Source: Ensifer adhaerens (GTDB lineage: Bacteria > Pseudomonadota > Alphaproteobacteria > Rhizobiales > Rhizobiaceae). Taken from it: a DNA stretch of 64,000 bases. The notes beneath the pieces were generated by a model. The model saw nothing but the letters and a program-made list of their open reading frames with translations, had not been told where the DNA came from and did no database searches. Location: assembly GCA_900215285.1 (NCBI GenBank), contig OCMG01000003.1:682001-746000 (forward strand). The letters run 5' to 3'. The position numbers and the translations under genes are program-made. Of the stretch, positions 1-64,000 are shown piece by piece (the first letter of the stretch is position 1; each line of letters begins with the position of its first letter).

Positions 1-357
1 TTCCGGAACGTCGTGGGTGGCAATCGCCAGCCCGATGCCGCAGGGGATGAGAGGCAGGACCGCATAGAAGAAGATTGCTCTGGGCACCTGCCTTGTGGCT
101 CCGTTGCGAAGGAGCGTGGTGCATTCCGCCAGACAGGCGAGAACCGCCATGCCGGCGACCAGCCAGATGGAGCCCGGCACCATGCGGCTCTGGAAGGCGG
201 CCAGCGTCAGCGCTGCAAAGGCGGCGATGTCGCCGGAGGGAATGAAAATGACCCGCGTGACCGAAAACACGAGGACGAAGCCCAGTCCGGCCAACAGATA
301 GATTGCGCCGGTCGAAAGCCCATCGACCAGCAAGATCAACATAATGTCCCAAGTCAT
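1..357 (-). CDS. Branched-chain amino acid-type ABC transporter permease (LivH family), partial
   Basis: Translating the minus strand from the ATG at 357 gives a hydrophobic protein that begins MTWDIMLILLVDGLSTGAIY and stays open to the left edge, so only the first 119 residues are present. The opening, with a short periplasmic end, a first membrane segment carrying LSTGAIYLLAGLGFVLVFS and the following FIPSGDIAAFAA stretch, is typical of LivH-type permeases of the HAAT (LIV) family. An AGGAG ribosome binding site lies about 8 bases upstream. It follows the binding-protein gene on the same strand after 97 bases, so the two probably form one transport operon whose remaining permease and ATPase genes lie beyond the window. 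The substrate cannot be read from sequence; the iac context suggests an aromatic acid such as IAA. Confidence 0.85.
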   Translation of the reverse strand, partial: MTWDIMLILLVDGLSTGAIYLLAGLGFVLVFSVTRVIFIPSGDIAAFAALTLAAFQSRMVPGSIWLVAGMAVLACLAECTTLLRNGATRQVPRAIFFYAVLPLIPCGIGLAIATHDVPE

Positions 358-454
358 GGAAAGACTCCTGAAGATGACGGCAGACGATCCCCCGTGGGGG
401 ATCCGTGGGATGCGGCAGGTGTCTTTATCCACCCGCCGCACCTGCTTTCATCGT

Positions 455-1690
455 TCAGGCCATCAGCTTCCACTCGCCCTTTTCCAGCTTGACGAGAACG
501 CGCGAGCGCTCGTCATTGCCGTAGCGCGAGCCGGGCTTGAAGTTGTAGACGCCGTGGCAGCCCACGATTTCCTTCGCATTGGTCAGTGCATCGCGCATGG
601 CCAGCTTGAACTGCGGGGTTCCCGGCTGGGCCGTCTTGAGCGCGGTCTCTGCGGCTGCGAGGAAAAGCACCCAGGCATCGAAGGAATAGCCGGAGAACGC
701 GTTGGGTACGGCATCCGGAACGGTGGCCTTCAATGCCTTGGCGAACTCCTGCGAAACAGCCTTGGTCGGATCGGAATCAGGAAGCTGGTCGAATACCACG
801 ACCGGACCTGTCGATGCGATCAGCCCCTCCACCGCTGCGCCGCCCACCTTCACGAAAGCGGGGTTGATGATGGCCGGCGTGCCGTAGAACTGGCCCTTGT
901 AGCCGCGCTCACGCAGCGCAAGATAGGGCAGTGCGCCGGGCGTGCCGGAGCCGCCGGCGATCACCGCGTCGGGCCGTGTCGAAGAGACCTTGAGCGCCTG
1001 GCCCGTGACGGATGTATCGCTGCGGGCGTAGCGCTCGTTGGATGTCACCTTGATGCCGGCAGCAGGGCTTGCGTCCATCAGCGCGTTGTAGACTAGATCG
1101 CCCCAGGGATCGGCGAAACCGATATAGCCGACCGACTTGATGCCGGCCTGCTTCATATGGGCAACCGTGCCGGCAATCATCAGCGGGGCAGGCTGCGGGA
1201 TCGTGATCGTCCAGTTACCGGGTTCACCTTGCGGATTGGCATTTGCGATACAGATCAGCGGCGTTTTCGTTTCCGCGCAGACGGTTGCAATCGCCAGAGC
1301 GCCCGGCGATCCTGCCGTGCCGATGATGACATCGACATTGTTCTCCTGGATCAGCTTGCGTGCGTTGACAGCCGCATTGGTCGGATCGGAGGCATCATCC
1401 AGCGCGATCAGCCTGACCGGCTTGTCGCCGACCTTGCTCCTGAAGGCGAGAGCGGCCTTCATGCCCTGATCATAGGGGATGCCGAGCGAGGAGACCGGGC
1501 CGGACATGGAGGTGATGAAGCCGACGACAATCTCGCCGCCTTCAGCGCGGGCCAGCGAGACAAGCCCGGCCGGAAGCGCGGAAAATGCAGCGGCTGCCGC
1601 GACCACGCCTGCACCCTGTTTCAGGAAATGGCGACGGCCGAGTTCTGTCGCGGCCTGCGTGGAAGTTTGTCTGGAATTGCAGTTTTTCAT
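455..1690 (-). CDS. LIV-type ABC transporter periplasmic substrate-binding protein
   Basis: This 411-residue type-1 periplasmic binding protein has an export signal with a twin-arginine motif (RRHFLK, residues 19-24), a hydrophobic stretch and a likely cleavage after ARA near residue 49. The mature start EIVVGFITSMSGPVSSLG is the usual LivJ-fold opening, and the G-T-x-x-S/P ligand-loop region follows near residues 130-140. I place the start at 1690 because AGGGGA sits 7 bases upstream; an in-frame extension to 1750 has no such signal. It lies directly upstream of the LivH-type permease. Proteins of this family bind branched-chain amino acids, amides or aromatic acids. Its position beside the iac genes makes IAA or a related aromatic acid the most plausible ligand, but this is inference. 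Confidence 0.87.
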   Translation of the reverse strand: MKNCNSRQTSTQAATELGRRHFLKQGAGVVAAAAAFSALPAGLVSLARAEGGEIVVGFITSMSGPVSSLGIPYDQGMKAALAFRSKVGDKPVRLIALDDASDPTNAAVNARKLIQENNVDVIIGTAGSPGALAIATVCAETKTPLICIANANPQGEPGNWTITIPQPAPLMIAGTVAHMKQAGIKSVGYIGFADPWGDLVYNALMDASPAAGIKVTSNERYARSDTSVTGQALKVSSTRPDAVIAGGSGTPGALPYLALRERGYKGQFYGTPAIINPAFVKVGGAAVEGLIASTGPVVVFDQLPDSDPTKAVSQEFAKALKATVPDAVPNAFSGYSFDAWVLFLAAAETALKTAQPGTPQFKLAMRDALTNAKEIVGCHGVYNFKPGSRYGNDERSRVLVKLEKGEWKLMA

Positions 1691-2131
1691 TTCGTGTTCC
1701 CCTGAACGTGACCGATGTCTCGGTCGTTGATGTCCAGACGCCGCGGGCATTCATTCGCCCTGTCCAAGCGTCCGGCATAGCGTTGCCGTTGACGGCCCTC
1801 GTGTGGAGGGCCGCCTTGCATGATGGGTCGCGAGACCACTATACAAGAAAATTCACGTGAAAATGCTAGCTTTGGACTTGATGTTTTTCAAGCGTTTTCT
1901 CAAGATCACCACGAAAATCTCATTTGATTTCAAGTTTCTCCTTCTTCCAATGGAGCGAGGCACGAAACCCGCGTCGGTGGACGAATTTTCCAGCGCGACG
2001 CGAATCGGAGGCAGTTGCGAATAGTGGATTTTTCCACTATCGCCTTGAGGACGAATGCGGCGCGAAGGCCTTGATTGCCTCCGTGCCGAACCACGGCGGA
2101 AACCGAAAGACCTGGCAGGCGCGAAACATCC
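1691..2131. promoter_or_regulatory. Divergent control region between the transporter operon and iacR, with a TTCACGTGAA palindrome
   Basis: This 441-base non-coding stretch separates the minus-strand transporter operon from plus-strand iacR. It is locally AT-rich at about 1845-1945. A perfect 10-bp palindrome, TTCACGTGAA, lies at 1852-1861, next to a TATAGT-like -10 box reading toward the transporter gene. The palindrome contains the same ACGTGAA half-site as the 20-bp operators upstream of iacH and iacI, so it may be a reduced form of that site. No convincing small gene was seen here. Confidence 0.4.
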
Positions 2132-2614
2132 ATGAATGAAAATCCAGCCCCCGATGCTGCCGGTCATGCCGGCGTGACAGCCGAAAAGCGAATGAAGAAG
2201 GACTGGCCCTTTTACTGGGTGTCCCGGGTCAACGCGCGCTATGCGCAGGTTCTCGAACGCCGCCTGAAGCCGCTCGATCTCGACGTTGCGCGCTGGCGCG
2301 TCCTCATGTCGCTTTACGAGGACGAGCATCTGAGCGTTTCGGAGATCGCAGACTATGCGGTCATCAAGCTGAACACCGTCACGAAGATCGTCCAGCGCAT
2401 GATTGTCGACGGCCTTGTCGTGACCCGCGTGCGGCCGAGCGACGGACGCGTGACGGAAGTCTGCCTGACCCCGGAAGGCGACCGATTGCGCCGTCTTGCC
2501 CGCAAGGAGGCCGACCATGTCTTCGCCTCGTCCTTCGTCAACATCACGCCGGACGAATTGGCGCAGTTGAACGGCCTTCTGGAGAAGGTCTTCCTGCAAC
2601 TCGAAGGGGTGTGA
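2132..2614 (+). CDS. iacR: MarR-family regulator of the IAA-degradation genes
   Basis: This 160-residue winged-helix protein has MarR architecture: an N-terminal dimerisation helix (WPFYWVSRVNARYAQVLERR), a recognition region around residues 70-100 (LSVSEIADYAVIKLNTVTKI, then RMIVDGLV), a wing with the conserved DGR (RPSDGRVTEV), and a C-terminal dimerisation helix. MarR proteins next to iac genes act as repressors that release DNA when IAA or an intermediate binds. It is convergent with iacG, with 14 bases between the stops, and is the only MarR gene in the iac block, so the name iacR fits. The first ATG at 2132 is used; the frame extends to 2075 without support. No complete 20-bp palindrome lies in front of iacR itself. 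Confidence 0.85.
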   Translation: MNENPAPDAAGHAGVTAEKRMKKDWPFYWVSRVNARYAQVLERRLKPLDLDVARWRVLMSLYEDEHLSVSEIADYAVIKLNTVTKIVQRMIVDGLVVTRVRPSDGRVTEVCLTPEGDRLRRLARKEADHVFASSFVNITPDELAQLNGLLEKVFLQLEGV

Positions 2615-2628
2615 CGGACCGTCCATCT

Positions 2629-3156
2629 TCAATGCGGTTCCAGCGGGTGGAAGGCGCGGTCGAACCAGACGAGACCGTTGGCTTCGCCATCGGCGACTTC
2701 GGTCGTGATCACCTCGCAGAAGAAGACACTATGGGTTCCGCGTGACTGCTGATCGATGATGCGGCAGTCGAAGGCGACGGCAGCGTCGGCCAGAACCGGC
2801 GCGCCGGTCGCCCGCGTGTGCCAGTCCGTCGTGGCGAAGCGGTCCTCGCCGGTCCAGCGGGCGAAAGCGCGGGAGAGATCCTGATGCGCGGGGCTCAGGA
2901 CATTGACGCAGATCGCGCCGTTTTCCACGAAGGCATCATGCGAGAAGGCCTTGCGATTGATGCAGACGAGCAGCGTTGGCGGCTGGTCTGTCACGGAGCA
3001 GACGGCCGAGACGGTCAGCCCGTGGCGGCCCGCCGGTCCGTCTGTGGTGACGATGTTGACGGCAGCGCCGAGGCGGCTCATGCCGTTGCGGAAGGCGAGC
3101 GCTTCCGGAGTCGGGGCTTGGGGGCTGGAGACTTGGGGGGTGGCATCTTGGGTCAT
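2629..3156 (-). CDS. iacG: Flavin reductase component of IAA monooxygenation
   Basis: This 175-residue protein belongs to the HpaC-like flavin reductase family. The FMN-binding barrel is visible: FRNGMSRLGAAVNIVTTDG near residues 23-41, then LTVSAVCSVTDQPPTLLVCI, then ICVNVLS and a late H-S-V-F-F-CEV strand. Such proteins use NADH to supply reduced flavin to a partner monooxygenase. In iac systems the likely partner is IacA, which hydroxylates IAA at the indole ring. It is the last gene of the minus-strand iac operon, starting 2 bases after the iacF stop. I chose the ATG at 3156; an upstream in-frame codon at 3222 would overlap iacF heavily. Confidence 0.88.
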   Translation of the reverse strand: MTQDATPQVSSPQAPTPEALAFRNGMSRLGAAVNIVTTDGPAGRHGLTVSAVCSVTDQPPTLLVCINRKAFSHDAFVENGAICVNVLSPAHQDLSRAFARWTGEDRFATTDWHTRATGAPVLADAAVAFDCRIIDQQSRGTHSVFFCEVITTEVADGEANGLVWFDRAFHPLEPH

Positions 3157-3158
3157 GG

Positions 3159-4127
3159 TCAAACATCCAATACCAGGGTGGGGGTGGCTGCGCGTGAGCA
3201 GCAGGCGCAGATCATCGAGCATTCCTCGCGTTCTTCATCGGTCAGGAACTTGTCGCGGTGGTCGGGTATGCCTTCCAGCACATCCGTGACGCAGGTGCCG
3301 CACACACCTTCCTCGCATTTGACCTCGATCTTCACGCCGGCAGCGGCCAGCGCCTTGGCAATCGTGTTGCCGGCATCGACGCGCACCGTCACGCCGGAGC
3401 GCTTCGCGACCACCTCGAACCCGCTGCCGGACTGGTCGACATCGGCCGAGAAATATTCGCGGTGCACATTTGCCTTCGCGTGGCCGGCGCCTTCCGCCGT
3501 GTTGATGACCCAGTCCATGAAGCCCTGGGGGCCGCAGACATAGAGATGCGTGCCGGGGGCAGGGGCGGGAAGATCGCGTGCAAGATCGAGCCGCTGTTCT
3601 TCCGGCTGGTCGTCGAAGTGGAAGATCACCCTGTCGGCCCATGGTGCGCTTTCGATGAGGTTTCTGAAGGCCGTCACGCCTTGCGAGCGGGTGCAGTAAT
3701 GCAGCACGAAATCGCGGCCGAGAGCATGAAGGCGCTGCGCCATGGCAAGCATGGGCGTGATGCCGATGCCCCCGCCGAAAAGCACGGACTTTTCGGCCGT
3801 CTCCTCCAGCGGAAAATGGTTGCGCGGACCTTCGACCTCAAGGCTGCTGCCGGCCTGCGCCAGCTTGTGAACGGCAACGGAGCCGCCGCGCGATTTCGGG
3901 TCGAGCAGCACGCCGATCTCGTAGGCGTCTTGCCGTGCCGGATCGGAGCAGAGCGAGTATTGCCGCCACAGGTCCGTCGCGCCGTCAAAAAGATGCAGAT
4001 CGAGATGCGCGCCGGCCTCAAAGGCGGGCAGCGTCGCGCCACCGGCCTCGACGAGGCGGAGCCGCAGGATATTGCCGGGCTCCTCGATGCGCTCGGCGAC
4101 TTTCAGTTTCAGCGTGTTCGTGCCCAT
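3159..4127 (-). CDS. iacF: Ferredoxin:NAD(P)H oxidoreductase serving the Rieske dioxygenase
   Basis: This 322-residue protein has the phthalate-dioxygenase-reductase layout: an FMN-binding barrel with RQYSLCSDP (about residues 60-70), an NAD-binding half with LFGGGIGITPMLAMAQ and the YVCGPQGFMDWV motif, and a C-terminal plant-type [2Fe-2S] ferredoxin. The cluster ligands are visible as C271, C276 and C279, with the fourth in the CACC group near residues 307-310. It passes electrons from NAD(P)H to the IacCD oxygenase. The start is the ATG at 4127; earlier in-frame codons would run into iacE. It starts 10 bases after the iacE stop within the same operon. Confidence 0.92.
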   Translation of the reverse strand: MGTNTLKLKVAERIEEPGNILRLRLVEAGGATLPAFEAGAHLDLHLFDGATDLWRQYSLCSDPARQDAYEIGVLLDPKSRGGSVAVHKLAQAGSSLEVEGPRNHFPLEETAEKSVLFGGGIGITPMLAMAQRLHALGRDFVLHYCTRSQGVTAFRNLIESAPWADRVIFHFDDQPEEQRLDLARDLPAPAPGTHLYVCGPQGFMDWVINTAEGAGHAKANVHREYFSADVDQSGSGFEVVAKRSGVTVRVDAGNTIAKALAAAGVKIEVKCEEGVCGTCVTDVLEGIPDHRDKFLTDEEREECSMICACCSRAATPTLVLDV

Positions 4128-4137
4128 CGTCTTCACC

Positions 4138-4899
4138 TCATCGCATGTAGATGCCGCCATTGACGTCCCAGCAGGCGCCATTGACGAAATAGGCTTTCGG
4201 ACCGGCCAGCAGCGCCACCAGTTCGGCGACGAAGACCGGATCGCCCAGTTGGCCGACCGGGATATTGGCAAGTGCCGCCGCCATCTTGTCCGGCGTGATC
4301 ACCGAGCGGACCATGGGTGTATCCATGGGACCGGGGGCGATTGCGTTGCAGGTCACGCCGAAGGGGGCGAGATCGCGGGCAAACACCTTGGTCAGCGTCA
4401 GGATCGCGCCCTTGGAGGCGGCGTAATGCGCGCCCGTCGCCGTGCCGCCATTCTGCCCCGCGAGCGAGGCCAGATTGACGATGCGGCCATAGCCGCGTTC
4501 CTTGAAATGCCGGCCGAAGACCTGGCTGCCGGCAAATGTGCCGCCGGCATTGGTCGCCAGGATCGCGTTGAAATCGGCCGGGTCGATCTCGAGCACCGGC
4601 TTGACCGCCGTGCGGGCGGCGTTGTTGACGAGCACTTCGACCGATCCCCAGCGCTCGACGCATTTGTCGAGAACGTCCTGGAAATCGCCCGGCTTGTTGA
4701 CGTCGAGCGTCGCCGTCACGGCCGTTGCGCCGGCGAGATCGAGTTCGGAGGCAAGCGATGCCCCTGCATCCGCCTCGATGTCGGTGATCACGACCCGGAA
4801 GCCTTCGCGGTGGAGCGCGCGCACGATCTCGGCGCCGAGGCCGCGTGCGCCGCCCGTCACCACGGCGGTCTGGATCTTCTCAGGCAGAGGGGCCGCCAT
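4138..4899 (-). CDS. iacE: Short-chain dehydrogenase/reductase of the IAA pathway
   Basis: This is a classical 253-residue SDR. It shows the cofactor motif TGGARGLG (residues 15-22), NNA at 92-94, the catalytic serine S145 in VNLAS, and the catalytic pair Y159/K163 in HYAASK. IacE homologues help convert the 2-hydroxylated IAA intermediate toward dioxindole-3-acetate; the exact step is still debated, so the reaction given here comes from family knowledge. Its start codon shares one base with the iacD stop (TGATG), so the two genes are translationally coupled. Length and gene order match known iac clusters. Confidence 0.92.
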   Translation of the reverse strand: MAAPLPEKIQTAVVTGGARGLGAEIVRALHREGFRVVITDIEADAGASLASELDLAGATAVTATLDVNKPGDFQDVLDKCVERWGSVEVLVNNAARTAVKPVLEIDPADFNAILATNAGGTFAGSQVFGRHFKERGYGRIVNLASLAGQNGGTATGAHYAASKGAILTLTKVFARDLAPFGVTCNAIAPGPMDTPMVRSVITPDKMAAALANIPVGQLGDPVFVAELVALLAGPKAYFVNGACWDVNGGIYMR

Positions 4900-5393
4900 C
4901 AGAACAAATAGCTGAACGAATTCAGCATCCCGTCAGAGTTGAGCAGCCGCACGACCTTGGCGCGGATCTTGAAGCTGTCGCCCGAGACGACCAGCGTGTG
5001 CTTCATGTTTGCCGCCCAGATACGCTGGCGGCCGAACTTGTCCTCGACCACCTGCTCGGCGCTCGAAACGGTGATCGTGTCGCCGTCGACGCTCTCTATG
5101 ACGAAGCGGGAAACGGTGCGCACGGTCTGCGCCGGCGGAGCCGATGAGATCGAGAAGCCCTGCTTGAACCGCTGGATGCGGTCGCGCCGCATGCGGTCAT
5201 TGTCATGGCAGAGGTTGAGCTGATTGTCGTAATCCTCGCCTTCGCCGATCGGCAGCGTGTAGAAGCCCTCGGTCAGCCAGAGCGAAAGCCAGCTGTCATA
5301 ATCCTTGCCATCGAGAAGGGCGGCTTCCGCCCAGAGGAAGGCGCTGACCTTCTGCAGCAGCGCCAGATCGTCGATCCTGGTCATCATGTTCAT
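4899..5393 (-). CDS. iacD: Ring-hydroxylating dioxygenase, beta (small) subunit
   Basis: This 164-residue protein is the small alpha+beta subunit of a Rieske non-haem iron dioxygenase. It has the NTF2-like fold signature, with the early helix carrying WAEAALLDGKDYDSWLSLW and the late strand WAANMKHTLVV. It has no cofactor of its own and completes the hexameric oxygenase with IacC. In IAA degradation this oxygenase acts late, producing catechol. The ATG at 5393 overlaps the iacC stop by 4 bases (ATGA); the longer frame upstream lies inside iacC and is rejected. Confidence 0.92.
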   Translation of the reverse strand: MNMMTRIDDLALLQKVSAFLWAEAALLDGKDYDSWLSLWLTEGFYTLPIGEGEDYDNQLNLCHDNDRMRRDRIQRFKQGFSISSAPPAQTVRTVSRFVIESVDGDTITVSSAEQVVEDKFGRQRIWAANMKHTLVVSGDSFKIRAKVVRLLNSDGMLNSFSYLF

Positions 5394-6664
5394 AGCGACA
5401 TCATCCTCTTCCACATCTTGTAGGCGGCGCGCATGCCGGTTTCGGCGCTGATATGGCCACGGGGCCCCAATGCGCCGGGTTGTTCGTCGATCAGGCCGCG
5501 ATTGACCAGGATCGGCAGGTCCTCGCCGCCCTTGGTGCCGCGCTGCACGCGCTCCCACACTTCCGCATCATCCGGCGAGCCGAAGCCCATCGGGCCCTGG
5601 AAATGCTCATGCAGGCGCATGCGCATCCGGTTGGCTGCTGCCGGCCCACCGTCCATGCCGATCGCGATGTGGCGGATGTCGGTCTGCTCGACATTCACCG
5701 GGGTCAGCACGCGGAAGAAGGCGAGCGAGAAGGAGACGTTCGGGAAGAGATTGAGGTTGAAGCCCGCACCGCCGACGGCACGCACGATCTTCTTGACCTG
5801 ATCTTCCGGATAGCCCTCGTCGCGCAGCTCCTTGGCGAGCGGCAGGAAGCGCTCCTCCATCGCATCGTCGAGATGTTCGTCCAGATCGATGCGCTCGGGG
5901 ATCATCACCATGACGGAATGGCCGTTGCCGAGATCCTCGACATAGCCCTTGCCGGTCTCGAGGAACTTGAAGGCTTCTTCGGCATCGCCATCGAGCGATT
6001 GCATGAAGCTCTTGTGGACGACCGGGAAGTGATAGGCATCGGTCGTGTTTTCGAGCTGAACCTTCCAGTTCATCGGCACGGTGAACTGGTGTTCGCCGAG
6101 AACCTTGACCGGGAAACCGCCGCCCTGCTTCATGAAGAGGTCGATATAGCGGCAGACTTCGGTCCCGAGGAAATCGACAAGCGGCTCGACCTCATCGTTG
6201 AAGGTCGCGAAGATCATGCCGTTATAGCTCTCGGTGCGCAGCCGCTTCAGGCCATGCGCGCCCTTGTCGAAATCTTCGCCATATTGCTCCGGATAGGGCA
6301 GGCCGCGCAGCGACCCATCCAGACCGTAGCCCCAGCCATGATAGGGGCACTGGAAGGACGACGTCTTGCCCTTCTTCACCTCACAGACGGTGGCGGCGCG
6401 GTGGCGACAGCGGTTGACGAGGACGTTCACATCGCCCTTGCGGTCGCGCACCACGATGACGGGTTCGAGCCCGACATTCGACAGTTTGAACGCGCCCTTG
6501 TCGGCGAGTTCGCTGTCATGGGCGACCCAGACCCAGGTGCGCTTGAAGATGCGCTCCATCTCTTCGTTGAAGAGGTCGGCATTCTCGTACATCGAGGTTG
6601 CGACCTGCGACTCCGGCGAATAGAGGGCGTCGAGATCGCTGAATTTCTCTGCGGTATGCAACAT
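5390..6664 (-). CDS. iacC: Rieske non-haem iron ring-hydroxylating dioxygenase, alpha subunit
   Basis: This 424-residue oxygenase large subunit has an N-terminal Rieske domain with ligands C86-x-H88 and C106-x2-H109 (CRH and CPYH). The C-terminal catalytic domain carries the mononuclear iron motif D209-A-Y-H212-x4-H217, so both redox sites are intact. With IacD and the reductase IacF it should form the two-component oxygenase that carries out the catechol-forming step of IAA breakdown. The ATG at 6664 is preceded by GAGAGGAG; an upstream TTG at 6679 is less likely. It follows iacB by 18 bases. Confidence 0.93.
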   Translation of the reverse strand: MLHTAEKFSDLDALYSPESQVATSMYENADLFNEEMERIFKRTWVWVAHDSELADKGAFKLSNVGLEPVIVVRDRKGDVNVLVNRCRHRAATVCEVKKGKTSSFQCPYHGWGYGLDGSLRGLPYPEQYGEDFDKGAHGLKRLRTESYNGMIFATFNDEVEPLVDFLGTEVCRYIDLFMKQGGGFPVKVLGEHQFTVPMNWKVQLENTTDAYHFPVVHKSFMQSLDGDAEEAFKFLETGKGYVEDLGNGHSVMVMIPERIDLDEHLDDAMEERFLPLAKELRDEGYPEDQVKKIVRAVGGAGFNLNLFPNVSFSLAFFRVLTPVNVEQTDIRHIAIGMDGGPAAANRMRMRLHEHFQGPMGFGSPDDAEVWERVQRGTKGGEDLPILVNRGLIDEQPGALGPRGHISAETGMRAAYKMWKRMMSL

Positions 6665-6682
6665 GGTTGCTCCTCTCAAGTC

Positions 6683-7045
6683 TCAAACTTCGGGAATGGT
6701 GAGCGCCCGGCCCATGCGGGCCTCGACGCGCATGTATTTCCACAGGCGGTGATCCTCGTCGTCGACGACGATCGTGCGCAGCAGATTGCAGGCGGCAATC
6801 ACCGACTGGCGGCTCGGGAAATCGCACAGCATGTACCAGGTCCAGGGGAAGGACGGCGAGGTGCCGACCTGCGTCTGGTCGTCGTCGAGCGTCCCGAGAA
6901 CGGTGACGCCTTCGAGTTTCGCAACGCCGGACATGAAGGCCTCGGTTGCTTTCCAGACGCCGCCGATCTTGTTGAAGGGCAGGTCGAAGAAGGAAGGCTG
7001 GACGGCGAGGCAAAGAAGCGTGCGGATGGGTGTCGGTTCTGACAT
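6683..7045 (-). CDS. iacB: Small conserved protein of the IAA-degradation operon
   Basis: This 120-residue protein has no recognisable catalytic motif. It sits exactly where iacB lies in characterised clusters, between iacA and iacC, and has the matching length. Alternating strands and helices (PIRTLLCLAVQPS, WTWYMLCDFPS, HRLWKYMRVEARM) suggest a dimeric alpha/beta-barrel (ferredoxin-like) fold. The cellular role of IacB is not established. An AAAGGA ribosome binding site lies 8 bases before the ATG. It starts 24 bases after the iacA stop. Confidence 0.8.
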   Translation of the reverse strand: MSEPTPIRTLLCLAVQPSFFDLPFNKIGGVWKATEAFMSGVAKLEGVTVLGTLDDDQTQVGTSPSFPWTWYMLCDFPSRQSVIAACNLLRTIVVDDEDHRLWKYMRVEARMGRALTIPEV

Positions 7046-7069
7046 GAAACTATTCCTTTCGTGCAGTGA

Positions 7070-8209
7070 TCACGGGTAGCCGGGCGGGGTCTGCTGGTCG
7101 AAGAGGGCGGCACCTGCCGCCTGCCAGCTGCCGGAATTGATGAAAGCGTGTTGGGCGACGCAGGCCGCGTCGATCATCTTGCGGCCGAGCGGATGGCCGG
7201 TCGCCATGGCCTCCGAACCGCCCATGACGAAGGCGAGACGGGCGGCTTCTGCGCCATCCTGTGCGGCCTTTGAAGCGGCGTGGCGCAGGCGGATGAGGGT
7301 AGGGCGGTCGACTTCGCCATTGGCCTGCATCTGCCGCCAGCCTTCCTCGATGGCGTCGTAGAAGGCCGAGCGAGCGCCCATCAGAATGCCTTCCGCCTTG
7401 GCGAAATCGATCTGGATATAGGCGCGGGCGGCGGGGCTTGGCGCGCCGGTGACGGAGGCGCGGGCGAGTGCGTTGGTATGCACCCAGTCGAGTGCCGAAC
7501 GGGCCGTGCCGAGCGCCACGACAGCGAGCACCTGGGCAGCGAGTGCCATGGCCGGATAGCGAAAGATCAGGTCGTCCTGCTGTGGCTTGCCGCCGCGAAT
7601 GAAGGTCCATTCCTCCGGCACGATCGCCTTGTCGATGACGATGTCATGGCTGCCGGTGGCGCGAAGGCCGACCGTGTCCCAGTTCTCGTCAACACTTGCC
7701 TTGGCGCGCGGCAGGACGGCTGTGCGGGGCAGCGGGCTGTCCTCGCCCTCGATCTTGATGCCGGCGCCGACAATGTCCGCGCCCATGACGCCCGAGCCCC
7801 AGGGCCAGCGGCCGGAAACTTCCAGCCCGCCCTCGACGCGTCTGGCCGGCTGCGGCGGGAACATTGCGCCGGCAAAGACCGTATTCGGATTGGCGCCATA
7901 GATCGCCGAATAGGTTTCCGGCGGCAGCGCCGCCAGATAGGTGGCCGAGACGCCGAAGCTGGCAACCCAGCCGGCAGAGGCGTCGGCGGTGGAAATGTCT
8001 TCGATCAGACGACAGAAATCCTGCGGAGTGAGCTCATCGCCGCCGAAACGCCTCGGCACGAAGGCGCGGTAGACGCCGACGGCCTGAAACTTGGCGACAA
8101 TGTCCTTGGGAATATGGCGCAGCGCCTGGAACTCTTCCGACCGGGCGCTGATTTCGCTTTTCAACGCCTCAAGCGCTGCGGCGGATGCCGGAGGGGCATG
8201 ATAATTCAT
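7070..8209 (-). CDS. iacA: Flavin-dependent indole-3-acetate monooxygenase, acyl-CoA dehydrogenase fold
   Basis: This 379-residue protein has the acyl-CoA dehydrogenase/HpaB-like flavin monooxygenase fold: an N-terminal helical domain with VYRAFVPRRFGGDELTPQDF, a central beta domain (EVSGRWPWGSG, residues about 130-140) and C-terminal helices with LRHAASKAAQDGAEAARLAF. IacA homologues use reduced FAD and oxygen to hydroxylate IAA at position 2 of the indole ring, the first committed step; IacG is the expected source of reduced flavin. The acyl-CoA dehydrogenase catalytic glutamate is not evident, as expected for a monooxygenase relative. It starts 4 bases after the iacH stop with GGAGG inside the end of iacH, so the two are coupled. 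Confidence 0.92.
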   Translation of the reverse strand: MNYHAPPASAAALEALKSEISARSEEFQALRHIPKDIVAKFQAVGVYRAFVPRRFGGDELTPQDFCRLIEDISTADASAGWVASFGVSATYLAALPPETYSAIYGANPNTVFAGAMFPPQPARRVEGGLEVSGRWPWGSGVMGADIVGAGIKIEGEDSPLPRTAVLPRAKASVDENWDTVGLRATGSHDIVIDKAIVPEEWTFIRGGKPQQDDLIFRYPAMALAAQVLAVVALGTARSALDWVHTNALARASVTGAPSPAARAYIQIDFAKAEGILMGARSAFYDAIEEGWRQMQANGEVDRPTLIRLRHAASKAAQDGAEAARLAFVMGGSEAMATGHPLGRKMIDAACVAQHAFINSGSWQAAGAALFDQQTPPGYP

Positions 8210-8213
8210 CGTC

Positions 8214-9395
8214 TTATTCCTCCATCTGGAAAGTCGAATTGGTGTCGATGAGGCGGCGGGCCATCGCGATCAGCCGGGCGTCCGCGCCCTTGGGAGCTAC
8301 AAGCTGGATACCGGAGGGCACGCCGTCCGACGTCAGGGCCGGCAGCACGAGAGCCGGGTGGCCCGAAAGATTGAAGGGCCGCAGATATTGCGTCAGCGTC
8401 AGCACCTTCGCCGGTTCGTTCGCCTCGGAAAGGCGTGGCGGCGGAACCGGCAGGGCAGGCGTCAGCAGCACATCGAAGCGCTCGAACAGCGCATCGACAG
8501 AGGCCGTGAAGCGGGTCCGAATGTCTTCTGCGTCTGCGGTATCGGCGTCGGTCACGCTGCGCGCGCCTTCAAGACGCTTGCGCACGTCGTCGCCCAACAG
8601 TTCAGGACGCTCCATGACTGCGGCATTGGCGAGAAGCGTCTCGCGGGCGATGATCGTCATGCCGGCCTTGAAGGCTGCGCTCATGAGCGAGAGATCGATA
8701 TCCTCGATCAAGCCGTCTCTGCTTGTCTGGACGGCCAGCATCGCTTCGGCCATGCGCGGCTCGATGGAGCCGTCGAGCCGCAGCCGGCCGATCCGGAGCG
8801 GGCCGCCAAAGGTCTCTGCTTGGAAAGCCGGATCGATGGCGGACATGGCGCGCTCGATCATCGCGAGGTTGCGGGCAAAGGGGCCGACACAGTCGAGCGA
8901 GGATTGCGCCGGCAGCGCACCCTTGCGGCTGACGCGGCCAAAGGTCGGCTTGAAGCCGATGACGCCGCAGCAGATGGCGGGCTGGCGGATCGAGCCGCCC
9001 GTGTCGGTACCGATGGCGAAGTCGACGACGCCGGCTGCGACGGCTGCCGCCGAACCCGACGACGAGCCGCCCGCAATACGGTCCGGATGGCGCGGATTGA
9101 CCGGCGTTCCCTCGAACGCGTTGATGCCGGTCATGCCATAGGCGAGCTCATGCATCTTCGTCTTGCCGACGATGCGGCAGCCGGCGGAAAGCAGGTTCGC
9201 CACGACATCGGCATGGGATTTTGCAGGCGCGGCATCGGCGAGCGCCCGGGAGCCGCAGCGCGTCACCATGCCTTCGATATCGAGGCAATCCTTGATCGCA
9301 ACCGTCAGGGCTGGTGTGGCGCCGTTTTGCGCCCCAAGCGAAAATTGCGATACGAAGACGCGATCAGCGTCGTGATGGCTTGCTGCGTGTGACAT
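8214..9395 (-). CDS. iacH: Amidase-signature hydrolase, first gene of the iac operon
   Basis: This 393-residue amidase-signature enzyme retains the Ser-cisSer-Lys triad: K35 in AIKDCLD, S111 in AGGSSSGS and nucleophile S135 in DTGGSIRQPA, with the standard spacings. In iac clusters the amidase gene is not strictly needed for IAA use and has been proposed to release IAA from amide conjugates or act on a side product; its substrate is unproven. I use the ATG at 9395; an upstream TTG at 9425 touches the promoter. It leads the minus-strand iacHABCDEFG operon, about 34 bases from the operator at 9429-9448. Confidence 0.87.
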   Translation of the reverse strand: MSHAASHHDADRVFVSQFSLGAQNGATPALTVAIKDCLDIEGMVTRCGSRALADAAPAKSHADVVANLLSAGCRIVGKTKMHELAYGMTGINAFEGTPVNPRHPDRIAGGSSSGSAAAVAAGVVDFAIGTDTGGSIRQPAICCGVIGFKPTFGRVSRKGALPAQSSLDCVGPFARNLAMIERAMSAIDPAFQAETFGGPLRIGRLRLDGSIEPRMAEAMLAVQTSRDGLIEDIDLSLMSAAFKAGMTIIARETLLANAAVMERPELLGDDVRKRLEGARSVTDADTADAEDIRTRFTASVDALFERFDVLLTPALPVPPPRLSEANEPAKVLTLTQYLRPFNLSGHPALVLPALTSDGVPSGIQLVAPKGADARLIAMARRLIDTNSTFQMEE

Positions 9396-9428
9396 TGAAC
9401 AGTCGGGCTTTTGCCCGTTCCCCAATTA

Positions 9429-9464
9429 TTACGTGAATGTTACCGTAAACCTGCGGACTGTCAA
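9429..9464 (-). promoter_or_regulatory. iacH promoter with 20-bp palindromic operator (9429-9448)
   Basis: On the minus strand a -35 box TTGACA (9464-9459) is followed after 16 bases by TAACAT as the -10 box. The -10 box lies inside the imperfect palindrome TTACGTGAATGTTACCGTAA (9429-9448), in which 14 of 20 positions are symmetric. This layout favours repression by promoter occlusion. Close relatives of the palindrome occur at 9690-9709, 12259-12278 and 14723-14742. The rest of the 397-base iacH-iacI spacer shows no gene. Confidence 0.65.
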
Positions 9465-9689
9465 TTGCCGATCTTGAGAAATGTGAAAATTATTCTTTCA
9501 GATCAATAGCTTGGAACACGAAACGCGGCGCCGTCGCTGGGACGGAACCGTTTCAGACTGCTCTTGATCATGCTCAATTTTCGCACGCCACCACCTCGGC
9601 AGGGGTGACGCGCAGAGACTTGTATAACACGGCTCCCGGCCCGGTATTCTTGCGGAATCCGGGAAAGTCTTTTCCGCTCCGACGTCAAA

Positions 9690-9736
9690 TTACGTGAATA
9701 TTACCGCTTGACGCTTGTCATGTCGAGACTAGGATT
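9690..9736 (+). promoter_or_regulatory. iacI promoter with adjoining copy of the palindrome (9690-9709)
   Basis: The sequence TTACGTGAATATTACCGCTT (9690-9709) matches the iacH operator at 17 of 20 positions and overlaps by two bases a -35 box TTGACG (9708-9713). A TAGGAT -10 box follows after 16 bases (9730-9735). The iacI ATG is at 9793. Having the same motif at both divergent promoters points to joint control of the iacH operon and iacI. Confidence 0.6.
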
Positions 9737-9792
9737 TTGAAGGAAGGCGCGCCCGCTGACGGGCTTGGAGCGCCGCGAACGGGATAATCACC

Positions 9793-10359
9793 ATGACCAC
9801 TGAAACAGATATCGCGGCGCTGGTGCGCCGTATCGAAACGCTGGAAGCGGAAGCCGATATCCGCCGCATCCAGGCGCGCTACATGTTCCTCTGCGATACG
9901 CCGAACCCGGAATTCGGTGTGGCGGACGATGCCGAGCGCATCGAGCTGATCATGCAGCTCTATACGGAAGATGCCGTCTGGGAAGGTGTCGGCGAATATT
10001 ACGACAACCAGTTCGGCCGCGCCGTGGGCGCTGCCGCCATTCGCAAGCACTTCCAGGGCTTCTGGGGCGGCAAGACCGATCCGGCCCTCATCCTCAACTG
10101 CCATTACCTGACGTCGGAACAGATTCACGTCCATGCGAACGGTACGACGGCTGACGGCCAGTGGGTGCATATGCAGCCGTGGCTCTTTTCCGATGGCAAG
10201 GCTCTGCTTCGCTCCTCGCGTCTGAACAACACGTTCCGCAAGGAGCCCGACGGCGTCTGGAAGATCACCCGCACCCGCACCGAAAACGTCTTCGTCGCCC
10301 CACTGCCGGCAACATGGGCCTCGGACTATCCGTCGAAGTCTGTGCTGATGAAGCCTTGA
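9793..10359 (+). CDS. iacI: SnoaL-like (NTF2-fold) protein of IAA degradation
   Basis: This 188-residue protein belongs to the SnoaL-like/NTF2 superfamily. It opens with a helix carrying ADIRRIQARYMFLCD, typical of SnoaL_4-type proteins, followed by YTEDAVWEG and the curved-sheet strands WVHMQPWLFSDGKALLRSSR. IacI is a conserved member of iac clusters with a proposed accessory role in converting an indole intermediate; its exact reaction is not settled. It is transcribed divergently from iacH under its own promoter, carrying the shared palindrome, and ends before a repeat and a bidirectional terminator. Confidence 0.87.
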   Translation: MTTETDIAALVRRIETLEAEADIRRIQARYMFLCDTPNPEFGVADDAERIELIMQLYTEDAVWEGVGEYYDNQFGRAVGAAAIRKHFQGFWGGKTDPALILNCHYLTSEQIHVHANGTTADGQWVHMQPWLFSDGKALLRSSRLNNTFRKEPDGVWKITRTRTENVFVAPLPATWASDYPSKSVLMKP

Positions 10360-10383
10360 AGGCTTAGCTTAGCGCCCAATTCT

Positions 10384-10498
10384 CCGTCATACCGGCCTTG
10401 AGCCGGTATCCAGCCACGGCGCGTCTGCGCCGCGAAAAGAGTCTTTCGCGATCACGGACGTGATCGCACTGGATGCCGGATCAAGTCCGGCATGACGG
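10384..10498. repeat. RIME-like palindromic intergenic repeat
   Basis: Two 30-base arms face each other: 10384-10413 (CCGTCATACCGGCCTTGAGC onward) and 10469-10498, which read in reverse matches with 5 differences. Each arm is itself a small palindrome around CTTGA. Repeats of this form (core CATGCCGGACTTGATCCGGC) are common between genes in Rhizobiales and are described as RIME-type elements. The element separates iacI from the aldehyde dehydrogenase gene. No coding content was seen. Confidence 0.7.
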
Positions 10499-10509
10499 AA
10501 TGAAAAAGA

Positions 10510-10533
10510 AAGGGCCGGTGAAAACCGGCCCTT
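10510..10533. terminator. Bidirectional rho-independent terminator between iacI and the aldehyde dehydrogenase gene
   Basis: A perfect 10-bp stem (AAGGGCCGGT / ACCGGCCCTT) encloses a GAAA loop. It is followed by TCTTGTTT on the plus strand and TTCTTTTTC on the minus strand, so it can end both convergent transcripts. Confidence 0.85.
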
Positions 10534-10558
10534 CTTGTTTCTCGCTTCTTTCCGCCCC

Positions 10559-12067
10559 TCAGCGATAGGCGATGCAGACCGATTTCGTCTCCAGATAATT
10601 CTCCAGCGCGCGGCTGCCGTGTTCGCGGCCGATGCCGGATTGCTTGAAGCCGCCGAAGGGCATGTTCTGGTCGGGAATGTTGTGGCTGTTGACCCAGACC
10701 GTGCCGGCCTGGATTCTCGGCACATAGCGCATGACCTTGTTGAGATCGTTGGTCCAGATGGAGGCACCGAGGCCGTAGCGGGTGTCGTTGGCCTTGGCGA
10801 TCGCCTCGTCCGCATCCTCGAAGGGCGTGATGGTCACGACGGGGCCGAAGACTTCGTCCTGCATGAGCGCCATGTCCTGCCGGACATCGGTGAAGAGTTC
10901 CGGGGCGACGAAGAAGCCCTTGTCCGGTGCGCTGCCGTTGATGACCGGTGTCGCGCCTTGCTCGATGCCGCGGGCAATGCAGGCTTTCACATGCTTCTGA
11001 TGTTTGGCGGAAACCAGCGGGTTGATCTGGTTCATCGGATTGAGGCCCGAGCCGATCGCGAGGCTGCGCGAAACATTGGCAATGACCTCGAGCGCCTTTT
11101 CGTAGATGCCCTTCTGGGCATAGATGCGGGTGGCGGCGCAGCAGGTCTGTCCGGTGTTGAAGAAGACGCCGATGCCGGCTGCTGCACCCAGCAGATCGAG
11201 ATCCATGTCGTCGAACATGATCATCGGTGCCTTGCCGCCGAGTTCCAGCGTCACGCGCTTCATGTCCTTCATCGCCTGTACGCCGATCAGCTTGCCGGTC
11301 TCGGTCGAGCCGGTGAAGGTGATCTTGGCAACGCCCGGATGGGCGACGAGAACAGCACCTGCCGTCTCGCCCATGCCGGTGACGACATTGACGACGCCTT
11401 CCGGGAAGCCGGCTTCGCGGCAGAGTTCAACCAGCCGGATCGAGGTGAGCGGCGTTTCCTCGGCCGGCTTCAGCACCACGGTGCAGCCAGCGGCGAGCGC
11501 CGGCGCGATCTTCCAGGAGGCCATGTTGAGCGGGAAGTTCCACGGCGTGATCGCCGCCACGACGCCGACCGGTTCCTTGCGCGTCTGCGCCTGGTAGCGC
11601 ATGCCCGGCGGAATGGCGATCGAGACGTCGAGTGTCGAGCCCTCGATCTTGGTCGAGCAGCCCGCCATGTAACGGAAATACTCGGCCGATGACTGTACCT
11701 CGATCAGGCGTGAGAGCATGATCGACTTGCCCTGGTTCAGGGTTTCGAGCTGCGCCAGTTCCTCGCCGTTTGCCTCGATGAGATCGGCAAGCTTCAGCAT
11801 CAGCGACTGGCGCTGCACCGGCAGCATCTTCGACCACGGTCCCTCGAAGGCAGCGGCGGCCGCCTTGACCGCGCGGTCTACGTCCGCCGCGTCGCAGGCA
11901 GGAACCTGGGCCAGGACCTCGCCTGTTGCCGGGTTGGCGACCGGATAGGTCGCGCCGGATGCGGCCCCGGAGGATTGGCCGCCAATGAGGACTTTCGGCG
12001 ATTTCAGGAAGTCCGCGACTGTGGCGGAGACCGTTTCCACTGCACTGTCAGGCTGGGCGATATGCAT
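10559..12067 (-). CDS. NAD(P)-dependent aldehyde dehydrogenase, candidate indole-3-acetaldehyde dehydrogenase
   Basis: This 502-residue ALDH-superfamily enzyme has all key residues: N177 in TPWNFP, the general base E275 in TLELGGK and the nucleophile C309 in GQTCCAATR, plus the late NMPFGGFKQSG motif. Its overall pattern is closest to the PuuC/phenylacetaldehyde dehydrogenase/betaine aldehyde dehydrogenase group. Such enzymes oxidise amine-derived aldehydes to acids. Placed between the iac genes and an amine-oxidase-like module, its likely substrate is indole-3-acetaldehyde, giving IAA; this is inference. The ATG at 12067 begins MHIAQPDSA, with a 237-base spacer to the LysR gene. Confidence 0.88.
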   Translation of the reverse strand: MHIAQPDSAVETVSATVADFLKSPKVLIGGQSSGAASGATYPVANPATGEVLAQVPACDAADVDRAVKAAAAAFEGPWSKMLPVQRQSLMLKLADLIEANGEELAQLETLNQGKSIMLSRLIEVQSSAEYFRYMAGCSTKIEGSTLDVSIAIPPGMRYQAQTRKEPVGVVAAITPWNFPLNMASWKIAPALAAGCTVVLKPAEETPLTSIRLVELCREAGFPEGVVNVVTGMGETAGAVLVAHPGVAKITFTGSTETGKLIGVQAMKDMKRVTLELGGKAPMIMFDDMDLDLLGAAAGIGVFFNTGQTCCAATRIYAQKGIYEKALEVIANVSRSLAIGSGLNPMNQINPLVSAKHQKHVKACIARGIEQGATPVINGSAPDKGFFVAPELFTDVRQDMALMQDEVFGPVVTITPFEDADEAIAKANDTRYGLGASIWTNDLNKVMRYVPRIQAGTVWVNSHNIPDQNMPFGGFKQSGIGREHGSRALENYLETKSVCIAYR

Positions 12068-12258
12068 ATTGATCCCTCTACAAGCTCTTGTTTGCTTGAA
12101 ATTTTCGTTGCGGCGGGGGAGGGAGCGAGCCCTCCCATGCTCACATACAGCCTGTCATTGTCTTGATGCGTGATAAATCATGTAAGCTGGAAAACTCTCT
12201 TGCGCTCGCCGCAAAAATTTCAGGCGAGAGGACACGGCGCCCTTGCGTTTCATCAAAA

Positions 12259-12278
12259 TTAGATGAATATTACCGTAA
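12259..12278. promoter_or_regulatory. Third copy of the shared palindrome, between the aldehyde dehydrogenase and LysR genes
   Basis: TTAGATGAATATTACCGTAA matches the iacH site at 17 of 20 positions and lies 26 bases before the LysR start at 12305. It is about 190 bases from the divergent aldehyde dehydrogenase start, so it could influence one or both genes. Its position argues against the longer LysR reading that would begin inside it at 12263. Confidence 0.6.
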
Positions 12279-12304
12279 ATATAAAAAGGGGAGCCCTGAA
12301 TGCC

Positions 12305-13249
12305 ATGGATCGTTTTACCGAACTGGAAGTGTTTACGCGCATTGCCGACGAGGCGAGCCTCACCCGCGCTGCCGATCTTCTCGGCCTTTCCGTTTCCGGC
12401 GTGAGCCGCTGTCTGACCAGTCTTGAAAACCGCCTTGGCGTGCGCCTTGTTCAGCGCACGACACGGCAATTGTCGCTGACGCTGGAGGGCGAGCGTTTTG
12501 CCTGCAAGGCGCGCGAAATCCTCGGCAACCTCAACGCGGCGGAAGAGAGTGTGAGCGCCATCAAGGCCGAACCGCTTGGCACGCTGCGGGTCGGCGCGTC
12601 GCTGGCCTTCTCGCTACTGCATCTCTTGCCGGTGATCCGCCAGTTCAAGATTGACCACCCGGCGGTGCAGGTCGATCTCCAGATCTCCAACCGCTATTGC
12701 GATCTGATCGAAAGCGGTCTCGATCTTGCGATCCGGACCCGCCGCGTCGAGGCGGACAGTTCCGTGACCATGCGAAAGCTCGCGGAAGTGCCGCGCATCC
12801 TGACTGCAACCCCCGCCTATCTCGCAGCCCACGGTGTCCCCCATGAGCCGGAGGCGTTGGAAGGTCACGCCATGTTGCTCTACACACTGTCCGACGACTG
12901 GGAGCATCTCACCTTCCAACGCAACGGCCTTGCAAAGCGGCTGTCCGTTACCGGTGCAATCACCTGCAATGACGGGATGGCGCTGCGCCAGGCGGCGCTG
13001 GACGACCTCGGCATTCTCGTCCAGCCCTCCTATGTGGTCAGGGATGACCTTGCGAGCGGACGTCTGGTTCAGGTTCTTCCGGAGTGGCGACTGAAGTCGC
13101 TGACCATGAATGTCGCCTTTCCGACGCGGACGCATCTTCCTGCCCGTACACGTCTTTTCATCGATGCACTGGTGCGCTACGTCCGCGACAACGATCTCGA
13201 ACATGCCTGGCACGGTGAGCCGGATCTTCCGGCGCGCATATCCGCCTGA
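12305..13249 (+). CDS. LysR-family transcriptional regulator
   Basis: This 314-residue LTTR has an N-terminal winged helix (MDRFTELEVFTRIADEASLT, recognition region SVSGVSRCLTSLENRLGVRL near residues 29-48) and a periplasmic-binding-like effector domain (GTLRVGASLAFSLLHLLPVI near residue 90). It belongs to the CrgA/AaeR-like subgroup rather than the CatR group. It is divergent from the aldehyde dehydrogenase gene, its most likely target. The start at 12305 is preceded by AAGGGGAG. A VOC gene follows after 34 bases on the same strand. Its effector cannot be deduced. Confidence 0.88.
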   Translation: MDRFTELEVFTRIADEASLTRAADLLGLSVSGVSRCLTSLENRLGVRLVQRTTRQLSLTLEGERFACKAREILGNLNAAEESVSAIKAEPLGTLRVGASLAFSLLHLLPVIRQFKIDHPAVQVDLQISNRYCDLIESGLDLAIRTRRVEADSSVTMRKLAEVPRILTATPAYLAAHGVPHEPEALEGHAMLLYTLSDDWEHLTFQRNGLAKRLSVTGAITCNDGMALRQAALDDLGILVQPSYVVRDDLASGRLVQVLPEWRLKSLTMNVAFPTRTHLPARTRLFIDALVRYVRDNDLEHAWHGEPDLPARISA

Positions 13250-13283
13250 ACGCATCCATTCCCTTACAACCAGAGGCTTCTCC

Positions 13284-13667
13284 ATGTCCGCCACCACCGC
13301 CTATGTCGAACATACGGCCTTCTTCGTGCGCGATATCCTTCCGCTCATCGACTTCTTTGCCGAGGTGCTGGGCATGGTGGTCACCAAGCTCGACGGCGAT
13401 CCGAAGGCGCCGAGCCAGGCTTGGCTGCAGGGCGGCGTTCAGCTGATCGCTGATCCGGAATTCGGCGGTCCCGAGGGACGTTTCGGCCATCTCGGCATCG
13501 TCTGCAAGGACGTGCCCGCCGCCATTGCCGCGGCGCGGGCGCGCGGCGCTGTCTCGACCGCGAAGGGCGACCACTGGCTCAAACTGGAAAACGGCATCCT
13601 GCTGGAATTCCTGCCCGAGAAGGGCAACGCGGTGGAGATCATCCGCGGGCTCGATCCACGGATCTGA
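13284..13667 (+). CDS. VOC-superfamily (glyoxalase/dioxygenase fold) protein
   Basis: This 127-residue protein is a single-domain vicinal-oxygen-chelate protein made of two beta-alpha-beta-beta-beta modules. One opens with VEHTAFFVRDILPLIDFFAE, the other with FGHLGIVCKDVPAAIAAARA, and it ends in LLEFLPEK. Potential metal ligands are H8 (EHTAFF), H63 (GHLGI) and the glutamate in LLEFLPE. Its reaction is unknown; members include glyoxalases, epimerases and small dioxygenases. It lies downstream of the LysR gene and ends 3 bases before the convergent AraC-type gene. A TTCTCC-preceded ATG at 13284 is chosen; the longer frame overlaps the LysR gene. Confidence 0.8.
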   Translation: MSATTAYVEHTAFFVRDILPLIDFFAEVLGMVVTKLDGDPKAPSQAWLQGGVQLIADPEFGGPEGRFGHLGIVCKDVPAAIAAARARGAVSTAKGDHWLKLENGILLEFLPEKGNAVEIIRGLDPRI

Positions 13668-13670
13668 GCC

Positions 13671-14696
13671 CTACCTGACGGCGCGCGATGGCGCTTTTCC
13701 GGTCCAGGTCTTGAAGGCCCGGCCGAAGACGGCGCTGTCGGCATAGCCGAGCGTCTGGGCGACCTCGGCAATCGAGGGCTTCTTTCCCGATGAGAGCAGG
13801 TGCTCGGCGAGCTCGCGCCGATGCGCCTCGGTCAGGCTACGCACGCTTGTTCCCTCGTGCTCCAGCTGCCTCTGCAATGTGCGCGCATTGATGCCCAGTT
13901 CCTCGGCCAGAAAACCCACCGTGACCGGGCGACGGCCAACATAGTGCTCGATCAGCGCCGTGACCTTGGAGGTGAGGCTTTGCCCCACCTCGGTTTCGTT
14001 GATCAGATCGGCGATATGCCGCTCCAGGATCGCCGCAAGTTCCTTGTTGTCGCTGCGATAGACGCGGGTGATGTCCTCGGTGCGCATGATCATGCGATTG
14101 CTTGACTGGCGAAACAGCACCGGCGCGCGGAAGATGCGGCGCAGGATATCCGGTTCTGCCGGCGCGTCATGCTCGAAATGCACCTCATCCGGCCTCCATG
14201 CCGAGGAGAAGTTCGAGCGCACCAGCTGACAGCTTGCGGCGAGCGAATATTCCGCGTCCTGTCGACGCGGCCAGATCGACTGATCGGCGATGCGATAGGT
14301 CCACTCGAATGTGTCGCCATCCTCGACGAAGTTGGAACTGGTGGAATTCTGGAGCGAATTCACGAATCTAGAGATGCGATCGAAGGCAACCCTGATCGTC
14401 GGGGAGAGTGAGACAAGCATGCCAAGCGGGCCGATATCGGCCGGCTTGAAGGCCGAACCGAGCTTGGCCCCGAAAAACGGATCGTCCAGAGCCTCCGCCG
14501 CATCCTCAAAGAAGGCGATGAAACGCTGCAGTGGGATCACGGCATAAGGGTCGTCGAGCAACGATTGGGAGAGGCGATGGCGCGCCAGAAGCATGCGGCC
14601 CTTTTCTTGCCGCTTGTCGAACTGATGGATCAGCGGCGTGATGGCTGCCACGCGGATGAAGGCGACATTCCCGGCCCGGCGATGCACTTCCCTCAT
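13671..14696 (-). CDS. AraC-family regulator with arabinose-binding-type N-terminal domain
   Basis: This 341-residue protein has a long ligand-sensing N-terminal domain of the kind seen in OruR/ArgR/GbdR-like regulators (PYAVIPLQRFIAFFEDAAEALDDPFFG, then GPLGMLVSLSPTIRVAF). The C-terminal double helix-turn-helix begins near residue 240 (VGFLAEELGINARTLQRQLE, then PSIAEVAQTLGYADSAVFGR). It is divergent from the permease-led amine operon, which it probably activates. The ATG at 14696 has GGAG 7 bases upstream; a longer start at 14717 lies against the palindrome at 14723-14742. Confidence 0.88.
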   Translation of the reverse strand: MREVHRRAGNVAFIRVAAITPLIHQFDKRQEKGRMLLARHRLSQSLLDDPYAVIPLQRFIAFFEDAAEALDDPFFGAKLGSAFKPADIGPLGMLVSLSPTIRVAFDRISRFVNSLQNSTSSNFVEDGDTFEWTYRIADQSIWPRRQDAEYSLAASCQLVRSNFSSAWRPDEVHFEHDAPAEPDILRRIFRAPVLFRQSSNRMIMRTEDITRVYRSDNKELAAILERHIADLINETEVGQSLTSKVTALIEHYVGRRPVTVGFLAEELGINARTLQRQLEHEGTSVRSLTEAHRRELAEHLLSSGKKPSIAEVAQTLGYADSAVFGRAFKTWTGKAPSRAVR

Positions 14697-14722
14697 GCCA
14701 CGACTCCGGAGCTTCATGAAAA

Positions 14723-14742
14723 TTGCGTGAACGTTGACGTAA
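14723..14742. promoter_or_regulatory. Fourth copy of the shared palindrome, between the AraC and permease genes
   Basis: TTGCGTGAACGTTGACGTAA is the most symmetric copy: 16 of 20 positions pair with their complements. It sits 26 bases from the AraC-type start and about 95 bases before the permease ATG. Together with the sites at 9429, 9690 and 12259 it defines a consensus near TTACGTGAANNTTNACGTAA. Confidence 0.6.
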
Positions 14743-14765
14743 ATTATCAAAATCATGGCACAGAT

Positions 14766-14806
14766 TGCAATATTGCATCGCAAAATTCTTCCCTAGATTT
14801 CGCAAA
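14766..14806 (+). promoter_or_regulatory. Candidate AraC-type binding repeats upstream of the permease operon
   Basis: Two direct TCGCAAA repeats (14778-14784 and 14800-14806) are 22 bases apart, about two helical turns, as is usual for AraC-family activators. A perfect 12-bp palindrome TGCAATATTGCA lies just upstream (14766-14777). The permease ATG is at 14837, with AAAGGGG before it. Confidence 0.45.
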
Positions 14807-14836
14807 TAACAATTAATCCATAAAAAGGGGTTCAAC

Positions 14837-16282
14837 ATGAAAACTGGTGAGAGTCTCACTGCGCCCAGCGGAAAGCTGGCCAGCAATTCCGTGGGCATCG
14901 CCCACATCGTCTTCTTCGTCGTAGCGGCCGCAGCGCCGTTGACCGCGGTTGTCGGCGCAACGCCGCCGGCCTTCGCATTCGGTAACGGGGCAGGCGTTCC
15001 GGGCGCCTTCGTGCTCGCCGGGTTGCTGTATCTGATCTTCTCCGTTGGCTTCACCGCCATGAGCCGCCATATCAGCGGCGCCGGCGCATTCTACACTTAC
15101 ATCGCCAACGGCATCGGTAAGCCGGCCGGGGTTGCGGGCGCGTTCATAGCGCTTTTGACCTACAGTTCCGTTCAGATCGCCGTCTACGGTCTGATCGGCG
15201 TCTTCACCAACGGCGCGATGGCGGCCCTTGGACTTGATCTGCCTTGGTGGGTATGGTCCTTTGCCTTCCTGGCCATCACCCATCTGGCCGGCCAGCGCAA
15301 CATCACCGTTTCGGGCGTGATCCTCGGCGTGTGCATGCTGGCCGAAATCGCAATCCTCCTTCTGCTTGATATCGGCATCGTGCTTCACGGCGGCGGGCCG
15401 GAAGGCATGACGGTTTCCTCCTTCATGCCCTCGACCGTCTTCACGCCTGGCCTTGGTGTCTCGCTCGTCTTCGTGGTCGGTTCCTTCATCGGCTTCGAGG
15501 CAACCGCCATTTTCGGCGAGGAGGCGCATCGGCCGGAAATCACCATTCCGCGCGCAACCTATATCTCCGTCCTGCTGATCGCGGTCTTCTATGCTTTCTC
15601 GACCTGGGCGATCGTCCAGTATTACGGCCCGTCCAAGATCCAGGAAACGGCAAATGCGGCGCTCAATACCTTCTATTTTGACGCCGCGACCAAGGTTCTC
15701 GGTCCCTGGGCTGCGCACACGATGAACGTGCTGCTCATCACCAGCCTGTTTGCCTGCATCCTCTCCTTCCACAATACGCTGAACCGCTACTTCTTCGCGC
15801 TCGGTCGGGAAGGTCTCGCATTCAAGGTTCTGGGTAAGGTGCATCACATTCACGGTTCGCCCTATATCGCCGGCATGCTGCAATCGGGTATTGCCGCCGC
15901 CGTGCTCGCCGCCTTTGTCATCGCCGGGCAGGATCCGCTGGCTGTCGTCTTCTCCTACATGTCGGCGCTTGCAGTGCTCGGCATCCTGTCGGTTCAGGCC
16001 ATGGTGTCGATCGCCATCGTCATGTTCTTCCGCACGGACAACAAGGGTTACGGCCCCTGGCGGACCACGATCGCGCCGATTATCGCACTTGTAGGTCTTG
16101 CCGGCGCAATCGTCCTAGTCATCTCCAATCTCAGCCTTCTGGCGGGTGCGTCGAACATCGTTATCGACTCCTTCCCTGTCATCGTGGTGCTGGTGGGCGT
16201 GTTCGGGGCCTTCTTCGCGCTCTCGATCAAGAAGGCAAGCCCCGAGCGCTACGCGGCACTCGGCCGGGTCTTCGCCGACTGA
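14837..16282 (+). CDS. APC-superfamily amino acid/amine permease
   Basis: This 481-residue integral membrane protein has about 12 hydrophobic segments and APC signatures: PLTAVVGATPPAFAFGNGAG in the first helix region, the GAFYTYIANGIGKPAGVAGA loop, and FIGFEATAIFGEEAHRPEIT near residues 220-240. Members import amino acids or amines by proton symport across the inner membrane. It is the first gene of a four-gene plus-strand set (permease, OCD-family protein, Rid protein, flavoprotein), so it should take up the substrate that these enzymes oxidise. The substrate is unproven; an aromatic amine or amino acid is the leading idea. Confidence 0.9.
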   Translation: MKTGESLTAPSGKLASNSVGIAHIVFFVVAAAAPLTAVVGATPPAFAFGNGAGVPGAFVLAGLLYLIFSVGFTAMSRHISGAGAFYTYIANGIGKPAGVAGAFIALLTYSSVQIAVYGLIGVFTNGAMAALGLDLPWWVWSFAFLAITHLAGQRNITVSGVILGVCMLAEIAILLLLDIGIVLHGGGPEGMTVSSFMPSTVFTPGLGVSLVFVVGSFIGFEATAIFGEEAHRPEITIPRATYISVLLIAVFYAFSTWAIVQYYGPSKIQETANAALNTFYFDAATKVLGPWAAHTMNVLLITSLFACILSFHNTLNRYFFALGREGLAFKVLGKVHHIHGSPYIAGMLQSGIAAAVLAAFVIAGQDPLAVVFSYMSALAVLGILSVQAMVSIAIVMFFRTDNKGYGPWRTTIAPIIALVGLAGAIVLVISNLSLLAGASNIVIDSFPVIVVLVGVFGAFFALSIKKASPERYAALGRVFAD

Positions 16283-16414
16283 CCTGAGAAATTGGGCATG
16301 GCGTCGAGCCGTGCCCCCACACCCGAAAACTGAAGCATCCACGCAAACCCGCCGGGCCGCGACAAGCGCTCCCGAGCAGGCCAGCGAAGCCTTACCCGAA
16401 AGGAAGCTAGATCC

Positions 16415-17554
16415 ATGATCGAGAACACGAAAATCGACTTCATCTACCTGTCCGAGCAGGACATGATCCGCGCCGGCGTGACCGAAATGCCGGCCTGCGT
16501 GGACGCGATGGAAGAAATGTTCGGCCTGCTCTACCACGGCGACTACCGCATGGCGGGCCCCAACAGCGACAGCCATGGCGCGGCCATCAGCTTTCCGGAA
16601 AACTCGCCTTTCCCGGACATGCCGAAGCCGACCGCTGACCGCCGCTTCATGGCCATGCCCGCCTATCTCGGCGGCCGTTTCCGCACCGCCGGCATGAAGT
16701 GGTATGGTTCCAACATCGAGAACCGCGAAAAGGGCCTGCCGCGCTCGATCCTGATGTTCTGCCTGAACGATGCCGATACCGGCGCGCCGCTTGCCTTCAT
16801 GTCGGCGAACCTGCTTTCCGCCTACCGCACCGGCGCGATCCCCGGCGTCGGCGCCCGCCATCTGGCGCGCAAGGATTCCCGCGTCGTCGGCATCCTCGGT
16901 CCGGGCGTCATGGCCAAGACAACGCTTGCCGCCTTCATCGCGGCCTGCCCGAATATCGATACGGTCAAGGTCAAGGGTCGCGGCCAGAAGAGCCTCGACA
17001 GCTTCCTGTCATGGCTGAAGGAAACCTATCCGCAGGTAACGAAGGTCGAGCTGGTCGACACGATCGAGGACGTGGTGCGTAACTCGGATCTCGTGACTTA
17101 TTGCAATTCCGGCGCAGTCGGCGACCCCTCCACCTATCCGATCGTGAAGCGCGAATGGGTGAGCCCCGGCACGTTCCTGGCCATGCCGGCGCTCTGCAAC
17201 ATCGATGAGGGCATGGAAAGCCCGGACATCCGCAAGGTTGTCGACAATACCGGCCTCTACGACGCATGGTTCCACGAACTGCCGAAGCCCGCGCATGTGC
17301 ATGTGCCGATCATCGGCGTGAAGTTCCTGGATATGATCGCCGAAGGCAGGATGAGCCGCGACCAGCTCGAAGATATCGGCAAGATCGTTGCTGGCGATGC
17401 ACCCGGCCGCAAGAACGACGACGAGATCATCATCATGTCGGTCGGCGGCATGCCGGTAGAAGATGTTGCCTGGGGCACGATCGTCTACCGCAACGCCATC
17501 GAGCGCGGCATCGGCGTCAAGCTCAACCTCTGGGACGTTCCCGTTCTGCGCTGA
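16415..17554 (+). CDS. Ornithine cyclodeaminase/mu-crystallin-family protein
   Basis: This 379-residue protein has the OCD fold: an N-terminal substrate domain (MKWYGSNIENREKGLPRSIL near residue 93) and a Rossmann domain with GILGPGVMAKTTLAAF near residues 155-170. The family includes ornithine cyclodeaminase, alanine dehydrogenase and imine reductases. I recall close relatives being named tyramine oxidase subunit B in databases, which I could not check. It follows the permease after 132 bases with AAGGAAGCTAG before the ATG. Since it sits with a Rid protein and a flavoprotein oxidase, handling of an imine or amine is likely. The exact reaction is open. Confidence 0.85.
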   Translation: MIENTKIDFIYLSEQDMIRAGVTEMPACVDAMEEMFGLLYHGDYRMAGPNSDSHGAAISFPENSPFPDMPKPTADRRFMAMPAYLGGRFRTAGMKWYGSNIENREKGLPRSILMFCLNDADTGAPLAFMSANLLSAYRTGAIPGVGARHLARKDSRVVGILGPGVMAKTTLAAFIAACPNIDTVKVKGRGQKSLDSFLSWLKETYPQVTKVELVDTIEDVVRNSDLVTYCNSGAVGDPSTYPIVKREWVSPGTFLAMPALCNIDEGMESPDIRKVVDNTGLYDAWFHELPKPAHVHVPIIGVKFLDMIAEGRMSRDQLEDIGKIVAGDAPGRKNDDEIIIMSVGGMPVEDVAWGTIVYRNAIERGIGVKLNLWDVPVLR

Positions 17555-17580
17555 CCCGATCCCCTCGGGAGCGCCAACTC

Positions 17581-17622
17581 GGTCGGGCCGCGAACCCTGT
17601 CGCGCCCGGCCCCTCTCTTTTT
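17581..17622 (+). terminator. GC-rich hairpin with T-run between the OCD-family and Rid genes
   Basis: The sequence GGTCGGGCCGCG pairs with CGCGCCCGGCCC across a short loop and is followed by CTCTCTTTTT. It resembles a rho-independent terminator placed inside the gene set, so it may lower, rather than stop, transcription of the Rid and flavoprotein genes. Confidence 0.55.
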
Positions 17623-17646
17623 CAATGTCAGAAGCAAGGAGCGATC

Positions 17647-18069
17647 ATGACCAAGATCGTCAAGATCAAGACCGGTTCCAAATTCGAGGACCATGGCAGC
17701 TATTCCCGCATCGTGGCCGTCGACAACTGGATTTTCGTGTCCAACACCGCAGGCCGCAATCCGGAGACCAAGGAAATCCCGGAGGATGTGGGCGCTCAGA
17801 CGCATCAGGTCTTCGCCAATATCGAACGCGCGCTGGCCGCCGTTGGCGCAAGCCTTGCCGATGTCGTCATGTCCCGCGTCTTCATCCAGGAGCCGAAGGA
17901 TACCGAAACCGTCATGACCATCGTGGGCGAGAAGTTCCGCGGCACGGATCCGGCTTCCACGGTGACATGCCCACCGCTCGGCTCGACTGTCTACAAGGTC
18001 GAGATCGAAGTGACGGCCTATCGTGGCGCCTCCACCGCCGAGATCGAAAAGCGCACCATTTCCCTTTGA
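17647..18069 (+). CDS. Rid-family protein (RidA/YjgF-like) lacking the catalytic arginine
   Basis: This 140-residue chorismate-mutase-like-fold protein shows the family features VDNWIFVSNTAGRNPETKEI, the FANIERALAAVGASLADVV helix and the closing strand VEIEVTAYRG. RidA enzymes hydrolyse reactive imines and enamines made by amine-oxidising enzymes. The arginine that lies just after PA in E. coli RidA (R105) is replaced here by serine (PASTVT), placing this protein with the Rid4-Rid7 type groups that may not deaminate imines. AAGGAG lies 7 bases before the ATG. It directly precedes the flavoprotein gene by 45 bases. Confidence 0.88.
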   Translation: MTKIVKIKTGSKFEDHGSYSRIVAVDNWIFVSNTAGRNPETKEIPEDVGAQTHQVFANIERALAAVGASLADVVMSRVFIQEPKDTETVMTIVGEKFRGTDPASTVTCPPLGSTVYKVEIEVTAYRGASTAEIEKRTISL

Positions 18070-18114
18070 CGGCGGGCCTTGCCCGCCACCCTGCCTAACC
18101 CAAGGACGATTGCC

Positions 18115-19410
18115 ATGGCACCCGCAATTACACCGGTTCAGATCTCTCCCGATTTCCCGAAAGAAACCACCGTCGTCGTGATCGGCGCCGGCATTGTCGG
18201 GCTAACGGCGGCACTGACGCTGGCCGAACGCGGCATCCCGGTCGTGGTGCTGGAAAAGGGCCGGGTGGCGGGCGAACAGTCCTCGCGCAATCTCGGCTGG
18301 TGCCGCAAGATGGGACGCTCGGCGCCTGACGTACGGATGGCGGTTGCCGCCGACCAGCTCTGGGCCGAAATGCCGCAGCGCGTCGGCGTCGATGTCGGCT
18401 ATAGACAGGCCGGCATCATGTATCTCGCCCGCACCGAGGCGGAGATGGAGATGCATCGCGGCTGGATGAAGTCTGTGAGCGACATGTCGCTCGATTCGAA
18501 ACTGCTCAGCGCCAGCGAAATCGACGGGCTGGTTCCCGGTGGCAAGGGTCAATGGGCGGGCGGCATCTTCACCGCCTCCGACGGTCGCGCCGAACCGACA
18601 CTGGCCCCCAGTGCCATTGCCAATGCCGCCGCCCGCCTCGGCGTGAAGATCGTCGAGAACTGCGCCGTCCGCACGCTGACGCGCACGGGCGGGAAGGTGA
18701 CCGGCGTCGTCACCGAGCGCGGCGAAATCCGCTGCGATCAGGTTCTTCTCGCTGCCGGTCTCTGGTCGCGCAAGTTCCTCGCCAATCTTGGTATCTCCCT
18801 GCCGACGCTGCCGCTCGTCTCCTCCGTCATGCGCACCGCGCCGATGGACGGGCCGACCGAGATTGCGGTGGGCGGCCCCGACTTCTCCTTCCGCAAGCGG
18901 AGCGATGGCGGCTATACAGTGACGCAGCGCGGCGCGCTCGGCGCGCCTCTCATGCTCGACCATCTGCTGATCGGCATGCGCTACCTGCACATGCTGCGCC
19001 ACCAGCGCAGCCTGCTGCGTATCAACCTCGGCAAGGATTTTCTCAATGATATCCGCCTGCCGCGCCGCTGGGGGCCGAAAAGCGTTTCGCCGTTCGAGCG
19101 CATCAGGACGATGGACCCACAGGCCGACGAAGGCATCAATGCCGAGGCGATCCGCAATCTTGTCGCCGCCTGGCCGGTCTTCAAGGACATGGTGATCGAA
19201 GAGGTCTGGGCCGGCATGATGGACATCACGCCGGATTCGCTGCCCGCCATCGAGCGAATCGACAGCATTCCGGACTTCACCATTGCCACCGGCTTTTCCG
19301 GCCACGGCTTCGGCACCGGGCCGGCGGCCGGTCAGCTCGCGGCCGATCTGGTGACGGATGCGCCGCCGATCGTCGATCCGACGCCCTACAAGCTCAGGCG
19401 TTTCAGCTGA
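18115..19410 (+). CDS. FAD-dependent amine/D-amino-acid-oxidase-family oxidoreductase
   Basis: This 431-residue DAO-superfamily flavoprotein has the ADP-binding motif G24-x-G26-x2-G29 (VIGAGIVGLTAAL), an SSRNLGWCRK stretch near residues 60-70, and a C-terminal FAD-contact motif GFSGHGFGTGPAAG. Such enzymes oxidise C-N bonds of amines or amino acids, giving an imine that hydrolyses to an aldehyde or ketone. With the permease, OCD-family and Rid proteins it forms a probable amine-oxidation module. An aldehyde product would suit the nearby aldehyde dehydrogenase. AAGGA precedes the ATG at 18115. The gene ends just before the insertion-sequence wreck but appears complete. Confidence 0.87.
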   Translation: MAPAITPVQISPDFPKETTVVVIGAGIVGLTAALTLAERGIPVVVLEKGRVAGEQSSRNLGWCRKMGRSAPDVRMAVAADQLWAEMPQRVGVDVGYRQAGIMYLARTEAEMEMHRGWMKSVSDMSLDSKLLSASEIDGLVPGGKGQWAGGIFTASDGRAEPTLAPSAIANAAARLGVKIVENCAVRTLTRTGGKVTGVVTERGEIRCDQVLLAAGLWSRKFLANLGISLPTLPLVSSVMRTAPMDGPTEIAVGGPDFSFRKRSDGGYTVTQRGALGAPLMLDHLLIGMRYLHMLRHQRSLLRINLGKDFLNDIRLPRRWGPKSVSPFERIRTMDPQADEGINAEAIRNLVAAWPVFKDMVIEEVWAGMMDITPDSLPAIERIDSIPDFTIATGFSGHGFGTGPAAGQLAADLVTDAPPIVDPTPYKLRRFS

Positions 19411-19437
19411 CACCGGCCGGTGGTCAAACGGCCTGTG

Positions 19438-19479
19438 TCGTTTCAGGCGAGGTCCTCGCGGTGGCGTCGCCTGAAACGA
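19438..19479. repeat. 13-bp perfect inverted repeat downstream of the flavoprotein gene
   Basis: TCGTTTCAGGCGA (19438-19450) and its exact complement (19467-19479) flank a 16-base loop. There is no T-run, so it is either a weak terminator or part of the left end of the adjoining IS6-type element. No matching end was found on the right side of that element. Confidence 0.5.
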
Positions 19480-19510
19480 ACAATGCTGATCGGCACGATA
19501 ATGTGCCGAC

Positions 19511-20223
19511 ATGATAGACGTCTCACCCATCCGCCATAAACGTCACCGCTTTCCCGCCGAGATTATCGCCCATGCGGTTTGGCTCTATTACCGGTTTCCG
19601 CTCAGCTTTTGCGATGTTGAGGATCTGCTGGCGGAGCGCGGCATTGAGGTCTCGTTCCAGACCGTCTCGGAATGGGCGGCGAAGTTCGGCCTCAAATTCG
19701 CTCATCAGCTTCGTCGGCGGTCCCGCGGTCAATTTGCCGATAAGTGGCAGCTTGATGAGATGGTGGTGACGATCAAGGGAAAGAAATACTGTGTGTGGTG
19801 CGCCGTCGATGCCAACGGCTGCGTCCTCGACGCCTTGGTGCAAAGCCGCAGAAACAAGCGGGCAGCCCTCCGGCTGATGCGCAAACTGCTGAAGGCTCAG
19901 GAGACCACCCCACGGGTGATGGTCACCGACAAGCTACGGTCTTACTCGGCCGCAAAGGCGGATCTCATGCCCGATGTCGAGCATCGCTCGCACAAGGGCA
20001 TCAACAACCGCGCCGAGAATTCACGTCTTCCGTGCGACGACGGGAACGACGCATAATGCGCTTCAAGTCGGCGCGGCAATGCCAGCGTTTTGTCTCTACA
20101 TATGGCCAAATCGCCAATCTCTTCCTTCTTCACCGCAAGCATCTCAACGCAGCTGATCACCGCCAGCTTCGCTCCAACGCCACTGCAGCATGGCGGCAGA
20201 TCACTATGTCAATCAACGCGTGA
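19511..20223 (+). pseudogene. IS6-family transposase, frameshifted
   Basis: The first frame (from 19511) encodes the start of an IS6-type DDE transposase: RHRFPAEIIAHAVWLYYRFP, the helix-turn-helix around DVEDLLAERGIEVSFQTVSE, and WQLDEMVVTIKGKK with the first catalytic aspartate. The reading then shifts near 20030, where one base is missing in the codons expected to give PFRRRERR. The second frame continues with RRRERRIMRFKSARQCQRF to a stop at 20223. All catalytic blocks are recognisable, so the lesion is small, but no full product can be made without frameshifting. A clean pair of terminal inverted repeats was not identified. Confidence 0.85.
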
Positions 20224-20287
20224 GGGCTGGCATGATGCCAGACGTGCACCTTGTGCCAGATTAAGGCGACGCCCCCATCCGGTCCAC

Positions 20288-20559
20288 TATGACCAGATTG
20301 ACGGCAGGTATGGCGCTCACGAAGTGGAGCACTACAATCACCGCCGATACCACGAGAGCCACGACAATCTCATCCCGGCTGACGTCTACTTCGGGCGCGG
20401 CCAGACCATCCTGATTGAACGCGAAAGGATCAAACGAGATATCATCAGACAGCGTCGCTTGAACCACCAAGCCAAAGCCGCTTAAATCGACACGCAAACC
20501 GAGCCGGAAACGCCTTTCTTCCAGAGCCCCAAAAGTCTCAAATCATTCGACGACGGACA
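20288..20559 (+). mobile_element. IS3-family remnant: OrfB transposase C-terminus and right end
   Basis: The frame ending at 20485 gives VEHYNHRRYHESHDNLIPAD, then VYFGRG and a basic RERIKRDIIRQRRLNHQ tail, which is the C-terminal signature of IS3-family OrfB integrases including the final glutamate region. About 75 bases further, the sequence ending CGACGACGGACA at 20559 looks like an IS3 right terminus (TGTCC...at its outer edge when read in reverse). The left part of this element is missing, apparently removed when the IS6-type element arrived or by a later deletion. Confidence 0.75.
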
Positions 20560-20819
20560 TAGGACGAGTTGCCGCGCGTGATTACAATCGGCTGCCGGCC
20601 GATATAGGTTGTGTAATAATCGTTGTTTTCGGGACCTGGCTTTCATGCGCCAGGTAGACCCAGTTGCTCTCGAAGATGTGCTTCATCTCGAGTTCGAAAA
20701 GTTCGACATTCGTAAATATGTCGCGGCGGCGGCGGAAGACGCCTGCATCGGGGGTCATCCTGAACGGCTGTTGCAAGCAGTTCTTCCAGTTCGCCCAGGT
20801 TCAGGGTGGTATCGCACAT
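20560..20819 (-). pseudogene. benA: Benzoate 1,2-dioxygenase alpha subunit (benA), truncated and frameshifted
   Basis: From an ATG at 20819, preceded by GGGGGAGAG, the minus strand encodes [20 protein letters not shown]. After an extra C near 20748 it continues [20 protein letters not shown] and then [18 protein letters not shown]. After a lost A near 20650 the frame shifts again to [18 protein letters not shown]. Read across both shifts this is the first 80 or so residues of BenA-type large subunits. The gene is cut at the IS3 end at 20559, so the Rieske and iron domains are absent. It lies just downstream of catA, consistent with an original ben-cat cluster. It cannot make a functional oxygenase. 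Confidence 0.85.
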
Positions 20820-20927
20820 GATCTCTCCCCCGCTGCAGCCTGGTCAGACGCAGCGCTCACAAGTCTGTTGGGTTTTTGGATCGGGGAAACGAGGCAGGGC
20901 GCGCGTGTCCCCTGCCTCTCAGCCGTC

Positions 20928-21866
20928 TTAGGCGGCGGCGCGTTTACGCTGCTCGTTGATCTGGTTGTCGACACCGTTGACCAGCGGTGTCAGGTGGATG
21001 TCGAAGACGATTTCCGCAAAGGGACCCTTGAGGTTATTGGCCTTCATGCTTGCTTCGTCGTTGCGCTCGACAACATCCGGAACCAGTCCGTCACGGGTGG
21101 CATAGGCGAAATCGTCATTGACGAGCGGATCGCCGGCAATGTTGATCTGCGTCGTCAATTTGCGATGGTCCGCGCCGCTCACGAAAAAGTGGATGTGGGC
21201 CGGGCGCTGGCCGTGACGGCCGAGTGCCGAAAGCAGCTGTTCCGTCGGGCTCCCCGGGGGCACGCCATAACCGTGCGGCACGATGCTCTGGAACTTGTAG
21301 CGACCGTTTTCGTCTGCAATGATCGTGCGGCGCATGTTGAACGGGGCCTGCTTTCCGGTCGGGTCGAAATGCGAATAGAAGCCCCTGGTGTCACAGTGCC
21401 AGACTTCGACGGTCGCACCGGCAAAGGGCGTTCCGTCGGCCTTGAAGACCGTGCCATGCATGATCAGCGTGTGGCCGTTTTCATCCGTTCCGTCGTCCAG
21501 GCGGGCAAAGCCCGTGGAAACCGGGGCGCCGGCGACGTAGAGCGGACCCTCGATGGTGCGGGGCGTCTCATTCTTGATCCCGAGTGCATCGTCGATCGCG
21601 TCCAGACGTTCGTCCAGGAAGTGATCGAGGCCGAGGCCGGGAGAGATCAGGCCGGCCTGACCGGAAGCGCCGATCTCGTTGAGCCAGGCAATTGCCGTCC
21701 AGTATTCGTCGGGCGTGACATTGAGATCGTCGATCGCCTTGTACAGGTCCGTCAGGATGCGGTGAACGACCTGCTTGACGCGCGGATTGCCGCCCGCCTT
21801 GTCGAGCCCGGATACGGTCTCCAGAAACGACTTCGTTTCCGGCCGGTCGAAAATCTTTACACTCAT
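20928..21866 (-). CDS. catA: Catechol 1,2-dioxygenase
   Basis: This 312-residue intradiol dioxygenase keeps all four iron ligands at the same numbers as the Acinetobacter enzyme: Y164 (GFYSHFD), Y200 (HGYGVPPG), H224 and H226 (PAHIHFF). The N-terminal helical lipid-binding dimer domain precedes GPLYVAGAP. It opens catechol to cis,cis-muconate using oxygen. The ATG at 21866 has GGAGG 7 bases upstream; an ATG two codons earlier sits too close to that site. It is the third gene of the catBCA operon. In this context its catechol would come from the Iac pathway, since benA is broken. Confidence 0.96.
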   Translation of the reverse strand: MSVKIFDRPETKSFLETVSGLDKAGGNPRVKQVVHRILTDLYKAIDDLNVTPDEYWTAIAWLNEIGASGQAGLISPGLGLDHFLDERLDAIDDALGIKNETPRTIEGPLYVAGAPVSTGFARLDDGTDENGHTLIMHGTVFKADGTPFAGATVEVWHCDTRGFYSHFDPTGKQAPFNMRRTIIADENGRYKFQSIVPHGYGVPPGSPTEQLLSALGRHGQRPAHIHFFVSGADHRKLTTQINIAGDPLVNDDFAYATRDGLVPDVVERNDEASMKANNLKGPFAEIVFDIHLTPLVNGVDNQINEQRKRAAA

Positions 21867-21931
21867 GTTCATTCCTCCACTTTTACAGTCTTGAGGCATG
21901 CGCGTGTCCTGCGAATGCCGGGTACAACGGA

Positions 21932-22222
21932 TCAGGTATCGTCTTGGCGAATGGCCGAGGGATGCCGCAGAAGCGGCGTCACATCGATCTCCATGAACTT
22001 GAAGAGCGGAAGCTGTGACAGGATGTCGTGCAGCTCGGCGTTATCGCGCACGTCGAAAATGCTGTAATTGGCGTATTGGCCGGCGATTCTCCAAATGTGT
22101 CGCCACTTGCCAGACGCCTGAAGTTCCTGCGAATAGGCCTTCTCGCGGGCAAGAATGCCTGCAACCTCGTCGGCAGGCAGGCCATGGGGTATTTTTACAT
22201 CCATGCGGACATGAAAAAGCAT
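21932..22222 (-). CDS. catC: Muconolactone delta-isomerase
   Basis: This 96-residue protein is a complete CatC: MLFHVRMDVKIPHGLPADEV at the start, the central KAYSQELQASGKWRHIWRIA stretch and the closing PLFKFMEIDVTPLLRHPSA. The family forms a ring of ferredoxin-like subunits. It converts muconolactone to 3-oxoadipate enol-lactone in the catechol branch of the beta-ketoadipate pathway. It starts 9 bases after the catB stop. The next enzymes (enol-lactonase and 3-oxoadipate CoA transferase) are not in this window. Confidence 0.96.
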   Translation of the reverse strand: MLFHVRMDVKIPHGLPADEVAGILAREKAYSQELQASGKWRHIWRIAGQYANYSIFDVRDNAELHDILSQLPLFKFMEIDVTPLLRHPSAIRQDDT

Positions 22223-22231
22223 GTTCTCACC

Positions 22232-23413
22232 CTAGCCTTTCACGTTAATCGTCTTGCGGGCCCCGCCACGGGTAAAGAAGGCAAGCCTGTCCTCGTCCAG
22301 CGCAATCCCAAGCCCCGGTCCCGTGGGAACCGTGAGTTCGAAATCGCTGTAATCGAGCGGCTCGCGCAGGATCTCCTCGGTCAGCAGCAGAGGTCCGAAA
22401 AGCTCCGTCCCCCAGGCGAGATTGTTGAACGTCGAGAAAAGATGCGCCGAGGCGGCGGTGCTGACGGCCCCTTCCAGCATCGTGCCGCCATAAAGCTCAA
22501 TGCCGGCAGCATCGGCGATGGCGGCAACACGCTGCGCCTCGAAAAGCCCGCCGCTCTGTTCAATCTTGATGGCGAAGACATCCGCGCCGCGCCCGACGGC
22601 GAGATCGAAGGCCGTTTCCGGCCCGTTAAGCACTTCATCCGCCATGAGAGCGACGGGAAAGCGGCGAACCAAGCGGCGCAGTGCCGCGGCCGTGGCCACC
22701 GGCTGTTCCACGAGTTCGCATCCCACATCGGCCAGTGCCGCCATGCCTTCGGCGGCCTGCGTCTCGCTCCAGGCCATGTTGACATCGACGCGCACCGCAG
22801 CGCGGTCGCCGAGTGCCCGTTTGATGGCCGCAACATGGGCAACATCTTCGCCGACGCTTCTCTTGCCGATCTTCAGCTTGAAGATACGGTGACGACGAAG
22901 ATCCAGCATCTGTTCGGCTTCGGCAATGTCGCGCGCCGTATCGCCGGAGGCCAGCGTCCAGGCCACCGGCAACCGATCCCTAAGCCGCCCGCCCAGCAGT
23001 TCGCTGACTGCCAATCCGGTTCTCTTGCCTTCCGCATCCAGAAGTGCCGTCTCGACCGCGCTCTTGGCGAAGCGGTTTTCCTTCACCATCTTGCCGATAC
23101 GGACCATCAGGGCGCGGACACGCCGCGCATCCTGTCCGGTCATGACCGGCGCGAAATAGTGATCGACCGCAAGCTTCATGCTTTCCGGGCTTTCGCCACC
23201 GTAAGCCAGGCCGCCGATCGTGGTGCCCTCGCCGACGCCGACAATGCCGTCGCTGCAATGAACCCTGACGATCATCAGGGTCTGCCCATCCATCGTGGCG
23301 ACGGAGAGTTTGTGAGGCCTTATCGTTGGCAGATCGACCAGAATGGTCTCTACACGCTCGACAGTGGCTGCCAGCCGGGAAGACGCTATATCGGGGAGAA
23401 AGCTCGTGTTCAT
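22232..23413 (-). CDS. catB: Muconate cycloisomerase
   Basis: This 393-residue enolase-superfamily enzyme has the muconate lactonising signature: the catalytic KLK motif (K179, K181) and metal ligands D210 (RVDVNMAW), E236 (LVEQPV) and D259 (MADE). It lactonises cis,cis-muconate to muconolactone. The start at 23413 (MNTSFLPDIA) gives the usual length; an extension to 23542 would run through the CatR binding site. It leads the minus-strand catBCA operon, divergent from catR. Confidence 0.95.
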   Translation of the reverse strand: MNTSFLPDIASSRLAATVERVETILVDLPTIRPHKLSVATMDGQTLMIVRVHCSDGIVGVGEGTTIGGLAYGGESPESMKLAVDHYFAPVMTGQDARRVRALMVRIGKMVKENRFAKSAVETALLDAEGKRTGLAVSELLGGRLRDRLPVAWTLASGDTARDIAEAEQMLDLRRHRIFKLKIGKRSVGEDVAHVAAIKRALGDRAAVRVDVNMAWSETQAAEGMAALADVGCELVEQPVATAAALRRLVRRFPVALMADEVLNGPETAFDLAVGRGADVFAIKIEQSGGLFEAQRVAAIADAAGIELYGGTMLEGAVSTAASAHLFSTFNNLAWGTELFGPLLLTEEILREPLDYSDFELTVPTGPGLGIALDEDRLAFFTRGGARKTINVKG

Positions 23414-23469
23414 GGTGCGAGCTTGGCGCGTTTGAATGAAAACGTCCAACACCGATTCGGTACATTGCG

Positions 23470-23484
23470 ATACCTTAAAGGTAT
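23470..23484. promoter_or_regulatory. CatR/BenM-type operator ATAC-N7-GTAT in the catB-catR spacer
   Basis: ATACCTTAAAGGTAT is a near-perfect dyad that fits the ATAC-N7-GTAT recognition site known for BenM and CatM of Acinetobacter. It lies 57 bases upstream of catB and 85 upstream of catR, where a LysR activator induced by muconate would bind. A weaker dyad, GGTACATTGCGATACC, adjoins it. Confidence 0.75.
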
Positions 23485-23569
23485 GTTTATAGTCGAATGC
23501 GGCCCTTCCTCGCCTTGCTGCGCTGCAAAATACCCGAAACAATGGTGAAGGGATATCGGAGAGGCATGC

Positions 23570-24505
23570 ATGGAACTCAGGCAGCTACGCTATTTCGTCG
23601 CGGTCGCACGCGAACGGAACATCACCAAAGCGGCCCAGCAACTGAATATGGCGCAACCGCCGCTCAGCCGCCAGATCCAGATGCTGGAGGACGAACTTGG
23701 GGTTCCGCTGCTGCTGCGCTCGAGCCGGCCGGTGAAACTGACGGAAGCGGGCCGTGTCTTCTATGAGCAGGCTCTGCAAATCCTCGGGCGCATCGACCAG
23801 ATGAAAGCCGCGACGCGACGCGTCGGGCTTAACCAGAACAAGATCGTTTCGATCGGCTTTGTCGCTTCGACGCTCTACGGCGGGCTTCCGTCCCTGGTGC
23901 GCAAGCTGCGTCAGCATGCCCCTACGCTCGATCTTCAGCTGCTGGACATGGCTTCTGTTGAACAGATCGCGGCACTCAAGGAAGGCAGGATCGACGTTGG
24001 ATTCGGGCGTGTGCAGCACAGCGATCCGGGCATCGTCGGCATCGTCTTGCAAGAGGAACGCCTTGCCCTCGCGATTGCAAGGGGAACGGCACTGGCGGAG
24101 GCATCGACGCCGCTGCCGGTGCGTGCGCTGAATGGCCAGAAGCTGATCGTCTATCCGAAAAAGCCCCGGCCCGGCTATGCCGATCAGGTTCTCAATCTCC
24201 TCCATAGCCACGACGTCTACCCGGAAAGTGTTCATGAAGTCGGCGACATACAGACCGCGCTCGGTCTGGTAGCGGCAGAAGCCGGCCTGTGCATTGTCCC
24301 TTCCTCGGCCCGCCAGTTGCGCTCCGACCTGGAATACAGGCTGATCGAGGGGGATCGCGCCACGTCTCCGGTCATCCTCAACCATCGCCTTGGAGATAAC
24401 TCTGCGCATATCGAACTGATCAAGCAACTCATTCAGGACATGTACGACGAAAGCCCGCCCTGGCTTGATACCGAACATCACCTACCGACGCGCCCGGCGT
24501 TGTAG
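23570..24505 (+). CDS. catR: LysR-family activator of the catechol genes
   Basis: This 311-residue LTTR of the CatR/BenM/CbnR group begins MELRQLRYFVAVARERNITK, with the recognition helix region NMAQPPLSRQIQMLEDELG (residues 26-44) conserved in this subfamily. The effector domain starts near residue 90 (VSIGFVASTLYGGLPSLVRK), again typical of muconate sensors. It is divergent from catB across a spacer holding an ATAC-N7-GTAT site. It should activate catBCA in response to cis,cis-muconate. Confidence 0.92.
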   Translation: MELRQLRYFVAVARERNITKAAQQLNMAQPPLSRQIQMLEDELGVPLLLRSSRPVKLTEAGRVFYEQALQILGRIDQMKAATRRVGLNQNKIVSIGFVASTLYGGLPSLVRKLRQHAPTLDLQLLDMASVEQIAALKEGRIDVGFGRVQHSDPGIVGIVLQEERLALAIARGTALAEASTPLPVRALNGQKLIVYPKKPRPGYADQVLNLLHSHDVYPESVHEVGDIQTALGLVAAEAGLCIVPSSARQLRSDLEYRLIEGDRATSPVILNHRLGDNSAHIELIKQLIQDMYDESPPWLDTEHHLPTRPAL

Positions 24506-24507
24506 AC

Positions 24508-25378
24508 GCATTGGATTCGTTTCGCACTCCCGTCGGCTCCAGCGGCGGGGCAGAGAGTGCGGTTGCGGTCGGCATCGGCGCGCCGCCCATGGCAACGACA
24601 TTGCCGGTTCGCTATCCCGCGTATGTCTGCGGCGTCCTCGGACTGCGTCCGGCCTTTGGGCGAATCCCAAGCATCATGGGGCCGGGAAGAGGCGTTTGTG
24701 GCGCGATCATGGGTGTTGAAGGCGTCCTGGGCCGCAACGTCGCTGATGTCGCCCTCGGCCTCGAGGCGTTAGCGTAACTGGACGCAAGAGATGCCTGGCA
24801 GGTGCCGGCACCCCTGGCGATGCCGGGTGCGGGCGAGCCTGGCAAGGTCGCGCTTTTCTCCGGTGGCGGCAAGTATCGGCCTGAACCCGGGGTGGCTGCG
24901 GCGCTTGCAAGTGCCGCAAGGGCGCTGACAGCCGCCGGCTATATCGTCGAGGAGGTGGAACTCCCCTATTTCGCCGAAGGTCAGGACCTCTGGTCGAAAC
25001 TGGTCATCAACGAGTTTCGCGAAACGCTGGGCGCCGCCGCCCTTGCATTGGGCGATGCGCCGATCAAGAAGAAATTCGAAACCTGGGCGGGTATCGTAGA
25101 CCCGATCACGCTCACCGAGTTTTCGATCGCCATTTCGCTGCGGGAGAAAATCGCCGCCGCCTGGCAGATTCTCATGGAAACCTATCCGGTCATCCTGATG
25201 CCGAATTCCTGGGAGCTTGCCATGACCGTCGACAGGGATCAGGGCGGAGCGGACGATATCCGCAAGATCCTCGTCATCCAGTCCCCGATGCTGTTGCCGG
25301 CGCTCCTGGGCTTGCCCGGCCTTTCTGACGGCGTTCCATCCGGTGTTCAGGTTGTTGCTGGACGCTTCGTTGGAGACG
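24508..25378 (+). pseudogene. Amidase-signature hydrolase, N-terminally truncated and with an in-frame stop
   Basis: The frame shows FRTPVGSSGGAESAVAVGIG (the amidase glycine/serine block) and YPAYVCGVLGLRPAFGRIPS. A TAA at 24775-24777 interrupts it, and the same frame resumes as DARDAWQVPAPLAMPGAGEP and runs to SDGVPSGVQVVAGRFVGDE, the usual amidase C-terminus. The residues before the glycine/serine block, including the catalytic lysine, are missing, and the nucleophile motif is altered to MATTLPVR. It is clearly dead. It abuts the catR stop on the left and an opposed efflux-channel fragment on the right. Confidence 0.8.
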
Positions 25379-26091
25379 AAGGACAGGAGCTGCGCGCTGG
25401 TCGTGCCGAGCGACCCGGTGAGCGAAATGGCGGGAAAGAAGCGAACGCGGGCCAAATCGGTTCCACGCAGGGTGCCCCGCAGCCTGATTTCAGCCGCGCG
25501 CAGATCGGGCCGTCGGCTGATCAGATCGGCAGGCAGGCCTGGCGAAATCTACGGAAGGCCGGCGGGCGCCAGACGCTTCGGCTCTGCCACCGGGCTTTGC
25601 TGGCCGTTCAGGAGCACGGTCAAGGCATTGCGCAGCACCTCGCGCTGCTGGATGAGTTCAGGAATGCGCGCGGCGAGCACCTGCGTATTCTGTCGCGCCT
25701 CGTTCTTCTCCAGTTCGGACACTGCGCCGCCGGCCGCCTGCGCACGGACCAGCTCTTCCACGCGCCGCGCGCCTTCAAGGCTTGATTGCGTCATCGCCAG
25801 GCTTTCGTTGGCATGCGCCAGGCGGAAGTAGAGCTCGATCGTCTGGCCGATGGTCGCCAGACGTGCCGCCTCGAAGTCCTCAGTCGTGGCGCTCGCCTCG
25901 AAGGCAGCGATGTCGCGCTGCGCGGCCAGCTTTCCCCATAGGTCGATTTCGTAGGACAGACCGACGCTGGCGATCGACTGGGCGCGGCTATCGCCGCCCG
26001 TCGCCAAGGGCGCGGACCGGGAGGTCGAGACGTTGCCCTCCAGTCTTGGCATCGTCCCGACCTCGACCAGCCCCGGCCTGCTCCTGGGCGT
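25379..26091 (-). pseudogene. Outer-membrane efflux channel (NodT/OprM family) fragment with a premature stop
   Basis: Read on the minus strand, the fragment has the TolC-like blocks LSYEIDLWGKLAAQRDIAAF and a heptad-rich coiled region (ARRVEELVRAQAAGGAVSEL). A TAG at 25551-25549 stands where a GAG codon is expected (APAGLP-stop-ISPGLPADL). The frame then continues with LISRRPDLRAAEIRLRGT and FFPAISLTGSLGTTSAQLLS. Both ends are missing: it breaks against the amidase remnant near 25379 and against the AraC remnant near 26091. It is a different family member from the intact channel at 47180-48580. Confidence 0.8.
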
Positions 26092-26103
26092 GATGCTTCA
26101 TGA

Positions 26104-26496
26104 GCGCCAGAACCGCAGCGGCTTTCCGGAATAGATAGCGAGATCAGCGGCGCGCAACTTCTCCAGCGTGCACCCGCCTACATCGACAGCCGTTACGGCA
26201 ACTGCGAGCTTTCCATCCAGACCGTTGCCGCCGACCTCCATGTTTCCATGTGGCAATTGCAACGTGCCTTTGCGCTGCTGGGCGTGACGCCGACGGACTA
26301 TCTCCTGCAGAAGCGTCTGGAAGCCGCCTGCCAGCTTTTGCGTGAGCGGCGGCCGGGCCGGACCGATATGCTCGTATCGACGATCGCGTATCACTGCGGC
26401 TTCAACGACATTTCCTACTTCAATCGCATCTTCCGCAAGATCTTTGGCTGTCCGCCGGGGCAGTACGGGGAAGAAGTCAGGTTCAACATTCGTTGA
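26104..26496 (+). pseudogene. AraC-family regulator fragment (C-terminal DNA-binding domain only)
   Basis: The open frame gives about 130 residues, ending with an AraC/XylS double helix-turn-helix: VAADLHVSMWQLQRAFALLG, then MLVSTIAYHCGFNDISYFNR and IFGCPPGQYGEEVRF. No sensor domain, convincing start codon or ribosome binding site precedes it. The left end joins the efflux-channel fragment. It is best read as a truncated regulator, although a small DNA-binding protein cannot be excluded. The next 187 bases, to 26683, hold nothing recognisable. Confidence 0.65.
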
Positions 26497-26683
26497 TCAA
26501 AACCAGCAGATGATGGTTGCCGGCAGAGCGATGCTGGAAATAGAAAAGGGTCGCAGATCGGTTCCCTCGCGTAGTGATACGAAGCTAGTCCTTAAGCCGA
26601 TTTCGAAAGAAGAGCGGGTGTTTCGCTGAAGACAAGTCGCGACAATCCGGTGATGCTCCAGGTATTCAAAGGCGGGCGAAGGC

Positions 26684-27133
26684 TCAGAGGCCGCGCTTCT
26701 TCAGAAATTCCAGCGCTTTCACCAATTCCTGCGCGGCGGTCTCTCCGAGTTCGGCTCTCAACTGCGCGTCGAAGGTATTGGCGCGTTTGCCGATCTCGCG
26801 GAAAACCGTCATGCCCCGGTCGGTCAGGCTGAGAAATTCCGCCCTCCTGTCGTCTTCGCTTGGCGTGCGCAGGAGAAAACCGGCGCTTTCGAGAGCCGTG
26901 ACGGACCGGCTGACCTTGGTCTTCTCGATATGGGAAATGACGCAAATGTCCTTCGCCGTCATTGAACCGAATTTCCCGAGATTGGCCATGACGCGCCATT
27001 GGGTGCGCGTCATACCATAGAGATCGCGGTATGCGGCCTGAAACGAATGCGATGTCGCTTCCGCTGCCTGGTTGAGGAGGTAGGGAAGAAATTGCTCGAG
27101 ATCGAATTCCGGGTCTCTTTTCTGCTCTGCCAT
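26684..27133 (-). CDS. MarR-family regulator of the homogentisate genes
   Basis: This protein of 149 residues (153 if the ATG at 27145 is used) is a typical MarR protein: dimerisation helix with FQAAYRDLYGMTRTQWRVMA, recognition region MTAKDICVISHIEKTKVSRS near residues 60-80, and wing SEDDRRAEFLSLTDRG. It is co-directional with maiA, 66 bases downstream of it (54 for the longer start). The palindrome AGTTGCACTTGCAACT between maiA and hmgA, inside the hmgA promoter, is of the form many MarR repressors bind. I infer that it represses maiA and the hmgA operon until an aromatic effector appears. The start choice is uncertain because neither ATG has an ideal ribosome binding site. Confidence 0.85.
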   Translation of the reverse strand: MAEQKRDPEFDLEQFLPYLLNQAAEATSHSFQAAYRDLYGMTRTQWRVMANLGKFGSMTAKDICVISHIEKTKVSRSVTALESAGFLLRTPSEDDRRAEFLSLTDRGMTVFREIGKRANTFDAQLRAELGETAAQELVKALEFLKKRGL

Positions 27134-27199
27134 GACGACGTCCATGATCCTGCTATCGCGAGCCTGTCACAAGACAGAACATGAGTCACCAGTGAGGGC

Positions 27200-27826
27200 T
27201 CAGTTTGGTTTTGCCTTGTCGGGATGGGCCTCTGCAAAAGCCTCTAGCGTCTCCAGCCGCGAGGCGATAGCAAGCGTTCTGGGAAATTGCGTCATGTCCA
27301 CACCCCAACGCCTCGCATTGTAGACCTGCGGGACAAGGCAGATGTCGGCAAGGCTGACCGCATCGCCGTGGCAATAGGTTTGCTCCGGCGTCTGCATCAG
27401 AAGCGCCTCGAAATCGGCCAGACCATCGGAAATGAAGTGCTTCATCCAGTCTTCCATGGTCACGCCGCCCAGCGACACGGCGTAGCGCGCGACCCGCAGA
27501 TTGCAGACCGGATGGATCTCCATCGCGATGGCGTAGGCGAGCGCCCGCACATGCGCTCTTTCCGCCGGGTCTGCCGGCAGCCAACGGGCGGCGCGCGTTT
27601 CATCCAGGTATTCGAGGATGGCCAGCGACTGGGTTAGCGCCACGCCGTCAATTTCCAGCGTCGGCACAAGGCCCTGCGGATTGCGCGCGAGATAAGACTG
27701 GCTGCGCTGGGCGCCATCCACGAGATTGATCGGCTCGCTCACATAGGCGAGGCCCAGAAGGGTGAGGCCTATCCGGACCCTGTAAGAGGAGGAAGAGCGC
27801 CAATAGTCGTAAAGGGTGGTTTCCAT
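27200..27826 (-). CDS. maiA: Maleylacetoacetate isomerase (zeta-class glutathione S-transferase)
   Basis: This 208-residue GST has the zeta-class active-site motif SSSSYRVRIGLTLLGL (residues about 10-25), in which a serine of the SSxS(C) group binds glutathione, then the NPQGLVPTLEIDG strand and the C-terminal helical domain with HPVCNLRV. It isomerises 4-maleylacetoacetate to 4-fumarylacetoacetate, between HmgA and FahA in homogentisate breakdown. The ATG at 27826 (METTLYDYW) has GGAG 6 bases upstream. It is divergent from hmgA and followed by the MarR gene. Confidence 0.92.
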   Translation of the reverse strand: METTLYDYWRSSSSYRVRIGLTLLGLAYVSEPINLVDGAQRSQSYLARNPQGLVPTLEIDGVALTQSLAILEYLDETRAARWLPADPAERAHVRALAYAIAMEIHPVCNLRVARYAVSLGGVTMEDWMKHFISDGLADFEALLMQTPEQTYCHGDAVSLADICLVPQVYNARRWGVDMTQFPRTLAIASRLETLEAFAEAHPDKAKPN

Positions 27827-27867
27827 GTCCTGCTCCCAGTTTCTTCTTAACATGGGTCAAATCTAGC

Positions 27868-27896
27868 TTGACAAAGTTGCACTTGCAACTAATTTA
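27868..27896 (+). promoter_or_regulatory. hmgA promoter with a 16-bp operator in the spacer
   Basis: A consensus -35 box TTGACA (27868-27873) is followed at 16-17 bases by TAATTT/AATTTA. The spacer is filled by AGTTGCACTTGCAACT (27875-27890), a palindrome perfect except for its central two bases. A repressor bound there would block RNA polymerase directly. The hmgA ATG is at 27930 with GGGAGG before it. Confidence 0.75.
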
Positions 27897-27929
27897 CGTG
27901 CCCAGAGGAACGATTGCCGGGAGGTTACG

Positions 27930-29294
27930 ATGAACCCACATCCGCTTGATGCTGCCATGATCCGCGCTCCGAGTCATATCGGTGCGCATGAAGGCTACAT
28001 GCCCGGCTTCGGCAATGATTTTGAGACGGAGGCGCTGCCCGGCGCGCTGCCGCAGGGGCAGAATTCGCCGCAGAAATGCGAATACGGCCTTTATGCCGAG
28101 CAGCTTTCCGGCACGGCCTTCACCGCACCGCGCGGCCAGAACGAGCGCACCTGGTGCTACCGCATCCGCCCCTCGGTCAAGCATACCGGGCGCTTCGCCA
28201 AGATCGATATCCCGCATTGGAAATCGGCGCCGCACGTACTGCCTGACGTGATTTCGCTTGGTCAGTATCGATGGGATCCGATCCCGCATGCGGCGGAAAA
28301 GCTCACCTGGGTCACCGGCATGCGCACGGTCACGACGGCCGGTGACGTGAACACGCAGACCGGCATGGCCAGTCATGTCTATCTCGTGACGGAATCGATG
28401 GTGGACGAGTATTTCTATTCCGCCGATGGTGAATTGCTGGTCGTGCCGCAGGAGGGCAAGCTGCGTTTCTCGACCGAGCTCGGAATTATCGACCTCGAGC
28501 CGAAGGAAATCGCCATCCTGCCACGCGGTCTCGTCTATCGCGTCGAAGTGCTGGAAGGTCCGTGCCGCGGTTTTGTCTGCGAAAATTACGGCCAGAAGTT
28601 CGACCTGCCCGGCAGAGGCCCCATCGGGGCGAATTGCTTGGCCAATCCGCGCGACTTCAAATGCCCGGTCGCGGCCTTCGAAGATCGCGAGGTGCCGTCG
28701 CGGGTCATCCTGAAATGGTGCGGCCAGTTCCATGAAACGCATATCGATCACTCCCCGCTCGACGTGGTGGCGTGGCATGGCAACTACTGCGCTTACAAAT
28801 ACGATCTGCGGACTTATTCGCCGGTCGGCGCGATCCTCTTCGATCACCCCGATCCTTCGATCTTCACGGTGCTGACGGCGCCGTCGGGTCAGGAAGGCAC
28901 GGCCAATATCGACTTCGTGCTCTTCCGCGAACGCTGGATGGTGGCGGAGCATTCCTTCCGGCCGCCGTGGTATCACAAGAACATCATGTCCGAGCTGATG
29001 GGCAACATTTATGGCGTCTACGACGCGAAGCCCAAAGGGTTTGCGCCGGGCGGCATGAGCCTGCACAATTGCATGCTGCCGCACGGTCCCGACCGGAACG
29101 CCTTCGAACATGGATCGAACGAGCCGATGGTGCCGCATTTCCAGGCGGAAACCATGAGTTTCATGTTCGAAACCCGCTTCCCCCAGCATCTGACCGAGTG
29201 GGCCGCCAAGCATGCGCCCCTTCAGGAAGACTACATCGACTGCTGGGACAGTCTCGAAAAGAAATTCGACGGCACGCCCGGCATCAAGGCATAA
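27930..29294 (+). CDS. hmgA: Homogentisate 1,2-dioxygenase
   Basis: This 454-residue enzyme keeps the iron ligands of the family: H349 and E355 in WYHKNIMSE and H385 in MLPHGPDR, with the same 6- and 36-residue spacings as the human enzyme. The opening [20 protein letters not shown] is also diagnostic. It opens the ring of homogentisate to maleylacetoacetate. It leads a plus-strand operon (hmgA, fahA, MBL protein, FAD hydroxylase, DUF2783 protein), under the MarR-type operator. Start and ribosome binding site are clear. Confidence 0.97.
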
Positions 29295-29321
29295 CCGGCC
29301 GCGCGCCGGGTTGGAGGAACC

Positions 29322-30341
29322 ATGAAACTAGCCACCCTGAAGGACTCCACGCGCGACGGAAAGCTCGTCGTGGTGTCGAAAGATCTCACCCGCTGTTCGG
29401 AAGTGGGCCATATCGCCCGCACCTTGCAGGCAGCACTTGACGATTGGGCCCATGTCGGCCCGCGTCTGGCGCGCGTTGCGGAAGGTCTGGAAACAGGCTC
29501 GCAGCCTTATATCCGCTTCCACGAGCACGATGCAGCATCGCCGCTGCCGCGCGCCTATCAATGGGCGGACGGCTCGGCCTATGTCAATCATGTCGAACTG
29601 GTCCGCAAGGCGCGCAACGCCGAGATGCCGGCCACGTTCTGGACCGATCCGCTGATGTATCAGGGCGGCTCCGACAGCTTCCTTGCTCCGCGCGCGCCCA
29701 TCGTCATGCCGGAAGACGAGAGCTTCGGCATCGACATGGAAGGCGAGGTGGCTATTATCGTCGATGACGTTCCGATGGGCGTTTCGGCGGAAGAGGCGCG
29801 GAGCGCGATCCGGCTGGTCATGCTGGTCAACGACGTGTCGCTGCGCGGGCTCATCCCGGCTGAACTGGCCAAGGGGTTCGGCTTCTTCCAGTCCAAGCCG
29901 TCTTCGACCTTCTCGCCGGTGGCGGTCACGCCGGATGAACTGGGCGACGCCTGGGATGGCGGCAAGCTGCATCTGCCGCTGCTGGTGGACTATAACGGCA
30001 AGCCCTTCGGCCGTGCCAATGCCGGGATCGACATGACCTTCGATTTCGGCCAGCTCATTGCCCATGCGGCTAAGACCAGGCCGCTTGTCGCCGGGACGAT
30101 TATCGGTTCGGGAACGGTGTCCAACAAGCTGAACGGCGGCCCCGGAAAGCCGGTTTCTGAAGGCGGCGCGGGCTATTCCTGCATTGCCGAAATTCGCACC
30201 ATCGAGACGATCGAGACCGGAGCGCCGAAGACCCCGTTTATGAAATTCGGCGACATCGTGCGCATCGAGATGAAGGACAAAGCCGGGCATTCCATCTTCG
30301 GCGCGATCGAACAGACCGTCACAAAGCTTGAAAAGCAGTAA
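29322..30341 (+). CDS. fahA: Fumarylacetoacetase
   Basis: This 339-residue FAH-family hydrolase has the N-terminal domain typical of the bacterial two-domain form (MKLATLKDSTRDGKLVVVSK) and the catalytic core with SFGIDMEGEVAIIVDDVP, VSLRGLIPAELAKGFGFFQS and GTIIGSGTVSN. Acidic metal ligands are present in DMEGEVA and VNDVSLRG. It cleaves fumarylacetoacetate to fumarate and acetoacetate, the last step of homogentisate breakdown. It starts 27 bases after hmgA with TTGGAGGAACC before the ATG. Confidence 0.95.
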   Translation: MKLATLKDSTRDGKLVVVSKDLTRCSEVGHIARTLQAALDDWAHVGPRLARVAEGLETGSQPYIRFHEHDAASPLPRAYQWADGSAYVNHVELVRKARNAEMPATFWTDPLMYQGGSDSFLAPRAPIVMPEDESFGIDMEGEVAIIVDDVPMGVSAEEARSAIRLVMLVNDVSLRGLIPAELAKGFGFFQSKPSSTFSPVAVTPDELGDAWDGGKLHLPLLVDYNGKPFGRANAGIDMTFDFGQLIAHAAKTRPLVAGTIIGSGTVSNKLNGGPGKPVSEGGAGYSCIAEIRTIETIETGAPKTPFMKFGDIVRIEMKDKAGHSIFGAIEQTVTKLEKQ

Positions 30342-30352
30342 GGAAAGACGTC

Positions 30353-31303
30353 ATGGCAAAGGCATTTGCTTCCCAGGGTGATCTTGCGGAAAAGACAACC
30401 AGCTTCACCGAGATCGGCGAGGGGCTCTACGCGTTTACCGCCCAGGGCGACCCGAATTCGGGTGTCATCATCGGCGATGAGAGCGTCATGGTGGTCGAGG
30501 CGCAGGCAACGCCGCGTCTCGCGCAGAAAGTGATCGACTGCGTCCGCACCGTCACCGACAAGCCGATCAGCCATGTCGTGCTGACCCATTATCATGCCGT
30601 CCGCGTTCTTGGCGCCAGCGCCTTCAACGCCTCTCAGGTCATCATGTCTGAAACGGCGCGCAACATGGTGGTCGAGCGCGGCCAGGAAGACTGGGACAGC
30701 GAATTCCAGCGTTTCCCGCGCCTTTTCCAAGGCCATGAATCCATTCCGGGCCTGACATGGCCGACGACGACCTTCAACGGCAAGATGTCCGTCTTCCTCG
30801 GCAAGCGCCGCGTCGATATCCTGCAGGTTGGCCGTGCGCATACCGCCGGCGATGCCGTCATCCATGTGCCGGACCAGAACGTCATGTTCACAGGCGACAT
30901 CGTGGAGGCAGAGTCGGCCTGCTATTGTGGCGACGGCCATTTTGCCGATTGGGGCAACACGCTTGAGGCCATCCGCGCCTACGATCTCGCTGCCATTGCG
31001 CCGGGTCGCGGTGACGCCGTTGTCGGTCGCGACGATGTGAACGCCGCACTCGACCGCACCAAGGATTTCGTCGACTCGACCTATCGGCCGGTCGCGCGTA
31101 TTGCGGCCCGCGGCGGGTCTCTGCGGGAAGCCTGGGACGCGGTTCGTGCCGAATGTGATCCCAAGTTCAAGGATTACGCGATCTACGAACATTGCCTGCC
31201 GTTCAACGTTGCGCGCGCCTATGACGAAGCGCGCGGTATTGAACATCCGCGCATCTGGACCGCAGAGCGCGATCTCCAGATGTGGGCCGAACTTCAAGGC
31301 TGA
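30353..31303 (+). CDS. Metallo-beta-lactamase-fold protein with degenerate metal motif
   Basis: This 316-residue protein has the MBL fold: GLYAFTAQGDPNSGVIIGDE, VLTHYHAVRVLGASAF near residue 82, VGRAHTAGDAVI and VMFTGDIVEAES. The usual HxHxDH metal motif reads HYHAVR, so the aspartate and third histidine are absent. The later PGHG-like motif reads PGRGDAV. It may bind a single metal through the remaining histidines, or none. The gene sits in the homogentisate operon, 11 bases after fahA and 20 before the hydroxylase gene. A hydrolase or quality-control role in aromatic breakdown is possible but unproven. Confidence 0.85.
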   Translation: MAKAFASQGDLAEKTTSFTEIGEGLYAFTAQGDPNSGVIIGDESVMVVEAQATPRLAQKVIDCVRTVTDKPISHVVLTHYHAVRVLGASAFNASQVIMSETARNMVVERGQEDWDSEFQRFPRLFQGHESIPGLTWPTTTFNGKMSVFLGKRRVDILQVGRAHTAGDAVIHVPDQNVMFTGDIVEAESACYCGDGHFADWGNTLEAIRAYDLAAIAPGRGDAVVGRDDVNAALDRTKDFVDSTYRPVARIAARGGSLREAWDAVRAECDPKFKDYAIYEHCLPFNVARAYDEARGIEHPRIWTAERDLQMWAELQG

Positions 31304-31323
31304 TCGTTTCTGGGAGGAGGATC

Positions 31324-32958
31324 ATGAACAAACCTGTCACGGAGCGCTATCCCCTGGCGTTCCGGCTCTACCCCTATGCCCAATCGGCGGATCAGTCGTT
31401 GGCGTCCCCCGTCCGGCACAAGGTTGTCGTCGTGGGCGGCGGCCCGGTCGGGCTTGCGACCGCGCTCGACCTCGCCTTGCGCGGTGTTCCGGTGCTTGTC
31501 CTCGACGATCAGGAGGGTGCTGGCCTGGGCAGCCGCGCCATCTGCTTCGCCAAGCGAACGCTCGAAATCTGCGACCGGCTGGGTGCCGGCAAGGCCATGC
31601 TGGCGAAGGGCGTGCAGTGGAATATCGGCAAGGTGTTTCACGACGACCGGTTTCTCTATGAATTCAACCTTCTGCCTGAAGGCGGTCACGCCTATCCCGC
31701 CTTTATCAATCTCCAGCAGCCCTTCTTCGAAAAATTCCTGCACGACGCCATTGTCAGGGCGCAGGGCAATGGGGCTCCGATCGAGATTCGCGGCTTCAAC
31801 CGCGTGGACGCCGTGACCCGTCACGACGATTACGTGACGCTGGACGTCATGACGCCGGACGGTCCCTATGTGATGGAGGCCGATTGGCTGGTCGCTTGCG
31901 ACGGTGCGCGTTCGCCGATCCGCAGTATGCTGGGCCTCGGCTTCGATGGACGCGTCTTCGAGGACAACTTCCTCATCGCCGACGTGAAGATGAAGGCGGA
32001 TTTCCCGACCGAACGCTGGTTCTGGTTCGAGCCCCATTTCAAATCGGGCGACAGCGCGCTTCTCCACAAACAGCCGGACGACATCTGGCGCATCGATTTC
32101 CAACTTGGCTGGAACATCGACAGGCAGAAGGAGCTTGATCCGGAGAATATCCGCGCCCGCGTCAGCGCCATGCTGGGGCCGGACGTGGAGTACGAACTCG
32201 ACTGGTGTTCGATATACACCTTCCAATGCCGACGCATGGAAAGGTTCCGCCACGGCCCGGTGCTTTTTGCCGGGGACGCCGCCCATCAGGTCTCGCCCTT
32301 CGGTGCGCGGGGAGCCAATTCCGGCATTCAGGATGCCGACAACCTGGCCTGGAAACTCGCGATGGTCATCGACGGTCTCGCGCCCACAGCGCTTCTTGAC
32401 ACATACGATCAGGAGCGCGTTCAGGGCGCGGATGAGAACATTGCCAACTCGACGCGGGCGACGGACTTCATCACGCCGAAATCGGCCGTTTCCAGGCTCT
32501 TCCGCAATGCCGTGCTGGAGCTTGCAGAAACCGTTCCCTTTGCGCGGACCATCGTCAATTCGGGCCGGCTTTCCGTCCCCTGCACCTATGACGGTTCACG
32601 GCTCAACGGTCCGGATACGGCAGGGCTGCCCGTCCGCACCCGCCCCGGAAGTCCCTGTCCCGATGCCCCTGTTGGTTCAGACTGGCTTCTGCGGCTCATC
32701 GGCGGCGATTTCACGCTGCTGGCCATCGATGCGGACGTCCCGGATGGCTTTGCGGCTCAGGGTGTTGCGCCCAAGCTGCTCCGATTGTCCGCGAAGGAGA
32801 ACCCGGCGCTTGCCGAACGTTATCTGGGCGACGCGACAAGCGCCATTTATTTGATCCGCCCCGATCAGCACGTTGCGGCTCGCTTCCCGCATTTCGATGA
32901 CGAGGCGATTGCCGCCGCGCTTTCCCGCGCGCTTGCCAAGGACCACGCCTATGCTTGA
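31324..32958 (+). CDS. FAD-dependent aromatic hydroxylase, probable 3-hydroxyphenylacetate 6-hydroxylase
   Basis: This 544-residue class-A flavoprotein monooxygenase has the GGGPVG dinucleotide motif (residues 38-43), the DG motif in LVACDGARSPIR near residue 194 and the GDAAHQVSPFGARGANSGIQ motif near 317. It resembles 3-(3-hydroxyphenyl)propionate hydroxylase, but its place in a homogentisate operon and its pairing with a roughly 70-residue partner match MhaA of Pseudomonas putida U, which turns 3-hydroxyphenylacetate into homogentisate. GGGAGGAGG precedes the ATG at 31324. It overlaps the next gene by 8 bases. Substrate assignment is inference. Confidence 0.85.
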   Translation: MNKPVTERYPLAFRLYPYAQSADQSLASPVRHKVVVVGGGPVGLATALDLALRGVPVLVLDDQEGAGLGSRAICFAKRTLEICDRLGAGKAMLAKGVQWNIGKVFHDDRFLYEFNLLPEGGHAYPAFINLQQPFFEKFLHDAIVRAQGNGAPIEIRGFNRVDAVTRHDDYVTLDVMTPDGPYVMEADWLVACDGARSPIRSMLGLGFDGRVFEDNFLIADVKMKADFPTERWFWFEPHFKSGDSALLHKQPDDIWRIDFQLGWNIDRQKELDPENIRARVSAMLGPDVEYELDWCSIYTFQCRRMERFRHGPVLFAGDAAHQVSPFGARGANSGIQDADNLAWKLAMVIDGLAPTALLDTYDQERVQGADENIANSTRATDFITPKSAVSRLFRNAVLELAETVPFARTIVNSGRLSVPCTYDGSRLNGPDTAGLPVRTRPGSPCPDAPVGSDWLLRLIGGDFTLLAIDADVPDGFAAQGVAPKLLRLSAKENPALAERYLGDATSAIYLIRPDQHVAARFPHFDDEAIAAALSRALAKDHAYA

Positions 32959-33163
32959 GACCAGGCTCAACTTCAACCGTCCGGACGAGACCTATGCGAT
33001 GCTCATCAAGACCCATGACGGCTTGTCCGAAGAGGAAAGCCACGCGCTGAATGCGCGGCTGATCCTGATCCTGATGAACCAGATCGGCGACCATGCTGTG
33101 ATTGCGGAGGCCCTTGCTCTTGCAAGGGACCCTGGATCTGCCGGCGCCACCGCTGTGCCCTGA
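32951..33163 (+). CDS. DUF2783 small protein, probable MhaB-like coupling partner of the hydroxylase
   Basis: This 70-residue, mostly helical protein (LNFNRPDETYAMLIKTHDGL, then EEESHALNARLILILMNQIG) belongs to the DUF2783 group found next to FAD hydroxylases. In P. putida U the small MhaB protein is needed to couple flavin reoxidation to hydroxylation by MhaA. The gene starts inside the end of the hydroxylase gene (ATGCTTGA overlap), which argues for coupled synthesis and a shared complex. It ends 9 bases before the convergent Lrp-type gene. Confidence 0.8.
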   Translation: MLETRLNFNRPDETYAMLIKTHDGLSEEESHALNARLILILMNQIGDHAVIAEALALARDPGSAGATAVP

Positions 33164-33172
33164 ACGGGAACG

Positions 33173-33634
33173 CTACAAGGCGATATCGAGGACTTCACTG
33201 TCCTTCATGGTCTTCAGAACGAAATCGGAGCGGACCTGTGCGACGTTCGGCTGAATCAGCAGCCGTTCGTGCACAAACGCTGTATAGCTTTCGAGGTCGC
33301 TCACCCTGACATCCAGCACGTAGTCCGCGTCACCGGAAACGGAGAAGGCCGATTGCACCTCGGGTTGCCTGTCCAGCCAGAGCGAGAAGTTCTGGTCGGT
33401 GTCACGGCTATGCATGCGCAGGTTGATGCGCACAATGACGCGGATGTTGAAGCCCAGCTTCTTCGCATCCAGCCGAGCGTGATAGCCCTTGATGAAACCG
33501 GCTTCTTCCAATGCCACACGGCGGCGCGAGCATTGCGAGGTTGAAAGGTTCACGATGTCCGAAATCTGGGCGTTGGTCAGCGATCCGTCTTTCTGGAGTG
33601 CATCCAGTATTTGTCGGTCATGGCGATCGAGCAT
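33173..33634 (-). CDS. Lrp/AsnC-family transcriptional regulator
   Basis: This 153-residue protein has the AsnC helix-turn-helix (LDRHDRQILDALQKDGSLTN, then AQISDIVNLSTSQCSRRRVA) and a C-terminal RAM domain with the GDADYVLDVRVSDLESY motif (residues about 105-122) that binds amino acids between subunits. It is divergent from the thiamine-diphosphate enzyme gene. The spacer carries repeated ATGCG-type half-sites. The ATG at 33634 has GGAGGAG upstream, which rejects the longer frame to 33682. It probably regulates the divergent gene and itself in response to an amino acid. Confidence 0.88.
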   Translation of the reverse strand: MLDRHDRQILDALQKDGSLTNAQISDIVNLSTSQCSRRRVALEEAGFIKGYHARLDAKKLGFNIRVIVRINLRMHSRDTDQNFSLWLDRQPEVQSAFSVSGDADYVLDVRVSDLESYTAFVHERLLIQPNVAQVRSDFVLKTMKDSEVLDIAL

Positions 33635-33675
33635 GGCTCCTCCGCGAGCGTAATCAGTCCCCAGCATGCGCATAT

Positions 33676-33694
33676 TTCGCATATGAAATGCGAA
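33676..33694. promoter_or_regulatory. Palindrome TTCGCAT-N5-ATGCGAA in the Lrp / thiamine-enzyme spacer
   Basis: Seven-base arms pair exactly around a 5-base centre. Further ATGCG/CGCAT half-sites flank it at about 33665-33671 and 33705-33710. Arrays of weakly spaced half-sites are usual for Lrp-family octamers, so this is the likely binding region of the adjacent regulator. Confidence 0.6.
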
Positions 33695-33825
33695 CTATGC
33701 ACATAATGCGTAAATTTTCCAGGGATGGCTATAATACATGCACACAGCGTGTAGCCTTTCGCTGTTATTCTGCGAGCGGAGTCAAGAGGTGCTTTGCGCA
33801 CTCAACACCGGGGAACCCTCTGCAC

Positions 33826-35460
33826 ATGTCGACCTCGTCCGCCACCGTTTTTCAGGCAATTGCGCGATCCGTTGCGGATCATGGCGTCACCACCATGTTC
33901 GGGCTGATGGGGGATGCGAACCTCTTCATGGTCGACCATTATGTCCGAAGCTGCGGCGGGCGTTTCGTGCCGGCAGCCCATGAGGGGAGCTCCGTGCTGA
34001 TGGCGCTGGCCTATGCGCAGGTGTCAGGCAGCGTCGGGGTCGCCTCCGTGACCCATGGTCCGGCGCTGACGAATTGCGTGACGGCGCTGACCGAGGGTGC
34101 AAGGGGTCGGATACCGATGGTTCTTCTGACCGGGGATACGCCGGTGCTCAACCCGCGCCATCTGCAATGCATCGATCAGCGCGAAGTGGTCAAGGCCACC
34201 GGCGCCGGCTTCGAGCAGATGCGGGCACCACAGACCGTGACCGCCGATGTGGCCCGTGCCTTCTATCGCGCCCGCGCGGAACAGCGTCCGATCGTCCTGA
34301 ACATGCCGGCCGATTTCATGTGGCTGGAGCAGGCTTACGAGCCTCGTCGGTATCCCGTCTTCGATACGGCGGCCTTTGTGCCCGAGGGGGAGGCGCTCGA
34401 TGAAGCGATCGGCATCATCGCGTCGTCCCGGCGGCCGCTCATTCTGGCTGGCGCTGGTGCGATCCAGGCGCGCGAACAGCTGATCCGCCTGGCCGACCGC
34501 CTGGAGGCGCCACTGGCCACAACGCTCAAGGCGAAGGGGCTGTTCACCGGTCATCCATATAACATGGATATCTTCGGGACGCTCTCGACGCCGGCGGCCT
34601 ATGATCTCATAGCCAAGGCCGATTGCGTCATCTGCTTCGGTTCGGGCCTGCATGATTTTACGACTGACAAGGGTGCCCTGATGAGGGGCAAGCGTCTGGT
34701 GCAGGTGGATGCCGACCAGCGCTCCATCGGCCGCAGCGTCATCCCGGATGCCGCCCTGGTTGCCGACGCCGGATTGACGGCCGATAACATCATTCACTGG
34801 CTTGACGAGGCGGAAATCCAGCCCAGCGGCTTTACCGGCGAGCTGGATATCGACGTGCTCACCGCACATGTGCCCGGCAAGCCTCAGGCAAAAGTGCCGG
34901 GGACGATCAATTACGTCTGGGCTCTGGATGAACTGGAAAGGCGTCTGCCGAAGGATCGGTTGCTGGTCACCGACGGCGGACGGTTCATGACCGAAGTCTG
35001 GTGTCGCATTTCCGTGAGCGACCCACGCAACTTCGTGGTCACTGCCAATTTCGGCTCCATCGGTCTCGGCATTCCGGAAGCGATCGGTGCCGGGCTTGCC
35101 GGCCCTGATCGGCCTGTCGTGCTCTTCACCGGTGATGGCGGATTCATGATGGGGGGCATCAACGAATTCAACACGGCAGTCCGCCTGAAGCAGGACCTGA
35201 TCGTGATCGTCTGCAACGACGCCGCCTATGGCGCCGAACATATCCAGTTCCTGGACCGGAAGATGGATCCCGGCCTCACCACGTTCGATTGGCCTTCCTT
35301 CGCGGATATGGCGCGAGCACTTGGTGGCGACGGTATCAGGGTCTCCAGCGCAGACGATCTGGAGGCAGCTTTTGTCGCGGTCAGCGATCGCAGCAAGACA
35401 AGGCCTTTGCTGATAGAGCTGATACTCGACCCCAATGATGTCCCCCGCATGCGCACCTGA
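33826..35460 (+). CDS. Thiamine-diphosphate-dependent enzyme, acetolactate-synthase-like large subunit
   Basis: This 544-residue protein has the three TPP-enzyme domains: an N-terminal pyrimidine-binding domain with the catalytic glutamate E53 (PAAHEGSSVLMALAY), a central DHS-like domain (RPLILAGAGAIQAREQLI), and a C-terminal domain with the cofactor motif GDGGFMMGG...N (about residues 437-465). It resembles acetolactate synthase and benzoylformate decarboxylase relatives, not indolepyruvate decarboxylase. No small regulatory subunit is nearby, so a catabolic 2-oxo-acid decarboxylase or ligase is more likely than branched-chain biosynthesis. The ATG at 33826 gives standard family length; the longer frame extends into the Lrp gene. 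Confidence 0.83.
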   Translation: MSTSSATVFQAIARSVADHGVTTMFGLMGDANLFMVDHYVRSCGGRFVPAAHEGSSVLMALAYAQVSGSVGVASVTHGPALTNCVTALTEGARGRIPMVLLTGDTPVLNPRHLQCIDQREVVKATGAGFEQMRAPQTVTADVARAFYRARAEQRPIVLNMPADFMWLEQAYEPRRYPVFDTAAFVPEGEALDEAIGIIASSRRPLILAGAGAIQAREQLIRLADRLEAPLATTLKAKGLFTGHPYNMDIFGTLSTPAAYDLIAKADCVICFGSGLHDFTTDKGALMRGKRLVQVDADQRSIGRSVIPDAALVADAGLTADNIIHWLDEAEIQPSGFTGELDIDVLTAHVPGKPQAKVPGTINYVWALDELERRLPKDRLLVTDGGRFMTEVWCRISVSDPRNFVVTANFGSIGLGIPEAIGAGLAGPDRPVVLFTGDGGFMMGGINEFNTAVRLKQDLIVIVCNDAAYGAEHIQFLDRKMDPGLTTFDWPSFADMARALGGDGIRVSSADDLEAAFVAVSDRSKTRPLLIELILDPNDVPRMRT

Positions 35461-35577
35461 AGCGGGTTGATCTTCCAAAACGGCGGTTCGAAAGATCGGC
35501 GCATGGTGTCAAGTTCGCCCTTGACGACCACATCGCTTGGTGTTTGGATAAGTGGATACAAAAATCCAGTGAGCCAG

Positions 35578-36252
35578 ATGATCGCAAGCCTCTCTTCCCC
35601 GTCGCCCACTGCCTCCACGGCGGAGGAGGAGGCTTATCTCTATTTGCACAAGGCTCTGCGGCTTGGACAATACAAGGCTGGGGAACGGCTGATCCCGGAA
35701 GACATTGCCGCAGAGATCGGCATGAGCCGCATGCCCGTGCGCGAAGCCTTTCGGCGCCTGGCCGCCGATGGCCTCGTGACGCTCAGGCCCAATCGCGGCT
35801 GTGTCGTCGCGGGCCTGACGCTCGATGAACTGAATGAAGCCTTCGAAATCCGCTCTGTTCTGGAAGGTCTCGCAGTGCGTCTCGTGGCGCCGCGGCTGAC
35901 GGCGGACCATTTCGAGGAACTGGACCGGTTGCTTCTGCGCATGGAACGCGCCGGTGAGGCCGGCAGCAGCGACTGGGTCCTGCGGCACCAGGAGTTTCAC
36001 GCCTATATCTACTCTTTGAGTGGTCGGCCCAAGCTGATCCGACAGATTGCCACGCTTCACGTGGCGATAGAGCCCTACATGCGCATCTGGTTCGACTATG
36101 TTGAAAAGCCACTTTCGGCGCGCGAGGAGCATCAGAATCTCATCGACGCGCTCAAATCCGGCGATTGCGCGGAGGCCGAGCGGGTGATGGAAGATCATGT
36201 TCTCGGCACGGCCTCGCTGCTGGCCGAATATGCGAGTCCCGGTCGGCGTTAA
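35578..36252 (+). CDS. GntR-family (FCD domain) transcriptional regulator
   Basis: This 224-residue protein has an N-terminal winged helix (LIPEDIAAEIGMSRMPVREA, then RRLAADGLVTLRPNRGCVVA) and an all-helical FCD effector domain with the metal-ligand pattern ending in DHVLG (EAERVMEDHVLGTASLL). FCD regulators sense small organic acids. It precedes a polar amino-acid uptake operon by 92 bases on the same strand and probably controls it. The start at 35578 lacks a strong ribosome binding site, so a somewhat longer N-terminus is possible. A TGGATACAAAAATCC stretch just upstream may be an operator. Confidence 0.85.
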   Translation: MIASLSSPSPTASTAEEEAYLYLHKALRLGQYKAGERLIPEDIAAEIGMSRMPVREAFRRLAADGLVTLRPNRGCVVAGLTLDELNEAFEIRSVLEGLAVRLVAPRLTADHFEELDRLLLRMERAGEAGSSDWVLRHQEFHAYIYSLSGRPKLIRQIATLHVAIEPYMRIWFDYVEKPLSAREEHQNLIDALKSGDCAEAERVMEDHVLGTASLLAEYASPGRR

Positions 36253-36344
36253 ACGCCGGTCGGTCAGTTATGTCTGAAGCCGGGGAAACATCCGGCAAGG
36301 ACGGGGAACAGCCGCAGATGCGGCACAACAAAAAGGGAATAGCC

Positions 36345-37196
36345 ATGACAATTCGTCGTATGGCCGCGCTGGCGGCTGCCTTCATGACCATCGTCTCTGC
36401 ACCGCTTGCGGGCGCTGCCGATGCACCGAAGGCCATCACCATTGCCACCGAAGGCGCCTACGCGCCCTGGAACTTCACGACAGCCGACGGCAAGCTCGAC
36501 GGTCTGGAAATCGAACTCGCCAACAATCTCTGCGACCGCATGAAGATCAAATGCACGATCATCGCGCAGAACTGGGACGGCCTCATCCCCTCGCTGAAGG
36601 TCGGCAAGTTCGATGTGATCATGGCCAGCATGTTCATCACGCCGAAGCGTCTCGAAAGCATCGATTTCACGGTGCCCTATGCCGTCGATCCTTCGGCATT
36701 CGCTGTTGCCAAGAACAGCGATCTCGGCAAGCTTGGCCTCTCGAAGGAGAAGTTCAAGCTGGAAGACGCGGCTGCCGCACAAGCTGCGATCGACAAGCTG
36801 AAGCCGCTTCTGAAGGGCAAGATCGTCGGCGTGCAGTCCGGGACTTCGAACCTCGAATTCCTGAAGAAGTATTTCGCCGACACCGTCGAAATCCGCGAAT
36901 ACAAGACCACCGAACAGCATGACCTCGACCTTGCCGCGGGTCGCGTCGATGCGCTCTTCGCGCAGGAGACAGCTCTTGCCGCCACGCTCGCCAAGCCGGA
37001 ATTCGCCGATTACACGCTGGCCGGCCCCGGTTTCGTCGGCGGCGTCTTCGGTCTTGGCACGGGGGCCGGAATTCGCAAGGAAGACACGGCGCTGAAGGAC
37101 ATGTTCAACAAGGCGATCGGCGAGGCCATCGCCGACGGCACGATCAAGCGCCTTTCGGAAAAGTGGGTGCATACCGACGTCACCCCGGTGAAGTAG
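36345..37196 (+). CDS. Polar amino acid ABC transporter substrate-binding protein
   Basis: This 283-residue family-3 solute-binding protein has a cleavable signal peptide (MTIRRMAALAAAFMTIVSAP, cleavage after GAADA). The mature start ITIATEGAYAPWNFTTADGK, the motif LEIELANNLCDRMKIKCTII and the PSLKVGKFDVIMASMFIT region are characteristic of the lysine/arginine/ornithine/histidine/opine-binding group. It should collect a polar amino acid or conjugate in the periplasm. The permease genes follow after 103 bases. Confidence 0.9.
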   Translation: MTIRRMAALAAAFMTIVSAPLAGAADAPKAITIATEGAYAPWNFTTADGKLDGLEIELANNLCDRMKIKCTIIAQNWDGLIPSLKVGKFDVIMASMFITPKRLESIDFTVPYAVDPSAFAVAKNSDLGKLGLSKEKFKLEDAAAAQAAIDKLKPLLKGKIVGVQSGTSNLEFLKKYFADTVEIREYKTTEQHDLDLAAGRVDALFAQETALAATLAKPEFADYTLAGPGFVGGVFGLGTGAGIRKEDTALKDMFNKAIGEAIADGTIKRLSEKWVHTDVTPVK

Positions 37197-37299
37197 TCCC
37201 GGCGGACCGGAGGGGATCGGGCGTCTTGTGGCGGCCGGTCCCTGCATTTCTCCCCAGAACGGCACCGGTGGTGGGCCGTTTGACAGGTCTTGAATCCGC

Positions 37300-38013
37300 A
37301 TGTTCGAAAAATTGCATTTGCTCGGGCTCGGAGCCGGGGGGTGGGGCGCGGCGCTTTTGGGCGCGGCGGCCATCACCCTCGTCCTCTCCCTCCTCAGTTT
37401 TGCGCTGGGCGCCATCTTCGGCGGTCTTGCTGCTGCCGGAAGGCTTTCCTCGGCCCGCATTCCGCGAGCGCTTGCGTCTGCCTACGGCACGATCTTTCGC
37501 GGCGTACCGGACCTTCTGACGATCTATCTCTTCTATTACGGTGGCAGCGTCGCACTGACGTCTCTGGCCCGGCTCTTCGGTGCGCACGGCTTTGTCGGCC
37601 TGCCGACATTCGCGACCGGAGTCGTCACCATCGGCTTCATCTCCGGGGCCTATCAGGCGGAAGTCTATCGCGGGGCCTTTCTGGCGGTCGAGCGCGGACA
37701 GTTCGATGCGGCGAAGGCGCTGGCGCTGACCCGGATGCAGATGCTGCGTCTCGTGATCGTCCCGCAACTGCTGCGTCACGCCATCCCGGGTCTCGGCAAT
37801 GTCTGGCAGCTCGTGCTGAAGGATTCGGCGCTGATTTCGGTCATCGGACTGGTCGAACTGATGCGCGAGGCGCAGATCGGCGCGGGTTCGACGCGCGAAC
37901 CCTTCCTCTTCTATTGCGCCGCCGCCGCGCTCTATTTCGCCATTGCGGGCGTTACTGGCCTGGTCTTCAACCGGGCGGAAACCAATGCCTCGCGCGGGAT
38001 GGTGCATCGATGA
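37300..38013 (+). CDS. Polar amino acid ABC transporter permease (HisQ/OccQ type)
   Basis: This 237-residue membrane protein has five predicted transmembrane segments and the family-3 permease signatures FRGVPDLLTIYLFYYGG and the EAA loop GAFLAVERGQFDAAKALALT that docks the ATPase. It overlaps the next permease by 4 bases (ATGA). It is most like the OccQ/NocQ/HisQ member of the pair. Confidence 0.9.
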   Translation: MFEKLHLLGLGAGGWGAALLGAAAITLVLSLLSFALGAIFGGLAAAGRLSSARIPRALASAYGTIFRGVPDLLTIYLFYYGGSVALTSLARLFGAHGFVGLPTFATGVVTIGFISGAYQAEVYRGAFLAVERGQFDAAKALALTRMQMLRLVIVPQLLRHAIPGLGNVWQLVLKDSALISVIGLVELMREAQIGAGSTREPFLFYCAAAALYFAIAGVTGLVFNRAETNASRGMVHR

Positions 38014-38699
38014 TCGATCCCGGATTCTTCCTCGAAATCATCCCCAGGCTTCTTTCCGGCTTGCCGCTGACATTGAAACTGGCGGGCACCTCGGTATTCC
38101 TCGGCTTCATTCTGGCGCTTGCGCTGGCATTGGCGCAGCAGCGCGAGAAACCCCTTGTCGTCCTGCCCATCCGCGCCTTCGTCGCCGTCTTTCGCGGCAC
38201 GCCGCTCCTGGTCCAGATATTCCTCATCTATTACGGGCTCGGTCAGTTCCGGCCGACCCTCCAAACCCTGGGTCTGTGGTGGCTGTTTCGCGAACCCTAT
38301 TGGTGCGCGATCCTGGCGCTTTCGCTGAATACGGCGGCTTACGGCAGCGAGATCCTGCGCGGGGCGATCCGCAACGTCCCGCGTGGGCTTTCAGAAGCGG
38401 CTCAGGCGCTCGGGCTTTCGCGCGTGCTGACCCTGCGCCTTGTCGTATTGCCGCTTGCGCTGCGTCAGGCGCTGCCGGCCTACAGCAACGAGATCATCCT
38501 GATGGTGAAGGGCACCTCCCTTGCATCCATCATCACGTTGACGGAAGTGACCGGGATTGCGCAGGAACTGATTTCGCAGACCTATCGTGCCATGGAGGTC
38601 TTCATTGCCGCCGGCGCTATCTATCTCATCCTGAATTTCCTCATCGTCAGGGCGCTCGACCTGCTCGAGGTGAGGCTGACACCTTACCGGCAGCGATAA
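38010..38699 (+). CDS. Polar amino acid ABC transporter permease (HisM/OccM type)
   Basis: This 229-residue second permease subunit has five membrane segments, the RAFVAVFRGTPLLVQIFLIY motif and the EAA loop GAIRNVPRGLSEAAQALGLS. With the preceding permease it should form the heterodimeric channel. No ATP-binding gene follows: a gamma-glutamyltransferase gene comes next after 36 bases, so the ATPase must be supplied from elsewhere. Confidence 0.9.
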   Translation: MIDPGFFLEIIPRLLSGLPLTLKLAGTSVFLGFILALALALAQQREKPLVVLPIRAFVAVFRGTPLLVQIFLIYYGLGQFRPTLQTLGLWWLFREPYWCAILALSLNTAAYGSEILRGAIRNVPRGLSEAAQALGLSRVLTLRLVVLPLALRQALPAYSNEIILMVKGTSLASIITLTEVTGIAQELISQTYRAMEVFIAAGAIYLILNFLIVRALDLLEVRLTPYRQR

Positions 38700-38735
38700 G
38701 CCGGCATGATTGCATCGCAGGGAGACTTAAAAACA

Positions 38736-40331
38736 ATGCGCAATTTCGAGACGCCGACGCGATCCGTCGCGGTATCCGCCAAGGCAATGGCCGCCACGTC
38801 GCATCCTTCCGCCACGCTCGTCGCGATCAACATCCTGCAGGCCGGTGGCAATGCGATGGATGCGGCCATTGCCGCCTGCGCCGTGCAATGCGTCGTGGAA
38901 CCCGGCTCGACCGGCATCGGGGGTGACTGTTTCGCGCTCTACGCCCCGAAGGGTGGTGACCGGGTGATTGCCTATAACGGTTCCGGTCGCACCCCTGCAG
39001 CGCTGACCATAGATTGGTTCGAGGAACGCGGCCTGACGGAGGTTCCCCGTTCTTCGCCGTCTGCCGTCACAATCCCCGGCGCGATCGATGCGTGGACGCA
39101 GCTGCATGCCGATCACGGTCGCCTGCCGCTGGCCGAGATTCTGGCTCCGGCCATCGCCTTCGCGGAGAACGGCTATGCGATTGCGCCGCGCGTGCATCGT
39201 GACTGGCTGAAGGAGGAGCCCCTGCTCGCCGCAGACGAACACGCTGCCCGCATCTTCCTGCCGCAAGGCCGCGCGCCGCGGATCGGCGAGATGCATCGCC
39301 AGCCGGAACTTGCCGCAACCCTGAAGCGGATCGTGGCGGAAGGCCGTGATGGCTTCTATCGGGGACCGGTTGCCGAGGACATGGTGACCCGCCTTCGCGA
39401 TCTCGGAGGGCTGCATACGCTGGCCGATTTTGCGGCCGCCAAGGGGGAATATGTGACACCCGTCACCACTGATTTCCGCGGTTACACGATCCATGAATGC
39501 CCGCCCAACGGTCAGGGCATCATCGCGCTGATGATCCTGAACATCCTGTCGCATTTCGAGGCGGCAGGCGCGCCTGATGACATCGACCGTCTCCATATCG
39601 AGCTCGAGGCGACGCGGCTTGCCTATGCGGCGCGTGATACCTGGCTGGCCGATCCCGACAAGGTGATTGTTCCGATTGAAGAGATGCTGTCGGATGATCT
39701 GGCGAAGCGGCTTGCCGGCATGATCGACCTGAAGCGTGCCATCACGGACCTGCCGACCTTCGACATGCCGCTTCACCCCGACACGGTTTATATTTCGGTG
39801 GTGGATTCCGAGCGCAACGCGGTCAGTTTCATCAATTCCATCTTCGACAGTTTCGGGACAGGCATCGTTGCGCCGAAATCCGGCGTCATCCTGCACAATC
39901 GTGCTCAAAGCTTTTCGCTGCAGCGTGGACATCTCAACATGATCGCACCGGAAAAGCGGCCTCTCCACACGATCATCCCCGGCATGGTGACGCGCGGTGG
40001 TCGGACCGAAATGGCCTTCGGCGTGATGGGCGGCTATTATCAGGCCATGGGTCATGCGCACCTGATCTCCAAGGTCTTGGATTATGACATGGACATGCAG
40101 GATGCGATCGACCTGCCGCGCCTGGTTCCGGCAAGCGGCCTGAAGCCGAAAATTGAAGTGGAGCATACCGTGCCGGCAGCGACGATTGCGGAGTTGAAGG
40201 CACGCGGTTTCGAAATCGTTCCGACGGAGGACCCTATCGGCGGCGCGCAGGTGATCTGGATCGATTGGGAAAACGGGACGCTGACCGGCGCGTCTGAGTC
40301 CCGCAAGGATGGAATTGCGCTGGGCTTCTGA
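38736..40331 (+). CDS. Gamma-glutamyltransferase-family hydrolase
   Basis: This 531-residue Ntn-hydrolase precursor has the large-subunit opening SHPSATLVAINILQAGGNAM and the processing site before T350 (HPD-TVYISVVDSERNAVSF), where autocleavage frees the nucleophilic threonine. The small subunit holds the SFGTGIV and FGVMGGYYQAMGH motifs. No signal peptide is evident, so it is probably cytoplasmic, unlike classical periplasmic enzymes. It hydrolyses or transfers gamma-glutamyl groups. Its position behind an opine-like uptake system suggests a gamma-glutamyl conjugate as the imported substrate. I use the ATG at 38736, with GGGAG 11 bases before it; an ATG at 38706 lacks one. Confidence 0.88.
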   Translation: MRNFETPTRSVAVSAKAMAATSHPSATLVAINILQAGGNAMDAAIAACAVQCVVEPGSTGIGGDCFALYAPKGGDRVIAYNGSGRTPAALTIDWFEERGLTEVPRSSPSAVTIPGAIDAWTQLHADHGRLPLAEILAPAIAFAENGYAIAPRVHRDWLKEEPLLAADEHAARIFLPQGRAPRIGEMHRQPELAATLKRIVAEGRDGFYRGPVAEDMVTRLRDLGGLHTLADFAAAKGEYVTPVTTDFRGYTIHECPPNGQGIIALMILNILSHFEAAGAPDDIDRLHIELEATRLAYAARDTWLADPDKVIVPIEEMLSDDLAKRLAGMIDLKRAITDLPTFDMPLHPDTVYISVVDSERNAVSFINSIFDSFGTGIVAPKSGVILHNRAQSFSLQRGHLNMIAPEKRPLHTIIPGMVTRGGRTEMAFGVMGGYYQAMGHAHLISKVLDYDMDMQDAIDLPRLVPASGLKPKIEVEHTVPAATIAELKARGFEIVPTEDPIGGAQVIWIDWENGTLTGASESRKDGIALGF

Positions 40332-40500
40332 CGTTCCATCAGGGGCGCGGTCCGATGATTTTGATAACGCACCGGTTTGCCCGCCACGGTGGGTCATCCC
40401 GCAGGATATTTTCATCCGACTCCTGATCCTGTTTGCAATTGTGGGTGCCGTTCTGGCAATAGCCATTGCATGTCACCCGCAAATTCCGGTTGACGGAACC

Positions 40501-41130
40501 ATGTCGACAGGAAACCGGTCTGGAACGCGGATAATGATGATCCTGCCCTTCGATCTGAGAATGATTCCAATGGCTCTGGCCGTGTCGGTTTCGAGCAACC
40601 TGGACAACATAGCCATCGGAACATCGCTCGGCTTTCGCAGGATCGCTTTACGGCTGCGTGACAATGCCGTCGTCGCGACGATCACCAGCATCGGCACGGT
40701 TCTCTCGGCAGGTGCGGGAACTGCCTTGACCGCCATCGTGCCCGACTATGCCGAAAGCACGATAGGGGGCGCCATCATGTTGCTGGTGGGCATCTGGATC
40801 ATTTATCAGGAAAGGGCCAAATCGCGCGCTGGGGCTTCTGCGTCGGTTGATCCCGTCGAGGCCTCCGGTATGGGCGGGCGTATCAACGCGTCCGAACTCC
40901 TGATGCTGTCGCTCGGGCTGACCCTGAACAACATACCCAACGGCGTTGGGGCCGGCATGCTTCACATCGATATCTGGTTGCTCGGGGGGCTCAACTTCGT
41001 CGCCAGCCTCCTGACGCTTGGTCTCGGCATGCATGTTGGTCGAAGGGGGATGCATTGGCTCGGACGATATGCCGGCTATATAGCCGGCGCTCTCCTGGCC
41101 GCACTTGGCGTGACTGAGATGGTTTTCTGA
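40501..41130 (+). CDS. MntP/YtaF-like integral membrane protein
   Basis: This protein of about 209 residues has six hydrophobic segments. It carries the MntP-superfamily pattern of acidic residues in membrane helices: VSVSSNLDNIAIGTSLGFRR near the start and LGLTLNNIPNGVGAGMLHID in the second half, which are repeats of the same motif. The family includes the manganese exporter MntP and the sporulation protein YtaF. The start is uncertain: ATG codons at 40501 and 40534 are both possible and neither has a strong ribosome binding site. Transport of manganese or another cation is likely but unproven. The 169 bases before it show no other gene. Confidence 0.75.
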   Translation: MSTGNRSGTRIMMILPFDLRMIPMALAVSVSSNLDNIAIGTSLGFRRIALRLRDNAVVATITSIGTVLSAGAGTALTAIVPDYAESTIGGAIMLLVGIWIIYQERAKSRAGASASVDPVEASGMGGRINASELLMLSLGLTLNNIPNGVGAGMLHIDIWLLGGLNFVASLLTLGLGMHVGRRGMHWLGRYAGYIAGALLAALGVTEMVF

Positions 41131-41224
41131 AGCGGCGTTTCAGCCGGTCCGGACCCTGGGGCCCGGATTGACCAATCACCGGGTGCTCCCCGATGTCGAT
41201 GCCCGGACGGCAGGGCCAAGGACG

Positions 41225-41920
41225 TCACACGATCAGGTTTTCATCCTTCCAAAGCCGAAAGCCCCCTTCGAAGGCAAGGGCATTGTCGCCTCGCCGGCAT
41301 CTCGGAGGAAGCTTGTCGAGTTTTTCGACGTTTCCGCCACCAATCACAACATAATCCGGTTCCAGCGCCGCCGTGAGCAACTCGACCACATCGAAGACGC
41401 GCTTGCGCCATTTCTTGTCGCCCTTCTTTTCGCGATAGGCCTCGGCGACGTAGTGCTCGTAGCTCTTGCCCTTGCGATAGGGCAGGTGGGCGATCTCCAT
41501 GGGCTGCGCGACATTCTCGACGATCATCGCTGCCCCGAGCCCGGTTCCGAGCCCCAGAAACAGCATCCGGCCGCCCTGATAGGAGCCAATGGCCTGCATC
41601 AAGGCATCATTGACGATGCGCACGGGGCACCCGAAGGCCGCTGCATAGTCGACCCCAACCCAGCCATCGCCGAGATTGACGGGTTCGCGGAGCGGCTTGT
41701 CATGCACGACCGGGCCCGGGTAGCCCATGGCGATCGAATCGTATTGCATGCCCTTGGCCAGGGTTTTCACGGCGGCGATCATCTCGGCCCCGGTCATAGC
41801 CTTGCCGCTCTCCGCCTTCCGTTCCTCGTCGCTGGCGCTGGAGCGGATCTTCACATGGCTGCCGCCGATATCGATGGCAAGCACGGTGCGGCCTGCGCCT
41901 TTTGAAAGAGGTTGTTTCAT
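41225..41920 (-). CDS. ROK-family kinase, probable polyphosphate/ATP glucokinase
   Basis: This 231-residue protein begins with the phosphate-binding motif VLAIDIGGSHVKIRSS, followed by IAMGYPGPVVHDKPLREPVN, the catalytic aspartate in RIVNDALMQAIGSYQ and the second phosphate loop GLGTGLGAAMIVE. These match PpgK-type glucokinases. It lacks the zinc-binding cysteine motif of ROK regulators. It phosphorylates glucose and is the last gene of a minus-strand set with zwf, gnd and a glucoamylase. It starts after the zwf stop at 41943 with GGGAG upstream. Confidence 0.85.
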   Translation of the reverse strand: MKQPLSKGAGRTVLAIDIGGSHVKIRSSASDEERKAESGKAMTGAEMIAAVKTLAKGMQYDSIAMGYPGPVVHDKPLREPVNLGDGWVGVDYAAAFGCPVRIVNDALMQAIGSYQGGRMLFLGLGTGLGAAMIVENVAQPMEIAHLPYRKGKSYEHYVAEAYREKKGDKKWRKRVFDVVELLTAALEPDYVVIGGGNVEKLDKLPPRCRRGDNALAFEGGFRLWKDENLIV

Positions 41921-41942
41921 CATTGTCTCCCTCGGCATTGCA

Positions 41943-43313
41943 TCAGGCCGGATCGACCCAGCCGCCGGGCGGTGCGAAGTCCTTCATGTCGGACGGACCC
42001 CAGGTGCCGGGCTTGTATCTGGGCGGCTTGGAGGTGTCGTCCAGAATGGGCTCGACAATCTTCCATGCAAGTTCTGCCGCATCCTGACGGGTGAAGAGCT
42101 GGCGGTCTCCGGCCATGGCGTCCCCGATCAGACGCTCGTAAGGTGCCATGTCTCCGTGGCCGTCATCGACGGCGCTCAGTTCCACCGCTTCGCCACGCAT
42201 ACGGGCACCTGGCATCTTGCGGCGCGCACCGATGCCGATGGAGATATCGGGGCCCAGCCGGAAACGGACATAGTTGCCGCCTGCCGTCTCGACTTCATCG
42301 AACAGCGCCACGGGCGGCTGCTTGAAACGCACCACCACTTCCGTCGCATGGGCGGGAAGGTTCTTGCCGGCGCGAATGTAGAAGGGGACACCGTTCCAGC
42401 GCCATGTACGGATCTCGAAGCGCACGGCGGCGAAGGTCTCCGTCGCCGATTTGGCGGCAACGCCCGGCTCGTCCAGATAGCCTTTGAACTGGCCGCGCAC
42501 GACGTCGTCCTTGCCAAGCGGTGGCATGGCCTTGAGAACCTGGACCTTCTCGTCAACGAGATCGTCGGATGCGCCGGAGGCCGGCGGCTCCATGGCGAGC
42601 AGCAGCAGGACGTTGACGAGATGGTTCTGGATCACGTCTCGGATGCAGCCCACTTCGTCATAGAACTTGCCGCGCCCCTTGATGCCGAAGTCCTCCGCCA
42701 TGGTGATCTGCACGCTCTCTATATGGTTCCGGTTCCACATCGGTTCGAGAAAGCTGTTGGCGAAACGGAAATAGAGCAGGTTCTGGATCGCCTCCTTGCC
42801 GAGAAAGTGATCGATGCGGAAAATGTCGTCCTCGTCGAAGACCGCGTGCAGGACCTTGTTGAGCGCCTTGGCGGATTCCAGATCGCGCCCGAACGGCTTT
42901 TCGACCATCAGCCGTGCACCCTTCGCGATGCCTGCCTTGTCGAGCCCGTCAGCGACCGTTTCGAAGAGCGAGGGCGGGATGGCGAGGTAATAGAGCGGGT
43001 GCTGGTGCTCGCCCAGCGCCCCGCGCAGCTTTTCGAATGTGCCGTGGTTGCGATAGTCGCCGGAGACATAGAGAAGCTGCGATGCGAGCTTTTCGAACGT
43101 TGTCTCGTCCATGGCATCGACATGGCTCTGAACGGAATCGCGGGCGCGCTCGATCAGCTGGTTGCGGGACCAGTCGTCAAAGGCAACGCAGATGATCTGC
43201 GTGTCGAGCGTGCCGCGCTTCACCATCGCGTAAAGCGAAGGAAAGATCATCTTGTGGGCCAGGTCGCCTGTGGCACCGAATACCACCAGCACGTCGGATT
43301 TTTGTTCGGCCAT
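41943..43313 (-). CDS. zwf: Glucose-6-phosphate dehydrogenase
   Basis: This 456-residue enzyme has the cofactor motif GATGDLA (residues 13-19), EKPFG at 138-142 and the active-site signature RIDHFLGKE at 166-174. It is slightly shorter than the usual 480-500 residues. It oxidises glucose-6-phosphate to 6-phosphogluconolactone. It follows gnd by 16 bases and precedes the ROK kinase, with no lactonase gene alongside. Rhizobia often have more than one zwf, so this may be a secondary, carbohydrate-linked copy. Confidence 0.94.
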
Positions 43314-43329
43314 GACGTTTCACCTCGCC

Positions 43330-44334
43330 TTACTTGGATTTTTCCTGGTGGCCGCCAAAAGCGTGACGCATGGCCGAGAGCACCTTGCCGGAAAACTCCG
43401 CTTCGCCACGGGAGGAAAAGCGTTCAAACAGGGCAGAGGACAGAACGGGCGCGGGAACGCCCGTTTCGACTGCCGCCTGAAGCGTCCAGCGGCCCTCTCC
43501 GGAATCCGAGACCCGGCCGTTGTAACCTTCCAGATGCGGATCTTGCTTCAGAGCCTCTGCCGTGAGATCGAGCAGCCACGAGCCGATGACCGAGCCATGG
43601 CGCCAGACCTCGGTCACTGCCGGCAGATCGATGTCGAAGCGGTAATATTCCGGATTGGCCAAGGGCGCGGTTTCGGCATCGATCGCACGCTCGCGCGTGC
43701 CTGCATTGGCCGCCCTGAGAATGTTCAAGCCTTCGGCATAGGCAGCCATGACGCCATATTCGATGCCGTTATGCACCATTTTGACGAAATGGCCGGCGCC
43801 TGCCGGTCCGCAATGGAGATAACCTTTCGGCGCCGTGCCCGTCACCGGATCATCGGCGATATTCTGACCGGCGCCAGGTGCAAGCGAGGCAAAGATCGGG
43901 TCGAGCCGCTTCACGGCGGCGTCCGCGCCGCCGATCATCAGCGAATAGCCACGTTCCAGCCCCCAAACACCGCCCGAGGTGCCGGTGTCGACATAATCGA
44001 TGCCCTTCGGCGCGAACTCGGCCGCAAGGTCGATCGCTTCGCGGTAGAAGGAATTGCCGCCGTCGATGATGGCATCGCCTTTGTCGAGCTTTGCCGCAAA
44101 GTCGCGGGCGATCTTCGGCGTGATGGCCGCCGGCAGCATCAGCCAGACGGCACGTGGCTTGGCAAGCTTGGAAACGAGGTCCTCGGCCGAGCTTGCGCCC
44201 GTGGCGCCGTCCTTCTCGAGGGCTGCGACATTCTCCGGGTTGACGTCGAAGACGACACAATCATGGCCGTCCTTCAAAAGGCGCCGCACCATGTTAGCAC
44301 CCATGCGGCCAAGCCCAACCATTCCGATCTGCAT
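43330..44334 (-). CDS. gnd: 6-phosphogluconate dehydrogenase, decarboxylating (short form)
   Basis: This 334-residue protein begins with the NAD(P)-binding motif MQIGMVGLGRMGANMVRRLL. It has the DGGNSFYREAIDLA and DTGTSGGVWGLERGYSLMIG substrate motifs and the catalytic lysine region GPAGAGHFVKMVHNGIEYG. It is of the short (about 330-residue) GntZ/YqeC type, often NAD-dependent, rather than the 470-residue enzyme. It converts 6-phosphogluconate to ribulose-5-phosphate. The ATG at 44334 has GGAG 8 bases upstream, which rejects the longer frame. It lies between the glucoamylase and zwf genes. Confidence 0.92.
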   Translation of the reverse strand: MQIGMVGLGRMGANMVRRLLKDGHDCVVFDVNPENVAALEKDGATGASSAEDLVSKLAKPRAVWLMLPAAITPKIARDFAAKLDKGDAIIDGGNSFYREAIDLAAEFAPKGIDYVDTGTSGGVWGLERGYSLMIGGADAAVKRLDPIFASLAPGAGQNIADDPVTGTAPKGYLHCGPAGAGHFVKMVHNGIEYGVMAAYAEGLNILRAANAGTRERAIDAETAPLANPEYYRFDIDLPAVTEVWRHGSVIGSWLLDLTAEALKQDPHLEGYNGRVSDSGEGRWTLQAAVETGVPAPVLSSALFERFSSRGEAEFSGKVLSAMRHAFGGHQEKSK

Positions 44335-44372
44335 GTTCATAACTCCATTCATTGCGGCCAGGGCCGATTGCT

Positions 44373-46778
44373 TCATTCGCCGATGCGAACCATGAAATTT
44401 GCATTTTCCCAACGGCCCGTTTCGAGCCAGAAGAAGGTGAAGACGACCGAGGAGTCCTGTGCAGCATCCTGTGTCGGCAGATCAATGAAATGACTTTCCA
44501 GACCGGTTTCAACGGTGGGAGTGTCGTTGACGGTCGCCCAGTCATCAAGGCTCCAGTGCACAGTGGCACCGGCGGGCAGTTCCAGCCGCAGCTTCTTGCC
44601 GGAGGGAATGGCGGACAGCTTGTTATTGAAACGCCATATGCGCAGGTTCGAGGTTGTCTTGCCCACGATGTAGCGCTCTACCCCCTGTGGGGGCCGATCG
44701 AAGACAGCGCCATCGGCGAGCGAGCGCAGGAGCTTGATATGTTCCGAATGCGCCCAGACCAGCGGCATCGCGCTGCCTGAGGGGCGTCCGTAGAAAAGCT
44801 CGTGTTCGGGTAGATCCGGCCCATCCCAGATCTGTTCCGGGATCAGACCGCCCGAACCGGCAGAGCGCTCCAGGGTCGTCAGCAGGTTTTCGGCCTCCTC
44901 GCGATTGCCGGCAGCCAATTCGTAATGCGCCCGCTCACCGGCCAGAAGCGGCCAAGGCCTGCCGATGCCGACACCGTTGAATGGTTGCCCGTCAGCGTGT
45001 TCGCCATAGCCATCGTCATTATAGCGATACCACAGCGGGCCCTGCGGCAGCTCCACGCGCAACGTATGATCAATTGCCTTGATCGTGTCGAGGATATGTG
45101 GGTCGTCGGGTGCACGAAGACCGAAGCGGACGAGTGCCAGGGCGTCCGGGCTGATGACTGTATCCGTCGGCAACAGCGCAAGATCCGGCGTCTGGTTGCG
45201 GATTGGTGTCTTGCCGTCGGGCCTGGCGATATCTGTCGCTGCTGGCGCGGCGATGCGGACATAATAGCCGGAAATGCCAAGAGAAGCACAGAGGTCGGAA
45301 TCGCTGGAAAAGGTCCATTTTTCGATCTGCTCGTTCCAGCAGTCCGCTGTTTCGCGCAGGTGACGGGCCGCATTGACGTCGCCATCCAGTTGTTCCAGCA
45401 GATCGCCCGCTGCCAGCAGGGCTGCTATCTCCACCGCCAGGGTAAAGGGGCTGTAGCCGGGATCCTCTTCCCACCGGTCCTCACCGGTAGCCGGGCCGTT
45501 GGCCAGGATATAGCTGGCGGCGCGACGGATCATCGGCAGGAATTTTCGCAAGATATGCGGATCCAGGTCTCCGTTCCGGCGCAGCATGTCCGCAAGCAGG
45601 ATCGGAAAGGCGCATTCGTCCATCTGCACGCCAGGCCAATAGGGCTTGCCGTCAAGCCAGAGATTTTGCGGCCAGCGGCCGGAGGGCTGCTGCACATCGC
45701 GGAGATAGTCGAGGATCGCCAGCGCCTCTTTCGCGTCGCCCGCCGCGAGAAACCCGCCCGCCGTTTCCACCAGATCGCGCGGCCAGACCAGATGATAGCC
45801 CCCGAGATCGTCGTCTCCTTTGGAAAAACCCCACGGAATGGACAGGCTGGCAACCACGGCCCCATGCCGATCGGCGGCACGGTGGGAGGCAAGGACGGCG
45901 GTGGAGATGCGGTAGGCATTGATGCCTTCATGTGTATCCCGGTCGAGCGGCAGGAGGCCGTCCTGCCACTCGCGCCAGTTCGAAATGTAGTGGTCGCGCG
46001 CCCGCTCGAAGCCGTCCTTGAGGCTGCGCACGGCGCAGGCTGCGGCTTCATGCTCGGTCTGGCCGAAACCGAGAGCCAGCGTGACGGTGCGGCGCTGCTC
46101 CGTGAAACCGAGTTCACCCGCAAGCGCCACGTTGCCGTCGTCGGCACGGGAATATTGCTCGCTGAGGCAGCCTGCCTTCTGCAATTGCTGCCAGCCGTCC
46201 GAGACGCCGACGAAGCCTGCGCTCACGGCGCCCCAGGGCGCGTCGCTTACCAGCGCCAGATAGCGCGAACGGCCGCTGGCGAACAGCACCTGCCGACCGT
46301 CGAATTCTCCTATCCAGGCGGAATTGAGCTTGCCGGCATTGACCAGATGAGGTGCAAGCAGCGCCGTCACCCGATAATCTCCCGGGGCACCCTTGAGCGC
46401 GGTGAAGGTTACCTGCTGGAGGACGCTGGCGCGGGCTGGGTCTGTGACGACGTGCTTTTCGATTCGATAGGCTTCATCCTCGGCCGTGTTGACGATGGTG
46501 AAAGCGGGAATGCCGCCATCGAAGGGATGCGTCTGCGAGAAGCAGTCGCGCTTTTCTTCCGAGAAATACCCGTTCGGCCCCGTCACGATGAGCCCGAAGT
46601 CACGCGTGCAGGCGCTGTCGACGCGCGGATAGTAGATTTCGTTCAGGATCCCGTGGCTCAGCGTGAACCACACCGGTGAAGCCTGCGAAAGCGCGGTCCC
46701 GACACCATTCTTGGCGCTCGATGTCCAGCGGCCCTCAATCCCCGGTGCACCCGGCGCAAAGTCCATCATCCGGTTCAT
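44373..46778 (-). CDS. Glycoside hydrolase family 15 glucoamylase (glucan 1,4-alpha-glucosidase)
   Basis: This 801-residue protein has an N-terminal beta-sandwich domain (APGIEGRWTSSAKNGVGTAL, IYYPRVDSACTRDFGLIVTG) and an (alpha/alpha)6 catalytic domain. It includes the substrate loop GYHLVWPRDLVETAGGFLAA, the acid region QMDECAFPILLADMLRRNG and the late base-containing stretch SGGLIPEQIWDGPDLPEHE. No signal peptide is apparent, so it probably acts on cytoplasmic maltodextrin or glycogen products, releasing glucose for the ROK kinase. AAGGA lies 7 bases before the ATG at 46778. It is the first gene of the minus-strand glucose set. Confidence 0.9.
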   Translation of the reverse strand: MNRMMDFAPGAPGIEGRWTSSAKNGVGTALSQASPVWFTLSHGILNEIYYPRVDSACTRDFGLIVTGPNGYFSEEKRDCFSQTHPFDGGIPAFTIVNTAEDEAYRIEKHVVTDPARASVLQQVTFTALKGAPGDYRVTALLAPHLVNAGKLNSAWIGEFDGRQVLFASGRSRYLALVSDAPWGAVSAGFVGVSDGWQQLQKAGCLSEQYSRADDGNVALAGELGFTEQRRTVTLALGFGQTEHEAAACAVRSLKDGFERARDHYISNWREWQDGLLPLDRDTHEGINAYRISTAVLASHRAADRHGAVVASLSIPWGFSKGDDDLGGYHLVWPRDLVETAGGFLAAGDAKEALAILDYLRDVQQPSGRWPQNLWLDGKPYWPGVQMDECAFPILLADMLRRNGDLDPHILRKFLPMIRRAASYILANGPATGEDRWEEDPGYSPFTLAVEIAALLAAGDLLEQLDGDVNAARHLRETADCWNEQIEKWTFSSDSDLCASLGISGYYVRIAAPAATDIARPDGKTPIRNQTPDLALLPTDTVISPDALALVRFGLRAPDDPHILDTIKAIDHTLRVELPQGPLWYRYNDDGYGEHADGQPFNGVGIGRPWPLLAGERAHYELAAGNREEAENLLTTLERSAGSGGLIPEQIWDGPDLPEHELFYGRPSGSAMPLVWAHSEHIKLLRSLADGAVFDRPPQGVERYIVGKTTSNLRIWRFNNKLSAIPSGKKLRLELPAGATVHWSLDDWATVNDTPTVETGLESHFIDLPTQDAAQDSSVVFTFFWLETGRWENANFMVRIGE

Positions 46779-47179
46779 CTCATCATCCTTGTTACATGGC
46801 CAATTCGTGGGAATTTCTGCGGCGGGACATTCATTAGCCATCGCAACAACCGACAGAATTGTGCGGTCAACACGCGGTAAAGGCAGGGTAGAGAACGGGC
46901 GAAGCCGCGAATTGTTCCGAGCTAGCTGTTTGAATTTCCAATATTAAATCATGCTAACATGCTTGTGCTTCATGACAACTTAACAATTGGCAATAATTAC
47001 TTTTCTGTCTTGCGGAACCTGGCACAGCGGGAAAAAGCGACGTGGAAATCCGGCGTTCTCGCCTTATTCTTTCCCGATGCGACACCCCCGTTTCGGGTTC
47101 GCGAGGATGACCTGGCCCTGATGAGATTAGCTGTTATAGGGCATTTGCCAGAGAATCGGTCTTACGATTGTCCGGAAGC
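46779..47179 (-). promoter_or_regulatory. Non-coding region upstream of the glucoamylase operon, with a candidate promoter
   Basis: This 401-base gap is AT-rich at 46930-47010. On the minus strand, TTGTCA (46979-46974) and TAGCAT (46957-46952), 16 bases apart, make a plausible promoter that leaves a leader of about 170 bases before the glucoamylase ATG. A short open frame on the plus strand (46959-47258) has no coding character. No terminator or RNA gene was recognised. Confidence 0.4.
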
Positions 47180-48580
47180 TCAGGGTTTCTCACGGCCAAC
47201 GGGATCCCAGCCGCCGCCGAGGGCGACAACCAGAGCCACGGCCGATTGGAGACGCTGATTTCTGGTCTCCAGCGCCTGCTGCTGGCTGGAAAGCGCAGCG
47301 GCCTGGGCCGTGACTACGGCCGTATAGCTTTGCGTGCCAGCCTTGTATTCGTTGAGCGCGATGTCCAACGCCTCCCTGGAAGCCGCGACCGATTGCGCCT
47401 CGATCCCGGCCTGCTGCGCTAGGATGCGCGAGGTTGCCAGCTGGTCGTCCACCTGCTGGAAGGCTGTCAGCACCGTCTGGCGATAGGTGGCGACGGCGGC
47501 ATCGTAGCTTGCTCTCGCAGCCTTCACCTGCGCCTCCGTCAGGCCGCCGTTGAAGAAGGTTTGCGCTAGGGAAAGTCCGACGGACCAGACAGGGTTGCCG
47601 GCCTTCACGAGATTGCTGGCAACGCCGTAGCTGCCCGACAGCGAGATATCGGGATAATAGGCACCCATGGCAACGCCGATGGCGGCATTGGCGGCCTGCA
47701 TCTTGCGTTCCGCAGAGGCGATGTCGGGACGGCGTTCGAGAAGGGTCGAGGGCAGGGAAACCGGCACTTTTGGAACCGCGCCCGGCAGCGGACGCGGCGC
47801 CAGGGTGACCTCTTCCGGCGGCTTGCCGATCAGCGCGGCGATCGCATGCTCGTATTGCGCCCGGGCAACGCCGGTATTGGTGAGGCTGACCTTTGCCGCC
47901 AGCATCTGGGCCTGCGCGGTAATCACGTCGGAGCGCGCCACGGTGCCGGCGGAATGCTGGTTCTCGGTAATCGCCAGCGATTTCTCGTATTCGGAAACGG
48001 TCCGGGCAAGAAGATCGTGCATCGCATCCGTTTCGCGCAGATTGAAGAGAGCAGTGGCCAGGGCGGCCTGTTCGGTCAGTTTCGCGTTGGCAAGATCCGC
48101 CTCACTGGCGGCGGCAGTGGCCTTTTCTTCTTCCAGGCTGCGCCGCAGCTTGCCCCAGAGGTCGAGCGTCCAGCCGGCGGTGACATTGGCGGTGGCCGAA
48201 TTGGCGATGGAGGTCGTCTGGCGGCCGCGGTTCAGGCCCGAGGCACCGGTGATGGATGGCCAGACGGCCGCGCGCGCCTCGTCCATCATGGCCTCGGCCT
48301 GCCGGTAATTGGCCTCGCTCACCTTGAGCGTCTGGTTGTTGAGCGTGACCTGCTTTTCCAGCGCGTCGAGTTCGGGGTCATTGAAGATCGCCCACCAATC
48401 GCCCTTCGGCGCGTCGTCGGCAGGCGCGGCGTTACGCCAGCCCGCCTGCTTCGGCAGCTCCTTGAAGGCGACCGGCGTATCGACATTCGGGCGCAGATAA
48501 TCGGGCCCCACCATGCTGCATCCGGCGAGCAGGGCGGGAATGACGATACCGGCGACAAGTCTCGATCCGCGAGCCTTCAT
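47180..48580 (-). CDS. RND efflux outer-membrane lipoprotein channel (NodT/OprM family)
   Basis: This 466-residue TolC-superfamily protein has a lipoprotein signal peptide with lipobox LLAGC (cysteine near residue 21), followed by GPDYLRPNVDTP. It has the two structural repeats typical of the family (LNNQTLKVSEANYRQAEAMM and ERRPDIASAERKMQAANAAI) and the SLSGSYGVASN strand. It forms the trimeric exit duct of an RND pump. Its ATG overlaps the stop of the upstream RND gene by 4 bases, so it belongs to the mdtABC-like operon and is the pump's own channel. Confidence 0.9.
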   Translation of the reverse strand: MKARGSRLVAGIVIPALLAGCSMVGPDYLRPNVDTPVAFKELPKQAGWRNAAPADDAPKGDWWAIFNDPELDALEKQVTLNNQTLKVSEANYRQAEAMMDEARAAVWPSITGASGLNRGRQTTSIANSATANVTAGWTLDLWGKLRRSLEEEKATAAASEADLANAKLTEQAALATALFNLRETDAMHDLLARTVSEYEKSLAITENQHSAGTVARSDVITAQAQMLAAKVSLTNTGVARAQYEHAIAALIGKPPEEVTLAPRPLPGAVPKVPVSLPSTLLERRPDIASAERKMQAANAAIGVAMGAYYPDISLSGSYGVASNLVKAGNPVWSVGLSLAQTFFNGGLTEAQVKAARASYDAAVATYRQTVLTAFQQVDDQLATSRILAQQAGIEAQSVAASREALDIALNEYKAGTQSYTAVVTAQAAALSSQQQALETRNQRLQSAVALVVALGGGWDPVGREKP

Positions 48581-51500
48581 GGTGCTGCCTCCAGGGGCGA
48601 TTCATCGATCCGGCCGAAATAGATCCTCTTCCACCAACGGGATACGAACCTGCTGAAGCGGTCGAGATAGAGGAAGACGGCGGGTGTTGTGTAAAGGGTC
48701 AATAGCTGGCTGACAATCAAGCCGCCGACCACCGATATCCCCAGCGGATGCCGCAGCTCCGAGCCTTCGCCCGTCCCGAAGGCGAGCGGCAATGCGCCCA
48801 GAAGTGCGGCAAATGTCGTCATCATGATCGGGCGGAAGCGGCGGATGCAGGCTTCGATGATTGCCTCTTTCGGTGTGAGGCCCGTTTTCATCGCCTCAAG
48901 CGCGAAGTCGATCATCATGATCGCGTTCTTCTTCACGATACCGATCAGAAGGATCACCCCGATAAAGGCGATGATGTCGAATTCCTGCCCGAAGAGATGC
49001 AGCGCCAGCATCGCGCCGACGCTGGCCGAGGGGAGCGTCGAGAGAATCGTCAGCGGGTGGATGTAGCTCTCGTAGAGCACGCCGAGCACGACATAGATGG
49101 CGGCCAGCGCGGCGAGGATGAGCATTGGCTCGTCGGAGAGCTGCTTGCTGAAGGTGCTGGCCGTTCCCGCAAAGGAGCCCTGCACCGATTTCGGCACGCC
49201 GAGGCGGATCATCGCGTCGGAAATGGCGGCCTGCGCTTCGGAGAGCGAATGGCCGGGTGCGAGGTTGAAGGAAATGGTCGTCGCGGCAAAGAAGCCCTGA
49301 TGGTTGACCGAAAGCGGCGTCAGATCCGCTTTATAGCTGGCAAAGGCGGTGAAGGGGATCATCTGTTCCTGGCTGGTCGAGACCGAGGCGCCGGAGGAGG
49401 CTGAGCCCTTGCCAGTTGCAGCAATGGAATTGACCGCCTGATTGCGCAGCGCCGCACTGGCGGCGGCTGCCGCGCTGTTGCTGGCGCTTGAGCCGCTCGA
49501 AAACGCGCTGGCGCTTGCGTTCGTCTTTTGCGCGCCCGAAACATTGGCGCCGGAGGTGGAAACCCAGAGGTTCCTTAGCGTGTCCGGATTCTGCCAGAAC
49601 CTCGGCGCGAGCTCCATGACGACGTGATACTGGTTGAGTGCGCTGTAGATGGTGGAAACCTGCCGCTGGCCGAAGGCGTCGTAAAGCGTGTTGTCCACGG
49701 CGCTGAGCGACAGCCCGAGCCGCGCCACCGCGTCACGGTCTATGGAAACGTTGATCTCGCGGCCGGCCTGCTGTCGGTCTGAATTGACGTCCGTCAGAAT
49801 ATCGATTCCCTGCAACGCTTGCGTCAGCTTTGGCGCCCATTCGTAGAGTGCCTTGGTGTCGTCGGATTGCAGGGTGAACTGATAGGCGGCATTGCTCTGG
49901 CGGCCGCCGGTGCGGAAATCCGCCGCGCCCTGCAGAAAGACGCGCGCGCCGGGAACTTCCGAGAGCTTCGGCCGCAGACGCTGGACCACGAGATCGGAGG
50001 AAATCTTGCGCTCGGCGATTGGCTTCAGCGAGGCGAAGATGAAGCCCGAATTCGTCTGCCGCCCGCCGATCACGCCGGCGACATGGGCAATGGCGGGATC
50101 GCTTTTGACGATCTCCTGCAATTGCGTGAGCTTGCCCTTCATGGCCTGGAAGGAAATGCTCTGGTCGGCCTGGATACCGCCGACGAGCACGCCGGTATCT
50201 TCGCTGGGGAAGAGGCCATAGGCGCTGATGGTGAAGAAATAGACATTGAGCGCCACCGTCGCGAAGAGCGAGAGGATGACGTAGAAGCTGTAATTGAGCA
50301 GGAAGCGCAGCGAGCGGGCATAGCCGCGCTGCACCGCATTGAAGACTGCCTCTGTCGCACGATAGAGGTGCCCGTGCTTTTCCTCGGCGAGCGGCGGCAG
50401 CAGCCGCGCGCACATCATGGGCGTGGCCGTCAGCGACAGCAGCAGCGAGATCAAGACGGCCATGGAGAGCGTGACCGCGAATTCATGGAAGAAGCGGCCG
50501 ACAATGCCACCCATGAAGAGAATGGGCACGAAGACCGCGATCAGCGAGATGTTGATCGATAGCAGCGTGAAGCCGACCTCGCGCGCGCCGTCGAAAGCCG
50601 CGTGAAGCCGAGACTTTCCCATCTCCATGTGACGGACGATATTTTCGAGCATGACGATGGCGTCGTCCACGACGAAGCCGGTCGAGATCGTCAGCGCCAT
50701 CAGCGAGAGATTGTCGAGGCTCGCGCCATCGAACCACATGGCGGCAAAGGCTCCGATAATGGAAATCGGAACCGCTATGCTCGGGATCAGTGCTGCGCGG
50801 ACGCTCCGCAGGAAGACAAACACCACCACGGTCACGAGCAGCACGGAGATCAGAAGTGTCCTTTCTGTGTCGAAGAGCGAGGCGCGGATGGTCGTCGAAC
50901 GATCCAGTGTCAGCGTGAGATCGACATCGCCCGGCAAGGCGGCCTCCAGCTGCGGCAGGGAGGATTTGATAAGATCGACCGTCTCGATGATGTTCGCGCC
51001 CGGCTGGCGATAGACCTGAAGGAGGACGGCCGGCTTGCCGTCGGCAAGGCCGGCATTGCGCAGGTCCTCGACGCTGTCCTTGACGTCTGCCACATCGGAA
51101 AGCTTCACCCCGGCATTGTTCCGCCAGGCGACGATGAGGTCGCGATAATCGGCGGCCTTGCTCGCCTGATCGTTGGTGTAGATCTGCAAATGCTGGCTGC
51201 CGGGCTCGATCAGGCCCTTGGGGGCATTGGCATTCGCGGAGGCGAGCGCCGCGCGGATATCCTCAAGCCCGATGCCGTATTTGAACAGCGGGCCGGGATC
51301 GAGCTCGACGCGGACGGCCGGCAGCGAGGAGCCGCCGACATCGACCTCGCCGACGCCCTTGATCTGCGACAGCGCCTGCTGAAGGATGTTCGAGGCGACG
51401 TCGTAGAGCTGGCCCTGCGAGCGATTGGCCGAGGTCAGCGACAGGACCATGATGGGCGCATCGGCCGGGTTGCTCTTGCGATAGCTCGGATTCGAGCGGA

Positions 51501-51867
51501 GCGATGTCGGAAGATCCGCACGCGCGGCGTTGATAGCGGCCTGCACATCGCGCGCCGCTCCGTTGATATCGCGGTTCAGCCCGAATTGCAGCACGATGCG
51601 CGTCGAGCCTTGCGAAGAGGAGGACGTCATTTCGGTGACGTCGGCGATCTGGCTCAGATGCTTTTCCAGCGGCCCCGCCACATCGGCCGCCATCGTGTCC
51701 GGACTTGCGCCCGGCATGCTGGCGGAAACCGATATGGTCGGTGTATCGACCTGCGGCAGGGGCGCCACGGGCAATTGCCTGAACGCGATCAGCCCCGCCA
51801 GCGCGAAGGCCGCCGAGATCAGCGCGGTCGCCACCGGTCGGCGGATGAAGGGGGCCGAGATATTCAT
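48577..51867 (-). CDS. RND multidrug efflux transporter, MdtC-like inner-membrane subunit
   Basis: This 1096-residue HAE1-type RND protein begins [20 protein letters not shown] and has 12 membrane segments in the usual two halves, including [20 protein letters not shown] with the proton-relay aspartates of the fourth helix. It is about 60-70 residues longer than typical MdtC because of a Ser/Ala/Gly-rich insertion near residues 769-832 in the second periplasmic domain. It pairs with the preceding gene as an MdtB/MdtC heterotrimer. Gene junctions are 4-base overlaps on both sides. Confidence 0.92.
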
Positions 51868-54800
51868 CCCGCGACCCCTATGGTGCTCTCGTCCCGCTCG
51901 CCACGAATGCGGCGCGCAAGTCCCTCGAAGGCGAGATAGATGACCGGCGTGGTGAAGAGGGTGAGAACCTGGCTCACCGCCAGACCGCCGACAATGGCGA
52001 GGCCCAGCGGATGGCGCAGCTCAGAGCCGACGCCGGTGCCGAACATCAGCGGCAGCGCGCCGAACATGGCGGCCATGGTCGTCATCAGGATTGGCCGGAG
52101 GCGCAACAGGCAGGCCTGCCGGATCGCCTCGCGCGGCGACTTGCCCTCGTCGCGCTGCGCGGCCAGCGCGAAGTCGATGATCATGATCGCGTTTTTCTTG
52201 ACGATCCCGATCAGCAGCACGATGCCGATGACGCCGATGATGTCGAGGCCGGAGCCGGAGAGATCGAGCGCCAGCAGCGCGCCGATCCCGGCAGACGGCA
52301 GTGTGGACAGGATGGTGATCGGGTGAACGAAGCTCTCATAGAGCACACCGAGCACGATATACATCGTGGCGACGGCGGCGAGCAACAGAAGGATCTCGTT
52401 CGAGAGCGCCGACTGGAAGGCGGAGGCCGCACCCTCGAAGTGGATGTTGAAACTCTTTGGCATGTCGAGCTTCGCCACAGCCGCGTTGATGTCTTCGACT
52501 GCCTGACCGAGCGATGCGCCGCGCGCGAGATTGAAGGAGAATGTCGTCGCCGGCAACTGTCCGATATGTTCAATGGCAAGCGGCGCTGTCTGGTAGCTCA
52601 GGCTGGCAATGTTTGAGAGCGGCACCTGTCCTGTCGAGGACGCGGAAGAGGGAAGGTAGATGGCATCCAGTCCCTTCGGGCTCGTCTGCAGTGCCGGATC
52701 CACGTCGAGAATGACGCGATACTGGTTGGCCTGCGTGAAGATGGTCGAGATGATGCGCAGGCCGAAGGCGTCGTAAAGCGCGCTATCGACGGTCGCCGGC
52801 GTGATGCCGAAACGGGCAGCCGTCGCCCGGTCGATGGTCAGCACGGCAGCGCGGCCCTGCTGCTGCATGTCGCTGGTGATTTCGGCGATGTCCGGAATCT
52901 GTTTCAGCTCCGCTAGAAGCTTTGGCTCCCAGGTCTTCAGCGTCGCAAAATCCGGATTGTTGATGGTGAGCTGATATTGCATGGCGCTGGCCGCGGTATC
53001 CACGGTCAGGTCCTGCACCGGCTGCATATCGAGCCTCATGCCGGGCACGTTCGCCGTTTCCTCGCCGATCCGTCGGGCGATTTCGACCGCGCTGAGCGAA
53101 CGCTGATCATGCGGCTTCAGATTGATCAGCACGCGACCCGAATTCAGCGTCATGTTCGTGCCGTCGACGCCGATGAAGGAGGAGACAGAGGCGACGTCGG
53201 GATCTTTCAGAACGGCATCCACCATTGCCTGCTGGCGATCCGCCATGGCACTGAAGGAAATGTCCTGCGCCGCTGTCGTGAAGCCCTGGATGAGCCCGGT
53301 ATCCTGCGTTGGGAAGAAGCCCTTCGGGATGGCGATATAGAACCAGACGGTGGCGATGAGCGTCGCGAGCGCGACCAGTAGCGTGAGTCCGCGAAAATCG
53401 AGCACGACATCGAGCATGCGGCTGTAAACGCCGATCAGCCATTGGAAGAGACGGCCGCCACTCGCGTGATGGCGTGTACTCCCTTGCGCTTCCGGCTTCA
53501 GGAACTTGGCGCAGAGCATGGGCACCAGCGTCAGCGAGACGATGGCGGAAATGGCGATGGTGACGGCAAGCGTCATCGCGAATTCGTGAAACAGCCGCCC
53601 GACCACATCGCCCATGAAGAGCAGCGGGATCAGAACCGCGATCAGCGAGATCGTCAGCGCGATGATGGTGAAGCCGATTTCGCCCGCCCCCTTGATCGCC
53701 GCCTGATAGGGCGTCTCGCCCATTTCCAGATAGCGGGCAATATTTTCGATCATCACGATCGCATCGTCGACGACGAAGCCTGTCGCAATGGTGAGCGCCA
53801 TGAGCGAGAGATTGTCGAGGCTGTAGCCAAGCTCGACCATCACGGCGAGCGTGCCGACAAGGCTCAACGGCACGGAGAGGCTTGGGATCAGCGTTGCCGG
53901 CAGGTTACGCAGGAAGAGGAAGATGACGAGCACGACGAGCGCGACGGCGAGCGTCAGTTCGAATTCCACATCGGAGACGGAAGCGCGGATCGTGACCGTG
54001 CGATCCGTCAGCGGCGTGACGTGAATGGAGGCCGGAAGCGTTGACGTGAGTTGCGGCAGGGCCGCCTTGATCGCATCGACCACGGCGATGACATTGGCGC
54101 CCGGCTGGCGCTGAACGTTGAGGATGAGGGCGCTTTGCCTGTTCATCCAGGCGGCAAGGCGCGGGTTTTCGGCGGCCTGTTCGACGGTCGCGACATCCGA
54201 GAGCCTGACAGGCGCGCCGTTGCGATAGGCAATAACTGCGGCCAGATAGTCCTTCGGGTCGCGGATCTGGTCGTTGGCGGTGATCGAGAAGCTTTGCGAC
54301 TTGCCGTCGAAATTGCCCTTCGGACCGTTGACGTTGAGATTGGAAATGGTCGAGCGCAGGTCGTCCAGATTGAGCCCATAGGCGGCGAGCGCGCGCGGAT
54401 TGGCGTGGATGCGCACCGCTGGCCGCTGACCGCCGGAAATGGAGACGAGGCCGACGCCCGGCATCTGCGACAGTTTCTGGCTGAGCTTGGCCTCGATCAG
54501 CCCTTCCAGATCCGGCAGTGGCAGAACCTCGGACGTGATGCCCAGCGTCAGGATCGGCGCGTCCGCCGGGTTGACCTTGGAATAGATCGGCGGCGCGGGG
54601 AGGTCGGAGGGCAACAGGTTGCCGGCGGCGTTGATCGCGGCCTGCACCTCCTGTTCGGCGATATCGAGCGACAGGTCGAGCCCGAAGCGCAGCGTGATGA
54701 CGGAGGCCCCGGCGCTCGATTGCGAGTGCATTTCCGCCAGCGAGGCCATCTGACCGAACTGCCGCTCCAAGGGCGCGGTGATGGCGGACGTCATTACCTC

Positions 54801-54980
54801 TGGGCTGGCACCTGGATAGAAGGTCTGCACCTGGATCGTCGGATAATCCACCTCCGGCAGGGCTGATATCGGGAGGTAGCGATAGGCGAAGAGGCCGACC
54901 AGCACGATGGCGGCCATGATGAGTGTCGTGGCGATCGGCCGGTCGATAAAGATGCGGGAAGGGTTCGCCGCGCCGTCCAC
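51864..54980 (-). CDS. RND multidrug efflux transporter, MdtB-like inner-membrane subunit
   Basis: This 1038-residue protein begins with a GTG codon ([20 protein letters not shown]) and shows the family hallmarks [20 protein letters not shown], the relay helix [20 protein letters not shown] and [20 protein letters not shown]. It is of normal length for MdtB. It is placed between the periplasmic adaptor gene, 3 bases upstream, and the MdtC-like gene, 4-base overlap downstream. Two consecutive RND genes with one adaptor are diagnostic of MdtABC-type pumps, which export bile salts, novobiocin, flavonoids and similar compounds in other bacteria. Confidence 0.93.
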
Positions 54981-54983
54981 GGG

Positions 54984-56369
54984 TCAGTTCCCGCTGGCCG
55001 GGGGTTGCGTCGCCTGCGCGCCCTCGGTGGGCTCGCCGCCATGCTTCTTGTGATGGTGCGGCTCACCGTCTGCGCCGGGCGCATCGCTGCCATTGTTATC
55101 CGTGCCGCCTTCCTTGCGGCCCGCCGAGTCGCCATGCTTGTGCTGGCCGAACCGCGGGCGCTGGTCTCCGTTCTCGCCGGTTGAGGGGGCTGGCGCTGCT
55201 CCCGCAAGCCGGACTTCCGAGCCATCCCGCAGCTGATCCACGCCGTCGATCACGACATGATCGCCGAGCGCCACGCCGGAGGCAATCGAGACCACATCAC
55301 CCGCGCCGGGGCCGAGGGTGACAGGCGTCACCTTTACCCTGTTGTCGCTGCCGACCACATAGACATAATTGCCGTTCGCACCAAGCTGAACCGCCTGCGC
55401 GGGAAGCACCACGGCATCCTTGACCGTGTTCACAAGCAGCTTGACGTTGACGAACTGGTTGGGAAACAGCGTCTCGTCGGCATTGTCGAAGGAGGCGCGC
55501 ATTTTCAGCGTGCCGGTCGTCGTGTCGATCTGGTTGTTCACCGTGTCGAGCTTGCCCTTGGCGATCTCATGCACATTGGCGCGGTCGGTGAGCGTGACGG
55601 GAAGGGAACCTGCGGATTTGAGCGCTGCCACGATCGGCGCGACGGAATCTTCCGGAACCGAAAAGACGACGCCCATGGGTTGCATCTGCGTGATCACGAC
55701 AATGCCGCTTGCGTCGCCCGGAGTGACGTAATTGCCGGGATCGACCTGCCGCAGGCCCGCAAGGCCCGAAATGGGCGAGACGATGCGCGTATAGCTCAGA
55801 TTGAGATTGGTCGCGCCGATCTGCGCCTCGTCGCTGGCAATCGCGGCCTTGTCCTGCTCGACCAGATAGGTCTGGTCGGAGACCTGCTGGTTGGAAATCG
55901 AATCCTGTTTGGCCAGCGATTGATAACGCTTCAGATCGTTTTCCGCCTGGTCAAGCGCGGCATGGTCCTTGGCAAGCACCGCCTGCTGTTGCAGCAAGGT
56001 GGCCTGATAGGGGCGTGGATCGATATTCGCAATCGGATCGCCGGCCTTGAGCATCGCGCCCTCGGTAAAACCGACCGATTGCAAGGTGCCGGAAACCTGG
56101 GTCTTGATCGTGACGGTCGACAGCGGTGTTACCGTCCCGAGCGCATCGACATAGATCGGAATATTGCCCTTTGTCGCAACCGCTTCGCGCACCGTCTGCG
56201 GTCCTGCCCGGAAGAAGCGGCCACGGCCCTCACGCTTTTCGGGTTGTGCCCCGAGATAATGCCACGCAGCCCAGCCAGATGCCACGAGGGCCACGGTAAC
56301 GAACAGGCGTATGACGAAGCGGCCGGTCCTGGTCGAGGCGGCACGCACAGGGTTGGTTTCTGAGTTCAT
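54984..56369 (-). CDS. RND periplasmic adaptor (MdtA-like) with a His-rich C-terminal tail
   Basis: This 461-residue membrane-fusion protein has an N-terminal membrane anchor (residues about 18-36), the biotinyl-lipoyl motif (IPIYVDALGTVTPLSTVTIK, KTQVSGTLQSVGFTEGAMLK), an alpha-hairpin with LLQQQAVLAKDHAALDQAEN and a beta-barrel with LTDRANVHEIAKGKLDTVNN. After the normal end of the family it continues about 65 residues in a disordered tail rich in H, G, E and P (HKHGDS near 400, EPHHHKKHGGEP near 440). The start at 56369 is chosen over 56405 by alignment with family starts; no strong ribosome binding site is visible for either. It is the first gene of the pump operon. Confidence 0.9.
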   Translation of the reverse strand: MNSETNPVRAASTRTGRFVIRLFVTVALVASGWAAWHYLGAQPEKREGRGRFFRAGPQTVREAVATKGNIPIYVDALGTVTPLSTVTIKTQVSGTLQSVGFTEGAMLKAGDPIANIDPRPYQATLLQQQAVLAKDHAALDQAENDLKRYQSLAKQDSISNQQVSDQTYLVEQDKAAIASDEAQIGATNLNLSYTRIVSPISGLAGLRQVDPGNYVTPGDASGIVVITQMQPMGVVFSVPEDSVAPIVAALKSAGSLPVTLTDRANVHEIAKGKLDTVNNQIDTTTGTLKMRASFDNADETLFPNQFVNVKLLVNTVKDAVVLPAQAVQLGANGNYVYVVGSDNRVKVTPVTLGPGAGDVVSIASGVALGDHVVIDGVDQLRDGSEVRLAGAAPAPSTGENGDQRPRFGQHKHGDSAGRKEGGTDNNGSDAPGADGEPHHHKKHGGEPTEGAQATQPPASGN

Positions 56370-56464
56370 CGACCTGACACATTTAAAAAGACGGGCCGCC
56401 GGCAAGGCGTTGCGTAGCTGTACAAAGCGTCAGGAGGCGCGGCAAATTAAATAAATTTAAGCCG

Positions 56465-56950
56465 TTAGACCGGAGCCTGCCAAAGCTCGATGAAAACATG
56501 CGCCGTGTCTTCGGGTTCGGCCAGAGCGGTGCCGAAGTAGACCGCCCTGCCGAGATGGCCATATTTGCCTTCGGGCACTTCGAGTTCGGCGCGTGTTCGT
56601 CCCAGATAACTGCCGTCCGGCTGCGGGACCATCCTGCCGGCATTGGTCACCATGACCGGCGTGCCGTCATCGAGTTCGATGCAATAGCGTGCCTCGATCG
56701 CGTAGGACCCATCGGGAAGAGCCAAGGCGAAGTCTGCGCCGCCAGGGAGAATGCGGCCGCGCCATCCCTCGCCGACAGCCTCTCCGCCGAGGATCGGGAA
56801 GACGGCCCGAACAGCGCCTGCGGTGGTGGCAAACTCCAGCGCCGGGCCGATGTCCGCACGAATGACGCAGGCCTTGCGAAGCGCAGGCTCGCCCAGCGTC
56901 CGGCTTGCGCCGAGGGTTGTCATGTCGGCGGTCATCCTGTCAGGCTTCAT
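56465..56950 (-). CDS. DUF3237-domain protein
   Basis: This 161-residue protein has the DUF3237 pattern of beta-strands: ALEFATTAGAVRAVFPILGG, the AVGEGWRGRILPGGADFALA block and YLGRTRAELEVPEGKYGHLG. The family is a small beta-barrel of unknown function, often found beside enzymes of aromatic or terpenoid metabolism. It overlaps the end of the amidohydrolase gene by 11 bases and so is co-expressed with it. Internal ATG codons at 56935 and 56923 are alternative starts. Confidence 0.8.
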   Translation of the reverse strand: MKPDRMTADMTTLGASRTLGEPALRKACVIRADIGPALEFATTAGAVRAVFPILGGEAVGEGWRGRILPGGADFALALPDGSYAIEARYCIELDDGTPVMVTNAGRMVPQPDGSYLGRTRAELEVPEGKYGHLGRAVYFGTALAEPEDTAHVFIELWQAPV

Positions 56951-58589
56951 GGGTGATCTGCCCGTCGCAGACGGTCATCCGGATGCCGAGCTTGGCAATC
57001 TGCTCGACCGGAGTTGCTTCGATGTCATCGGAGAGCAGGACCAGATCGGCCATCATTCCGATGCGCAGGCAGCCTGTCCTGTCTTCCATGTGGCCGGCAT
57101 AGGCGCCGTTGCAGGTGAAGGCTTTCAGCACCTCCTCAAGCGGCAGCCGATGGTCCGGCAGGCCCGGCAGGTGCGGCTGACGGGTCAGGGCAGTCTGGAT
57201 GCCGAGAAGCGGGTCGATGGCGACGATCGGCCAGTCGGAGGAGAAGGCGATGTTCGCGCCGGCCTCGTGCAGCAGGCGCCACGCATAGGCGTAAGGCGCG
57301 CGCGTTTCGCCGATGCTGCGCGTGGTCGGCGTATCCCCCACTGGCGCATGGAGCGGCTGGACCGAGGCGATGACGCCGAGCTCTGCAAAGCGTGGGACGT
57401 CCGCTGGATCAATCATTTCGACGTGCTCGACGCGGTGGCGGCTGTCGCGCGGTCCGTTCGCCTTGCTCGCCGCCTCGTAGCCGTCCAGCGCAATACGCAC
57501 GGCGGCATCGCCGATCGCGTGCACGGCAATTTGCAAGCCGCGGCGGTCGGCCTCTATGGCTGCTTCCTTGAACGCGGTGGCATCGAAGATCGGCGCACCG
57601 CGCAGACCCGGCTTGTCGGCATAATCGTCGAGCATGGCTGCCGTGCCGCTTTCTATGACGCCGTCGATGAAGATCTTGACGCGGCCGCAGGTGAGCTTGT
57701 CGCCGGTAAAGTCGCGGGTCATGGCAGTGGCCCGGTCGAGCTCGCTCAGCGGCATGTCGCGTGTCAGGTGGAAGGGCACGGAAATGCGAGAGAGCAGACC
57801 GCCTTCGACCTCGATATCGCGCAGCAGTTCCAGAAGATGCCGGTTTCCGTCCATGTTGTGCATGGAGGTGATGCCCTTGGAGGCAGCGAATTTCACGCCG
57901 GCCTTGAGGATTTCCATGTCGTCGCGCCATTCGGCTTGTGTCGGCGGCACGGGCGGCTCGATGCCGGACATGCCCAGCATTTCGCGGCCTCCGGTGGTGC
58001 GCAGATCGAGCACGGGCAGCATGGCGAATTTTTCGCGCAGTTCGCCCGTCGCGAGGCCATCTTCGCCCATGACGACCTCGTTGCCGACCGGAAGCTTACG
58101 GCCGTTCAGGAGGCCGGCGGCCTGCAGCGCAGCGGTGTTCGCAAACAGCGTGTGGAAATCGTAGGCCATGACGGCAATCGGCCGGTCCGGGCATATGCGG
58201 TCGAGCACATGCCTGTCGAGGCGCGTGTTCCTGCCGAGAATTTCATAGTCCGAGCCCTGCGCCAGAAGCAGGCCTTCGTCAGGCTGATCGGCGATAAAGG
58301 CCTGGAAGCCGGCATTCAGCGCATCGAATCCCCTGATCCCCGGAAGCTGAAGTAGCGTCTGTCCATAGGCGCCGGAAAAAAGGTGCAGGTGGCTTTCCAC
58401 GAAACCGGGCATCAGCGTTGCACCGGCGGCGTCCACGATGCGCGTTGCTGGCCCCGCATGCGCCAGAACCGCCTCCTTGCCGCCGACCGCGACGATTCGG
58501 TTGCCCGCAACGGCCAATGCCTCGGCCCGCGGCGCGCTGCCGTCCATGGTCAGCACGCGGGCGTTGACGAAGATCAGCGAAGCATTCAT
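56940..58589 (-). CDS. YtcJ-like amidohydrolase (amidohydrolase family 3)
   Basis: This 549-residue metal-dependent hydrolase has the amidohydrolase metal motif H-x-H in LMPGFVESHLHLFSGAYGQT (residues about 60-79), further metal-site histidines in QIAVHAIGDAA and HRVEHVEMIDP, and the catalytic aspartate in IAFSSDWPIVAIDPL. The family hydrolyses amides, ureas or exocyclic imines; the natural substrate of YtcJ-type enzymes is unknown. It overlaps the TetR gene by 4 bases and the DUF3237 gene by 11 bases, making a tight three-gene operon. Confidence 0.87.
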   Translation of the reverse strand: MNASLIFVNARVLTMDGSAPRAEALAVAGNRIVAVGGKEAVLAHAGPATRIVDAAGATLMPGFVESHLHLFSGAYGQTLLQLPGIRGFDALNAGFQAFIADQPDEGLLLAQGSDYEILGRNTRLDRHVLDRICPDRPIAVMAYDFHTLFANTAALQAAGLLNGRKLPVGNEVVMGEDGLATGELREKFAMLPVLDLRTTGGREMLGMSGIEPPVPPTQAEWRDDMEILKAGVKFAASKGITSMHNMDGNRHLLELLRDIEVEGGLLSRISVPFHLTRDMPLSELDRATAMTRDFTGDKLTCGRVKIFIDGVIESGTAAMLDDYADKPGLRGAPIFDATAFKEAAIEADRRGLQIAVHAIGDAAVRIALDGYEAASKANGPRDSRHRVEHVEMIDPADVPRFAELGVIASVQPLHAPVGDTPTTRSIGETRAPYAYAWRLLHEAGANIAFSSDWPIVAIDPLLGIQTALTRQPHLPGLPDHRLPLEEVLKAFTCNGAYAGHMEDRTGCLRIGMMADLVLLSDDIEATPVEQIAKLGIRMTVCDGQITHEA

Positions 58590-59293
58590 TGCGACAGTCC
58601 TTTAGGGGCAGGGCCTTTACGGGCAGGGGATGCGATGGAGGCATCTTCGAAAATCATCTGAACAAGCGGCAGGATGCGGGCGCGTAGATGCATTTCGTGC
58701 TCGGCCAGCGTCTGCTCCTCGGTAGAGATGAGGCTGAGGAAGCAAGGCATCCAGACGTCGTGAAACAGGCGGGCGAGAAAATCTGCGCTTGCCGGCGTGC
58801 TCGATCTCGTTTGCAGGCAAAGCCCCTCGAAAAACTCGGTTACCACGGCAATCAGCGCCTCGGTGACGCCGCGATATTGCGCGGCAAGTTCCGTTTCGGG
58901 ATGCCGGATCGGCGCCGCCTCCGCATAACGCCACACACGCTTGTCTGCGATCTCCAGTGTTCGGCGCGAAACGCGCAGGAACAGTTCGAGAATGAGGGTG
59001 CCGAGATCGGTCTCCTCCTTCCAGTGAAGCGAGCGGTCGTGATCGCGCGCCTCCATCGTCCCTTCGCTGATCAGGGCGATGAGAACGCCATCCTTCGAGC
59101 CGAAATAGTTAAATACCGTCGGGGCCGAGATGCCGGCGGCAGCGGCGATATCGGCCATGGTCGTTGCATCAATCCCCTGCGTTTCGAAGAGCGTCCGGGC
59201 TGCCGCGATGATCTCGTCGCGCCGCTTCGCCTTCTTGCGGCTGCGCAAGCCGGGTTCCGCTGCCTGTTGGGACTGCCGGAGAGGAGATGTCAT
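58586..59293 (-). CDS. TetR-family transcriptional regulator
   Basis: This 235-residue regulator has the N-terminal TetR helix-turn-helix (RRDEIIAAARTLFETQGIDA, then TTMADIAAAAGISAPTVFNY) and an all-helical ligand domain. A basic, disordered 25-residue extension precedes it. It is divergent from the polyamine-type ABC operon and leads the amidohydrolase/DUF3237 operon. A 22-bp palindrome between the two sets is the likely operator, so it probably represses both. Confidence 0.88.
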   Translation of the reverse strand: MTSPLRQSQQAAEPGLRSRKKAKRRDEIIAAARTLFETQGIDATTMADIAAAAGISAPTVFNYFGSKDGVLIALISEGTMEARDHDRSLHWKEETDLGTLILELFLRVSRRTLEIADKRVWRYAEAAPIRHPETELAAQYRGVTEALIAVVTEFFEGLCLQTRSSTPASADFLARLFHDVWMPCFLSLISTEEQTLAEHEMHLRARILPLVQMIFEDASIASPARKGPAPKGLSQ

Positions 59294-59338
59294 ATTTTTC
59301 TTTTCGCTCTCAAATTTTTGTGCCGATAAAAAATTTGG

Positions 59339-59383
59339 TTGACTAAATGAATTTTGTCAATACGCATATTGAAAACCTATAAG
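59339..59383 (+). promoter_or_regulatory. Promoter of the polyamine-type ABC operon with a 22-bp palindrome
   Basis: TTGACTAAATGAATTTTGTC plus AA (59339-59360) is a palindrome with 18 of 22 symmetric positions. It contains the -35 box TTGTCA (59354-59359) of a promoter whose -10 box TATAAG (59378-59383) follows after 18 bases. The overlap with the -35 box suggests repression by the divergent TetR protein. Confidence 0.65.
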
Positions 59384-59396
59384 GGAACAAACACAG

Positions 59397-60461
59397 ATGC
59401 TCGACATTCGGGGACTGTCCAAGCGCTACGGCTACGGCAAGGGCGAGTTTACGGCCTTGCACGAAGTGTCCTTCTCGATTGCGGAAGGCGAATTTTTCAC
59501 ACTTCTCGGGCCTTCCGGTTGCGGAAAGACGACGCTGCTGAGGCTGATTGCAGGCTTTACCGGTCCGAGCGGCGGGTCCCTCGTGCTGGATGGGCAGGAC
59601 ATCGCCGCGATGCCGCCCAATCGGCGGCCGGTCAACACGGTTTTCCAGAACTATGCCCTTTTCCCCCACATGACCGTCGGCCAGAACGTCGCCTTCGCGC
59701 TTGAGGCGCAGGGCCGGCCCAAGTCGGAAATCACGCCGGCCGTCGACGAGATGCTGACCCTAGTACAGCTTCTTCATCTGAAGAACCGCAAGAGTTCGGA
59801 GCTTTCCGGCGGCCAGCAGCAACGTGTGGCGCTGGCCCGCGCGCTGGTTGCCAAGCCGCGCATCCTGCTTCTCGACGAGCCGCTCTCCGCACTCGACATG
59901 AAGCTGCGCAAGGATATGCAGATCGAGTTGAAACGGTTGCAGCGCGAGACGGGCCTGACCTTCATCTTCGTCACCCACGACCAGGAAGAAGCGCTGACCA
60001 TGTCCGACCGCATCGCCGTCATGAGCGGCGGTCGCGTGCAGCAGATTGCCACGCCGCGCGAGCTTTACGACCGTCCGGCCAACCGTTTCGTCGCCGGCTT
60101 TATCGGCGAGTCTAACTTCATCTCCGCGAGGGGCAGAGACGGCAGCGTCGAGGTCGGGCAGGGGCGGATTGCGTTGGCAGAGGCAACGGATGGTCCGCTA
60201 ACGCTGATGATTCGGCCCGAACACGTCGTGCTTTCCGGCGATGCGCCGGAAGCGCTTCGACTGGAGGCGACGGTCGAACAGCTCGTCTTTTTCGGGACGG
60301 ATACGCATGTCCACCTTGCATTGGCTGACGGCGAAAAGCTTGTTGCACGGTTACAGAATACGCTCCACGGCGGCCAGAGCCTGAGCGAGGGAGTGCGCCT
60401 CACGATCGCCCTGCCCGCAAAGGCGCTCCGCGTTGTCACGGACGTGGAGGTTGCGGCATGA
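59397..60461 (+). CDS. Polyamine-type ABC transporter ATP-binding protein (PotA-like)
   Basis: This 354-residue ATPase has Walker [10 protein letters not shown] (38-46), the signature LSGGQ (136-140), Walker B LLLDEP (157-162), the switch histidine in VTHDQEEAL, and a C-terminal TOBE domain with [11 protein letters not shown]. The N-terminus [12 protein letters not shown] and the [18 protein letters not shown] stretch are of the PotA/PotG group. It powers uptake through the two permeases that follow; its stop overlaps the first by 4 bases. Confidence 0.92.
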
Positions 60462-61351
60462 GCGGCCCAGAGACGTGGCGCCGGTGGGCACTCGCGCTGC
60501 CTGCCCTGGCGGCCATCATGCTGTTTTCGATCCTGCCCTTGGGCGTGGTCTTCCTCTACTCCTTCCTCACGCCGGGCGATTTCGGCAACGTCAAGTGGGT
60601 CTTTTCGACGGACGGTTGGTTTTCGGTCCTTTTCGAACGCAACATCTTCGACGAAACGATCGCAATTTCCTACGCCAACCTCGGCATCCTCTTTCGTTCC
60701 ATCGAACTCTCCATCGCCACGACCCTTATCACCCTGATTTTTGGCGTGCCCACCGCGTGGTTTATTGCAACGCGGGCGCCGGCGCAGCGGAACTTCTGGC
60801 TTTTCCTGATCACCATTCCCTTCTGGACCAATCTTCTGGTCCGCACGATCGCCGTACAGGAAATGATCCGCTCGGAGGGGGTGTTGAATCGCATCCTGAT
60901 GGCGACTGGCCTGATCAGAGAGCCGATCCAGATGATGTTCACCGACTTCGCCGTACTGCTCGGCATGACCTATGTCTTCCTGCCGCTTATGGTGTTGCCG
61001 GTCTATGCCGCGATCGAGAAGTTCGATTTCCGTCTCGCCGAGGCGAGTTATGATCTCTATGCGTCGCGTTTCTTCTGCCTGCGCCGCGTCATATTGCCAT
61101 TGATCAGGCCGGGCATTATCGCGGGCTCGATCCTGGTCTTCGTCCCCTCGCTGGGCGCTTACGTGACACCGCGCATCATGGGTGGCGGCAAGTCGATGAT
61201 GCTGGGCAACCTGATCGACCTGCAATTTGGGCAGGGTCGCAACTGGCCGCTGGGCGCTGCACTCTCGATTACGCTCACCATTCTCGTTCTGCTGGCCCTT
61301 GTTTGGTACACGCGCATCACCTCCGGACGAAAGGAGCGTCACCATGGCTGA
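60458..61351 (+). CDS. Polyamine-type ABC transporter permease (PotB-like)
   Basis: This 297-residue permease has six membrane segments. It shows [20 protein letters not shown], typical of the PotB family, and the EAA-like loop [20 protein letters not shown]. It overlaps potA-like by 4 bases and the next permease by 8 bases (ATGGCTGA), so the three are translated as a unit. Confidence 0.92.
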
Positions 61352-62150
61352 GCGCGGCTTCGATGTCAGGAGGCTGCCGGGAACGGCGGTGATGGCAATC
61401 GCCTGTTTCGTCATCCTCTATATCCCGATGGTCATTCTCGTGACCTATTCCTTCAACTCGGGAAAGGTGATCGGCAATTGGGAGGGCGCCTCGCTGAAAT
61501 GGTATGGGGTAGCGCTCCAGAACCAGGCGTTTCTCGATGCTGCCGTCAATTCGCTGATCCTGGCCAGCACGGCGTCGGTGCTCTCCACGCTGTTTGCGAC
61601 CATGGCCGCGCTTGCCACAACCCGCTCCGAGAAGCTTCGGGGCGAGGGGGTCATTCACATGATCCTCAACCAGCCGCTCATGGTTCCCGAGATCGTCCTG
61701 GCGATCGCCCTTCTGATCATCGTCGGCCAGATCAAGCAGGCAACCGGCTATACCGGCCTCGGCTTCCTTATCGCCGCCCACACCACCTTCTGCATACCAT
61801 TTGCCTATCTGCCGATCCGCGCGCGGTTGGAGGGCATGGACCTCAGCCTAGAGACGGCGGCGTCGGATCTTTATGCGAGCCGGTTCTACGCGTTCCGGCG
61901 GGTCACCTTGCCACTGCTCGCGCCTGGTATCCTGTCCGGCTTCATGCTCGCCTTCGTTGTTTCGCTTGACGACCTCGTGATCAGCGACTTCCTGAAGTCG
62001 CCGGGGCAGGACACGCTGCCGACCTATCTGATGGGGGAATTGCGACGCAATCTCTCATCCGAAATCTACGCCATTTCCTCGCTTCTTCTTCTGCTCAGCG
62101 TGCTGATCGTGGCGGGGTCATGGGTAGCGACACGCAAGAATGACCAATGA
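61344..62150 (+). CDS. Polyamine-type ABC transporter permease (PotC-like)
   Basis: This 268-residue permease has six membrane segments, the PotC motif MVILVTYSFNSGKVIGNWEG, the loop LETAASDLYASRFYAFRRVT and the late SLDDLVISDFLKSPGQDTLP motif typical of PotC/PotI. AAGGAG lies 8 bases before the ATG at 61344, which rejects the longer frame inside the preceding gene. Confidence 0.92.
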   Translation: MAERGFDVRRLPGTAVMAIACFVILYIPMVILVTYSFNSGKVIGNWEGASLKWYGVALQNQAFLDAAVNSLILASTASVLSTLFATMAALATTRSEKLRGEGVIHMILNQPLMVPEIVLAIALLIIVGQIKQATGYTGLGFLIAAHTTFCIPFAYLPIRARLEGMDLSLETAASDLYASRFYAFRRVTLPLLAPGILSGFMLAFVVSLDDLVISDFLKSPGQDTLPTYLMGELRRNLSSEIYAISSLLLLLSVLIVAGSWVATRKNDQ

Positions 62151-62178
62151 CTCGCTAAAAAATCCAGAGGAGAACGAC

Positions 62179-63213
62179 ATGAATTACCTATCGCGCGTGG
62201 CAACTGCCACCGCCATCCTGGTGGCAACGACCGTTCCGGTGCTCGCTGCCGGTCAACTCAATATCTACAATTTCGGCCTCTACACGCCGCCGGACCTGAT
62301 CAAGAAATTCGAGAAGGCCTATGACGTGAAGGTCACGGTCACCGAATACGATTCAAACGAGACCGCGCTTGCCAAGATCCAGGCAGGCGGTTCCGGTTTC
62401 GACATCATCGTTCCGTCTGCCTATATCGTTCCCGCCTACATCAAGGCCGGTCTGCTCATGAAGAGCGAACCGTCGCAGATGTCGAACTTCAAGAACGTCA
62501 AGTCGGAATGGGTGGATGTTACCTGGGATCCGGGCCGGCACTACACCGTTCCTTACGTCTGGGGCACGACCGGTGTCATGGTCAACACCAAGATCTACAA
62601 GGGCGACCTGAACACCGCTGCCATCATCTTCGATCCGCCGCCGGAACTGAAGGGCAAGATCAACGTGGTTCCATCCATGAACGAAGTCATCGACATGGCG
62701 ATCAACTATGTTGGCGGCAAGGCCTGCACGACCGACAAGGCCGTTCTCAAGGCGGCGCACGACAAGCTGTTGGCCGCCAAGGCATCATGGGCGTCGATCG
62801 ATTATCCGAGCTTCGAGAAGTTCATCAAGGAAGACCTCGATGCGTCGATCTTCTGGAACGGTGCCTCCATGCGCATCCGCGCAGAAAACCCCGGCTTCGC
62901 CTTCGGTCTGCCGAAGACGGGCTATCCGCTGTGGCAGGATAACGTCGCCATTCTCGCCGACGCCAAGAATGTCGAAAACGCCAAGCTCTTCCTCAACTTC
63001 CTGATGGATCCGGAAAACGCCGGCCTCGTCTCGAACTACACGCGCTACGGCAATGCCATCACCGGTTCGGAAAAGTACATGGACCCCGACCTGCTGAAGG
63101 CCCCGGAACTCAAGATCCCGGATGACCTGAAGTCTGCCGCACATTTCCTGACGTCGTGCCCGCCCGACGTTCAGCAGCTCTATACGCGCATCTGGACCGA
63201 CCTGACCAAGTGA
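62179..63213 (+). CDS. Polyamine-type periplasmic substrate-binding protein (PotD/PotF-like)
   Basis: This 344-residue binding protein has a signal peptide with cleavage after VLA-A near residue 20, then LNIYNFGLYTPPDLIKKFEK and the PotD-like SGFDIIVPSAYIVPAYIKAG stretch. The ligand-site tryptophan in IFWNGASMRIRAENPGF matches polyamine binders. AGAGGAG precedes the ATG at 62179. It is the last gene of the operon, before a strong terminator. Putrescine, spermidine or a related cation is the likely ligand. Confidence 0.9.
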   Translation: MNYLSRVATATAILVATTVPVLAAGQLNIYNFGLYTPPDLIKKFEKAYDVKVTVTEYDSNETALAKIQAGGSGFDIIVPSAYIVPAYIKAGLLMKSEPSQMSNFKNVKSEWVDVTWDPGRHYTVPYVWGTTGVMVNTKIYKGDLNTAAIIFDPPPELKGKINVVPSMNEVIDMAINYVGGKACTTDKAVLKAAHDKLLAAKASWASIDYPSFEKFIKEDLDASIFWNGASMRIRAENPGFAFGLPKTGYPLWQDNVAILADAKNVENAKLFLNFLMDPENAGLVSNYTRYGNAITGSEKYMDPDLLKAPELKIPDDLKSAAHFLTSCPPDVQQLYTRIWTDLTK

Positions 63214-63232
63214 TGCGCCGAACACGAATTGC

Positions 63233-63270
63233 GGCAGCCAGACCTCCTGGCTGCCCTTGTAACGTTTTTT
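63233..63270 (+). terminator. Rho-independent terminator after the polyamine-type ABC operon
   Basis: GGCAGCCAG (63233-63241) pairs with CTGGCTGCC (63247-63255) around a 5-base loop, followed by CTTGTAACGTTTTTT. A second hairpin, GCGTTCCCGG / CCGGAAACGC at 63291-63316, lies just beyond and may serve the convergent gene. Confidence 0.8.
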
Positions 63271-63346
63271 CTTCGGCGCAAAAGAAAAGCGCGTTCCCGG
63301 CAGTTCCCGGAAACGCTCTTTCACGTACTCTCACTCTTTTTGGGGA

Positions 63347-64000
63347 TCAGACCGTCTCGAGATAGAGCTGATAGTCGAGCGGAGACACGTAGGCCGCAAA
63401 GCGCGCGGCCTCCGCGCGTTTAATGGCAACGAACACACGGTGCATCGTTTCGCCGAGCACGTCCCTCAAGAACGCGGAGGTCTGCGCGGCCTCTATCGCA
63501 TCCGTCCAGTTGCGCGGCAGCGCTGGCGCATCGCCGGCTTCCAGACCGTTGCCTTCTGCGGCAGGTCCTGGATCGCGCTGGCTGTCCACGCCGCGCAGCA
63601 TGGCGGCAAGTGTCACCGCGGCCACCAAAAAGGGATTGGCATCGACGCCGGCAAGCCGCTGCTCCAGATGCCGCCCACCGGGTGAACCGGCAGGCACGCG
63701 GACGGCAACGCCCCGGTTGTTGATGCCCCAGTTCGGTGTGGACGGCGCATAGCTGCGGGCGGCAAAGCGCAGCCAGGAATTATGATGCGGCGCCATCACC
63801 AGCATGCTTTCCGAAACCGTGTCGAGCAGGCCGCCAATCGCTGCCAACAGGTCCGGCGACAGCTGGCCGTCACGATCGGCGAACAGATTGCGGCCATCCC
63901 GGTCGCAAAGGCTCGCATGCAGGTGCATGCCTGAACCGGAACGCTCGGCAAAGGGTTTGGCCATGAAGCAGGCCTGCATGCCATGGCGGCGTGACACCCC
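63347..64000 (-). CDS. Glutamine synthetase-family protein (gamma-glutamylpolyamine synthetase-like), partial
   Basis: The frame runs from the right edge to a stop at 63347, giving the last 217 or so residues. It has the glutamine-synthetase catalytic block GSGMHLHASLCDRDGRNLFA, then NSWLRFAARSYAPSTPNWGI with the RxY...NWG signature of substrate binding, and RLAGVDANPFLVAAVTLAAM. The short C-terminus without an adenylylation loop tyrosine fits PuuA/GlnA3-type enzymes that attach glutamate to amines. Beside a polyamine-type importer, gamma-glutamylation of putrescine or a similar amine is the likely role. The N-terminus is outside the window. Confidence 0.88.
   Translation of the reverse strand, partial: GVSRRHGMQACFMAKPFAERSGSGMHLHASLCDRDGRNLFADRDGQLSPDLLAAIGGLLDTVSESMLVMAPHHNSWLRFAARSYAPSTPNWGINNRGVAVRVPAGSPGGRHLEQRLAGVDANPFLVAAVTLAAMLRGVDSQRDPGPAAEGNGLEAGDAPALPRNWTDAIEAAQTSAFLRDVLGETMHRVFVAIKRAEAARFAAYVSPLDYQLYLETV

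Follow-up and report, generated by a model that had tools for sequence, protein, structure and literature searches.

Which regulator recognises the 20-bp palindrome that recurs in the promoters of an indole-3-acetate (auxin) catabolic locus, and which genes would it bring under common control? The locus was analysed within a window of 64 kb, that is, the whole stretch of DNA under study. The iacR gene (2132-2614, plus strand), predicted from a MarR family match and the nearest structures to encode an auxin sensor and proposed here to supply the palindrome-binding protein, is genetically linked to the iac genes. These form the iacG-F-E-D-C-B-A-H operon for indole-3-acetate catabolism (2629-9395, minus strand), recognised from its open reading frames and protein families, with a gene order conserved in relatives; the single letters after iac are taken from the preliminary description and general knowledge. 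The operon is followed by iacI, assigned by family match to a SnoaL-like protein (9793-10359, plus strand), and by an aldehyde dehydrogenase gene (10559-12067, minus strand), the product of which is nearest to the phenylacetaldehyde dehydrogenase StyD, under the cut-off of that model (694.7 of 850 bits). Further genes encode a LysR-family regulator (12305-13249, plus strand; nearest model YafC), an AraC-family regulator (13671-14696, minus strand; nearest model QhpR), both below the model cut-offs, and an amine gene set (14837-19410, plus strand) with an amino-acid-type permease, tyramine oxidase subunit B (NF004848), a Rid protein and an FAD-dependent oxidoreductase. An ABC-transporter solute-binding protein (Peripla_BP_6) is encoded at 455-1690 on the minus strand.

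The four palindromes reported in the preliminary description are present at 9429, 9690, 12259 and 14723. They differ from TTACGTGAATATTACCGTAA by one, three, two and five changes, respectively, which agrees with the upper end of the range of two to five given earlier but not with its lower end. Allowing up to three mismatches to TTACGTGAATATTACCGTAA, three matches were found in the window versus none in 100 shuffles, and a scan of the whole genome (5.19 Mb) at the same threshold returned only 9429, 9690 and 12259, with none in the control. A degenerate pattern matched three places in the whole genome with up to one mismatch, all of them local, and nine places with up to two mismatches, four of which are the sites described earlier (reversed control, two). 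A wider regulon in the genome is not proposed on the five non-local places at this threshold, versus two in the control. The reading of the palindrome as the mark of one local regulon, and not a genome-wide repeat, is supported, its copies with up to three mismatches being local only.

The same palindrome emerged when motifs were sought in 27 iacH-iacI spacers from outside the Rhizobiaceae, with no seed from the window and with Rhizobiaceae, L075, Martelella and Shinella left out. The resulting de novo matrix scored 32.7 at 9690, 28.1 at 9429 and 25.2 at 12259, and 10.0, 7.0 and 4.9 at the weaker sites 1841, 14723 and 12166. Scores in 40 Markov sequences, each 64 kb long, reached 12.5 at most, with maxima averaging 4.9. 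The first three sites thus stand by themselves, whereas the other three fall within the null scores and therefore lean on their conservation in relatives. A seeded matrix was trained on 26 sites picked with a matrix built from the four sites of the window; its training set was labelled non-Rhizobiaceae, one of the 26 sites coming from a Rhizobium MAG (L075). It underlies the counts given below for 80 iacI loci, lysR promoters, minimal loci, loci with variant sites and second clusters. Outside the training set, a site was found in 32 of 32 iacH/iacI spacers, including those of Shinella (L195, a member of the Rhizobiaceae) and Martelella (L189), as compared with 18 of 3200 shuffled sequences, and coding DNA gave a single palindrome match in the 228,969 bases examined. 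A scan of relatives with up to one mismatch found places at the iac locus in seven genomes and one extra place each in G247 and G117 (control matches, one each in G117 and G014), and none in G245.

IacR belongs to the MarR winged-helix family (PF12802, 2.3e-10; PF01047, 1.2e-08). Its closest solved structures are 7KUA (E 2.3e-35), 7L19 (1.5e-27) and 7L1I (2.2e-19), taken here as the IacR structures of PMC9613470, the entry codes being named in PMC11630574; IadR (7KFO) reached only 5.9e-07. In an ungapped alignment, Tyr37 of the window protein would correspond to the carboxylate-contacting Tyr44 of Pseudomonas putida IacR, if the crystal tag has 24 residues, an offset deduced from 7kki versus 7kfo. 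The palindrome, an even-spaced inverted repeat over target promoter elements, fits a MarR-type operator. It is very probably the operator of IacR acting as an auxin-sensing MarR-type repressor, a reading that includes release by auxin and the regulon outlined below.

The sites lie on promoter elements, as had been described, with the iacH -10 inside one site and the iacI -35 touching another. They cover or abut putative elements at iacH, iacI, araC and the ABC gene, all of these elements being consensus matches rather than mapped starts, and weak at lysR. Predicted operator 1 (9429-9448, minus strand), assigned to the iac operon, covers the putative -10 of the iacH promoter (TAACAT, 9442-9437). 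The iacH start is probably the ATG at 9395 and not the TTG at 9425; operator 1 lies 33 bases upstream of this ATG, the same distance as at the annotated relative in Martelella. Predicted operator 2 (9690-9709, plus strand), assigned to iacI, ends in CCGCTT, which is found again in many relatives, and its last two bases are shared with the putative iacI -35 (TTGACG, 9708-9713; -10 TAGGAT, 9730-9735). The spacing of the two iacH/iacI sites varies among loci, with no fixed distance, and looping is therefore not claimed.

The position of operator 2, whose centre lies about 42-44 bases before the presumed start and which shares bases with the -35, and the recurrent CCGCTT end would also suit an IacR that activates, or acts in both directions, at iacI and represses elsewhere; MarR activators and dual regulators exist, according to PMC9613470. 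However, the -35 overlap also fits repression, and the same paper describes the Enterobacter soli IacR as a repressor, so activation at iacI, which overlaps with the preferred explanation, seems unlikely.

Repression by IacR would extend to further promoters. Predicted operator 3 (12259-12278, plus strand), assigned to lysR, lies 26 bases before its start codon (ATG 12305). Predicted operator 4 (14723-14742, minus strand), assigned to araC, directly follows the putative araC -10 (GATAAT, 14748-14743) and precedes the likely araC start (14696) by 26 bases and the permease start by 94; weak by itself (7.0 bits with the de novo matrix), it is kept at the same place in eight relatives (L025, L026, L027, L028, L030, L035, L062 and L100). 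Two probable sites had been overlooked. Candidate operator 5 (1841-1860, minus strand; 13.5 bits seeded, 10.0 de novo) lies in the spacer between iacR and the ABC-transporter gene. It follows closely on a putative -10 (TAGCAT, 1868-1863) of its possible target, the gene for the solute-binding protein, and is 271 bases upstream of iacR, closer to the ABC-transporter promoter. It is identical in L025, weaker in L028-L030 and absent from L026, and the regions upstream of iacR (320 bp, at least 10 bits) carry a site in 18 of 46 loci, a count that includes duplicate loci per genome. The other, a candidate variant site of TTnCGTGATAAATCACGTAA type (12166-12185, plus strand; 8.7 bits seeded, 4.9 de novo), is located about 120 bases upstream of lysR, and 21 of 26 lysR promoter rows have a match of this type at a comparable position.

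The presence of the site follows that of IacR. Among the 80 IacI loci examined, out of 88 found, a site scoring at least 12 bits lies no more than 650 bp upstream of iacI in 50, and every one of these comes from a genome that encodes IacR with at least 52% identity (48 detected by genome search, L052 separately and L040 inside its own locus). No site was found in any of the 16 loci whose genomes gave no IacR match (Robbsia L045 and 15 of 30 loci from a further genome search), where the best promoter score was 7.0 bits. Across 247 genomes of the family to which the window belongs, taken as Rhizobiaceae from the names of relatives, IacR was found in six, and the four genomes with at least two sites (up to three mismatches) are all IacR-positive. 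In a minimal locus of G064 (L175), the spacer separating iacA from iacR holds two sites, of 28.1 and 19.4 bits, and the surrounding 20 kb contain no lysR, araC, iacH or iacI match; a Neorhizobium locus (L191) is similar. Four of the 30 site-less iacI loci come from genomes with an IacR of at least 53%: L046 has a Ser-type helix and a variant site at iacA, while L051, L056 and L067 represent second clusters; in the L051 and L067 genomes the main iac operon carries the site (L230 and L229), as does L057, located in the same genome as L056. Two distant iac loci with IacR (L212 and L199) gave no convincing site, and L234-L236 only weak matches; distant IacR-like genes off iac operons (L198, L213, L215, L216, L218, L231 and L233) had no or scattered weak sites, an IacR-like protein of 51% that lacks iac genes (L202) has no site nearby, and G245 has an 84% IacR with neither adjoining iac genes nor a site.

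Because the loci were chosen by their shared IacI, IacR, the iac genes and the site may co-occur as one travelling cluster. Co-occurrence alone does not tell the binder from a cluster member, and IacR is located away from the iac operon in some genomes, as could be expected if an unlinked regulator bound the palindrome and IacR only travelled along. Such a protein would, however, have to match the distribution of the site fully, in presence as well as in absence; the site is kept where IacR is on a different contig from the iac operon (L027, L035 and L062), and the half-site changes with the recognition helix of IacR, though once on the tree. An unlinked binder is accordingly judged improbable.

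This change of half-site is seen in more distant IacRs (43-53%), which adjoin a TTACTTGAA-like variant before iacH or iacA (L046, L059, L073, L192, L197, L200, L214, L217 and L087). With base 5 masked during site choice, half-site base 5 was G 74, A 19 and T 1 in 47 loci with an Asn recognition helix, and T 17, A 5, G 3 and C 1 in 13 loci with Ser, Pro or Thr, counts that include near copies (rows L087 and L232 represent one locus). Asn versus Ser/Pro in the helix goes with the half-site variant essentially as one evolutionary event, with two label changes on the IacR tree, one in a tandem paralogue (L070), so a Fisher test on these counts is not independent.

The local LysR might instead bind the palindrome, controlling itself and its neighbours, as the 12259 site adjoins lysR and palindrome matches of at least 12 bits occur in 23 of 29 lysR promoters including the window, or 22 of 26 without the duplicates (L127/L180, L128/L181 and L034/L187); in L104 and L179 the match is the upstream variant and not a 12259-type site. 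LysR is dispensable as a binder, however: of the 25 loci whose genomes lack a LysR match (E <= 1e-60; up to 46 first-look candidates scored per genome, and L041 counted as negative yet carrying lysR fragments), 24 keep the palindrome before iacI. LysR protein sites typically have the form T-N11-A, which the even-centred 20-bp palindrome does not show. A box of this form, TTGC-N7-GCAA, lies outside the palindrome family at 12200-12214 (plus strand) and is probably where the local LysR binds; with up to one mismatch it occurs in 28 of 29 lysR promoters (25 of the 26 distinct ones) and in 371 of 5800 shuffled sequences, the promoters including four distinct palindrome-less ones (L177, L180, L181 and L188). 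LysR was rejected as the palindrome binder on account of the LysR-less loci and its separate box, and this alternative is very improbable. Among the binders suggested in the preliminary description, therefore, IacR fits and co-occurs with the site, while LysR does not. Palindromic repeats are common in bacteria, but a dispersed repeat or chance resemblance, whose likelihood is negligible, is refuted by the local-only copies, the spacer conservation with its shuffled and coding controls, and the unseeded motif recovery.

With IacR as the repressor, the aldehyde dehydrogenase gene is probably controlled indirectly, through LysR, judging from sequence. Its direct membership of the regulon, as proposed earlier, is weakly supported, whereas the order IacR, LysR, aldehyde dehydrogenase is more likely because the 12259 site is separated from the aldehyde dehydrogenase start by 191 bases, compared with 26 for lysR, and a site within 320 bp upstream was found at only six of 34 aldehyde dehydrogenase genes examined (duplicate loci per genome included). 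Eight Rhizobiaceae loci share the proposed link to the amine genes, but it is lineage-specific. Half of the araC genes examined (9 of 18, duplicate loci per genome included) have an upstream site. AraC matches are absent from many loci carrying the palindrome, which speaks against AraC as a common binder; the amine gene set also adjoins iacR in Gemmobacter.

In the absence of auxin, a dimer of IacR would occupy the sites and block the promoters of iacHABCDEFG, iacI, lysR and araC/permease, and possibly one in the ABC-transporter/iacR spacer. Binding of indole-3-acetic acid would release IacR from DNA, allowing expression of the auxin-degrading genes and of LysR and AraC, which probably switch on the aldehyde dehydrogenase and the amine-oxidising set. 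The amine branch may convert tryptamine-like aromatic amines via the aldehyde to indole-3-acetate. A broader joint reading is put forward tentatively. In Rhizobiaceae, IacR might form a two-tier circuit, repressing both auxin breakdown and the LysR and AraC genes that govern the amine-to-aldehyde-to-auxin feeder, so that auxin, the product of this pathway, would open its own supply route. The regulon may have grown stepwise from an old iac operator: several alphaproteobacterial groups would have gained lysR, and a Rhizobiaceae subgroup alone the amine branch. One recognition-helix position (Asn versus Ser/Pro) may set half-site base 5, which would amount to a simple, legible specificity code of auxin repressors.

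Related systems are known. Two later papers (PMC8242030 and PMC9711524) state that they employ an IacR operator identified earlier and refer to work on Acinetobacter baumannii (Shu et al. 2015, Antonie van Leeuwenhoek 107:1237), in which, too, a MarR-type IacR regulates an iac locus in response to auxin. Unlike the window, an Acinetobacter plasmid iac locus (L199, IacR 36%) has no convincing palindrome match. According to PMC9613470, homologues of IacR bind auxin, and IadR (MarR_73) of Variovorax paradoxus CL14 is likewise an auxin-binding MarR repressor with a site before a degradation operon, repressing its own locus until auxin is added; its deletion derepresses part of the locus. IadR, however, belongs to the iad group with one 24-bp site upstream of iadA, whereas the window has iac genes and sites at several promoters, and the window IacR is far more distant from IadR than from P. 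putida IacR. P. putida 1290 and E. soli LF7 have a related MarR sensor with iac genes. A Klebsiella IacR near the E. soli structure (7L19, E 9.5e-54) adjoins the TTACTTGAA variant (L197); these relatives differ from the window in half-site base 5 and the recognition-helix residue, and the Klebsiella stretches examined have no matching lysR/araC/amine branch. Paraburkholderia phytofirmans PsJN also combines LysR with iac genes, but its LysR is said in PMC9613470 to replace MarR, whereas the window LysR appears as an IacR target. Neither three consensus strings of the palindrome nor an IacR regulon, binding site, box or binding motif was found in the open-licence literature searched, where 'IacR operator' occurs only in two yeast-circuit papers.

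The analysis provides a predicted sequence-level IacR operator across many Alphaproteobacteria, plus a variant beyond them, by which candidate auxin-responsive genes can be found from sequence alone. The hypothesis linking the helix residue to base 5 is relevant to auxin biosensors built on IacR. The operator predicts further genes responsive to plant auxin, including those for transporters, LysR, AraC and amine oxidation, and one switch would govern both the breakdown of auxin and the pathway feeding it, in this Rhizobium-like bacterium as well as in related ones.

The four 20-bp palindromes noted in the preliminary description, at 9429 (iacH), 9690 (iacI), 12259 (lysR) and 14723 (araC/permease), were confirmed by inspection of the sequence. 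The element is also local: a whole-genome scan (5.19 Mb) with the core at up to three mismatches returned exactly three places, all in the window, and the site at 14723-14742, five changes from the core, was recovered by a degenerate pattern at one mismatch. A candidate further site is located at 1841-1860, between an ABC-transporter gene and iacR (13.5 bits with a matrix whose training sites had been picked by means of the window's four sites; 10.0 bits with a de novo matrix), and a candidate variant with core GATAAATC at 12166-12185, upstream of lysR (8.7 and 4.9 bits); of the 26 lysR rows compared, 21 have a variant match at a comparable position. A partial match within long open frames (AAGCGGTAATATTCCGGATT, 43637-43656; 6.5 bits, 6.1 bits with the de novo matrix) is probably a chance occurrence.

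A de novo search of 27 non-Rhizobiaceae iacH-iacI spacers, with no window-derived seed, converged on TTACGGTAATATTACCGCAT. The top three scores of this matrix in the window were 9690 (32.7 bits), 9429 (28.1) and 12259 (25.2), while the highest score over 40 simulated 64 kb sequences was 12.5 bits. In the reverse test, a matrix built from 12 Rhizobiaceae sites gave a hit in all 32 spacers outside training versus 18 of 3200 shuffled ones, and matched coding DNA once in 228,969 bases. Many alphaproteobacterial loci carry two sites per spacer, the second frequently terminating in CCGCTT; the window's second iac-spacer site has this terminus too, and it runs into a TTGACG -35 box there, which would explain the site's asymmetry. 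The conservation of the sequence points to a real operator, most likely that of the MarR-family protein IacR (2132-2614).

IacR was among the binders originally proposed, and its distribution follows that of the palindrome. IacI relatives were found at 88 loci, of which the best 80 were compared. In 50 of these, all from genomes with IacR, the 650 bp upstream of iacI hold a site of at least 12 bits; the 16 loci whose genomes lack an IacR match have none there. The 49 genomes searched for LysR included 48 with an IacR match (E <= 1e-20), each at least 52% identical; 15 of the 30 further loci came from genomes without a match at 1e-15. The other 14 site-less loci were all from IacR-positive genomes: ten have a distant IacR of 36-43% identity (L059, L061, L071, L073, L083, L084, L087, L096, L097, L098), in L046 the IacR is 53% identical and its helix is of the Ser type, and L051, L056 and L067 each represent a second cluster. 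The palindrome is present in the main iac operons of the L051 and L067 genomes (L230, 30.9 bits; L229, 26.5 bits) and in L057, which shares a genome with L056. Three cases count against the proposal: no convincing site was found at L212 or L199, although both have IacR and an iac operon, and in L202 an IacR-like gene lacks both iac genes and a site.

Within the window's family, IacR was found in 6 of 247 members. Five (G000, G014, G187, G237, G064) carry sites at up to three mismatches; in G064 and in Neorhizobium (L191) the sites adjoin a reduced iac set and iacR, with no lysR or araC match. The sixth, G245, of the same genus as the window, has no site at this threshold, and its 84% identical IacR (L174, 9028-9507) has no palindrome or iac genes adjoining, suggesting a displaced or repurposed regulator. 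Seven IacR-negative family genomes gave single matches at up to three mismatches, fewer than the reversed-pattern control hits there.

The LysR protein, also proposed as a binder, was rejected: only 24 of the 49 genomes have a LysR match (E <= 1e-60), the 25 loci whose genomes have none retain the palindrome upstream of iacI in 24 cases, and lysR promoters have their own separate box. This TTGC-N7-GCAA box (12200-12214 in the window) occurs in 28 of 29 lysR promoters (25 of 26 distinct; 371 of 5800 shuffled), including four distinct promoters without the palindrome, and is probably the binding site of LysR itself.

A further hint that IacR is the binder comes from its recognition helix. Next to more distant IacRs (Gammaproteobacteria, a Novosphingobium, and MAGs of a Rhodospirillum and a Hylemonella), the palindrome keeps its spacing and has a half-site resembling TTACTTGAA in place of TTACGTGAA or TTACGGTAA. 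With the two varying half-site positions masked while sites were chosen, base 5 was G 74, A 19 and T 1 times at 47 loci with helix Asn; the 13 loci where Ser, Pro or Thr takes its place gave T 17, A 5, G 3 and C 1 (L087 and L232 count a single locus twice; L199, L234 and L235 are doubtful). This correspondence is not an independent statistical test, since the tree of 80 IacR-like proteins places the switch as one change and one reversal, the latter in a tandem paralogue. In Paracoccus litorisediminis (L070, 1415-3000), a tandem iacR-like pair flanks a glyoxalase-like gene, and one copy has helix Ser in a clade with Asn.

The reach of the regulon was counted as sites of at least 10 bits within 320 bp upstream, with duplicates counted and the window left out. 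Sites precede lysR in 23/30 cases, iacR in 18/46, araC in 9/18, the permease gene in 9/19 and the aldehyde dehydrogenase gene in 6/34, and ocd (0/17) and dao (0/13) in none. These counts make the iac site the core of the regulon, with a widespread extension to lysR and a further one, mainly in Rhizobiaceae, to araC/permease. The single regulon first envisaged is supported for the iac, lysR and araC/permease promoters, and its direct aldehyde dehydrogenase link is weak: the site at 12259 is close to lysR (12305-13249, forward strand) and far from the start of the dehydrogenase gene (10559-12067, reverse strand), so this gene is better placed under putative LysR control, downstream of IacR. In some Rhodobacterales loci, sites precede TRAP-transporter genes (L076, 10831; L081, 2931), and in Martelella (L189, 8870) a palindrome-like copy overlaps the annotated start of a solute-binding gene beside iacR; a possible role is an auxin uptake branch.

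The amine set (14837-19410, forward strand) encodes tyramine oxidase subunit B (719.6 bits; cut-off 362), a Rid protein and an FAD-dependent oxidoreductase; the aldehyde dehydrogenase is phenylacetaldehyde dehydrogenase-like, but below that model's cut-off. Together they may convert an aromatic amine, inferred to be tryptamine, to an aryl acetate. Overlapping palindromes TTGCAATATTGCA and TTGCATCGCAA between araC and the permease gene (14765-14784) are a possible site of the AraC regulator. Immediately past the set lies a transposase fragment (DDE_Tnp_IS240, 19511-20056), and the set may be bordered by an insertion element. In Halomonas (L061, 17561-17580), TTGCATGAATATTCATGTAT adjoins an AraC gene and amine-oxidase set apart from the iac genes, and a Sagittula stellata plasmid (L196) carries an IacR-like MarR gene (55%) beside an AraC gene and paa phenylacetate genes, with weaker palindromes.

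As originally described, the iacH site covers the -10 box, that of a putative TTGACA-16-TAACAT pair, and the iacI site lies at a putative -35, with two bases in common. The putative -10 boxes of araC and the ABC-transporter gene directly precede their sites; for lysR, the promoter is only weakly predicted. Such positions would suit a blocking repressor. The solved structures closest to the window IacR are 7KUA, 7L19 and 7L1I, which PMC11630574 lists for P. putida, E. soli and A. baumannii. Passages of PMC9613470 describe auxin binding by the IacR proteins of these three species, cite E. soli IacR as a repressor, and report that the related IadR represses its own locus until auxin is added. In the absence of auxin, IacR-controlled promoters would likely be shut, and with auxin IacR would likely leave the DNA, allowing expression of the iac genes, lysR and araC.

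In the open-licence literature, no report was found of this palindrome or of lysR, araC or amine genes being controlled by IacR; passages of PMC8242030 and PMC9711524 cite an IacR operator as previously identified, pointing to A. baumannii work. The operator would be known in kind, and the cascade from IacR to further regulators is a specific prediction for this locus, where the palindrome most likely marks a small auxin regulon containing two regulators.
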